Assembly: GCA_016926755.1 (NCBI GenBank)
Contig: JAFGNZ010000232.1
Coordinates: 1 to 36,565 of the forward strand
Source: Myxococcaceae bacterium
GTDB taxonomy: Bacteria; Myxococcota; Myxococcia; Myxococcales; Myxococcaceae
DNA: 36,565 nt
Reading direction: 5' to 3'
Shown: piece after piece, positions 1-36,565 of the stretch
Layout of the letters: each line of letters opens with the position of its first letter
How positions within the stretch are numbered: position 1 is the first letter of the stretch
The notes under the pieces: generated by a model
What the model saw: the letters and a program-made list of their open reading frames with translations, nothing else
What the model was told of the DNA's origin: nothing
Databases searched by the model: none
Translations under genes and position numbers: made by a program

Positions 1-3000
1 TGATGGAGAGGGTGCCTGGGGCCGAGGTCGTCGTGCCATCCGAGGCCGTGAAGGTGAAGCTGTCCGGGCCCCGGTAGTCCGGCGCGGGCGTGTAGGTGAG
101 GTCGGGTGGCGTGCCCGTCAGGGTGCCGTGGGCCGGCTGCGTGGAGATGGCGAAGGAGAGCGAGTCTTCGTCCACGTCCGAGCCCGTGAGCGTCACCGGC
201 AGCGGTGTGTCCTCTGAAGTCGACAGCGAGCGCGCGATGGCCACTGGCGCATCGTTCACGGGGGTGACGGTGATCGAGATGGTGCCGGGGGCCGAGGTCG
301 TCGTGCCATCCGAGGCCGTGAAGGTAAAGCTGTCCGGCCCGTAATAGTCCGGCGCGGGCGTGTAGGTGAGGTCGGGCGGTGTGCCCGTCAGGGTGCCGTG
401 GGCCGGCTGCGAGGCCACGGCGAAGCTCAGCAGCTCGCCTTCCGGCTCCTCGGCCGTCAGCGTGATGTCCGTGGCCGTCTCCTCCGGAGTCGGGATCGAC
501 TGGGCAGTCGCGGTGGGCGCATCGTTCACCGGCGTGATGGTGAGCGAGACCGTGGCTGGCGCCGAAGTGGCCTGCCCGTCGGAGACGGTGAAGGTGAAGC
601 TGTCCGGGCCGTGGTAGTTCAGCGCGGGCGTGTACGTGATCTTCGGCGGCAGGCCGGTGATGGTGCCGTGCTGGGGCTGATCGACGACCGTGTAGGTGAG
701 AGCCCCGCCTTCCGCGTCACTCCCCGTGAGCTCCAGGGCGAGCGCCTGGTCCTCCTCCGTGCTGCCGCTCTGCGGCTCCGCGGTGGGCGGCGTGTTGCTC
801 GAGCTGCTCAGCCACCGGGCCTTCAGCCGCTGCACGTTGCTGCCAGAGGACGGATCGGTCACCTGGTACACCGCGAGCACTCCCTGCGCGCCCGCGGAGG
901 CGAGGGCGACCGTGCTCTCTGCATTGGGACCCGCGGAGACGATGAAGCCATCGCCGTCCTGCGGCACGCCGGTGCGGGTGATGCGCCCCGCGTAGATGTC
1001 CATGTCCGTGCCGCTTCGACTGTCCTGCCACGCGACGATGAAGTCCGTCCCGTTGTACACCACCGAAGCCTGCTGCTGGTTCCCCGATGCGGCGGATACC
1101 GTGATCGCCGCGACGTCGAGCGGTGCCCCCGCCGTCCTCACCCGCCGAGCGAACAGGTTCGAGGATGGGAAGAGCTGGTAGTCCGACCAGACCACCAGGT
1201 AGTTCGTCCCATCGAACGCCACGGCCGCGTCCGTCTGGGCCTCGGCCCCGCCGCCGATCTGCGTCCCGTTCGCCTCCAGCACCGCACCCGTACGGCTCAC
1301 CCGCGTTCCATAGATGTCGGAGGTCGAGTTCCGCCAGTCGCTCCACACCACGAGGTAGTTCGACCCATCGAAGGCCAGGGCTGGCGCGGCCTGGTCCGCC
1401 GCGTTCGCGTTGATCGCGATGAAGCTGGGATCCAGCACGGCGCCGGCCGTGCTGATGCGTGTGCCGTAGATGTCTCGGGGGGCGCTGGTGCCGGAGTCCG
1501 CCCACACCACCAGGTAGTTCGTGCCGTCGAAGGCGATCGCCGGCTGCTCCTGCGAGTTGAAGCGGAGGCAGAAGCCCACCCCATCCAGATCCAGCACCGT
1601 CCCGCTCGGGCTCACCCGCGCCCCGTAGATGTCGCTGGTGGGGCTGCTGCGCGTGTCCTCCCAGACGACGAGGTAGTTCGTGCCATCGTAGGCCAGCGCC
1701 GGGTTGCGCTGGTGGCCCGTCGCCGTGGAGATGGCCAGGCCCGAAGGATCCAGGACCGTGCCGCTCGCGCTGACGCGCACACCGTAGATGTCGAACCCGC
1801 TGCCCCGGTTGTCCTGCCACACGACCAGGAAGTGGGTCCCGTCGAAGGCCACGGCCGCATTCGTCTCGCTGTTGGGCGAGAGGCTGATCGTGAAGCCGCC
1901 AGAGTCGAGCACGGCGCCCGCCGCGCTCACTCTCGCCCCGGCGATGTCCAGGCTCCGGCCGTCATTCCAGGTGACGAGCGAGTCCGTGCCGTTGGTCGCC
2001 ACGGCCACCGCGTATTGGTTGCCCGGCGCCACCTTCACCGGCACTCCCGAGCCATCCAGCACGCTCCCCGCCTCATCCACCCGCGCGGCGTAGACATCCT
2101 GGTTGTCGGCGCGCAGATCGTGCCAGGCCAGCAGGTACTGGGTCCCCACACGAGCCAACGAGGGCTGGGACTGGTTGGCCGCTGCCTGGATGAGCGGGAG
2201 CCCCGAGGCGTCCAGCACGCTCCCCGACGGGGTGAGCCGCGCGCCATAGAGGTCCGCGCTCGTGGCGAGGTTGCGGTAATCCTCCCAGACGACGAGGTAG
2301 GACGTCCCATTGAAGGCCACCGTCGGGTTGATCTGCGTCTGAGGCGTCGAGCTCACGACGATGCCCGAGACGTCCAGCACGGTGCCGGCCGGAGAGATGC
2401 GCGAGGCGTAGATGTCGTTCTGCCCCGACGAGCGGTCGTCCTGCCAGACGGCCAAGTAGTTCGTTCCATCGAAGGCCAGTGCGGGCGCGCCCTGGTTCCC
2501 GGTGGCGTTGGAGACGACGAAGGCGCTCCCGACGGGAGCGCCCGTGGGGCTCACGCGCGTGCCCATGAGGTTGCTGGCCGCGCTGAAGCCCAGCCGCTCT
2601 TCCCAGATGATGAGGTAGTTGGTGCCGTCGAACGCGATCGCCGGGAAGTCCATCATGAGGGTGAAGACCGTGGAGTTGGCGACCACCCGGCCCGTCGGGT
2701 CCAGCACGGAGCCGGCGGGGCTCACGCGGGCGCCGTAGAGGTCCACGCCACTCCCCCGCCGGCCGTCACTCCACACCACGAAGTAGTTCGTCCCGTCGAA
2801 GGCCACCGCCGGGTTCTGCTGGGAGTTGAGGGCCCTGGCGATCGGGATGCCGGTGCTGTCCAGGACAGCTCCGGCCTGGCTCACGCGGGCACCATAGATG
2901 TCCATGTCGCCGCCGCGATCGTCCGTCCAGACCACGAGGTAGTCGGTGCCGCTGGAGGCCACGGCCGGCGCGGTCTGGCTGCCACCCCCGGGATCCGTGA

Positions 3001-3787
3001 CCGGAGTGTCCAGGCCGAACTCCGGGGAGACGGTGGGCGCCAGCATGGCCGGGAAGGCCGAGCCCGCCAGCAGCGCGGCCGGGACCTGGAACTCCACCGC
3101 GCCCGCCACCCCGCGCGCGCGCACCTGCGTCTGCTTGCCAGCGGCATCTGTCCAGGTGGCGTGGCTGTAACGGACGCCCAGCCCCGTGGCGTCGGCGAAG
3201 TGCACGCCCCGCGGCGTCTCTCCCGCGAAGCGCAGGCCCTGCACGGGCACTCGGAGCAACATGGCGCCCTGGCCTCGGGGCTCGCGCGCGAAGTGCCAGC
3301 GCTGCTCGATGCCGTCCTCACCGTTGAGGAGCTGCTCCCTCACCTCGCCTCGAGCCAGGGAGAGCGAGCCATCCTGGGCCACGCTGCCGCGCCCCGCGGT
3401 GCTCTCCAGGGGGACGCCACCGCGCGAGACGACCGCCGCGCCGAAGGTGATCGGTGCGCCCGTGAGGACCCGCGGGGCAGCCTGCGCGCGGGCCGCGCCC
3501 TCGGGAGCCGCCTCCAGGGCATGGCGTGGAGTGAACGTCAGCCCTCCCGGGGTGACGCGCGCGGACCAGGTGCCGTGGCCGGCGCTCCAGCCATCCCCCT
3601 GCTCCCGGTAGGAGAAGTGGGTGCGGCGGATGACCTCACCCAGGGCGAACGGGGCCCCCGGCGCGTCCGAGGACATGCGCGGAGGTGCGGCCCGAGCAGC
3701 TGGAGGGGGGGCGGGCTCGCGGCAGGCGACGCCAAATGAGAGGAGGGCTGCGAAGAGGACGAGGCGGGCCAGAGTCGTATGTTTCAA
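1..3787 (-). CDS. Large repeat-rich secreted lipoprotein-like protein, C-terminus cut by window edge
   Basis: The frame is open from a TTG at 3787 to base 1, giving at least 1262 residues with no stop, so the 3' end lies outside the window. TTG was chosen because it gives a clean signal peptide (MKHTTLARLVLFAALLSFG) followed by VAC, a weak lipobox with Cys22. About residues 25-260 have no recognised domain. About residues 270-980 hold 13 clear copies and one degenerate copy of a roughly 50-residue unit with the core FDGTNYLVVWxDxR, then DIYGARVSxAGxVLD. This pattern is like beta-propeller blades. From about residue 990 there are tandem 90-residue Ig/cadherin-like repeats (VNDAP linker, GPDSFTFTxSDG core) of the kind seen in bacterial surface adhesins. 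A role at the cell surface or in the matrix is inferred. No catalytic motif was seen. It is divergent from the PHA operon across 200 bases. Confidence 0.85.
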   Translation of the reverse strand, partial: MKHTTLARLVLFAALLSFGVACREPAPPPAARAAPPRMSSDAPGAPFALGEVIRRTHFSYREQGDGWSAGHGTWSARVTPGGLTFTPRHALEAAPEGAARAQAAPRVLTGAPITFGAAVVSRGGVPLESTAGRGSVAQDGSLSLARGEVREQLLNGEDGIEQRWHFAREPRGQGAMLLRVPVQGLRFAGETPRGVHFADATGLGVRYSHATWTDAAGKQTQVRARGVAGAVEFQVPAALLAGSAFPAMLAPTVSPEFGLDTPVTDPGGGSQTAPAVASSGTDYLVVWTDDRGGDMDIYGARVSQAGAVLDSTGIPIARALNSQQNPAVAFDGTNYFVVWSDGRRGSGVDLYGARVSPAGSVLDPTGRVVANSTVFTLMMDFPAIAFDGTNYLIIWEERLGFSAASNLMGTRVSPTGAPVGSAFVVSNATGNQGAPALAFDGTNYLAVWQDDRSSGQNDIYASRISPAGTVLDVSGIVVSSTPQTQINPTVAFNGTSYLVVWEDYRNLATSADLYGARLTPSGSVLDASGLPLIQAAANQSQPSLARVGTQYLLAWHDLRADNQDVYAARVDEAGSVLDGSGVPVKVAPGNQYAVAVATNGTDSLVTWNDGRSLDIAGARVSAAGAVLDSGGFTISLSPNSETNAAVAFDGTHFLVVWQDNRGSGFDIYGVRVSASGTVLDPSGLAISTATGHQRNPALAYDGTNYLVVWEDTRSSPTSDIYGARVSPSGTVLDLDGVGFCLRFNSQEQPAIAFDGTNYLVVWADSGTSAPRDIYGTRISTAGAVLDPSFIAINANAADQAAPALAFDGSNYLVVWSDWRNSTSDIYGTRVSRTGAVLEANGTQIGGGAEAQTDAAVAFDGTNYLVVWSDYQLFPSSNLFARRVRTAGAPLDVAAITVSAASGNQQQASVVYNGTDFIVAWQDSRSGTDMDIYAGRITRTGVPQDGDGFIVSAGPNAESTVALASAGAQGVLAVYQVTDPSSGSNVQRLKARWLSSSSNTPPTAEPQSGSTEEDQALALELTGSDAEGGALTYTVVDQPQHGTITGLPPKITYTPALNYHGPDSFTFTVSDGQATSAPATVSLTITPVNDAPTATAQSIPTPEETATDITLTAEEPEGELLSFAVASQPAHGTLTGTPPDLTYTPAPDYYGPDSFTFTASDGTTTSAPGTISITVTPVNDAPVAIARSLSTSEDTPLPVTLTGSDVDEDSLSFAISTQPAHGTLTGTPPDLTYTPAPDYRGPDSFTFTASDGTTTSAPGTLSI
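11..820 (-). repeat. Tandem 270-bp direct repeats encoding 90-residue Ig/cadherin-like domains
   Basis: Units begin near 11, 281 and 551. Comparing 11-130 with 281-400 by eye gives about 111 of 120 identical bases, after which the units diverge. The third unit is less similar. The period is an exact multiple of three, so copy-number change would keep the reading frame. The array continues beyond the left edge. Confidence 0.85.
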
Positions 3788-3987
3788 GGGGGATCTTCTG
3801 GGGCTGGTGCGGTGATGCGCGGGCAAACCATCTCACGCGAGAACGTGTGGGCGTAAGGGCTTGTCTCGGTTGGACGGACAGGGCTCGACCAGGGGAGTGC
3901 GCTGGGGTGGGGCCGACCTCGTGAGCAGGCCGGGTTTTCTTTTTCTCAGACTCTGGAATTGCTCGCCGGCTGGGTAGATTGCGCGTC
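3788..3987. other. Divergent intergenic region between the surface protein and the PHA operon
   Basis: These 200 bases separate two divergent start codons and must hold promoters for both sides. A T-rich stretch (about 3931-3945) is the only departure from high GC. I cannot identify -35/-10 or -24/-12 boxes with confidence. Confidence 0.4.
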
Positions 3988-4428
3988 ATGAGCACTTCCT
4001 CCCGCCCTCCGAAGGGCCTCCTGGCGCGTGGCCTGAAGCTCGTCGGACGCCTCACCAGCCCGGAGACCCGGACGGGCCGAGTCTTCGCCAAGGCCGAGCG
4101 CGGACTCACCCAGCTCTCCACCCGGCTGGGGGAGAGCCCGACCTGGCTGCGCATCAGCGGTGGGGTGATGCGACGCGGCTTCAACCTGCGCGTCCGCCGG
4201 CAGGCCCTGCAGGAGCGGGCGCTCCAGGCGCTGCGCATGCCCGTGTCCTCCGATGTCGAGGCCATGCGCGATCAGGTCCGCCGCCTGAGCTACCAGGTCG
4301 AGGCGCTCAGCTCGCAGCTCGGTACGGTGGTGGAGCTGCTCGAGCAGCAGGAGAAGGGCTCCCAATCCACCGACTCCCTCCAGGAAGCTCCCGCGCGCGA
4401 GCCCGTCTCTCGCCGACACGGCAGCTGA
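3988..4428 (+). CDS. Small coiled-coil protein, candidate PHA synthase partner or phasin-like protein
   Basis: 146 residues. The ATG at 3988 (MSTSSRPPKG) is preferred to an upstream in-frame TTG at 3979. No strong ribosome-binding site is visible for either. The first 90 residues are basic and rich in Arg and Leu. About residues 90-122 (from DVEAMRDQVRRL to VVELLEQQ) form a predicted coiled coil with heptad-spaced hydrophobics, and the tail is polar. It ends 21 bases before phaC in the same direction. Short PhaC proteins of class III/IV need a second subunit (PhaE or PhaR), and granule-associated phasins also end in coiled coils. The position and coiled coil therefore suggest a PhaC partner. 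This is inference: the protein is shorter than typical PhaE or PhaR and no diagnostic motif was recognised. Confidence 0.8.
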   Translation: MSTSSRPPKGLLARGLKLVGRLTSPETRTGRVFAKAERGLTQLSTRLGESPTWLRISGGVMRRGFNLRVRRQALQERALQALRMPVSSDVEAMRDQVRRLSYQVEALSSQLGTVVELLEQQEKGSQSTDSLQEAPAREPVSRRHGS

Positions 4429-4449
4429 GCTCCCCAAGGCCGAACACTC

Positions 4450-5574
4450 ATGTCGCAGAACACCTTCCAGCGCTTCCGCTCCTTCGTCTCGAGCCAGGTC
4501 GAGCTCTCCCGCGCGCTCGCGCAGGCCGTCCAGGAGCGCCCCCTCAACCCCTATCCCTACCTCCGGCCCCTCATCGAGAAGGCCTCCGGCGTGCGTGAGC
4601 CGCCCATCAGCCCCACTCCGCACTCGGTGGTGTTCACCCGCGGCAGCATGCGCCTGCTGCGCTACGCCGCGCCCCACCGCCGCTGGCGCACCCCCATCCT
4701 CTTCTCGTACTCGCTGATCAACCGCTGGTACATCCTCGACTTCCTGCCCGGCCGCAGCCTGATCGAGTTCCTCACCCGCGCCGGCTTCGACGTCTACGCG
4801 ATCGACTGGGGCATCGCCGGGCCCGACGAGCAGCACCTCACCTGGGCCGATCTCACCGGGGACCTCGTCCGCCAGGCAGTGCGGTGGACGCTGCGCTCCA
4901 GCGGCAGCGACGAGCTCACCCTCTACGGCTACTGCATGGGCGGCACCCTGGCCCTGGCTTATGCCAGCCTCCACCCCGAGGGCCTCCGCAACGTCGTGGC
5001 GCAGGCCACCCCCGTGGACTTCAGCCACGGCGGCGTCTACTCGCTGTGGACCCAGCCTCGCCACTTCGACGTCGACTCGCTCGTCGATGCCTACGGCAAC
5101 GTCCCTTCGCGTGTGCTGGAGAGCGGCTTCCTCATGGCCGCCCCCGTCCAGCGCCTCACGCGCTGGCTGGATGTGTGCCGCCACATTGACGAGCCCGAGT
5201 ACGTCACCACCTTCCTCGCCATGGAGCGCTGGGGCGCCGACGCCGTCCCCTTCCCAGGGGAGGTGTACCGCCAGTACATCAAGGATTGCTACCAGCAGAA
5301 CCTCTTCTGCCAGGGCCGCATGGAGGTGGGCGGCGAGCGCGTGGACCTGGGCCGCATCCGCTGCGCGTTGCTCAGCATCATCGCCGAGCACGACACCATC
5401 GCGCTGCCCCCCATGAGCGAGCCGCTGCCTCGGCTGGTGGGCTCGCGGGACACCCAGACGCTCCGCTTCCCCGTGGGCCACATCGGCCTGTCGGCCTCCA
5501 GCAAGAGCCCCACCCAGGTGTGGCCCGCCATCGCCGACTGGATCGCCGCGCGCTCGCGGCCCCTGGAGGCGTGA
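4450..5574 (+). CDS. phaC: Poly(3-hydroxyalkanoate) synthase, short class III/IV-type PhaC
   Basis: 374 residues with an alpha/beta-hydrolase fold. The lipase-like box reads GYCMGG with the nucleophilic Cys162. The triad is completed by Asp315 (AEHDTI) and His344 (VGHIGL). The upstream DVYAIDWG segment is also typical of PhaC. The length fits class III or IV synthases (about 360 residues) rather than class I/II (about 560-600). It is expected to polymerise (R)-3-hydroxyacyl-CoA into storage granules in the cytoplasm. It sits in an apparent operon: the coiled-coil gene ends 21 bases upstream and the next hydrolase begins 4 bases downstream. No phaA or phaB is visible in the window, so monomer supply must come from elsewhere. 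Confidence 0.92.
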   Translation: MSQNTFQRFRSFVSSQVELSRALAQAVQERPLNPYPYLRPLIEKASGVREPPISPTPHSVVFTRGSMRLLRYAAPHRRWRTPILFSYSLINRWYILDFLPGRSLIEFLTRAGFDVYAIDWGIAGPDEQHLTWADLTGDLVRQAVRWTLRSSGSDELTLYGYCMGGTLALAYASLHPEGLRNVVAQATPVDFSHGGVYSLWTQPRHFDVDSLVDAYGNVPSRVLESGFLMAAPVQRLTRWLDVCRHIDEPEYVTTFLAMERWGADAVPFPGEVYRQYIKDCYQQNLFCQGRMEVGGERVDLGRIRCALLSIIAEHDTIALPPMSEPLPRLVGSRDTQTLRFPVGHIGLSASSKSPTQVWPAIADWIAARSRPLEA

Positions 5575-5578
5575 CGCG

Positions 5579-6466
5579 ATGAGGGCCCCCATGGCGCCGC
5601 TGCGCGAGGGTTCGATCCGTCTCAAGGATGGACGCCGGCTCGCGTTCGCCGAGTCCGGAGATCCCTCCGGCACGCCGGTCATCTTCCTGCATGGCAACCC
5701 GGGCTCGCGCTACATGCGCCACCCGGATGACAGCCTCACGTACCGCCTGGGCGTGCGGCTCATCACCCCGGATCGGCCCGGCTACGGGCTGTCCGACTAC
5801 CAGCCGGAGCGCACGCTGCTGGACTGCCCCTCGGACATCGAGCAGCTCGCCAACATGCTGGGGCTGGGCCGCTTCGCCCTCTTCGGCGTGTCCGCGGGAG
5901 GCCCCTACGCCGCGGCCTGCGCCTGGCGCCTCGGCGAGCGCATCACGCGCGCGGCCATCGTCTCCGGCGCCGCGCCGTTCGATCGGCCCAAGGCCATGGA
6001 GGGCGTCAACCGGGACTACCGCAACGCCTACACGCTGGCCGGCTGGCCCGAGTGGCTGCTGCACCCGATCATGGCCATGCACGATCGATCGGTGCGCAAG
6101 GCCCCGCATCGCGCGCTCGCGGCCCTGCTGGCGCACTGCTCGCCCGACGACCGCGCCGCGCTGGCGGACCCGGCCCTCGCCGCCCAGGTGCAGGGCTGGC
6201 GCCTCGAGGCCACGCGCCAGGGCGTGAGCGGCATGCGGCGCGAGGCCCACATCCTCGTCTCGCCCTGGGGCTTCCGGCTGGAGGACATCCGCCCCGAGGT
6301 GCGCCTCTGGTACTGGGAGGGCGACAGCATCGTCCCGCCGCAGATGGGGCGCTACCTCGCCGCGCGCATCCCTCGGGCCGTGCCCCACTTCCTGCCCGGC
6401 GGGGGGCACTTCTCCCTGTTCACCCAGTGGAAGGACATCCTGAAGTCCCTGGCGCTTCCAGAGTGA
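5579..6466 (+). CDS. Alpha/beta-fold hydrolase
   Basis: 295 residues. The family signature is complete: oxyanion segment FLHGNPGSR (about 36-44), nucleophile elbow GVSAGG with Ser105, acid Asp249 (WEGDSIVP) and His277 (GGGHFSL). No signal peptide is seen, so it should be cytoplasmic. The ATG lies 4 bases after the phaC stop, which implies co-transcription and perhaps translational coupling. Position suggests a role in PHA turnover or in releasing hydroxyacyl groups, but the core is that of a general esterase/hydrolase family and substrate cannot be read from the sequence. A second in-frame ATG four codons in (MAPLREG) is an alternative start. Confidence 0.88.
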   Translation: MRAPMAPLREGSIRLKDGRRLAFAESGDPSGTPVIFLHGNPGSRYMRHPDDSLTYRLGVRLITPDRPGYGLSDYQPERTLLDCPSDIEQLANMLGLGRFALFGVSAGGPYAAACAWRLGERITRAAIVSGAAPFDRPKAMEGVNRDYRNAYTLAGWPEWLLHPIMAMHDRSVRKAPHRALAALLAHCSPDDRAALADPALAAQVQGWRLEATRQGVSGMRREAHILVSPWGFRLEDIRPEVRLWYWEGDSIVPPQMGRYLAARIPRAVPHFLPGGGHFSLFTQWKDILKSLALPE

Positions 6467-6634
6467 GCCGGGAGGTGCTCCGCGCGGGGGGGGCTGTGAA
6501 GCGGGGCGCTGCCCGGGTGTGAGCCTGGGTGCACACCGCCCTGCACAGTCGGGCGCGCAACCCCGCATGCCGCCATGCGTCAACCGGTGGCCCGCTCGCT
6601 GCAAACCCCCGACGACACACGGAGGTAGGGCCGA
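6467..6634. other. Intergenic region upstream of the DUF2339-like membrane protein
   Basis: 168 bases with no convincing ORF. The only clear element is a strong Shine-Dalgarno sequence, GGAGGT at 6621-6626, eight bases before the ATG at 6635. Any promoter for the downstream pair would lie here, but I cannot place its boxes. Confidence 0.5.
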
Positions 6635-7324
6635 ATGAACGGAACGAAGTGGGATGTGCGTGTCTTGGTTGTCGCGGGCGCGGGGTTGCTGGGGCTCGCG
6701 GGGGTGTTCCTCTGGAGGGACCTGCAGGTCCCCATGGAGATGTTGCTCGCCCTCGCGGCGATCACGGCCGCGGGCCTGGCCTTCGCCGCGGTGCCTCGGG
6801 AGCGGCCCCTGGCCGGGCCCATCGCGGTGCTCGCCTGCGCGGTGCTGGGCGGTGCGTGGTACGCGGCGACGAAGTCCGGCCTGCTGCTCATCGGCCTGGC
6901 GGTGACGCTCGTGGCCGCGGCGCTCGTCGTGTGGCGCTCCCGGCGCCCGGACGCGGAGCCGGATCGCATCCAGTCCTTCCTCATCTGGTACGGCCTGACG
7001 GCGGCGGCCATCGCCAGCTCCTGGGCCTTCTACTTCCACTTCCTCACGCTGGGCTTCGCTGATGATGACGTGGGCCGCCGCCTCGTGCTCACCCTGGGCT
7101 GGCTCGTCGCCGGTGTGGCCCTGGTGCTCCACGGCCGCAAGCGCGGCGAGGCCGTCATCCGCGACGCGGGCTTCGCCTTCGTCGCCATGGCCGTGGGCAA
7201 GGCCCTGCTCTACGACACCACGCACCTCAGCGGCACGCTGCGCGTGGCGGGCCTGGCGGGCGCGGGGCTGCTGATGCTCGGCGGTGCGTGGCTCTCCACG
7301 CGCACGTCCCCCCGGAGCGCCTGA
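6635..7324 (+). CDS. Polytopic membrane protein resembling the C-terminal part of DUF2339 proteins
   Basis: 229 residues with about seven hydrophobic segments, including ones near residues 9-27, 36-52, 62-76, 82-98 and 200-222. The start is fixed by GGAGGT eight bases upstream. The C-terminal segment RDAGFAFVAMAVGKALLYD, followed by a Gly/Leu-rich helix, resembles the end of DUF2339 predicted membrane proteins (pattern K-x-x-L-Y-D-x-x-x-L-S-G). Those proteins are usually much longer, so this would be a short relative. Function is unknown. Its stop is one base before the next ATG, so the two genes form an operon. Confidence 0.82.
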   Translation: MNGTKWDVRVLVVAGAGLLGLAGVFLWRDLQVPMEMLLALAAITAAGLAFAAVPRERPLAGPIAVLACAVLGGAWYAATKSGLLLIGLAVTLVAAALVVWRSRRPDAEPDRIQSFLIWYGLTAAAIASSWAFYFHFLTLGFADDDVGRRLVLTLGWLVAGVALVLHGRKRGEAVIRDAGFAFVAMAVGKALLYDTTHLSGTLRVAGLAGAGLLMLGGAWLSTRTSPRSA

Positions 7325-7325
7325 C

Positions 7326-8006
7326 ATGGGGCCGATGCTCTCCCTGGCCAGCGCGGCGCTCCTGGCGGGAACACCGGTGGGGCCCTGCTACCTCCCCTCG
7401 GACCAGACCGCCGGGTGGAAGCGGGTGGAGCTGCCAGCCGAGGCCCCTGCGCTCTCGGCCCCTGGCGGAATCGAGCAGTTCCGCGCCGGTGAGCGTGCGC
7501 TCTTCACCGAGGCGGATCCGCCCAACACGTACCTGGGCGCCACCAAGCGGCGCCCCGGGCGCATGGCGTACACCTTCCGGCTCCCGAAGGGGGCCTCCCG
7601 GATGGAGGTGGAGTTCCTCGAGTCGCTGAATGGGGCGAAGGTGGACGCGACGGCCTTCATTGGCGCCCGCGCCTACCCGCTCCTCAGCGAGCGGCGCCAG
7701 CACGGGGGGCACCTTGCCCTCGAGTGGAACGTGGAGGGCGTGGACAGCCTGGTCGTGGAGGTGCACCACCACCTCCGTGAGCGGCCGGTGGTGCGCCACT
7801 GGTGGGTGAGCCGCGGCGTGTGGCCCTCCCAGGAGGCGGCGGTCCCCTCGGGCTTCCACGCCCCCCGCGCCCTCTACTTCCGACACCCCGGCGGCAGGCG
7901 CCTCGAGCTGTGTGAGATGCCGCGCCAGCGGATGCAGCTCTCGCGCTGGCCGGAAGGAGCGCCCGTGGACGTGACGCTCACCCGGGCTCGGGGTGAGGGG
8001 AATTGA
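7326..8006 (+). CDS. Exported protein of unknown function
   Basis: 226 residues. The ATG at 7326 follows the previous stop by one base. An upstream in-frame start at 7284 would overlap the preceding gene by 41 bases and would not begin with the signal peptide. MGPMLSLASAALLAGTPVGP looks like a short signal peptide, followed by Cys20. The rest alternates hydrophobic and polar residues as in beta-rich proteins, with a run of His (VEVHHHLRERP, about 150) and a second Cys near the end. No enzymatic motif was recognised. Coupling to the membrane protein upstream suggests a shared envelope role, which is inference. Confidence 0.75.
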   Translation: MGPMLSLASAALLAGTPVGPCYLPSDQTAGWKRVELPAEAPALSAPGGIEQFRAGERALFTEADPPNTYLGATKRRPGRMAYTFRLPKGASRMEVEFLESLNGAKVDATAFIGARAYPLLSERRQHGGHLALEWNVEGVDSLVVEVHHHLRERPVVRHWWVSRGVWPSQEAAVPSGFHAPRALYFRHPGGRRLELCEMPRQRMQLSRWPEGAPVDVTLTRARGEGN

Positions 8007-8078
8007 GAGGCGGGACAGGGGCCCCTGGTGAGCAGCAGGTCCTCACCAGAGGCTCGGAGCCTGACGCGGCGCGCTCGG

Positions 8079-8606
8079 CTAGCCGACGTAGCCGACGGTC
8101 TCGCCGCGGTCGAGGAACTCGCCCTTCACGGTGCCCGAGTACCACGAGGTGTTGTTGGTTCCGGACTTGTCGTACTGCATGTGGGTGTGGGGGCCGGTGA
8201 CGTTGCCCGTGCCGCCCTCGTCGCCGATCTGGCAGCGATCACACGTCCGATCGTACGAGGTGGGCTCCTTCAGGAAGTGCCACTGCCGGATCGTGTAGCC
8301 GTTCGAGAAGGTGTGCTTCACCTCGTTCTGGTTGCCGCTGCCGTTGCCGTAGCACACCACGCCCGTGGTGCGGATGGTCACGTTCCAATAGAGCGAGCCC
8401 ACCACGCCCGTCTCCACGCCCCAGTAGCCACAGGCGTTGCGGCTGGAGATGTCCACCGCGCCGTGGAACGAGCCGCTCGAGTAGTACGTGGTGGCCGTCA
8501 CATCGCCCGGGAAGGGGGAGCCGACCCGGTACGCGCTCGCGGCCGTGGGGATCAGCGCCAGGGAAGCCAGCGCCGCCAGTGTCGTCTTCATCGTGTTTCG
8601 CATCAT
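8079..8606 (-). CDS. Secreted M23-type (LytM-fold) metallopeptidase-like protein
   Basis: 175 residues. GAGAGGA lies just before two adjacent ATGs (8606 and 8603). The signal peptide (MKTTLAALASLALIPTAASA) cleaves before YRVG. The M23 zinc signature can be read: His48 and Asp52 in FHGAVDIS, His110 in RQWHF and HxH (His140, His142) in GPHTHMQ. M23 enzymes cut peptidoglycan cross-links or glycine-rich peptides in the periplasm or outside. Four Cys residues (NACGY, VVCYG, TCDRCQ) could form two disulphides, fitting an extracellular protein. It is a bare catalytic domain with no SH3, LysM or coiled-coil targeting region. Prey lysis and wall remodelling are both possible roles. Confidence 0.85.
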   Translation of the reverse strand: MMRNTMKTTLAALASLALIPTAASAYRVGSPFPGDVTATTYYSSGSFHGAVDISSRNACGYWGVETGVVGSLYWNVTIRTTGVVCYGNGSGNQNEVKHTFSNGYTIRQWHFLKEPTSYDRTCDRCQIGDEGGTGNVTGPHTHMQYDKSGTNNTSWYSGTVKGEFLDRGETVGYVG

Positions 8607-8652
8607 GGTTCCTCTCGGGCCGCTTCACCGGCCTCCGTGGGGGGATTGCTCT

Positions 8653-9666
8653 TCACCGAGCCTGCTGCAGTCGCTGCTTCTCCCTCAGGATCAGGCTCCA
8701 CTCCTGAAGGTCCATCTCGAGAACCCGGATCCACGCGTCGATCTCGGGGGCCAGGCTGGGATCGACGCCGCGCAGCCGCTGGAGCTCCGGCACCGCTCCG
8801 GAGAAGCCCAGCCGGGCGATGCTCTGGAGGATGGCCTTGCGCACCGTGGGATCCTGCTCGCCGCGGTACATGCCGAGCAGCGCCTCGCGGGCGCGGGTCA
8901 TCTCCGCCGCGGGCACGCCCCCAAGCGCGCTGCTCGCCGCCGCGCGGACCTCGGCGGAGTCGCTGCGCAAGAGCTGCTCGAGCTTGCGCGCCGACTCCGC
9001 GCTGACCTCCCCCGTCATGAGCTGGCCGACGATCTGCGCCGTCACCTTCGAATCCGAGGAGGCCACCGCCGCCGTCACCGCGGCGTCCACCGCCGGGCCA
9101 TGGCGCCCCCCGTAGACCTTCAGGTTGTCCTCCACGAGGTTGGTCGCCGCCTCCCTGCGCACCTCGGGCGAGGGATCCCTCACCAGGCGCTCGTACATGT
9201 CCCCCGTCCGCTCCAGCGCGCCGGTGAGCCGCATCGCGCGGACCGTGGCGGCGCGAATGCTCGGATCTCGATCTTCCAGGGCCCGCTGGGCGACGCGCGC
9301 CATCGCCTCGGGCTCCAGGCCGCGCTCGGTCCGCGCCACCAGGGCGGCCGCGAGGTGCTCGGCCATGACCGGGTCGTACTCCCGCTCGAAGGCCGCCTGG
9401 AGCTCGTGGAGGGGCAAGGTGACGGCGGACTCGCGCAGGAGCGTGCGCAGGTAGAGCCGGTACGCCTCCGACTTCGAGCCGAGCCCTCGGCGGATCTGAT
9501 CCATCAGCCCCTGGACCGAGCAGCTCCCGCCCTTGAGCGTGGGGGGCTCGTCCGAGGCCGAGGCCGAAGAGGTCGGCTCTGCCGCGGAGGCCAGGGGGGT
9601 GGCCAGGAGGCAGAGGGTGAGCGCCAGGGTGGAGATCCTGTCCAGGGAGAGGAAGTGGCGTGTCAT
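8653..9666 (-). CDS. Secreted HEAT-repeat-like protein
   Basis: 337 residues. The ATG at 9666 (MTRHFLSLDR) has GGAG seven bases upstream and gives a signal peptide ending near TPLASAAEP. Longer in-frame starts would overlap the preceding gene and add a non-signal extension. After a Ser/Ala-rich linker the protein is all-helical, with recurrent HEAT/PBS-like units such as DPSIRAATVRAMRL, DPSPEVRREAATNL, SAEVRAAASSALGG and DPTVRKAILQSIAR. These repeats form solenoid scaffolds that bind other proteins. A Cys in GGSCSVQG follows the linker. The gene lies 16 bases after its neighbour, which has a similar architecture, so the two may act together. Function is unknown. Confidence 0.82.
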   Translation of the reverse strand: MTRHFLSLDRISTLALTLCLLATPLASAAEPTSSASASDEPPTLKGGSCSVQGLMDQIRRGLGSKSEAYRLYLRTLLRESAVTLPLHELQAAFEREYDPVMAEHLAAALVARTERGLEPEAMARVAQRALEDRDPSIRAATVRAMRLTGALERTGDMYERLVRDPSPEVRREAATNLVEDNLKVYGGRHGPAVDAAVTAAVASSDSKVTAQIVGQLMTGEVSAESARKLEQLLRSDSAEVRAAASSALGGVPAAEMTRAREALLGMYRGEQDPTVRKAILQSIARLGFSGAVPELQRLRGVDPSLAPEIDAWIRVLEMDLQEWSLILREKQRLQQAR

Positions 9667-9682
9667 GGGTGGGCTCCAGGCC

Positions 9683-10906
9683 TCAGTCATCGTGCTTGTC
9701 GAGGCAGCCGTGGGGGTTCTGGTCCGGCAGGCCGAACCAGATCCGATCGAAGTCGACGACACCGCTGGCGTAGAGCCGCGCGATGTCCTGGTAGTTCCCC
9801 TGGAAGCGCGGGTCCGTGATGGCCATGTTCGCCATCACCGGCAGCGCCGCCTTGCCCGCGGCCCGTGCGGCGAAGCGGAACAGGGCCCACCGCACACAGA
9901 GATCCTTCTCGGCCTCGAAGGCCTTGGCGTAGATCTCCAGCCCCCGGGCCTTGTCCTGCGCCAGCGACAGATCGTGTGCCGCCACCTCGCGGATGTGCTC
10001 GCTGCCCTCGGTGGCGAGGATCCGCGCCAGCCGCTCGGTGGCCTGCGCGTCGAGCGGCGCGTCGGCGTGCATCTCCATCTCCAGCGCGAGGTAGCGGACC
10101 GGCTCGTCCGGTGACTCGGTGCCGATGGTGAAGAGCTTGTCGAGGTAGGGCCGCGCGTTCCCTGTCCGCGTGAGGTCCTCCTTCATCACCCGGCCGATGG
10201 AGCGCGTGGTGATCCAGCCGGCCTCGCCCGAGGCGGGATCCCTGGCGAAGCGGGTGAGTCGCTCCAGCGCGCCCGGCTCCAGCTGGGGCAGGTGCTGCAG
10301 CCCGTCCAGGAACCCCGCGCGCCGTTCGATCTCGATGCTCTCGTCGAGCCCCAGCTCCGTGAGCCGCGCGCCGACCCTGGGCAGGACGATGGCCTTGGAC
10401 TGCCGAAGGCCGCCCATCAGCAGCTTGAACTCCGTGGGAGGTGCCTCCTTTGCCCAGCCCAGCACCTCGAGCGCGCGGCCCTCGTCATTCCCGATGAGCT
10501 CGGCGAGGCGCCCCCGGAGGTATTCGCGGACGTGCGGATCCCTGGCGGCCAGCAGCGGCGCGGCCCAGGCCCGGAACGTCTCCAGGGTCACCGCCTCGTT
10601 GAAGTGCTCCAGCCCCTCCCAGCAGGTGGTGGCCGTGAACCGGGGGCCCTTCTCCCGTGGCTGCTCAGCCCCGCCCTGGCCCGCGAGGCCGGTGGCGGTC
10701 CCGTTTCCGGAGGGCCCCCCCTGCCGAGTGCCTGGCGCGGCGGCGGCTGCCCCGCCCTTGGGCTGCGCTTCAGGGGAGTCGCTGCCGATCAGCGCCACGC
10801 CTATCAGGAGGGCCACGGCGCCCAACGCGATGGCGCCGAGCCACAGGCGCTGGCGCGAGGGGGATTTCGCGGGGGAGGTGGAGCGATGGAGGGATTCTGG
10901 CGTCAT
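9683..10906 (-). CDS. Membrane-anchored HEAT-like alpha-solenoid protein
   Basis: 407 residues. The ATG at 10906 (MTPESLHRST) was chosen over an upstream GTG at 10939; neither has a clear ribosome-binding site. A basic N-terminus is followed by one transmembrane helix (about 21-41), then a low-complexity Gly/Ala/Gln linker to about residue 85 and an all-helical domain with HEAT-like units (RDPHVREYLRGRLAEL, PDEPVRYLALEMEM, GSEHIREVAAHDLS). The topology is probably N-in, with the solenoid in the periplasm. Two short Cys-containing motifs, TTCWEGL and HGCLDKH, bracket the solenoid. It is transcribed ahead of the secreted HEAT protein with a 16-base gap. No enzymatic function is visible. Confidence 0.82.
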   Translation of the reverse strand: MTPESLHRSTSPAKSPSRQRLWLGAIALGAVALLIGVALIGSDSPEAQPKGGAAAAAPGTRQGGPSGNGTATGLAGQGGAEQPREKGPRFTATTCWEGLEHFNEAVTLETFRAWAAPLLAARDPHVREYLRGRLAELIGNDEGRALEVLGWAKEAPPTEFKLLMGGLRQSKAIVLPRVGARLTELGLDESIEIERRAGFLDGLQHLPQLEPGALERLTRFARDPASGEAGWITTRSIGRVMKEDLTRTGNARPYLDKLFTIGTESPDEPVRYLALEMEMHADAPLDAQATERLARILATEGSEHIREVAAHDLSLAQDKARGLEIYAKAFEAEKDLCVRWALFRFAARAAGKAALPVMANMAITDPRFQGNYQDIARLYASGVVDFDRIWFGLPDQNPHGCLDKHDD

Positions 10907-11071
10907 GGAAGTCGAGGAGCGGTGGGGGTTCCAGCCCACCGGGAAGACCCGACTTCGCAGCTATCTCAAAAAAACTTAAAAAACGAGAATCATTGGTTTT
11001 GCCTGGGAGGCACCCCTCGCCTTGGGCGTGTCGCCCCAGTAAATCAAAGGATTTACAGGGACCAGGCGGGA
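10907..11071. promoter_or_regulatory. AT-rich intergenic island with a perfect inverted repeat
   Basis: Between the SNF2 stop and the HEAT gene start. It contains an A-rich run on the + strand (10968-10985) that stands out from the GC-rich surroundings. It also has the perfect inverted repeat GTAAATC-AAAG-GATTTAC at 11039-11056 and a short GGGCG/CGCCC hairpin at about 11024-11036. The T-tract on the transcribed (-) strand is too far from either hairpin for a classical intrinsic terminator. The region probably ends the upstream transcript, starts the HEAT pair, or both. Confidence 0.4.
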
Positions 11072-14000
11072 TCAGTGCACCGTGGGGGTGGGCGGCTCGT
11101 CCTCGTCGTCGAGCCTGGCGCGCGGGGCCTCACCACCGGCCAGCAGGGCGAGCAGGTCCTTTGTCGTCAGCCGCGCCGCGACATCCGTTCCTTCGAGTAC
11201 GCCGGCCACCAGCGCGCGCTTGTCCGAGTGGAGCGAGAGGATCTGCTCCTCGATCGTCCCGCGAGCGATCAGCCGGTACACCGTCACCGGCCGTGTCTGG
11301 CCGATGCGGTGGGCGCGATCCGTCGCCTGATCCTCGACCGCCGGGTTCCACCACGGATCCAGGTGGATGACGTAGTCGGCGGCCGTGAGGTTGATGCCCG
11401 TGCCGCCCGCCTTGAGCGAGATCAGGAACAGCTCGCCCTCGCCCTCCTGGAACGCCTGGATCCGCTTCGCGCGCGCCGCCGCCGGTGTCGAGCCGTCGAG
11501 GTACTGGTACGTGAAGCCGGCGCGCTCCAGCTCCGCGCGGACGAGCTCGAGGTGCGAGGTGAACTGGCTGAACACCAGGGCCCGGTGGCCCTCGCTGCGC
11601 AGCTCCTCCAGGAGCTCCAGGAGGCGCCGCATCTTGGAGGACGAGATGTTGGACTGAGCGTCGTAGAGCCGCGGATGGGACGCGAGCAGCCTCAGCCTCG
11701 TGAGCGCCGCGAGCACCTGGAAGCGCTGCTGCTCGTTGCGCAGGCCCTTGCCCTGCGAGCTGAGCTCCGCGACCGCCGCGAGCCGCGCGTCCTCGTAGAG
11801 CGCCCACTCCTCCTCGGAGAGCGCCACCGGCACCTGGATCTCCGTCCGCGGCGGCAGCTCTCGGGCCACCTCCTGCTTCGTGCGGCGGAGCAGGAAGGGG
11901 CGGAGCACGCGGGAGAGGGCCGCGTTCGCGTCGGGATCCTTGCCGCGCTCCACAGGCGCGGCGTAGCGCTCGCGGAACTGCTCCCAGCTCCCGAGCAGGC
12001 CCGGGAAGACGACTGCGAAGAGGCTCCACAGCTCTCCGAGGTGGTTCTCCAGGGGCGTCCCCGAGAGCGCGATGCGGAAGCCGGCGTTCAGCTGCCGCGC
12101 GGCTCGGGCTCGGCGGGTGTTCGGGTTCTTCAGCGCCTGCGCCTCGTCGACGACGAGCGTCGCGAACGAGATCGCGCCGAGGCTCGCCGCATCTCGCACC
12201 AGCAGGCCGTAGCTCACGATGAGCACGTCGTTCTTCTTGAGCTTCGCGAGGCACCTCAGTCGATCCGCCTGCTCCGCGTAGAGCACGGGGCGCAGGCTCG
12301 GCGCGAAGCGCTGGAGCTCCTGGACCCAGTTGAAGGCGACCGAGGTCGGCGCGAGGACGAGGGCCGGGCCGAGCCGCGAACGATCCAGGAGCACCGCGAT
12401 CGCCTGCACGGTCTTGCCCAGCCCCATGTCATCCGCGAGGCATGCTCCGGCGCCCCAGGCCGCGACGCGGCTGAGCCACGCATGGCCTTCCACTTGGTAG
12501 TCGCGCAGCGTGGTCCCCAGCCCGGCGGGCGGCTTCGGCTTGAGCGAGAGCGACGCGGCGAGGCGCTCCGTCAGCAGCTGCCACGCCGGCGCGGTCTCCA
12601 CGTCCGCCCCTGCGTCGCGCAGCGCGCTGATCGCGGGAACCGCTCCGGGAGAGAGCTCCACGCGGTTCCTGGCAATGAAGGTGTGATCGGCCACCGCGAG
12701 CAGGCGCTGGCGCAGGGTGTTGCTGAGCTCGACCCACCGCTGGGCATCGACGCGCACGAAGCGCTGCTGCCGCCGGGCCGCATCCAGGAGGACGGCGAGC
12801 TCGATCCTCCCCGCTTCGACCTTCAGCTCTCCCTCGAGACCGAACCAGTCCCGCTTGCGCTCGACCTGCACCTTCAGGGCTTCCGGGCCGACGGACGAGG
12901 CGATGAACGGCTTCTCGTCGATCCATTCGACCTCAAGCCCCGGGGGCGGCTTTTGCAGGGCGGCGACGAGCTCCAGCGCCGTCTCCGTGTCTCCGATCCG
13001 GAAGCAGAACGGCGGCCCCTCTTCCGCGGCGGCGAGGGGCAGGGGAGCGATCGCCGCGCGCGCGCGCTCCTCCTCGCGCAACAGCTGGCGGCGCACGTAG
13101 CCGCGCTCCCCGTTGCGAGAGAGCAGCACATCGCGCGGCCCCACTCCGGGGTGGAACAGCGGCGCGCCCGGGCCGGGCCGTACGAGCAGCTCGAGCTCGA
13201 GGGACACCTCGGGGAGCAGGCGCAGGCGAACGATGGTGGTCGTCTCGGTCTGGAGCTCGCGTCCCTTCAACGTCTGTGGGACGACGAGCGGGAGGCGCGC
13301 TTCGAGGCGGGACAGGCGCTCGAGCAGCTGCTCGTGGCTCTCGGGGGGGAACTGGTCGCCGTGCCTCTCGAGCACGCTCCAGAGCTGCCGCGCCTCTTCG
13401 TTCACGTCGATGAGCAGGCACCGGCCCCGTTGCTCCTCCACCGTGACCAGCGGCTCGCCCGGAGCGAATGAGCGCAGCAGCGCGCCGAGGAGCTTCGGGT
13501 TGAAGCGCTCGCCTTCGATGGAGGGCTCGAGGCGGATGTGCTCCCCGGCGGAGAGCGCGGTGAAGCCCAGGCGCACGTGCTTCACCTCGAGCGGCGCTTC
13601 GGGGCGAAGGTCGAGCGCCACGCGCGGATGTCCCACGAGCGCGAGGAACGCGCGCGACGGGTACGTACCGGCTGCGCGGGAGGCCGGAGCCCACGAGGCG
13701 AGGTGCTCGGCGATCCGGAGCTCCGTCTCGGGGAGCAGCTCGCGATGCTCTTCGAGCAGGCGGGCTGCGCTCATCCGCGCGCCGGCGCTCAAGGTGCCTC
13801 GGCGGGTCTGCTTCTTCACGAGGGGCGACACGGTCAGCGTCCCGAGCTCATGCTCGATGCACCACCACACCTCGATCGCGGCGCGGGGCTTGGCCGCTGC
13901 CGCCTCGAACAGCTCGAGCTCCTTCAACGCGCGGGCCCAGCTCGGGCGCAGCAGCTCCTCGGAGATCCGCCGTGCCTCGGCGGCCCGGGCGCCGTCATCG

Positions 14001-14947
14001 AGGAGATCCAGGGTGGTGTCGATGAGCGCGAGCACGTGGACGCAGCCGCGCTGCCGGGCCGCGCAGCTGCACTCCCCCTGGCCCTCGTACCCTCCAGGGA
14101 ACATCAGCCGGGCGGAGACCCCGACGGTGCCGTAGTCCGGGCCCGCGCGGACGACCCGGTCGCGCTCCTTCCACGTGAGCGCGCAGGTCGCCGCATCGAA
14201 GCCCCAGGTGGCCGAGGTTCTCAGCTCGCGCGAGCGCGGGGGCGCATGAGGCCGGAGCGTGCGGCGCAGCTCGAGCAGGCGCGCCCACAGCGGCGCGAGG
14301 ATCGGGTCCTCGTGAGACTCCCGCCGCGCTGCCTCCTCGGAGAGCGCCTGCCGCACCGAGGCCGCCTCCTGTCGCAGGTACGCCCAGGTCGCCTCGGTGA
14401 GCGCTGTCTCCAGGCCTCGGCCGCGCGCGCCGGCATGGCGAAGGGCGCCTTCTCTGGAGCCGACATCGCGGATGGCGAGCCCGCCCAGGATGTAGCGGAG
14501 CCCCAGTCGCTGCGCCTCATTGATGGGCAGGTCCGAGAGGAGGATCTCCGCGGAGACCGAGAGCGCGTGCCGGACGTGATGCTCTTCCGCCCAGCGATCG
14601 AGCTGGGCCCGCGTCGCGAAGGGCCCTTCGTGCGAGCTGTCCGGGGCGGCCCCGTTCCGCGGCTCGAGAGCAGGGGCACGCTGCGCGAGAAAGCAGAGGC
14701 CGAGCGCGACGGCGTGCTTGCAGACCGCCTCCCGGACAGGGCACGTGCAGTCGGACACGAGGGCCCCGTCGGGCGCGGTGACTCGGACGCGGTACTTCGC
14801 CGTTCCCTCGACGAGCCCATTGAGCGAGTCGTTCTCGAGGGCGCAGGAGCGCACGCGCCCCTCGCGCCAGTACGCCTCACCGCGCGCGAAGGCACTCCCG
14901 GCGGCCGCGCGGAGGTTCTCAGCGGTGAGGAGCGCGGGCAGCGACAT
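11072..14947 (-). CDS. SNF2-family DEAD/DEAH-like helicase with two SWIM zinc-finger motifs
   Basis: 1291 residues. Two CxCx6CxH SWIM motifs lie in the N-terminal half: Cys67, Cys69, Cys76, His78 (CTCPVREAVCKH) and Cys293, Cys295, Cys302, His304 (CSCAARQRGCVH). The SNF2 ATPase begins near residue 810. Walker A is DDMGLGKT (839-846), motif II is DEAQ (934-937) and motif III is SGTPLENH. The C-terminal helicase lobe has AGGTGINL and RAHRIGQ. SNF2 enzymes use ATP to translocate on double-stranded DNA and displace or remodel bound proteins; bacterial members are linked to transcription recycling and repair. No methyltransferase or nuclease lies next to it, so a phage-defence system is not supported. 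It follows mltA by 31 bases. Confidence 0.93.
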   Translation of the reverse strand: MSLPALLTAENLRAAAGSAFARGEAYWREGRVRSCALENDSLNGLVEGTAKYRVRVTAPDGALVSDCTCPVREAVCKHAVALGLCFLAQRAPALEPRNGAAPDSSHEGPFATRAQLDRWAEEHHVRHALSVSAEILLSDLPINEAQRLGLRYILGGLAIRDVGSREGALRHAGARGRGLETALTEATWAYLRQEAASVRQALSEEAARRESHEDPILAPLWARLLELRRTLRPHAPPRSRELRTSATWGFDAATCALTWKERDRVVRAGPDYGTVGVSARLMFPGGYEGQGECSCAARQRGCVHVLALIDTTLDLLDDGARAAEARRISEELLRPSWARALKELELFEAAAAKPRAAIEVWWCIEHELGTLTVSPLVKKQTRRGTLSAGARMSAARLLEEHRELLPETELRIAEHLASWAPASRAAGTYPSRAFLALVGHPRVALDLRPEAPLEVKHVRLGFTALSAGEHIRLEPSIEGERFNPKLLGALLRSFAPGEPLVTVEEQRGRCLLIDVNEEARQLWSVLERHGDQFPPESHEQLLERLSRLEARLPLVVPQTLKGRELQTETTTIVRLRLLPEVSLELELLVRPGPGAPLFHPGVGPRDVLLSRNGERGYVRRQLLREEERARAAIAPLPLAAAEEGPPFCFRIGDTETALELVAALQKPPPGLEVEWIDEKPFIASSVGPEALKVQVERKRDWFGLEGELKVEAGRIELAVLLDAARRQQRFVRVDAQRWVELSNTLRQRLLAVADHTFIARNRVELSPGAVPAISALRDAGADVETAPAWQLLTERLAASLSLKPKPPAGLGTTLRDYQVEGHAWLSRVAAWGAGACLADDMGLGKTVQAIAVLLDRSRLGPALVLAPTSVAFNWVQELQRFAPSLRPVLYAEQADRLRCLAKLKKNDVLIVSYGLLVRDAASLGAISFATLVVDEAQALKNPNTRRARAARQLNAGFRIALSGTPLENHLGELWSLFAVVFPGLLGSWEQFRERYAAPVERGKDPDANAALSRVLRPFLLRRTKQEVARELPPRTEIQVPVALSEEEWALYEDARLAAVAELSSQGKGLRNEQQRFQVLAALTRLRLLASHPRLYDAQSNISSSKMRRLLELLEELRSEGHRALVFSQFTSHLELVRAELERAGFTYQYLDGSTPAAARAKRIQAFQEGEGELFLISLKAGGTGINLTAADYVIHLDPWWNPAVEDQATDRAHRIGQTRPVTVYRLIARGTIEEQILSLHSDKRALVAGVLEGTDVAARLTTKDLLALLAGGEAPRARLDDEDEPPTPTVH

Positions 14948-14978
14948 GGACGGAGGACTCTAGTGCAGCCGGGAGGGC

Positions 14979-16175
14979 TCAGCGTGCCCTTGGCTGTCGA
15001 GGGATCAGGAAGAGCAGGCGGCCCTTCTGCTTCATCATCCCGGCGGACAGCTCCGCCTCGCGGCCTCGCCCCCAGAAGACGTCCACCCGCCCCGCCCCCT
15101 TGATGGCCCCACCCGTGTCCTGGTTCAGCACGAACCGCGACAGCGGCCGCCACTCCACCGTCCCGTCCGCCAGCAGCACCGGCCGCTCGGTGTGGATGAA
15201 GGCCAGCGCACCCCGCGGGAACAGCCGCGCGTCCGTGGCGATCGAGCGCCCCGGCGTCACCGGCCTGCCCAGCGAGCCCACCGCCGCGCTCTCCAGGAAG
15301 CGGAAGAACACATAGGATTCGTTGAAGTCGAGCACCCGGTTGCACTGCGGCGGGTTCGCCGCCAGCCACGCCCTCAACGCCTGCATCGACATCGCCTCGC
15401 GAGCGATCGCGCCCTCCTGGATCAGCAGCGAGCCGATGCTGCGGTAGGGCCGCCCGTTGGACGCCGCATAGCCGATCCGCCGCTCCCCCCCGTCCGGCAG
15501 CCGCAGCGTGCCGCTCCCCTGCACCTCCACGAAGAAGAGCGCCACCGGATCCTTGGCCCAGGCGATCTCCAGCCCCCTGCCTCCCAGCTTCCCGCCGCGG
15601 ATCTCCGACCGCGTCCAGTACGGCAGCAGCCGCCGCCCCTCGAGCCGCCCGAAGACACGCTCCGCCTTGAAGCGCTCCGCGAAGGGCTCGAGCGGGACTT
15701 CGACCAGATCCCCCGGCTGCCCGTAGATGGGGATGGTGTACTCCTCGGTCCGGGTCAGGCTCGCCTCGAGCTCGGGCTCGTAGTAGCCCGTGAAGAGCAC
15801 CTGGCCATCCTCGCCCCCGGCGGACTCCAGCGGCTCGAAGTCCGCGAGGACTCGCGCCGTGAGCTCCTCCGGGGACAGGCCGTCCGTGATGTGCGAGTGC
15901 AGCCGCTCCAGCGCGGCGCGCAGCTCGGCGGCCGTCACCTCGCGCCGGCCGAAGATGAAGCGCTGCTCCGCGGGCCGCGTGCCCAGCCACACGAGGCTCT
16001 CGGCGATCGCGGCTCGCAGCGCCGCCGGCTCCCCATCATCCCGGAGCTCGAGCGGCTGGGCGAACTCGACCAGGGCCTCCTCCGGCCGCGTCACCGGCGC
16101 CCGGGAGGGACGGGGGCAGCCCGCCACGAGGACGCAGGCTGCCAGCATCAGGATTCGAACGTACCGCGTACCCAT
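14979..16175 (-). CDS. mltA: Membrane-bound lytic murein transglycosylase A (MltA family lipoprotein)
   Basis: 398 residues. The signal peptide ends in a good lipobox, LVAGC with Cys20, so it should be a lipoprotein. The MltA domain spans about 130-290 (FTGYYEPELEAS, then FFVEVQGSGTLRLPDGG). It is followed by the 3D domain (LNQDTGGAIKGAGRVDVFWG, about 355-375), which carries the conserved aspartates of the active site. The enzyme cleaves the MurNAc-GlcNAc bond to form 1,6-anhydro-muropeptides during wall growth and recycling. It starts 4 bases after the stop of the repeat-bearing membrane protein and ends 31 bases before the SNF2 gene, so the three genes are likely co-transcribed, although no functional link is evident. 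Confidence 0.93.
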   Translation of the reverse strand: MGTRYVRILMLAACVLVAGCPRPSRAPVTRPEEALVEFAQPLELRDDGEPAALRAAIAESLVWLGTRPAEQRFIFGRREVTAAELRAALERLHSHITDGLSPEELTARVLADFEPLESAGGEDGQVLFTGYYEPELEASLTRTEEYTIPIYGQPGDLVEVPLEPFAERFKAERVFGRLEGRRLLPYWTRSEIRGGKLGGRGLEIAWAKDPVALFFVEVQGSGTLRLPDGGERRIGYAASNGRPYRSIGSLLIQEGAIAREAMSMQALRAWLAANPPQCNRVLDFNESYVFFRFLESAAVGSLGRPVTPGRSIATDARLFPRGALAFIHTERPVLLADGTVEWRPLSRFVLNQDTGGAIKGAGRVDVFWGRGREAELSAGMMKQKGRLLFLIPRQPRAR

Positions 16176-16179
16176 TGTC

Positions 16180-17589
16180 TCAGCGCTGGGGGAGGAGCGC
16201 CTTCACCCGCTCGATCAGGGGAGCGAAGCGCTCGGCGTTCATTCCCGCGCCCACCCCCAAGGCGAACGTCAGCGAGAGGAGGAACAGCGTCCCCAGGCAC
16301 GAGCGGCCCGCGGGCTTCATCTGGGCCTGCGCCTGCGCCTGGGCCTGGGCCTGCGCGGGCTCCTGCTCGTCCGGGACGAGCACCACGATCTTGATGCCGC
16401 CGTAGAACAGCGTCTCCACCAGCTCGTTGAAGAAGCGCTCGTACTCCTCCTCGAGGATGTCCATCACGGCGCCGTGGCGGCTCTGGTGCCGCCGCACCAC
16501 CGAGGCGTAGCTGCGCAGCTGGGCCTCCTTCTTGGCCACGTCCACCCAGCCCACCAGCACCGAGGGCGCCGTCTCCGCGTGCGACACGAGCGAGATGGGC
16601 TGCCGGGCATGCAGGCCGCCCGCGGTGCTGGGGCCATCCGGCTCGTCGATGCGGAGCCGATAGGGCCCATAGCTCCTGCGCGCGAACGTCGCCTTGACGA
16701 GATCCGCGACCAGCGCCGCCTTGTTCGAGAACGCCGTCCGGAGATCCTCGGGAGGGGGCTCGCTCGGAAGGGCGGGCGCCGGGGGCTGGACGAGGTGGGG
16801 CGCGGTGACGACCGGCTGCAGGATGGAAGGCGGCGGTGGGACGTAGTTGGGCTGCGTGACGACCGGCACCATGGGCGCCGGGCGGAGGTAGTGGGGCTCG
16901 GTGTTGACGGGGACCAGGACGGGGGGGCCGTCCGGGGGGTACACCATGGACTGGGCAGGCCCCGAGATGATGGGGGGCAGGCTCTGGGTCCTCGTGGGGA
17001 TGGCGGACTCTGGTTGCTCCTGGGCGTTCCAGGGCAGGGGAGGCTCCGTCGTCGGCTCTGGCGGCAGCGTGGGCACGACCCCAGACCTGCGAAGGGGTTG
17101 GCGCGTCGCGTCCTCGTCCTGCAGGGCCGGCCGGACCGTGGACTTGCGAGGGATGTTGCGCGTCGCGTCGTCGTCCTGCAGGGCTGGCCGGATCGTGGAC
17201 TTGCGAGGGATGTTGCGCGTCGCGTCGTCGCCCTGCAGGGCTGGGCGGACCGTGGACTTGCGAGGGATGTTGCGCGTCGCGTCCTCGTCCTGCACGGGCG
17301 GCTGGAGCGCGGGCAGGGGGCGAATGGGGGTCGCGTCGTCAGGCTCCTGGAGATCCTCCTCCGCGAAGGGGATGGGGTCTACCTTGCGAGGGATGGGAGG
17401 CGTCGCGTCATCCCCTTCATAGGACGCCTTCACCGCGGCGGCGTTGGGCATCAGCTGCGTCCGGTCCTGCGCTGGATCCCACGAGGGCTCCTCGGGAGGC
17501 AGTTCCTCTTCGTCCTCCTCGGGAGGCCTGACGCGTGTCTCCTCAACGGACAGTACTGGAGGGAGAGGACCCCTCTGCTTGTTCGCCAT
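16180..17589 (-). CDS. Pro-rich membrane protein with tandem DDATRNIPRK-type threonine repeats
   Basis: 469 residues. The ATG at 17589 (MANKQRG) was chosen; an ATG 18 bases upstream is also possible. Neither has a strong ribosome-binding site. The N-terminal 150 residues are acidic and disordered, with six [DE]DAT[RP] motifs. Four of these lie in a 19-residue tandem repeat (core DDATRNIPRKSTVRPALQ). Related ETR and DRT motifs occur near the start. About residues 150-280 are Pro-rich. About 285-420 form a folded domain of unknown family. A Gln-Ala run (five QA units) precedes one transmembrane helix (about 432-452) and a short cytoplasmic or periplasmic tail. The repeated threonines flanked by acidic residues resemble kinase-FHA targets, which is inference. 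The gene is first in the run with mltA. Confidence 0.82.
   Translation of the reverse strand: MANKQRGPLPPVLSVEETRVRPPEEDEEELPPEEPSWDPAQDRTQLMPNAAAVKASYEGDDATPPIPRKVDPIPFAEEDLQEPDDATPIRPLPALQPPVQDEDATRNIPRKSTVRPALQGDDATRNIPRKSTIRPALQDDDATRNIPRKSTVRPALQDEDATRQPLRRSGVVPTLPPEPTTEPPLPWNAQEQPESAIPTRTQSLPPIISGPAQSMVYPPDGPPVLVPVNTEPHYLRPAPMVPVVTQPNYVPPPPSILQPVVTAPHLVQPPAPALPSEPPPEDLRTAFSNKAALVADLVKATFARRSYGPYRLRIDEPDGPSTAGGLHARQPISLVSHAETAPSVLVGWVDVAKKEAQLRSYASVVRRHQSRHGAVMDILEEEYERFFNELVETLFYGGIKIVVLVPDEQEPAQAQAQAQAQAQMKPAGRSCLGTLFLLSLTFALGVGAGMNAERFAPLIERVKALLPQR
16322..16358 (-). repeat. Hexanucleotide repeat encoding a (Gln-Ala)5 run
   Basis: The + strand reads as repeats of CTGGGC/CTGCGC. On the coding strand this gives alternating Gln and Ala just before the transmembrane helix. 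It is an in-frame simple repeat likely to vary in length between strains. Confidence 0.8.
17101..17300 (-). repeat. 57-bp tandem repeat encoding a 19-residue threonine motif
   Basis: Copies start at 17101, 17158, 17215 and 17272 (GCGCGTCGCGTC on the + strand); the last diverges after about 30 bases. Each encodes one DATRNIPRK-type unit. The period is a multiple of three and the copies are nearly identical, so recent duplication or homogenisation is likely. Confidence 0.9.
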
Positions 17590-17965
17590 GGGAAGTTCCG
17601 CGCACATCGTGCATCGGACTCACTCAGGGGTCCAGTGGCCCGGCGTGAGCAAACGAGCAATTCGAGTCAAAACGGGTGTCAGGGTGGGGGGCTGGCGCGC
17701 AAGGGGGCCTGCCCCGCGGAGGCGCCGGCCGCGTACAAGCCCATCGGGCCGGTGGTGGCCTCCCAGGTGGAGGCTGGCATCGTCCGCGAGGTGGCGCGGC
17801 TGGCCCCGCTGCTGACGTTCAAGGCGTGAAGAGGCGCTCCCGCGCGGCCGGGCGCGAGGAGGCCGCGCTAATTCACTGGCGCCCAAGGGGCTGCTCCGGG
17901 TGGAATCCGCCGGAACGGGCCCTGGGCCCGTGATGATACCCACGAGAGAGACAAGGGAGGGGAAG
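17590..17965. other. 376-bp gene-free stretch holding an rtcB remnant and flanking promoters
   Basis: Apart from the rtcB tail described separately (17707-17829), this holds the start region of the repeat-bearing membrane protein (-) and of the small membrane protein (+). The latter has a purine-rich ribosome-binding site, GGGAGGGGAAG, directly before 17966. No other element was recognised. Confidence 0.6.
17707..17829 (+). pseudogene. rtcB: C-terminal remnant of an RtcB-type RNA ligase
   Basis: Forty codons before a TGA at 17827-17829 read ACPAEAPAAYKPIG, then VVASQVEAGIVREVARL, then APLLTFKA. This matches the end of RtcB, the GTP-dependent RNA 3'-phosphate ligase: the EAP-x-AYK motif, the AGIVxxVAxL helix and a final K-[GA]. 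Upstream in the same frame there is only unrelated sequence, and the start codon and catalytic core are absent. A complete RtcB has about 400-480 residues. The remnant has no start codon or ribosome-binding site of its own, so it should not be expressed as a functional protein. A deletion or rearrangement scar is the simplest reading; it could instead be the end of a frameshifted copy whose body was replaced by the opposite-strand gene. Confidence 0.7.
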
Positions 17966-18409
17966 ATGACCGATACGTTTGGAGCTTCCGGGCCAGCGGG
18001 TGATGCCCGGGAGAAGGTGAGCCTGCCCGCCATCCTGTTGATGGTCGCGGGAGGCATTGGCGTGGCGTATGCCCTGCTGAGCATCGTGACGGCGCTCACG
18101 GGAGGCGACGCCCAGCAGGCGCAGATGGAGCAGATCCTCAGCGACCCGAACATCCCCGAGGGGCTCAAGTCCGTCCTCGCGAGCACGGTGAAGGGAGGGG
18201 TGATCTTCCCCATCATCATCCTGGCCGCCAACGCCTTCGTCCTGTTCGGCGGCTTGAAGATGAAGAACCTGGAGAGCTACGGGCTGGCGATGGCGGCCGC
18301 CATCATCGCGCTCATCCCGTGCTGCCCGTGCGGCTGCATCGGCATCCCGGTGGGCATCTACGCGCTGATCGTGCTCAACAAACCCGAGGTGAAGTCCGCC
18401 TTCCGGTAG
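17966..18409 (+). CDS. Small membrane protein with PCCPCGC motif, unknown function
   Basis: 147 residues. The ATG at 17966 (MTDTFGASG) is preceded by GGGAGGGGAAG. An upstream in-frame ATG at 17900 lacks this site. Three hydrophobic segments are seen: about 20-45, 73-97 and 106-138. The last contains IPCCPCGCIGIPVGIYAL and is followed by LNKPEVKSAF, which ends the protein. A Cys-cluster, Gly-Ile-Pro helix and NxPEVxxAF tail are shared by small uncharacterised membrane proteins of myxobacteria and planctomycetes. The clustered Cys could bind metal or be acylated, but neither can be shown. It is convergent with the GNAT gene, with a strong hairpin between them. Confidence 0.8.
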   Translation: MTDTFGASGPAGDAREKVSLPAILLMVAGGIGVAYALLSIVTALTGGDAQQAQMEQILSDPNIPEGLKSVLASTVKGGVIFPIIILAANAFVLFGGLKMKNLESYGLAMAAAIIALIPCCPCGCIGIPVGIYALIVLNKPEVKSAFR

Positions 18410-18420
18410 CAGGCCGCCGG

Positions 18421-18447
18421 GAGCCCGGACCCGCCACGGCCGGGCTC
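18421..18447. terminator. Hairpin between convergent genes, possible bidirectional terminator
   Basis: GAGCCCGG (18421-18428) and CCGGGCTC (18440-18447) form a perfect 8-bp stem around an 11-base loop. It lies between two convergent stop codons and overlaps the GNAT stop by two bases. No T-run follows on either strand, so it may act as a barrier or mRNA-end stabiliser rather than a classical intrinsic terminator. Confidence 0.5.
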
Positions 18448-18991
18448 ACGGCTCGGGGCGCCGGGAGACGAACGCCTCGCCCCGGCGCTCTCCCAGGAGG
18501 AGCGAGAGGGTGGACCGGCGCTTCTGCATCCGCACGCAGGACAGCTGCACCTCCGGGGTGAGGACGCGCTGGGCCGCGTGCAGCCGGACGTAGCCCCGCG
18601 TGCGGTAGAACGTCTCCGCGTTGAGGCTGGCATCCAGGCTCACCCCGTGCGCCCCGGCGCGCCACGCCAGCGTCTCCAGCGCGGACAGCAGCGCGGAGCC
18701 CACGCCGTGGCCCGCCTCCTCCGGCGCCACGTAGAGGGCCTCCAGCTCCCCCTGCCGCGGATCGAGCTGCCCGAAGCCCACCAGGTGTCGCCCGCGCTCG
18801 GCCACCAGCACCGTGCGCGGCTGCTCCGGCCGCAGGTAGCCCTCCGGGCGCAGCAGCTCCACCCACGTCCTCACCTCCAGGGAGGAGTAGGCGCCCCGAC
18901 AGAGGGCCGCCACGGAGCGGGAGTGCAGCCGCCAGAGCGCGTCGCGATCCGCCTCGCTCGCCGGGCGCAGGGTCAACCCTCGTGCCACCAC
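18446..18991 (-). CDS. GNAT-family N-acetyltransferase
   Basis: 181 residues beginning at a GTG; a second GTG follows directly, and GAGGG lies just upstream. The GNAT core is clear: beta-strand ELEALYVAP (82-90), the acetyl-CoA pyrophosphate loop EAGHGVGSAL (92-101), then NAETFYRTRGYVRLH near 127-141, which is the usual motif B. The enzyme should transfer an acetyl group from acetyl-CoA to an amine. The acceptor is unknown. The start lies four bases after the glgC stop, so translation is probably coupled to glgC. A link to glycogen control is possible but unproven. The C-terminal 30 residues extend past the fold and are basic. Confidence 0.88.
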   Translation of the reverse strand: MVARGLTLRPASEADRDALWRLHSRSVAALCRGAYSSLEVRTWVELLRPEGYLRPEQPRTVLVAERGRHLVGFGQLDPRQGELEALYVAPEEAGHGVGSALLSALETLAWRAGAHGVSLDASLNAETFYRTRGYVRLHAAQRVLTPEVQLSCVRMQKRRSTLSLLLGERRGEAFVSRRPEP

Positions 18992-18995
18992 GCCC

Positions 18996-20225
18996 TCACG
19001 CCACCTTCATGCCCTTGGGGATGACCACCACGCCGCCCGAGGTGACGTGGAAGCGCCGCTTGTCCTCCTCCAGATCGTACCCGATCGTCATCCCCGGGGG
19101 GATCTCCACGTTCTTGTCGATGATGGCGCGCTTGATCCGGCAGCGCCGGCCGATGGAGACGTTCTCGAAGAGGATGCAGTCCTCCACCTCCGAGTACGAG
19201 TGGACGCGCACCTTGGGCGAGAGGATGGAGCGGTTCACCATGCCCCCGGAGATGATGCAGCCCTCGGATACCAGCGAGTCCGTGGCCTTGCCCACCCGCT
19301 TGTTGGCCTGGTCCGCGAAGACGAACTTGGCCGGCGGGTAGTTGTTGGGCTGGGTGTAGATGGGCCACCGGTCGTTGTAGAGGTTGAAGATGGGGTCCAC
19401 CTCCGCCAGATCCATGTTGGACTGGTAGTACACGTCGATGTTCCCCACATCCCGCCAGTAGCCGTGCTCCTTCTCCTCCTGCCCCGGCACCCGGTTCTGG
19501 GCGAAGTCGTACACGTACACCGGCGCGCGCTTGTACAGCTGGCTGATGATGGACTTGCCGAAGTCGTGCGCGCTGTCCTCGTCCGCCGCGTCTCGCACCA
19601 CCTCCTGCACCAGGGTGTCCGTGGAGAAGAGGTAGTTGCCCATGGAGGCCAGGCACATCTTCGGGTTGCCGGGCATGGGCGGCGGGTTCCTGGGCTTCTC
19701 CAGGAACTGGCGCATCTGCCCGTCCGGCCCCACGTCGATGATGCCGAACTCCCTGCCCTCCTCGATGGGCACGGGGATGGCCGCCACCGTGCAGGCGGCC
19801 TTGCGCGCCACGTGGAAGTCCAGCATCTGCCGCACATCCATCCGGTACACGTGGTCCGCGCCGAAGACGTAGATGTGATCCGGCTCCTCGTCCGTGATGA
19901 TGTTGAGGTTCTGGTAGATGGCGTCCGCGCTGCCCTTGTACCAGTCCAGCCCGGTGCGCATCTGCGCCGGCACGGACTCCACGTAGTGGCCCAGGAAGGC
20001 CGTCATCCTCCAGGCCCGGGACAGGTGGTTGTTCAGCGAGTCGCTCTTGTACTGGGTGAGCACCTTCATCCGGTACACGCCGGAGTTGGCGAAGTTGGAG
20101 AGGACGAAGTCAATGATGCGGTAGCGCCCACCGAAGGGCACCGCCGGCTTGGCGCGCTCTCGGGTGAGCGGCTCCAGCCGGGTCCCTGCGCCACCTGCCA
20201 GAATCATCGCCAGCAGCTTTGTCAT
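18996..20225 (-). CDS. glgC: Glucose-1-phosphate adenylyltransferase (ADP-glucose pyrophosphorylase)
   Basis: 409 residues, normal length for GlgC. The nucleotidyltransferase signature [16 protein letters not shown] (6-21) is followed by [15 protein letters not shown] (26-40), the core that binds ATP and the allosteric activator. Other conserved segments include YYQSNMDL and the C-terminal left-handed beta-helix ([16 protein letters not shown]). It makes ADP-glucose from glucose-1-phosphate and ATP, the committed step of bacterial glycogen synthesis. No glgA, glgB or glgP is nearby. It is divergent from the FHA-GGDEF gene across 173 bases and is followed within four bases by the GNAT gene. 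Confidence 0.96.
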
Positions 20226-20398
20226 AGGCGGCGGACGTTAGTGCCCCACCGCCGGGCGACAAGGCCGCCTGCTCGCTTCCCTTTCGATCCGTTGAATGCC
20301 CAACCGCCCCCGGGGGGGGCCGCTGGAAACTGGAGAACTCCGGGGGCTCCACGCCTACATGGCTTCCTGCAGCCAGGACGTGATATTCCTCGTTTCCG
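20226..20398. promoter_or_regulatory. Divergent promoter region, glgC / FHA-GGDEF
   Basis: 173 bases between divergent starts. They contain a C8/G8-type run (about 20309-20320) and short interrupted dyads around CTCCGGGGGCTCC (20337-20350). Neither gene has a clear ribosome-binding site. I inspected for -24/-12 and -35/-10 elements and found none with correct spacing. Confidence 0.4.
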
Positions 20399-21280
20399 AT
20401 GGCTGCCGACGAAACTCGGGTCACCAAGATCACCACGGTCAAGGCACCTAGCGCGACCAACCGGGATTGCTGCCTCGTCCAGATCCATGGCCCGGAGCTC
20501 GGGAAGAAGTACGTGCTCGATGATCAGGAGCACACCATCGGGCGCGACGAGAACAACCAGATCGTCGTGGAGCTGGACAACGTGTCCCGCCGGCACGCGA
20601 AGATCAGCACCAAGCAGGGCCGCATGTTCGTGGAGGATCTGAACTCCACCAACGGCACCTACCTCAATGATCAGGAGGTGCACCACGCCCAGCCGCTGCG
20701 CAGCGGAGATCTGATCAAGGTCGGCGGCTCGATCTTCAAGTTCCTGGATGGCGACAACATCGAGACGCAGTACCACGAGACGATCTACACGCTGACGATC
20801 GCGGACGGTCTCACCGGGGTGAACAACAAGCGCTACTTCCTCGAGTACCTCGAGCGGGAGATGGGGCGCTCGCACCGCTACCACCGGGCGCTGTCGCTGA
20901 TGATGTTCGACATCGACCACTTCAAGAAGATCAACGACGTGCACGGGCACCTGGCCGGGGACTACGTGCTGCGCGAGCTGGCCCAGTCCATCAAGCGGCT
21001 GGTGCGGCGCGAGCAGTGCTTCGCGCGCTACGGGGGCGAGGAGTTCGCGCTGGTGATGCCCGAGGACGGGCCGGAGAAGGCGCGGCTGTTCGCGGAGAAG
21101 ATCCGCAAGCTCATCGAGGAGAAGACGTTCCTCTTCGAGGAGAAGGAGATCCCCGTCACCATCTCCGTGGGCGTGGCGGAGATGGAGAACGACATGACGG
21201 AGCCCACCCAGTTCATCAAGGTGGCGGACGCCAACCTGTACCGGGCCAAGAAGGCAGGGCGCAATCAGGTGATCGGGTAG
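20399..21280 (+). CDS. FHA-GGDEF diguanylate cyclase
   Basis: 293 residues. An N-terminal tail (DETRVTKITT) leads into an FHA domain with the phosphothreonine-binding signature: TIGRD (46-50), VSRRHAKI (62-69), STNGTYLN (83-90). The GGDEF domain starts near 135 (ADGLTGVNNKRYF) and has an intact active-site GGEEF (212-216). It should therefore make cyclic-di-GMP. The product-inhibition I-site is degenerate: RREQ (203-206) replaces RxxD. Architecture implies that binding a phosphothreonine partner, supplied by a Ser/Thr kinase, controls c-di-GMP output. The N-terminal ETRVT could itself be a phosphorylated ligand for the FHA domain, as in GarA-type proteins; this is inference. A lipid- or cytosol-located hydrolase follows three bases downstream. 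Confidence 0.93.
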   Translation: MAADETRVTKITTVKAPSATNRDCCLVQIHGPELGKKYVLDDQEHTIGRDENNQIVVELDNVSRRHAKISTKQGRMFVEDLNSTNGTYLNDQEVHHAQPLRSGDLIKVGGSIFKFLDGDNIETQYHETIYTLTIADGLTGVNNKRYFLEYLEREMGRSHRYHRALSLMMFDIDHFKKINDVHGHLAGDYVLRELAQSIKRLVRREQCFARYGGEEFALVMPEDGPEKARLFAEKIRKLIEEKTFLFEEKEIPVTISVGVAEMENDMTEPTQFIKVADANLYRAKKAGRNQVIG

Positions 21281-21283
21281 GGC

Positions 21284-22042
21284 GTGGCCAAGGACTCGCC
21301 ATCGCGGCTGGCTCGGGCCCTGTTCATCCTCCTGGGGCTGGTGATGCTGGGCGCGGCGTGGGTCTGGCCCCATCTGCCCAGCCGTGACGGGGCGCGCGTC
21401 GAGGCAGGCCCGGAGCTGCTGGGCCTGCTGTCCGGTGGGTACGCCTATGCCTGGGTGCTGAAGACGCCGAACGGCGCGGCGCTCGTGGATGCCGGGGCGG
21501 ATCCCCAGGGCAAGGAGCTGCTGGCGGAGCTGGCCGCGCGCGGGGTGAGCCCGGAGCAGGTGCATACGATCCTGCTGACGCATGGCCATGTGGACCACTG
21601 GGCCGGCGCCCACCTGTTCCCCAATGCCCGCGTGGTGCTGGGGCCGGGGGAGGGCGCCCTGCTCCGGGGAGAGTATTCCCAGAAGAGCCTGGTGGGGCGG
21701 ATGACGCGCTCGCTGCCCCGCCCGCCCCTGCCCGCGAAGCTGGAGGAGGTGGCGGAGGGGGTGGAGCTGGAGGTGGATGGGGAGCCGATCCGCGCCATTC
21801 ACGTGCCAGGGCACACGCCCGGCAGCATGGTGTACCTGTGGCGGGATGTGCTCTTCACCGGGGACTTGCTGGTGCGCAGCAACCGGGGCCTGGACTCCTC
21901 ACCCTTCATCTTCTCCGAGAGCAACGAGGAGAGCCGCGCGTCCCTGCGGAAGCTGAGGGGCGTGGAGTTCTCCCGCATCGCGGACGGGCACGCCGGCCTC
22001 ACGGTGGATGCGCGGGCGCAGCTGGAGAAGCTGCTGGAGTAG
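21284..22042 (+). CDS. Metallo-beta-lactamase-fold hydrolase, membrane anchored
   Basis: 252 residues from a GTG three bases after the preceding stop. A hydrophobic helix (about 10-28) with a basic N-terminus is a signal anchor. The metal site is complete: His100, His102, Asp104, His105 (HGHVDH), His177 (VPGHTPGS), Asp194 (FTGD) and His236 (DGHAG). This is a glyoxalase-II/lactonase-like member of the superfamily and the substrate cannot be assigned. The hydrolase domain probably faces the periplasm. It is convergent with the next gene with only five bases between stop codons. The coupling to a diguanylate cyclase suggests, weakly, a role in the same regulation. Confidence 0.88.
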   Translation: MAKDSPSRLARALFILLGLVMLGAAWVWPHLPSRDGARVEAGPELLGLLSGGYAYAWVLKTPNGAALVDAGADPQGKELLAELAARGVSPEQVHTILLTHGHVDHWAGAHLFPNARVVLGPGEGALLRGEYSQKSLVGRMTRSLPRPPLPAKLEEVAEGVELEVDGEPIRAIHVPGHTPGSMVYLWRDVLFTGDLLVRSNRGLDSSPFIFSESNEESRASLRKLRGVEFSRIADGHAGLTVDARAQLEKLLE

Positions 22043-22047
22043 GGTGT

Positions 22048-23265
22048 TCAGGGCGAGGGCGTGTCGATGAGCAGCTCGCAGGGGCGCGCCGTGAGCCCCC
22101 ACGACTGCCGGGGCGCGAAGCCCATCCAGGGCTCGTGGCGATAGCCGAGCGTCACCTGGAAGAGCCCCCGGGGAGGGAGGAAGAGCACGACGTTGCCGCG
22201 CAGGAAGTCCTGGCTCTTCGCCATGGCGGCCTGCATCGCCTCGCGGGTCTGCCCCAGCACGAGGATCGCGGAGCGCCCCAGGTGCGGCCACCCGCCGAGG
22301 CCGTCCATCTCCTCGGGATCGAGCACGGCCGGGTGGACGCTCTCCGCCGGGAGCCGGGCGCGAGGGATCCAGCACGCCGTCAGCTCGTGCGTGAGCGTCG
22401 CGCCTGGCTTCACCTCGCGCGAGAAGGGCGCGAAGAAGCTCGCGGCGGGAGGCATCCCGGGCGGACCGTACCAGGTGCGGAGCTCCACGAGCCTCACGCG
22501 CTCCTGGGGAAAGCCGGCTGCCTCCACCGCCACCGTCCACCGCGGCCCTCCCCATCCACTACGAGCCTCGGGCTGCGCCAGGCCCGGGTAGAGCTCCGCG
22601 GGCTCATCCCCCTCGTTGCGGAAGTGGAGCTGGAGCTTCACCTCCGCGAGCTCATCCAGCGGGAGCCGTTGAGGCGTCACCTGGACTTCGAGCGCGAGGC
22701 GAGGCTGGCCCCGCTGCCGCAGGCCGAGGCGCCCGAGCACACCGGGCTCGGTCTTGTCCGCAGTGGGCGGGACGGCTTCGGCGCGGCCGGGCTCTTCGCT
22801 TGCACGTGCGATTGGCTCCGTGGCGGCGAGCACGGCCCCGACGCGCTCCGCCAGCCGAGCCCAGTCGGCGCGGGGGAGGGGGCGGGTGAGCAGGAGCGAG
22901 AGCCAGGCCTCGTCGAGGGGCTGCTGGTGCAGGGCCATGCGCAGGAGGCGGGGCGGATCGAAGCGCTCCTCGGGCTGCGCCCCCGGCGTGAGCAGCTCTT
23001 CGCCACCGATCAGGGAGCGAGGCACCGCGCGATAGGGGGCAATCGGCAGTCGGCCCTCCGCGACCAGCTCGGCGAACAGCTCTTCGAGGGGGCCGAGGGC
23101 CGCCGCGGCCCAGCGCTCATAGGGGAGACTGGCGTGCTCGAACCACCTGCGGGTGGCCTCCGAGGGATCCTCGCCCGGCAGCGACGCGACGGACACGCGC
23201 TTGCCGTCGAGGAGCTCGAGGGCATGGAACTCGGACACGCGGATGGCACCTGCTTGACCACTCAT
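22048..23265 (-). CDS. Protein of unknown function, last gene of the synthetase operon
   Basis: 405 residues from the ATG at 23265 (MSGQAGAIRV); the G-rich GGGGAG upstream is unusually close. Longer in-frame readings overlap the preceding gene and look like shadow sequence. About residues 1-130 are helical. About 175-405 look beta-rich (LEVQVTPQRLPL, VKLQLHFRNEGDEPAEL, TLTHELTACWIP), resembling a domain with two beta-sandwich halves. There is no signal peptide, no transmembrane helix and no catalytic motif I recognise. It lies 41 bases after the second asparagine-synthetase-like gene and probably belongs to the same transcript, so its substrate may be the product of that pathway; this is positional inference only. 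Confidence 0.75.
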   Translation of the reverse strand: MSGQAGAIRVSEFHALELLDGKRVSVASLPGEDPSEATRRWFEHASLPYERWAAAALGPLEELFAELVAEGRLPIAPYRAVPRSLIGGEELLTPGAQPEERFDPPRLLRMALHQQPLDEAWLSLLLTRPLPRADWARLAERVGAVLAATEPIARASEEPGRAEAVPPTADKTEPGVLGRLGLRQRGQPRLALEVQVTPQRLPLDELAEVKLQLHFRNEGDEPAELYPGLAQPEARSGWGGPRWTVAVEAAGFPQERVRLVELRTWYGPPGMPPAASFFAPFSREVKPGATLTHELTACWIPRARLPAESVHPAVLDPEEMDGLGGWPHLGRSAILVLGQTREAMQAAMAKSQDFLRGNVVLFLPPRGLFQVTLGYRHEPWMGFAPRQSWGLTARPCELLIDTPSP

Positions 23266-23306
23266 GCTCCCCAGCTTACCCGGAGGGACGGAGCCGTGGA
23301 TCCGCG

Positions 23307-25055
23307 CTACTTCGCGAGCACGGTGCGCAGCCATGCCTCTAGCGTGATGAGGAGCCAGATCTTCACGCCGTGCCGAGGGCGCAGGCCTCCCAGCTTCCCG
23401 GAGAGCAGCCGCTCCAGCCAGCCGCGATCGAACAGCTCCCACGGCTTCAGCCCATCCAGGAGCCGCGCTCGCGCCTCCGGCAGCAGCGGCCCCTGGAACC
23501 ACCCCTCCACCGGGACCAGCATCCCGCTCTTGGGCCGATCGATGATCTCTCGCGGGAGGACATCCTCCACCGCCCGCTTGAGCAGGTACTTCTCCACCGA
23601 GCCCTTCAGCTTGAGCTGCGGCGGCAGCTCGAACGCCAACTCCACCACCCGCCGGTCGAACAGCGGGGCGCGCGGGAGCACCCCGAACGGGGCGCTCACC
23701 TCGTCCACCTTGTGGAGGATGTGGTGCGAGCCCTTGAGGAACAGGTTGAGCGCCATCAGCTTGCCGACGAACGTCCTCCAACGCGGATCCGCGAAGAGGG
23801 GCGCGATCGTCGCCTCGAGCGGACGCTCCGCCACCGCCGCCTTCATCTTCGGAGAGAGCGCCTGCCCGAAGTCATCGAAGCACTTCTGGTGGGCCCGCAG
23901 GTAGCTCCGCTCTCGCGCCAGCAGCTCGTCGTCCACCACGGACACCTCGCCGTAGAGCTCCGCCAGCAGCATGGGCAGGTTCTTCGGCCCGCCAAAGCAG
24001 GGATCGCCCCCCTCGCCGTTGAGCACCACGCCCACCTCCGCCCCCGCCTCCCGGAAGAGCAGCGAGTTGGGCACGGTGAGCGGATCCCCGATCGGATCCG
24101 AGTGCAGCGCGATCGTCTCGTCCAGGTGGCGGAGGATGACTCGCGGCGCCAGCTCCACCACCCGGTGCGTGGTGCGGCAGTGCTCGGCCACCAGGGTGCT
24201 GAACGGCAGCTCGTTCCGGTACTCGGGGCCGAACGACACCGACCAGGTGATGACTTCCTTGTCATGGAGCCGCTTCGCCAGCGCGACCACCAGGCTGGAG
24301 TCGAGCCCGCCCGAGAGGAACACGCCCACCTTCTCGCCCGCCGGCAGCCTGCGGGAGACGGCCCCCTCCAGCTCCTGGCGCAGGCGCACCCGCAGCGCCT
24401 CCTCTCGCGCGGGGGAGAGGTCCGCGCTCGCGTCCACCTCCTCCGGCACGGACCAGAACTGCTCGTGGCGAGCCTTGCCCCCTGTCAGCGGCAGGTGCAC
24501 CACCTCGCCAGGGAGCACCTCGCGGACGCCCTCCACGAGCGTCTCATCCCCAGGCAGGTATGCGTAGCTGAGGTACGTCGCGACGCCGCGCAGGTTGAGC
24601 TGGCGCGGCACGAGCCCGCTGGCCAGCAGCGCGTGGATCGTCGACGCGAAGATCCAGCCGTGGGCGAGCTGCGCGTAGTAGAGCGTCCGCTCGCCGATGG
24701 CGTCTCGGGTGAGCCGGAGCTCGTCACCCACGCGACAGGCGAGGGCGAAGGCGCCATTCACGTCCGCGAGCCGGCCCGCCTCCATGAGCGCGCTCCACTG
24801 GGAGAGCGCTTCGATCCGCCGCCCATCCACCCAGCACGCGTCCCAGTCCGCGACGAGCGCCGTGCCTTGCGCCGGCTCCAGCAGCTGGCCGCTGGGACCC
24901 AGGGCCCGCAGGAGCGCCTCAGAGGCCTGCGGTGCCGCCCCCTGAGCGCTGGCCGCGAGCACCAGCCCTCCCATGCGCCCGGATGGGCGACGGCGGGTGA
25001 CCCCCGTCCCAAGTGGAGGCCCTTCCACCGCCTTGATCAGCAGAGGTGCCGCCAT
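23307..25055 (-). CDS. Asparagine-synthetase-like protein 2 without glutaminase residues
   Basis: 582 residues. The ATP-pyrophosphatase (synthetase) domain is intact in its key loops: SGGLDSS (248-254), FGPEYRNELPF and GEGGD (347-351). These adenylate a carboxylate for amide formation. The N-terminal domain is present in length but lacks the catalytic Cys at position 2 (starts MAAPLLIK) and the NGE glutamine-binding signature. An AAP region remains, so it resembles beta-lactam synthetase-type members that use an amine other than glutamine-derived ammonia. It starts two bases after the preceding stop. Possible substrates include an amino acid or a peptide. It is a divergent partner of synthetase 1. 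Confidence 0.9.
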   Translation of the reverse strand: MAAPLLIKAVEGPPLGTGVTRRRPSGRMGGLVLAASAQGAAPQASEALLRALGPSGQLLEPAQGTALVADWDACWVDGRRIEALSQWSALMEAGRLADVNGAFALACRVGDELRLTRDAIGERTLYYAQLAHGWIFASTIHALLASGLVPRQLNLRGVATYLSYAYLPGDETLVEGVREVLPGEVVHLPLTGGKARHEQFWSVPEEVDASADLSPAREEALRVRLRQELEGAVSRRLPAGEKVGVFLSGGLDSSLVVALAKRLHDKEVITWSVSFGPEYRNELPFSTLVAEHCRTTHRVVELAPRVILRHLDETIALHSDPIGDPLTVPNSLLFREAGAEVGVVLNGEGGDPCFGGPKNLPMLLAELYGEVSVVDDELLARERSYLRAHQKCFDDFGQALSPKMKAAVAERPLEATIAPLFADPRWRTFVGKLMALNLFLKGSHHILHKVDEVSAPFGVLPRAPLFDRRVVELAFELPPQLKLKGSVEKYLLKRAVEDVLPREIIDRPKSGMLVPVEGWFQGPLLPEARARLLDGLKPWELFDRGWLERLLSGKLGGLRPRHGVKIWLLITLEAWLRTVLAK

Positions 25056-25057
25056 GG

Positions 25058-26320
25058 CTACCCGAAGCTGTCCGCCCCGCCGTCCGAGGTATCGGCATCG
25101 GAGGAGAAGGAGTCGATGTCTACCTCGAAGTCACCGCTGGAGCTGGAGGCACCCGAGCCTCCATCTCCGCCGCCCTGCGCCGCGGCCTCATTCTTCTTCC
25201 TCTGGCGCTCCAGCTCCTCGGCCTCCCGCTGCCTGGCCAGGGCGGCCGTGGGCGCGAGCACCGCCGCCCCTGCGACGGCGGCTCCCGCGGCGGCGGCTCC
25301 CGGAGACAGCCGGCCCTGCGCGACCCGGCTCTCGCGCGGCGCGGCGGGAGCGCGCACGGCCCGGGTGAACTGGTTCATGGCGCGGAAGAGCCGCTTCAGC
25401 ACCTGCTCCGGGCGGATGACGGCCAGCTCGAGCGAGTGCTTCGAGAGCCAGCTGGCTTCCGCGGCGGAGAGGCCACCACCGGCGGGCACCTCCCGGTTCT
25501 GCCGCAGGAGCAACCGCTCGAACGGGCCGGCGTGAAGCGGGCGCAGCCCCACGTCCACGATCCGGATGCCCAGGCCCTTGAACCACTCGGGGCTGTTCGC
25601 CAGCAGGTGGGCCAGCCGGCACCCCTCGGGCGTGTTGTCATGGAGCACGAACACCTCGAGCCGTGGGTTGCGCCGCAGCATGCGCCGCACCGTCTCGAAG
25701 GCCTGCTGCGGGTAGCCCCCCACGGACAGGACCGCGCAGTTGTTCTCGAAGTGGAAGTTGTTGGCCAGCAGCAGATCCACCGTGCGCGCGCGATCGCAGA
25801 TGACCGCCCGATCGAAGGAGTAGTCGCCCAGGTCCGGCTCTGGCGCGCGCGCCGGCTTCGCCTCCGGGGGCCTGCGGGCGATCACGCCCTTGGGCTTGCC
25901 GTGGACCTGCCCCCAGCGATCCCACAGCTGCTCGAAGGCGCCGCGCGCGAACAGCTCGTTGCCTACGTTCTGGTACGTGTACCAGAGCAGCCCAAAGACC
26001 GCGGGCACGTGGAGCAGAAGCGCCAGGGGCGCCGCGGTGCCAATCGCGATCCCCGCTCCGAAGCCGACGAAGAGGACCACGAAGACGGCGGCCCCCTTGG
26101 TGGAGCTCTTCTTCCTGCGGCAGAGCTCGTAATAGAGGTGCTCCACCCCCCACTTCACCTGCCCGTTGGCCGAGACGGTGTCGATCGCCCGCTGGACGGC
26201 CATGTCGGTGAAGGGATCATTCTCGCGGGGCTCGAAGGCGAACCTGCCTCCGCAGTGCGGGCACTTCTTCCCGGTCCGCTCGGAGTACTTCGAGTCGTGC
26301 TGGCAGCGGATGCAGATCAT
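25058..26320 (-). CDS. Zinc-ribbon membrane protein with possible TOPRIM-like domain and acidic Ser-rich tail
   Basis: 420 residues from the ATG at 26320, which overlaps the previous stop as ATGA. A zinc ribbon opens the protein: Cys3, Cys6, Cys20, Cys23 (CIRCQ and CPHCG). Two hydrophobic segments follow (about 78-100 and 102-118). The domain at about 165-310 alternates strands and helices. AVICDRARTVDLLL, VLSVGGYPQ and VFVLHDNTPEGCRLAHL recall a TOPRIM-type fold, but the acidic DxD is altered, so this is tentative. Linker residues 320-375 are Ala/Arg-rich, and the tail is Ser/Asp/Gly-rich (SSSSGDFEVDIDSFSSDAD). No known family was recognised as a whole. Tight coupling between the two synthetase genes indicates a pathway role. 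Confidence 0.82.
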   Translation of the reverse strand: MICIRCQHDSKYSERTGKKCPHCGGRFAFEPRENDPFTDMAVQRAIDTVSANGQVKWGVEHLYYELCRRKKSSTKGAAVFVVLFVGFGAGIAIGTAAPLALLLHVPAVFGLLWYTYQNVGNELFARGAFEQLWDRWGQVHGKPKGVIARRPPEAKPARAPEPDLGDYSFDRAVICDRARTVDLLLANNFHFENNCAVLSVGGYPQQAFETVRRMLRRNPRLEVFVLHDNTPEGCRLAHLLANSPEWFKGLGIRIVDVGLRPLHAGPFERLLLRQNREVPAGGGLSAAEASWLSKHSLELAVIRPEQVLKRLFRAMNQFTRAVRAPAAPRESRVAQGRLSPGAAAAGAAVAGAAVLAPTAALARQREAEELERQRKKNEAAAQGGGDGGSGASSSSGDFEVDIDSFSSDADTSDGGADSFG

Positions 26321-28071
26321 GCCGCCCCTCCCGGCCGCCGCCCGCGGCCATCCACGAACACCCGCATCCATGCCTCCAGCATGGCCAGGGCCCACAGCTT
26401 CTCGCCGATCCGCCGGCGCCGCGTCTCGTCGGGCTGATCCTGGCCCTGCCGTAGGCGGGAGACGTAGTCCTCCTGGAACATCCCTCGCCGCCGCACCGCC
26501 GCGGGCCCGAGCAGCTCCTCCATGAGCGGCGCGAGCGGGCCCAGCACCCAGTCCGTGGCGGGCACGCTCATCCCGAACTTCCGCCGCCAGACGATGTCGT
26601 CCGGCAGCTTGTTCTGCAGCGCCAGCTTGAGGACGTACTTCTCACAGGCCCCGTGCAGCTTGAGCTGCGGCGGCAGGGCGAAGGACTCCGTGGCCAGGGC
26701 GCGGTCGAACAGCGGCACCCGCATGTCCAGCGCCCACGCGTTGGCGATCCGCTCCGCGCGCGGGAGGATGTTCTGCGAGCCCTTGAGCGCGATGTCCGCC
26801 AGGCGGACCCGGTTCAGGAAGTGGGGAATGTCCGGGCTGCCCAGGTAGGGCCGCAGGAGCGCGCGCCGCTGGCCGGGGCCGCCCACCTGCGCGCGGAACT
26901 CCGGCGCGTAGAGCGCGTCCTCCAGCCCGTAGAAGCGGTGGTAGGAGCGCAGGTAGAGCTCCTCCGGCTCCTGCGGAGAGTCCTCGTAGAGGCCGCCGTA
27001 CACCTCCGCGGCCACCATGGGCTTCGAGGTCCACCCTCCGAAGAGCTGATCACCGCCCTCGCCGTTGAAGACGGCCGAGTAGCCCGCCTGCCGCGCCGCC
27101 CGGCCCAGGAGGAAGTGCGGCCCCGTCACCGCATCTCCGAAGGGCAGGTCCAGCTTCCAGACGAGCTCCATCAGCGCCTGGCCGATGTCCTCGCCCGAGG
27201 CCTTCACCCAGGTGAGCGGGAACTCCAGCAGCCTGGCGACCTGCTCGGCCTGCTCGCGCTCCACGCTGTGCTCGCCGAAGTCGAGGCTGAAGGCGCGCAC
27301 CTTGACGCCCGCCTCCTTGAGCCACACGGCCACGCCGGAGGAGTCGATGCCACCCGAGAGGTAGAGCGCCACCTCGGGCTCTCCGTTGAGCCGCCGCTCC
27401 ACCGCCTGCCGGCAGAGGGCGCGCACGCGCCGCACCGCCGTGGCCTGGTCCTCGAGCGCGGGATCGAGCTGCTCGCGCAGGGTGAAGTACGGCGTGGAGC
27501 TGAGCTTGCCGTCCTCGAAGACGCCCAGGTGTCCGGGCAGCAGGCGCTTCACCCCGCGCAGGGGCACGTCCTCGCCCGGGACGAAGGAGAAGGTGAGGTA
27601 CTTGTGGATGGCGGCCGGATCCAGGGCGGGCTCGAAGCCCGGGATGGCCAGCAGCTGCTTCAGCTCGCTGGCGAAGTACAGCACGCCTTGGTGGACCGTG
27701 TAGTAGAGCGAGCGGACCCCGAAGGGATCTCGCAGCAGCGTGAGCCGCCGCCGCTCGCCATCCCACCAGGCGCAGGCGAAGGCGCCGTCGAGCTCATCCA
27801 GCGCGGCGCCGCCGGCGGACAGCCGCGAGAGGAGGGCCTCGGCGGGAGAGGGGGCGGGGGGCGCGAGCGTCCCGGCGCAGGAGAGCAGGTGAGGGCCCTG
27901 GCGGAGGATGGAGCCGGACTTGCCCGGGCGGCCGCCCCACCAGCGGTAGCCGAGCCCCACCCCCGGGGCCTGCGCGGTGTCGATGCGGTCCCCGCGGTAG
28001 TCGATCGCCTGGAGCATCGCGGTGAGCACTTCGGGGGAGGCCTCCCCCACGTAGCCGCAGAGCCCGCTCAT
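26317..28071 (-). CDS. Asparagine-synthetase-like protein 1 with altered glutaminase N-terminus
   Basis: 584 residues from the ATG at 28071, which overlaps the upstream stop as ATGA. The synthetase domain has SGGIDSS (239-245), SLDFGEH, GEGGDQLFGG and a VRRKFGM-like C-terminal segment (WRRKFGMSVP). The glutaminase domain is recognisable (RDPFGVRSLYY, ASELKQLLAI) but begins MSGLCGYVGE. Aligned with the usual MCGIAGYVGE, Ser replaces Cys2 and Cys replaces Ala5. The NGE glutamine site reads AGT (66-68). It may be inactive as a glutaminase, use Ser as nucleophile, or need N-terminal trimming to expose Cys5. It should activate a carboxylate with ATP for amide formation. The substrate is unknown. 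Confidence 0.92.
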   Translation of the reverse strand: MSGLCGYVGEASPEVLTAMLQAIDYRGDRIDTAQAPGVGLGYRWWGGRPGKSGSILRQGPHLLSCAGTLAPPAPSPAEALLSRLSAGGAALDELDGAFACAWWDGERRRLTLLRDPFGVRSLYYTVHQGVLYFASELKQLLAIPGFEPALDPAAIHKYLTFSFVPGEDVPLRGVKRLLPGHLGVFEDGKLSSTPYFTLREQLDPALEDQATAVRRVRALCRQAVERRLNGEPEVALYLSGGIDSSGVAVWLKEAGVKVRAFSLDFGEHSVEREQAEQVARLLEFPLTWVKASGEDIGQALMELVWKLDLPFGDAVTGPHFLLGRAARQAGYSAVFNGEGGDQLFGGWTSKPMVAAEVYGGLYEDSPQEPEELYLRSYHRFYGLEDALYAPEFRAQVGGPGQRRALLRPYLGSPDIPHFLNRVRLADIALKGSQNILPRAERIANAWALDMRVPLFDRALATESFALPPQLKLHGACEKYVLKLALQNKLPDDIVWRRKFGMSVPATDWVLGPLAPLMEELLGPAAVRRRGMFQEDYVSRLRQGQDQPDETRRRRIGEKLWALAMLEAWMRVFVDGRGRRPGGAA

Positions 28072-29255
28072 GCATCCACCTGGGTGGAGAGGAGGTCCGC
28101 GAAGGTCTCCCTTCGCGTGGTGAGGAGCGCCTGGCCCTGGTCCATCACCACCTCGGCGGGGCGGGGACGATTCAGGAAGTGGCTCGACATGGCGTAACCG
28201 TAGGCGCCGACGTCTCGCAAGGCCAGGAGATCTCCTGGCGCGAGCCGCGGGAGCTGGCAGTTGCGCGCGAGGAAGTCCCGCGAGTGCGTGGTGTTGCCGC
28301 AGACATCCGTGGGGATCTCCAGCGGGGCGCCGCGGGGCGCCACTGCCTCGACGCGGTGATGGGGGTAGTAGACGCTCTCCACCACGACGTTGCCCACCGT
28401 GGTGTCCACCCCGACGTAGCGCCGCCCGCCGCGCTCCTTCACCGAGATGACCTTGACGAGCAGCGAGCCCGCCTCGGCCACCAGCACCCGCCCGGGCTCC
28501 ACCACCAGGCGGATCCGGCGGCCCCGGCGCGCCGAGAGCGCTTCCATCCGGCCTGCCACCTCGCGGCCCAGCGTGGGGAGATCCAGCGGCTCCTGGCCCG
28601 GCCGGTAGGGCACCCCGAAGCCGCCGCCCGCGTCGAGCTCCTCCAGATCCGGCAGGAGCTCCGAGGCGGCCACCATCCGATCGAAGCACGCGAGGAAGCG
28701 CGCCAGGGAGCGGTTGTTGGTGCCCGCGTACATGTGGAGGCCGATGAGGCGGACCCCGGCCGCGCGGGCGATCTCGAGGGCCTCGGGGAGCTCGGCCGGG
28801 TCCACGCCGATGCGGCTGGCGCGGGTGGGATCGTCCACCAGGAGGCGCAGCCCCACGGCCCCACCCGGGCCGCGCGCGGCGAAGTCCCGGAGCTGATCGA
28901 CCGAGTCGAGGTTGAGGCGGATGCGGTGGCCGAGGAGGAAGTCCAGATCGTCCGCGTTGAGGTTCGTCCCGCTATAGAGGATCCGATCCGGGGGCACGCC
29001 CGCGGAGAGCGCGGCGAAGGCGTCTCCCGGGGTGTTGGCGTGGATCCCCGCCCCCAGCGCGTGCAGCAGGCGCACCAGGTGCCGGTTCTTGTTGCAGACG
29101 ATGGCGTAGTGGAAGTCGGCGGGCGAGTAGGGGAAGGCCGCGGTGAAGTCCCGGTACGCGGCCCGCACGCGCTCGGCGTCGTAGACGTAGAGCGGGCTTC
29201 CATGGTGCTCCACCAGTCGCGCGGCGTGGTCCGCCATTGGCTCTCGGGCGCTCAT
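28068..29255 (-). CDS. Fold-III ornithine/diaminopimelate-decarboxylase-like protein lacking the usual PLP lysine
   Basis: 395 residues. GGAG lies eight bases before the ATG. The alanine-racemase-type barrel and C-terminal beta domain are clear: YAIVCNKN (50-57), GLHMYAGTNN (about 170), DAGGGFGVPY (about 208-217), EPGRVLVAEAG (about 252-262) and DVGAYGYAMSSHF near the end. In ODC and LysA the first motif is YAVK[AC]N, whose Lys binds PLP; here Val53 stands in that place and the nearest Lys is Lys56. The C-terminal Cys motif reads DVCGNTTHS rather than the usual C-E/T-x-x-D. Several phosphate-binding glycines remain. It may be an amino-acid decarboxylase with a shifted lysine, or a catalytically dead relative. 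The last four bases form an ATGA overlap with synthetase 1. Confidence 0.9.
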   Translation of the reverse strand: MSAREPMADHAARLVEHHGSPLYVYDAERVRAAYRDFTAAFPYSPADFHYAIVCNKNRHLVRLLHALGAGIHANTPGDAFAALSAGVPPDRILYSGTNLNADDLDFLLGHRIRLNLDSVDQLRDFAARGPGGAVGLRLLVDDPTRASRIGVDPAELPEALEIARAAGVRLIGLHMYAGTNNRSLARFLACFDRMVAASELLPDLEELDAGGGFGVPYRPGQEPLDLPTLGREVAGRMEALSARRGRRIRLVVEPGRVLVAEAGSLLVKVISVKERGGRRYVGVDTTVGNVVVESVYYPHHRVEAVAPRGAPLEIPTDVCGNTTHSRDFLARNCQLPRLAPGDLLALRDVGAYGYAMSSHFLNRPRPAEVVMDQGQALLTTRRETFADLLSTQVDA

Positions 29256-29346
29256 CTCAGGATCTCCGATCTCGGCGTAGCGGCGGAAGGTATCGGCCCA
29301 GGTAGTGGCCGTGCAAGGCGCTGCCTCCCGCGCGGAGGGGCGGGGC

Positions 29347-30495
29347 TCAGCGCCCGAGGAGCCTCGCCAGCACCTCCGCCCCGCGGAGCACCACCTCCGG
29401 TGGAGAACAGGTGAAGCACAGCCGCACGTGGTGCGGAAAGGGCCCGAAGCTGGGCCCGGGGGCCAGCAGCAGGCGGTGCTCCACGCAGCGCTCCAGGAAG
29501 CCCGGCAGCCCTCGCTCGTCCAGGTGCCCGGCCACGTCCAGGAAGAGGAAGGTGCTGCCTTGCGGTGGCGGCACGCCCAGCCTCGCGGCCACCTTGCCGC
29601 CCGTGTCCGAGTACTGCGCCGCGGCCGCGGCCGCCCAGCGTGGCCCCGGCCCCTGGAGCGCCCGCATCCCCGCGAGCTGCGCGGCGGTGGGCGCGCTGTA
29701 GAAGGAGTGGGTGCTCACCTTGCGCATCTGCGCCACCGCGTCGGTGGGGCCCACCACCCAGCCGCAGCGGTTGCCGGCCATGCCGTACGCCTTGCTGAAG
29801 CTCCAGGCGGACAGCGTGCGCTCGGGCGCCAGCGCGCGCGCGTAGACGTGCTCTCCCGCGTAGACGTAGTCCTCGTACACCTCGTCCGAGAGCAGCCACA
29901 GCCCCTCTCGCCGCGCCAGCTCCGCCAGGGCCTCCACCCACGCGCGCGGCAGCACCCGGCCGGTGGGGTTGTTCGGGGTGTTGAGGTACAGCGCCGCCGT
30001 GCGCTCGGTGAGCCGCGAGCGCACCGCCTCCACCAGCTCCTCGGCGCTGGCCAGCTCCAGGAAGGGCACTGGCACCGGCACCCCGTGGAAGGCCCTCACG
30101 ATGCCGGCGATGAGCGGCCAGTAGGGCGCCAGCACCAGCACCTCCTCGCCGGGCGCCACCAGCGCGCCCACCATCGCCCCCAGCCCCCCGGTGGCCCCCG
30201 TGGTGACGAGCACGTTGGCGCGCTCGGTGGCCACTCCCGTGCGGGCCCGGACGTACTCGACGAGGGTGTCCAGCAGCGCGGGCAGGCCCTCCACCGGGGT
30301 GTAGCGATGCAGGCCCGGGTGCTGGGCCACTCGCAGATCCTCCATGCGGCAGCCCTCGGGCGGCTCCATCCACGTGTCCCCCACGTGCAGCGGATACACC
30401 TCGCCCTCCTTGCGGGAGAGCTGATCCGCGAGCGCGCTGTACACCGAGCCCGACATGGCGGTGACGGAGGGAGCGTAGGTGGGGTGGCGAGGCAT
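29347..30495 (-). CDS. PLP-dependent class I/II aminotransferase
   Basis: 382 residues; GGAG six bases before the ATG. Fold-type I signatures are complete: YTPVEGLPALL (65-75), the Asn-Pro motif NTPNNPTG (172-179), DEVYEDY (204-210), the PLP lysine Lys235 in SFSKAYGMAGNRCGW and a C-terminal Arg in HHVRLCFT. It should transfer an amino group between an amino acid and a 2-oxo acid. The specificity (aspartate, aromatic, alanine or other) cannot be read. It lies 42 bases after the kinase stop and 91 bases before the decarboxylase-like gene, all in the same direction, so it probably belongs to the same pathway, for instance by preparing an amino-acid precursor. Confidence 0.92.
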   Translation of the reverse strand: MPRHPTYAPSVTAMSGSVYSALADQLSRKEGEVYPLHVGDTWMEPPEGCRMEDLRVAQHPGLHRYTPVEGLPALLDTLVEYVRARTGVATERANVLVTTGATGGLGAMVGALVAPGEEVLVLAPYWPLIAGIVRAFHGVPVPVPFLELASAEELVEAVRSRLTERTAALYLNTPNNPTGRVLPRAWVEALAELARREGLWLLSDEVYEDYVYAGEHVYARALAPERTLSAWSFSKAYGMAGNRCGWVVGPTDAVAQMRKVSTHSFYSAPTAAQLAGMRALQGPGPRWAAAAAAQYSDTGGKVAARLGVPPPQGSTFLFLDVAGHLDERGLPGFLERCVEHRLLLAPGPSFGPFPHHVRLCFTCSPPEVVLRGAEVLARLLGR

Positions 30496-30537
30496 GGAGT
30501 CTCCTGAAGGAGGGGTTGTCGACGAGCGCCCCGGGTG

Positions 30538-32448
30538 TCAGCGGGCGCGGTCGTACTCCGCGAGCATCTGCCTCACCTTGGGCGCCATCTTGTGATCCGG
30601 AGCCAGCTCCAGGAACTTGCGGTAGTGCACCACGGCGGTGTCGAACCTGCCCATCCCCGCCTGGGCAGCGCCGAGGATCATGTGACAGTCGGCGTTGCGC
30701 GGGGTCAGCTTGACGCACCACGAGGCCTGCTGGCTCGCTTCGGCGTACTGCCTGGCGCGCAGCAGCGCTGCCGCGTTGGCGAAGGCCGCCGGCGCATCGC
30801 CTCTCGAGGAGAGGCCCAGGGCCCGAGCAGGATCCGAGGGGAGAGAGGGTGGGGTGAGGCGCCCGCCCAAGGCCTCTTTGACGGCGGGGGCTTGCGGGTG
30901 ATCCGGAGCGAGGCTCAGGAAGGCGCGATACCGCTCGGCTGCTTTCGATTTCTCTCCCAGCTCCGTGTGCGCATCGCCGGCGAGCTTGTGACACTCCGCG
31001 TTCTTCGGCTCGAACTCGAGGCACAGCAGGGCGGAGAGCACTGCCTGTGGGTACTGCTTCGCGGCGAGGAGCCTGGAGGCCTCTTCCCGCGCGGCCCCGG
31101 CGCGCTCCTCCTTCGAGGGCTCCGGCCGGACATTCTCGGGAGGAGAGGGTGGGGGAGGAGCAGGCTCGGGGATGCTGACGCGTGAAGGTGGCGTGGTGCC
31201 GATGGTCGCCTGGGCCAGCGGCTTGAGCGGAGAAGGCTCCTGAGCGGCCTGCAGCTGAGGCTCCCCCATGGCGACGAAGACGAGGACAAGGGCGAAGACC
31301 GTGAGCGCGGCCCCTGCTCCGAGGCCCGTGTACAGCGCCTTGCGCGTGGACAGCGCGGACTCCGCGGGGACAGTGTCCGGAGGTGGCTGTGGCGCGCGCG
31401 GCATGGGCTCAGCCGGCGGAGTAGCGGAGCGGCTGGGCGCCGTCGCACCTTGCCATCGGGACAGCTGCTCCTGGAAAGAGCGAGGAATCTGGACCTGACG
31501 CCCTTCGGCGATGAGGTCCTCCCGGAACAGCGCCTGAGCGAAGTGGGAGAGGGACATGCCCGAGAAGCGAGGCTCGGCGGAGTAGAGGAAGCCGGCCAGC
31601 GCATCCCCCAGCTCATGGCAGGAGCCGGTACGCTCCTCGCGGTTGACCGCCAGCGCCTGCATGACGATGTCTTCCAGCTCCACGGGCAGAGCAGGGTTGA
31701 GCTCTCGGGGGCGCGGGAAGTCGCCTTTGATGAGCCGATGCACCGCCACGTACTGGGGGCCCTGGACGGGGAGCTGGCCGCACAGCATCTCGTAGAGGAC
31801 GATGCCGGTGGCCCACACATCCGTGCGCGCATCCACCTCATGGCCTCGCGCCTGCTCCGGGGAGAAGAACAGGTACTTGCCCTTCACCACGCCGGGCTCG
31901 GTGTTGAAGCCGCGCAGCTCCCGGGCCTTGGCGATGCCGAAGTCGACGATCTTGACCTGGCCCTCGTAGCTGACGAGCACGTTGTCCGGAGAGATGTCGC
32001 GGTGGACGATGCCCAGGGGCTTGCCCTGCTCGTCCTTGCGGGTGTGGGCGTAGTGCAGGCCGCGGCACATCTCGATGCCGATGAAGGCGGCGAGCGGGGC
32101 GGGGATGCAGGTGGGGCCCGACTTGAGGGCGCGCTTGATGATGCGGTCCAGCGGCTGGCCATCCACGTACTCCATGGCCAGGAAGTACTCCCCATCCACG
32201 CGGCCGAAGTCATAGACCTGGGCGATGGTGCCGTGGGAGAGCGTGGCGGAGATGCGCGCCTCGCTGATGAACATGGTGGTGAAGGCCTGATCGTTGGCGT
32301 ACTCGGGGAGCACCTTCTTGATGAGCACGGGCTTGGTGACGCCGGCCTCGCCCACCAGGCGAGCGCGGTAGGTCTCTGCCATGCCGCCGCGGCCGAGCCG
32401 GGACACCAGCTCATAGCGACCGAATCGGGCTCCAGCGTGTAGCGCCAT
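30538..32448 (-). CDS. Hanks-type Ser/Thr protein kinase with TPR periplasmic domain
   Basis: 636 residues. Kinase motifs: Gly-rich loop LGRGGMAETY (18-27), Lys44 (VLIKK), catalytic Asp151 in HRDISPDN, DFG (169-171) and SPEQA (196-200). HRDISPDN in place of HRDLKPEN is a common variant in myxobacterial kinases. After a Pro/Ser-rich linker comes one transmembrane helix (about 371-394), a second Pro-rich linker and a C-terminal region of TPR-like repeats (about 455-636), with motifs such as AAKQYPQAVLSALLCLEFEP and GRFDTAVVHYRKFLELAPDH. The TPR should lie in the periplasm and sense or bind a partner. The kinase faces the cytoplasm. It precedes the aminotransferase by 42 bases and may regulate the operon. 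Confidence 0.95.
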   Translation of the reverse strand: MALHAGARFGRYELVSRLGRGGMAETYRARLVGEAGVTKPVLIKKVLPEYANDQAFTTMFISEARISATLSHGTIAQVYDFGRVDGEYFLAMEYVDGQPLDRIIKRALKSGPTCIPAPLAAFIGIEMCRGLHYAHTRKDEQGKPLGIVHRDISPDNVLVSYEGQVKIVDFGIAKARELRGFNTEPGVVKGKYLFFSPEQARGHEVDARTDVWATGIVLYEMLCGQLPVQGPQYVAVHRLIKGDFPRPRELNPALPVELEDIVMQALAVNREERTGSCHELGDALAGFLYSAEPRFSGMSLSHFAQALFREDLIAEGRQVQIPRSFQEQLSRWQGATAPSRSATPPAEPMPRAPQPPPDTVPAESALSTRKALYTGLGAGAALTVFALVLVFVAMGEPQLQAAQEPSPLKPLAQATIGTTPPSRVSIPEPAPPPPSPPENVRPEPSKEERAGAAREEASRLLAAKQYPQAVLSALLCLEFEPKNAECHKLAGDAHTELGEKSKAAERYRAFLSLAPDHPQAPAVKEALGGRLTPPSLPSDPARALGLSSRGDAPAAFANAAALLRARQYAEASQQASWCVKLTPRNADCHMILGAAQAGMGRFDTAVVHYRKFLELAPDHKMAPKVRQMLAEYDRAR

Positions 32449-32534
32449 GCGGCACCATCCTACCGCCTGAGGTGGGAATCACCGAAGTCCTTGGCTGCCA
32501 GGCTCCCTGGCTGTCGAGCATGGCCCAGGCCGTG

Positions 32535-34337
32535 TCACTGGACGCCGTCGAAGGTGGCCACGCTGTCGTTGGTGAGCCCCGCCGCGTTCGCCTCGTCCGT
32601 GTCCACGTGCATGTCCAGGGAGAACTGCTCGTGCACCCGGACGATCACGTCCCCGAAGATCGTCTCGCGCTCGCCCTCCACTCGGACGCGGATCTGGTTC
32701 TTGTCCTGCACGCCGAGGCGCCGCGCATCGTCCGGGTGCATGTGCACGTGGCGGTGCGCCAGGATGACGCCGTGGTCGATGGCCACCGTGCCCTTCGGGC
32801 CTCGCAGCGTCAGGCCCGGCGTGTTCTCCAGCTTGCCCGACTCGCGCAGCGGTGGGTTCACCCCCAGGGTGAACGCGTCCGTGCGGGAGACTTCGACCTG
32901 GGTCTCCTTGCGCAGCGGGTTGATGATCGCCACCCGCTCGATCTCGCCCTTGGGCCCGATCAGATCGACGGTCTCCCGGCAGACGTACTGCCCGGGCTGG
33001 GACACCTGGCGGCGCTCGGTGAGCTCGTAGCCCTGGCCGAAGAGCGCGTCGCAGTGCTCCCGGGTCAGGTGCACGTGGCGCACGCTGACCCCCACGGGGA
33101 TGGCGTGGCCCGTGACGCGCTGCCGCGCCGCCGTGGGGCCCGCGGTTACCCGGACCACCTCGCGGGCGATCATCCGCTCCTCGTCGGTGGCGACGACCAG
33201 CACGCGGGTGGGGGCGCGCGGGGAGGCGATGTCCACCACGCCGCCCGAGCCGCGCGCGTCGCAGTGCTGGTTCCTCTCCGAGTCGATCACCACGCCCATG
33301 TAGACGAGCGCGTCGCAGACGGCCGTGCGCACCTTCACGCTGTTCTCGCCGATGCCGCCGGTGAAGACGATGGCGTCCGCGCCGCCCAGCACCGCCGCGT
33401 ACGCGCCGATGTACTTGCGGATGCGGTGGACGAACACCTCGATCGCCAGCCGGGCGCGGTCGTTTCCGCCCGCCGCGGCCTGGTCGATGTCGCGGAAGTC
33501 GGCCGAGACGCCCGAGATGCCGAACAGGCCGGACTTCCGGTTCAGCGCCTCGTCGATGGCGTCCGGCGTCATCCCCTGCCGCCCGAGCACGATGGCGAGC
33601 GCCGGGTCGACGTCTCCCGAGCGGGTGCCCATCACCAGCCCCTCGAGCGGCGTCATCCCCATGGAGGTATCCACCGAGCGGCCGCCGTCGATGGCGCACA
33701 CGGAGGCGCCGCCGCCCAGGTGGCAGGTGATGAGCTTCAGCCGGGAGATGTCGGTCTTGAGGAACTCGGAGGCGCTGGCCGCCATGAACTGGTGGCTCGG
33801 GCCGTGGAAGCCGTACCGGCGCACGCCGCGCTCGAGGTAGAGCTCGTACGGCACCGCGTAGATATAGGAGTGCGGCGGCAGCTCGCCGTGGAACGCGGTG
33901 TCAAAGACGGCGACGTGGGTGGCGTTGGGCAGCGCGGCCTGGGCCGCCTCGATGCCGGCGAGGTTCGCCGGGTTGTGGAGGGGCGCGAACTGCGCGCACC
34001 GGGTGATGATGTCCTTCACCTCGGGGGTGATGACGCAGGGGCGCACCAGCTTCTCGCCGCCATGGACGACCCGGTGGCCTACCGCGCGCAGCTCGGAGAT
34101 GTCCTTGAGCGAGCCGCCCGGGCTGGTGAGCTGCGCGAGCACCGCGTCGAGCCCCGCGCGCAGGGTGGGGGCCGGGAACTCCGCCTGCGAGCGCGTTGAG
34201 CCGACCCGCCACTTGTGGACCGCATGGGGCGAGCCGACCCGCTCGACGACGCCACCCGAGAGGATCTCCTCGGTGTCCATTTCGTAGAGCTGGTACTTGA
34301 TGGAGGTGCTGCCGACGTTGATGACGAGGACTTTCAT
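32535..34337 (-). CDS. Acetate kinase-PduL phosphotransacylase fusion
   Basis: 600 residues from the ATG at 34337 (MKVLVINVGS), the usual AckA start; a GTG nine bases upstream is rejected. Residues 1-400 are acetate kinase: Asn7, Arg89 (GHRVVHGG), His121 (PLHNP), Asp146 (FDTAFH), His178 (GFHGPSH), Arg239 (GTRSGDVDP) and the TDEERMIAR end. Residues 413-590 are PduL-type phosphate acyltransferase: IPVGVSVRHVHLT with His421 and His423, RRQVSQPGQY, VSRTDAFTLGVNPP and AHRHVHMHPDDA (His528-His534), the metal-binding histidines, then DTDEANAAG. Together they would convert acetyl-CoA and phosphate to acetyl phosphate and then to acetate and ATP, or the reverse. There is no microcompartment signal or shell gene. 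It ends 86 bases before the kinase gene. Confidence 0.95.
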   Translation of the reverse strand: MKVLVINVGSTSIKYQLYEMDTEEILSGGVVERVGSPHAVHKWRVGSTRSQAEFPAPTLRAGLDAVLAQLTSPGGSLKDISELRAVGHRVVHGGEKLVRPCVITPEVKDIITRCAQFAPLHNPANLAGIEAAQAALPNATHVAVFDTAFHGELPPHSYIYAVPYELYLERGVRRYGFHGPSHQFMAASASEFLKTDISRLKLITCHLGGGASVCAIDGGRSVDTSMGMTPLEGLVMGTRSGDVDPALAIVLGRQGMTPDAIDEALNRKSGLFGISGVSADFRDIDQAAAGGNDRARLAIEVFVHRIRKYIGAYAAVLGGADAIVFTGGIGENSVKVRTAVCDALVYMGVVIDSERNQHCDARGSGGVVDIASPRAPTRVLVVATDEERMIAREVVRVTAGPTAARQRVTGHAIPVGVSVRHVHLTREHCDALFGQGYELTERRQVSQPGQYVCRETVDLIGPKGEIERVAIINPLRKETQVEVSRTDAFTLGVNPPLRESGKLENTPGLTLRGPKGTVAIDHGVILAHRHVHMHPDDARRLGVQDKNQIRVRVEGERETIFGDVIVRVHEQFSLDMHVDTDEANAAGLTNDSVATFDGVQ

Positions 34338-34422
34338 GGCCCGCACATAGTGCCGGGCCCGGCCTCGGGCGTCGAGCGCCCGGACCTGTCGGACAGCAAG
34401 ACAGGCCCTTGGACTTCAGGGC

Positions 34423-35451
34423 TCAGGTGTCCTCGCGCAGCTCCGCGAGCCGCCCCTTGGTGCCCGGCAGATCCGTGGGCGGCATCTTCGTGAAGAGGTA
34501 CTGCACCGTGTCGTGCAGCGTCTCGTGCGGATCCCTCGCGTGGAAGCCCAGCTCCTGCTCCGCCTTCGAGGCGTCCAGGTAGAAGTAGTGCTCGCCCACG
34601 TCCACCTCCTGCGGATCCAGCGCCGGCTTCGTGCCCCGCAGCTTCGCCCACCGCTCCAGCAGCTTCGCCCCCACCACGTTCACCTTCGAGGGCAGGCGCA
34701 GGCGCGGCGCCGCCACCCCCGTCAGCCGCTCCAGCCGCTCGAAGAAGTCCGCCATGGACATGTTCACGCCCATCAGGTGGCGGCCGTACAGCTCCCCCCG
34801 CGTCAGCGCGCTCACGAACGCGTCCGCCGCGTCCCGCGCGTCCACGAAGGACATCCCGCCCCCCGGCATCGCCGGCAGCTCCCGGTTGAGGAACTTCACC
34901 ACCGTCCACGTCGAGGAGAGCCGGTCATCCCCAGGTCCCATCAGCAGGCTCGGGTTGAGCACCACCAGCGGGATGGAGTGCTTGCGGCAGTACTCCAACG
35001 TCAGCTTCTCCTCGTAGATCTTCGAGAGGTAGTACGGCCAGCGCCCCACCAGCGTGATGGGGTAGTCGTCCTCCTCGCGGCCGAGCCGCTCCTCCTTGGA
35101 CACCGCGATCGTCCCCGAGGTGGACGCGAGGATGAAGCGCTTCACCCCCGCCTCGCGCACGTCCCGCACCAGCTCGCGCGTGGCGTCCACGTGCAGCTCG
35201 TACATCCGCCGCGCGTCCTTGTCCTGGAAGGAGACGAGCCCCGCCAGGTGGTAGACGGCCTCCACCCCCTCCAGCGCGCGCCGCACCGCCTCGCGATCCT
35301 TCAGATCGCCCTGGACGAACTCCGCCCGCGCCAGCCCCGGCGCCGAGGGCCGCGTCCGGCCGATCAGCCGCACCTCATGGCCGGCCTCGAGCAGCTTCGG
35401 CACCAGGTGGATGCCCAGGAAACCGGTGCCTCCCGTCACGAGCAGCTTCAC
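34423..35451 (-). CDS. NAD(P)-dependent extended SDR, epimerase/dihydroflavonol-reductase-like
   Basis: 342 residues from a GTG that overlaps the upstream stop as GTGA. The Rossmann motif is TGGTGFLG (6-13), followed by GDLKDREAVRRAL and HLAGLVS (68-74). The catalytic pair is Tyr140 and Lys144 in YYLSK, with Ser/Thr at ASTSGT (109-114). VLNPSLLMGPGD is typical of extended SDRs in the dihydroflavonol-reductase/hopanoid-associated epimerase group. It may reduce a carbonyl or epimerise a sugar or lipid group. The overlap with an ACP-acyltransferase gene suggests that the substrate is an acyl or lipid intermediate, but this is contextual inference. No signal peptide is seen. Confidence 0.9.
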   Translation of the reverse strand: MKLLVTGGTGFLGIHLVPKLLEAGHEVRLIGRTRPSAPGLARAEFVQGDLKDREAVRRALEGVEAVYHLAGLVSFQDKDARRMYELHVDATRELVRDVREAGVKRFILASTSGTIAVSKEERLGREEDDYPITLVGRWPYYLSKIYEEKLTLEYCRKHSIPLVVLNPSLLMGPGDDRLSSTWTVVKFLNRELPAMPGGGMSFVDARDAADAFVSALTRGELYGRHLMGVNMSMADFFERLERLTGVAAPRLRLPSKVNVVGAKLLERWAKLRGTKPALDPQEVDVGEHYFYLDASKAEQELGFHARDPHETLHDTVQYLFTKMPPTDLPGTKGRLAELREDT

Positions 35452-36565
35452 GCGTCCTGCCCTCCCGCGGAGCCGAGCGCCCGCCGCTGCTCCTCCGTCG
35501 TGGCCGCGGCGTCCAGGTTCAGCACCCGGCCGGCCCGCAGCGCCTTCACCGCCTCCTCGGCCAGCCGCGTGGCGTAGCGGTAGCTCTCCGAGCGCGCCAT
35601 GCCCTGCGTCTTCGTCCTCAGGTCCGCGTACCGCAGCGCCGGGCCGATGTGCACCTCCAGCTCCTTGGACTTCGGGAACATGGTGCCCTTGGGCAGCGCC
35701 TCGAAGGTGCCCTTGAGGTACAGCGGCAGCACGTCCACCTCATAGGTGAGCGCCAGGTAGCCCAGCGTCGGCTTGAACTCCAGCAGCTCTCCCGTGGTGG
35801 AGCGCGTGCCCTCCGGGAAGATGAGCAGGTTGTAGCCCATGCGCAGCGCCTCGCCCGCCAGCCGCAGCGACTCGCGCAGGCTGCCGTGCCGATCCATGGG
35901 GATGAGATCCGTGAAGTTCTCGAAGTAGGCGCGCTTGAGCGGCGTGTCGAAGAAGTAGTCCCGCGCCGCCAGCGCCACCGTCTTCTGGCCCTGCTCCTCC
36001 AGCACCGTGCGGATGAGCCCCGCATCCAGGTGGCTGGCGTGGTTGGCGATGACGAGGAAGTTGCGGTTCTGCGGGACGAACTGCTTGCCCGTCACCTTCA
36101 CCTGGAACATGCCGCCGTAGAGCACCTTCTGGCCGAAGGTGAGCAGCTGCCGGCCCAGGTTCGCCACCAGCTCCGGCACGGGGATCTCCGCCTCCTCGGC
36201 GCGCTTGTGGTCCTCGGAGATCTCCTTGGCCCGGGCCTCGGCGGCGGGCCGGCGCCCGGAGGCGAGGATCACCTTGCGCAGATCCTCCACCGTCTGGATC
36301 TGCGTCAGATCGCTCACCGCCGGCAGCGGCACGCCCGCCTGCTCCAGCGCCACGGAGAGCTCCGTCAGCATGAGCGAGTCGAAGCCGAGATCCCCCGCCA
36401 GGCGGGCCTCGGGGCGCACCTCCGCCACGGGGCGGTTCACCACCTCGGCGATCAGCGGGTAGAGCCAGTCGCTCACCCCGCCCGTGCCCGGCTGCGCCAC
36501 GCGCTCGCGCGCCTTCTCGCCCGAGGAGGCCAGGCGCTCCAGGCGCTTGAGCTCCTCCACCACCA
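35448..36565 (-). CDS. Acyl carrier protein-acyltransferase (PlsC) protein, N-terminus outside the window
   Basis: The frame is open to the right edge, so at least 371 residues are visible and the true start is unknown. About residues 28-100 of the visible part are an acyl carrier domain with the phosphopantetheine serine in LGFDSLML (Ser near base 36377). After a charged linker, about 165-350 form a PlsC-type acyltransferase: NHASHLD (HX4D) and FPEGTRS, the acyl-acceptor and phosphate motifs. In such proteins an AMP-forming acyl ligase often precedes the ACP, so a three-domain acyl-activating/acyl-transferring enzyme is likely; the ligase is not visible here. It would load a fatty acid on the carrier and transfer it to a lysophospholipid-like acceptor. 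It overlaps the SDR gene by four bases. Confidence 0.9.
   Translation of the reverse strand, partial: VVEELKRLERLASSGEKARERVAQPGTGGVSDWLYPLIAEVVNRPVAEVRPEARLAGDLGFDSLMLTELSVALEQAGVPLPAVSDLTQIQTVEDLRKVILASGRRPAAEARAKEISEDHKRAEEAEIPVPELVANLGRQLLTFGQKVLYGGMFQVKVTGKQFVPQNRNFLVIANHASHLDAGLIRTVLEEQGQKTVALAARDYFFDTPLKRAYFENFTDLIPMDRHGSLRESLRLAGEALRMGYNLLIFPEGTRSTTGELLEFKPTLGYLALTYEVDVLPLYLKGTFEALPKGTMFPKSKELEVHIGPALRYADLRTKTQGMARSESYRYATRLAEEAVKALRAGRVLNLDAAATTEEQRRALGSAGGQDA

Follow-up and report, generated by a model that had tools for sequence, protein, structure and literature searches.

A four-gene cassette of myxobacteria and cyanobacteria that combines AsnB-type ligases, a LysA-like protein and a zinc-ribbon protein with a fixed Phe-Gly end

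Lasso peptide cyclases, beta-lactam synthetase (BLS) and CarA have the AsnB fold without a working glutaminase site. LysX, the ligase of the carrier protein LysW, is an ATP-grasp enzyme. Among AsnB-fold ligases that act on the C-terminal carboxylate of ribosomal peptides, the AS-like PesC converts this carboxylate via adenylation and is able to use glutamine or ammonia, and C-terminal amidation of peptides is carried out by TsrC and ScdTA (PMC13060819). A C-terminus is also the site of attachment in LysW, a carrier that binds Zn and takes up an amine on the C-terminal Glu of its conserved EDWGE tail (PMC10433800).

Here we describe a locus of a Myxococcaceae bacterium in which two AsnB-type ligases (AsnB1 and AsnB2), having the AsnB fold in common with PesC, TsrC and ScdTA, are encoded together with a LysA-like partner and a predicted membrane protein, Z. 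The cassette ligases differ from PesC in lacking the glutaminase Cys, and their candidate substrate is a membrane protein rather than a secreted peptide. Z recalls LysW and ArgW in its predicted zinc binding and in its acidic-aromatic-Gly C-terminal tail, to which, in LysW, a dedicated ligase couples an amine. LysW, however, is tiny and soluble, with Glu as the attachment site and LysX as the ligase, whereas Z, at about 420 aa, includes membrane and Toprim parts, ends in DSFG and is accompanied by AsnB-type ligases. No family match between LysW and Z was found, and the Z tails end in FG in all 42 proteins with a readable C-terminus, not in EDWGE with its terminal Glu. A full-text search of open-licence PMC papers returned no description of the cassette, which is common to cyanobacteria and two myxobacteria and is apparently hitherto undescribed.

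The locus and its neighbours

The window, by which we mean the whole stretch of 36,565 nucleotides that was analysed, contains seven genes in one direction, listed here with two features within them:

30538-32448, minus strand: Ser/Thr protein kinase with TPRs (Pfam Pkinase, 1.6e-35)
29347-30495, minus strand: class I/II aminotransferase (Pfam Aminotran_1_2, 2.8e-46)
28068-29255, minus strand: LysA-like protein of the diaminopimelate decarboxylase (DAPDC) fold, core gene L, 395 aa (Pfam Orn_Arg_deC_N, 2.6e-29)
29097-29099, minus strand: codon of Val53 in the LysA-like gene, at the position of the PLP-binding lysine
26317-28071, minus strand: AsnB1, AsnB-type ligase, core gene 1, 584 aa (Asn_synthase, 9.8e-61)
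25058-26320, minus strand: Z, predicted zinc-ribbon membrane protein, core gene, 420 aa (no Pfam family)
25058-25171, minus strand: disordered acidic C-terminal tail of Z (pLDDT < 50 for residues 384-420), which ends in DADTSDGGADSFG
23307-25055, minus strand: AsnB2, AsnB-type ligase, core gene 2, 582 aa (Asn_synthase, 1e-66)
22048-23265, minus strand: gene 7, 405-aa protein downstream (no family match)

This layout agrees with a preliminary description of the DNA, which had reported seven genes in the same direction (minus strand, 22048-32448), three of them joined by ATGA overlaps, with other gaps of 2 to 91 bases: the overlaps lie between the LysA-like gene and AsnB1 (28068-28071) and between AsnB1 and Z (26317-26320), and the remaining gaps measure 42, 91, 2 and 41 bases. 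The same description had spoken of a seven-gene operon, a unit that does not hold across genomes, where only L, AsnB1, Z and AsnB2 are conserved together; this four-gene cassette is well supported as the conserved unit.

The aminotransferase is part of an older local neighbourhood outside the cassette. Its orthologues in genomes G081, G082 and G121 are 81-85% identical, and in these three genomes neither the LysA-like protein nor Z has a match. G081 and G082, which belong to the same genus, have the aminotransferase but no cassette beside it; in G082 a metallo-hydrolase, the one that flanks the cassette in the present genome, is 16 bp away. The cassette has been inserted next to this aminotransferase, which relatives have in its absence, and in a genus-mate the site is empty. 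No kinase homologue was found near the aminotransferase in G081 or G082 or beside it in loci L119 and L120, L006 has no kinase match, and some cassette loci contain generic kinase matches of 54-69 bits; control of the pathway by the kinase, as first suggested, finds no support in a kinase that is not conserved with the cassette. Gene 7 probably lies outside the core, with no match in Pfam, NCBIfam, PADLOC or PHROG and none in 19 relatives, and is found only in the present genome. Apart from the generic kinase matches, kinase, aminotransferase and gene 7 are all missing from the second myxobacterial copy and from the cyanobacterial copies.

Of 195 Myxococcota genomes two have a match to a Z profile, as do 38 of 386 Cyanobacteriota genomes. 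About one in ten of the cyanobacterial genomes sampled carries the cassette, which is also present in two myxobacteria and, in a reduced form, on a Streptomyces plasmid. At least three core genes occur together in 37 of 41 loci and all four in 28, although L, AsnB1 and AsnB2 were scored only near Z matches and these counts are not independent sampling. Four loci, including a decayed copy, have no LysA-like gene near Z, and six have no AsnB1, so that neither gene can be essential to a core of Z and AsnB2. In the minimal form, seen in three loci, AsnB2 is the sole core gene beside Z. Pairwise distances correlate between the cassette proteins (r 0.91-0.97; 0.83-0.95 for cyanobacteria alone), and dN/dS values of 0.17-0.48 between the two myxobacterial copies indicate purifying selection. 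The cassette is horizontally spread.

Ligases and a decarboxylase relative that lack their defining residues

AsnB1 begins MSGLCG and AsnB2 lacks an MCG start, as do all of the 64 near-full-length AsnB1 and AsnB2 proteins compared, which bears out the glutaminase deficiency reported earlier. The ATP-site motifs are kept in both AsnB1 (SGGIDSS, NGEGGDQLFGG, RRKFGMSVP) and AsnB2 (SGGLDSS, NGEGGDPCFGG, RPKSGMLVP) and, with few exceptions, across the 64 proteins, a motif scan finding the PPi loop SGGxDSS in 63 with one not read; given this conservation, the two ligases are probably catalytic. Their TIGR01536 scores (239.1 bits for AsnB1 and 207.1 for AsnB2) are under the cut-off of 267.1, and they are far under that of the lasso peptide cyclase model NF033535 (110.3 and 129 bits against 525). 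The solved structures related to AsnB1 include BLS and CarA, whose sequence similarity to it is weak; among the window genes examined, none was recognised as a lasso leader-peptidase partner. A phylogeny separates AsnB1 and AsnB2 into two clades, each with 100/100 support and apart from a small set of seven AsnB-type references, one of which is a NAGGN amidotransferase and none a lasso cyclase, BLS or CPS. The earlier idea of an uncharacterised amide-forming pathway survives these comparisons, in that the ATP-site motifs are kept, the glutaminase Cys is missing and both proteins fall outside the seven AsnB-type sequences.

The LysA-like protein is 87% identical to its counterpart in L006 and 60% to that in L005. 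Its AF2 model (pLDDT 84.5) matches the DAPDC structure 4xg1 with a Z-score of 38.8 (2.7 A over 371 residues), its TIGR01048 score of 263.5 bits is below the diaminopimelate decarboxylase cut-off of 297.9, and it resembles LysA in fold over the whole length at about 30% identity and in the motifs GGGFG, EPGR and GAYG. The motifs of the PLP-phosphate site are retained in all 34 LysA-like proteins compared. The LysA-like protein differs from LysA in that the PLP lysine is replaced by Val, the stacking His by Tyr and the catalytic Cys by Thr, each fixed throughout the set. Val53 aligns with the Lys of YAVKAN in solved DAPDCs, so that the YAxKxN motif reads YAIVCN, and Val occupies this position in 34 of 34 rows compared (including L005, L006 and L007), with L003 as the only in-genome lysine-bearing control. 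In a 21-row alignment V53, Y176, T323, S325, R326 and D327 are invariant. That the protein acts as a decarboxylase is open to doubt, since none of the sequences compared retains the PLP lysine or the catalytic Cys. The loss of the lysine had passed unnoticed in the preliminary description. Both labels, asparagine synthetase and decarboxylase, mislead here, as the ligases and the decarboxylase relative each lack the residue on which those labels depend.

One fold-III decarboxylase homologue together with AsnB-type proteins is also found in exosortase-A polysaccharide loci, to which the locus had initially been likened. This identity was rejected, since the matches to TIGR03099 (130.4 bits, cut-off 478.45), TIGR03108 (212-219 bits, cut-off 816.9) and TIGR03104 are far below the cut-offs; the conserved neighbours of the cassette loci include no recurrent exosortase or glycosyltransferase.

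Z and the proposed role of its tail

Z consists of a zinc ribbon, in which C3, C6, C20 and C23 are invariant in the alignment, long helices that are predicted to lie in the membrane, a Toprim-like domain and the C-terminal -DSFG. The domain and the fixed Phe-Gly end had both been overlooked at first. In the model, residues 154-332 match Topo VI-A (1d3y) with a Z-score of 11.3 (3.7 A over 156 residues), the Toprim-like domain matches JetD (7til) with a Z-score of 8.9, and the first ten structure matches of Z comprise Topo VI-A, Spo11, JetD and one nuclease. The Toprim-like domain is what Z has in common with these proteins; it differs from them in being predicted to be membrane-bound, in its FG tail and, apparently, in not keeping the Toprim acidic residues outside Streptomyces. 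In a by-eye alignment of the cyanobacterial and myxobacterial proteins the metal-ligand Glu is replaced by D or Q, the first Asp is D or N and the second S, T or N, whereas two Streptomyces paralogues keep DAD at the Asp-x-Asp (also by eye).

Among the 42 tails, 34 have Ser before FG and 34 have Asp or Glu before that, and positions further upstream are variable. Z is the fastest-evolving of the four cassette proteins between the myxobacterial copies, yet FG is unchanged. Only three of 809 other ORFs of the cassette loci end in FG, and one of these is the tail protein of Streptomyces NBC_01237, where FG is missing from the Z-like proteins and the end SDDDFG is borne by a 179-aa neighbour that adjoins the AsnB2 homologue. 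Similarly, a 106-aa protein in L059 combines a zinc ribbon with an ESFG end and has no Toprim domain. A search of the present genome, confined to tails that start with D (D-x-F-G-stop), found an acidic tail in no further ORF.

The cassette, its co-conservation, three fixed sequence features and the clade structure are observed directly and the folds come from models; from these we infer that the cassette may make an amide on the membrane protein's own tail, with that of Z as the candidate substrate, a proposal that we favor while rating it as somewhat short of probable. Z would present from the membrane a flexible acidic tail with a free Phe-Gly carboxylate at its end, and AsnB2, with AsnB1 where present, would adenylate a carboxylate, most likely that of the terminal glycine or else a tail Asp or Glu, for attack by an amine. 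As AsnB1 and AsnB2 have no glutaminase Cys, this amine would not be ammonia freed from glutamine by the same enzyme. One role for the LysA-like protein would be to bind the amine and hand it over, another to modify it without an internal aldimine, and Z might serve as a carrier, or as a sensor whose state changes on modification. In its most specific form, in which the ligases join an amine held by the decarboxylase relative without a PLP-lysine aldimine to the C-terminal glycine of Z, so that the tail is a carrier or switch, the scheme is possible but rather unlikely. The fixed FG amid variable upstream positions is consistent with a tail substrate, as are the tails found on their own in NBC_01237 and L059, and PesC, TsrC, ScdTA and LysW are precedents for chemistry at a C-terminus. 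Several points count against it: a docking motif would explain a fixed C-terminus equally well, a pure carrier role leaves the Toprim domain unexplained, the acidic tail offers Asp and Glu side chains too, the LysA-like gene and AsnB1 are missing in four and six loci, and the Streptomyces cluster shows one AsnB homologue only and no LysA-like gene. Were the tail the substrate, AsnB-type C-terminal carboxylate chemistry would no longer be confined to secreted peptides but would take in a resident membrane protein, and a fold-III decarboxylase relative would gain a role without its lysine.

Alternatively, the substrate of AsnB1 and AsnB2 might be a diffusible amino-acid metabolite on which, like BLS and CarA, they form amides or lactams, with the LysA-like protein binding or shaping the substrate and Z as membrane scaffold or regulator. 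Loss of the glutaminase Cys from AsnB-type enzymes is typical of such small-molecule pathways, the weak relationship of AsnB1 to BLS and CarA points the same way, two ligases in two clades suggest two different reactions, and the LysA fold handles small amino acids. However, the cassette has no further conserved enzyme, the clustered neighbours showed no prominent transporter family, the minimal version is a ligase and Z alone, and the invariant FG is left unexplained; we regard this pathway as unlikely.

Less likely again is that the Phe-Gly end is bound rather than modified by AsnB2 or AsnB1, assembling a membrane complex in which the Toprim domain does the work, for example in nucleic-acid sensing or defence. 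Fixed C-terminal peptides can serve as docking motifs, structural matches of the domain include Topo VI-A, Spo11 and JetD, a subunit of the Wadjet nuclease, and the sporadic distribution fits a defence-like or mobile trait. Against this, the variation of the metal-ligand positions seen by eye would make cleavage unlikely, the conserved ATP sites argue that the ligases are probably catalytic, and no PADLOC or PHROG family matches Z. Phage defence was rejected as an identity: the only PADLOC match was of AsnB1 to QueC (28.2 bits, through a shared ATP-binding fold), and no viral contig encodes Z, although both libraries hold described systems only and their negatives are weak evidence.

Ordinary amino-acid metabolism by drifted duplicate asparagine synthetases and a diaminopimelate decarboxylase accords with the superfamily membership of the three enzymes and with DAPDC as the nearest solved structure to the LysA-like protein, but standard asparagine or lysine synthesis was rejected as highly improbable on the lost catalytic residues (PLP lysine and glutaminase Cys, missing everywhere examined), the scores under the TIGR01536 and TIGR01048 cut-offs and the tree, in which both ligase clades are separate from the AsnB sequences tested; the replacement residues of the LysA-like protein are, moreover, invariant rather than drifting, and three separate AsnB genes above the TIGR01536 cut-off are already present elsewhere in the genome.

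Gene layout and the insertion beside the aminotransferase

The preliminary description placed seven genes in one direction at 22048-32448, and the gene models bear this out, with all seven on the minus strand:

30538-32448, minus, kinase
29347-30495, minus, aminotransferase
28068-29255, minus, LysA-like protein
26317-28071, minus, AsnB1
25058-26320, minus, zinc-ribbon membrane protein (Z)
23307-25055, minus, AsnB2
22048-23265, minus, gene 7, unknown protein

Two ATGA overlaps link the LysA-like, AsnB1 and Z genes as described, and the remaining gaps are 42, 91, 2 and 41 bases. The proposal that the run is one seven-gene operon is not supported. Aminotransferase orthologues (81-85% identity) are present in G081 and G082, from the same genus, and in G121, three genomes in which we found no LysA-like match at the threshold used and no match to Z. 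In G082 only 16 bp separate the end of the aminotransferase alignment (8718) from the start of the metallo-hydrolase side (8735); the same junction in the window holds about 7.3 kb (22044-29345) comprising the cassette and gene 7. The G081 and G082 stretches show no kinase homologue next to the aminotransferase, and 19 relatives contain no match to gene 7. The run is therefore composite.

The four-gene unit and its distribution

The unit is four genes, LysA-like, AsnB1, Z and AsnB2, and this cassette is almost certainly a conserved functional one. A second myxobacterium, G083, carries them contiguously (locus L006) with identities to the window of 87%, 88%, 64% and 80%, respectively; no kinase, aminotransferase or gene 7 was found at that locus. 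A Z profile search was positive in 2/195 Myxococcota and 38/386 Cyanobacteriota genomes. When the gene content of 41 loci was laid out by tblastn, all four genes occurred together in 28, of which 21 also have a membrane protein of ~206 aa ("5"). The other layouts, with L, 1 and 2 denoting LysA-like, AsnB1 and AsnB2, were 5L1Z (five loci), Z2 (three), LZ2 (two) and LZ, L1Z and 51Z2 (one each); because loci were picked by Z, a missing partner is absent nearby only, and some contigs or stretches stop early.

A Sericytochromatia MAG (L005) carries LysA-like, Z and AsnB2, and on a Gloeothece plasmid (L007) AsnB1, LysA-like and Z are accompanied by AsnB2 in the opposite orientation. The ~206-aa protein lies upstream of AsnB1 at L007:7419-8042 (+) and in other cyanobacterial loci; among the loci clustered it recurs in 26, probably has a membrane segment and matches Pfam only weakly. 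Gene order in L051 (G236, 69% GC, Cyanobacteriota sample) is identical to that of the window, and its AsnB1 and AsnB2 branch beside the myxobacterial copies. A single ORF at L078:11102-12958 (-) resembles AsnB1 in its N-terminal part and the LysA-like protein in its C-terminal part, apparently through in-frame deletion, and L082 and L083 hold broken cassettes with several core genes as fragments.

Features of the cassette proteins

The four zinc-ribbon cysteines of Z are invariant. In its model (pLDDT 78) long helices precede a Topo VI-A-like region; residues 154-332 match Topo VI-A 1d3y (Z-score 11.3, 3.7 Å over 156 residues) as well as Spo11 and JetD, and the tail, residues 384-420, lacks structure. 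Outside Streptomyces the acidic residues of the Toprim domain do not appear to be retained, as read by eye from the alignment. Every Z protein whose end could be read, 42 in all (41 long proteins and the 106-aa L059 protein), terminates in FG (DSFG 15, ESFG 14, QSFG 5, others 8). Fragments from the decayed copies of L081, L082 and L083 are outside this set, as are the Streptomyces Z-like proteins, which do not have FG. The L059 protein, at L059:10815-11135 (+), has a zinc ribbon and an ESFG tail and no Toprim domain. Only 3/809 other ORFs of the loci end in FG, one being a 179-aa Streptomyces protein (WSDDDFG) that adjoins Z-like proteins without FG.

Diaminopimelate decarboxylase is nearest to the LysA-like protein in sequence and in fold (AF2 model, pLDDT 84.5; Z-score 38.8 to 4xg1). 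The PLP lysine of YAxKxN is replaced by Val53, with valine in 34/34 rows compared, and by alignment the histidine of HxHxGS is Tyr176 and the cysteine of the C-E-x-x-D segment Thr323. V53, Y176, T323, S325, R326, D327 and the GGGFG and EPGR residues are invariant, and GAYGYAMSS mostly so, in a 21-row alignment; comparison of the two myxobacterial copies gives a dN/dS of 0.21. Because the replacement residues are conserved, the sequences suggest a changed function under selection rather than decay.

Motif scans, rather than alignments, of 64 near-full-length AsnB1 and AsnB2 proteins found an MCG start in none, the PPi loop in 63, RxKxGM in 63, and GE(G/H)GD in 32/32 AsnB2 and 28/32 AsnB1. Each forms one clade (100/100 for both) separate from seven AsnB-type references, a small set without lasso cyclases, BLS or CPS.

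Proposed activity, novelty and surroundings

From the cassette, motif and tail features we infer that the ligases would use ATP to activate a carboxylate, most likely that of the Z tail, and would accept an amine other than ammonia freed from glutamine on the same protein. The LysA-like protein may hold this amine, which is the weakest link of the mechanism. That the Z tail is modified is possible, if somewhat doubtful. The literature offers precedents: PesC, TsrC and ScdTA act on peptide C-termini (PMC13060819), and LysW is a Zn-binding carrier whose tail is conserved (PMC10433800).

For each cassette protein taken singly, the superfamily or fold is known. No naming family in Pfam, NCBIfam, PADLOC or PHROG was found for Z or gene 7, the single NCBIfam hit of Z being a sub-threshold lectin match (15.7 bits), and we found no account of the cassette in the open-licence literature. 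Because of these absences, and because tests of membership in known groups failed, the cassette appears new, a reading that a description outside that literature would weaken.

Convergent with the cassette are an FHA-GGDEF diguanylate cyclase (20399-21280, +) and, after it, a metallo-beta-lactamase-fold hydrolase (21284-22042, +). Upstream of the kinase lies an acetate kinase/PduL-type phosphate propanoyltransferase fusion (32535-34346, -; PF00871 2.3e-140, PF06130 1.3e-77), and an acyltransferase fused to an acyl-carrier domain is found at 35448-36563 (-).
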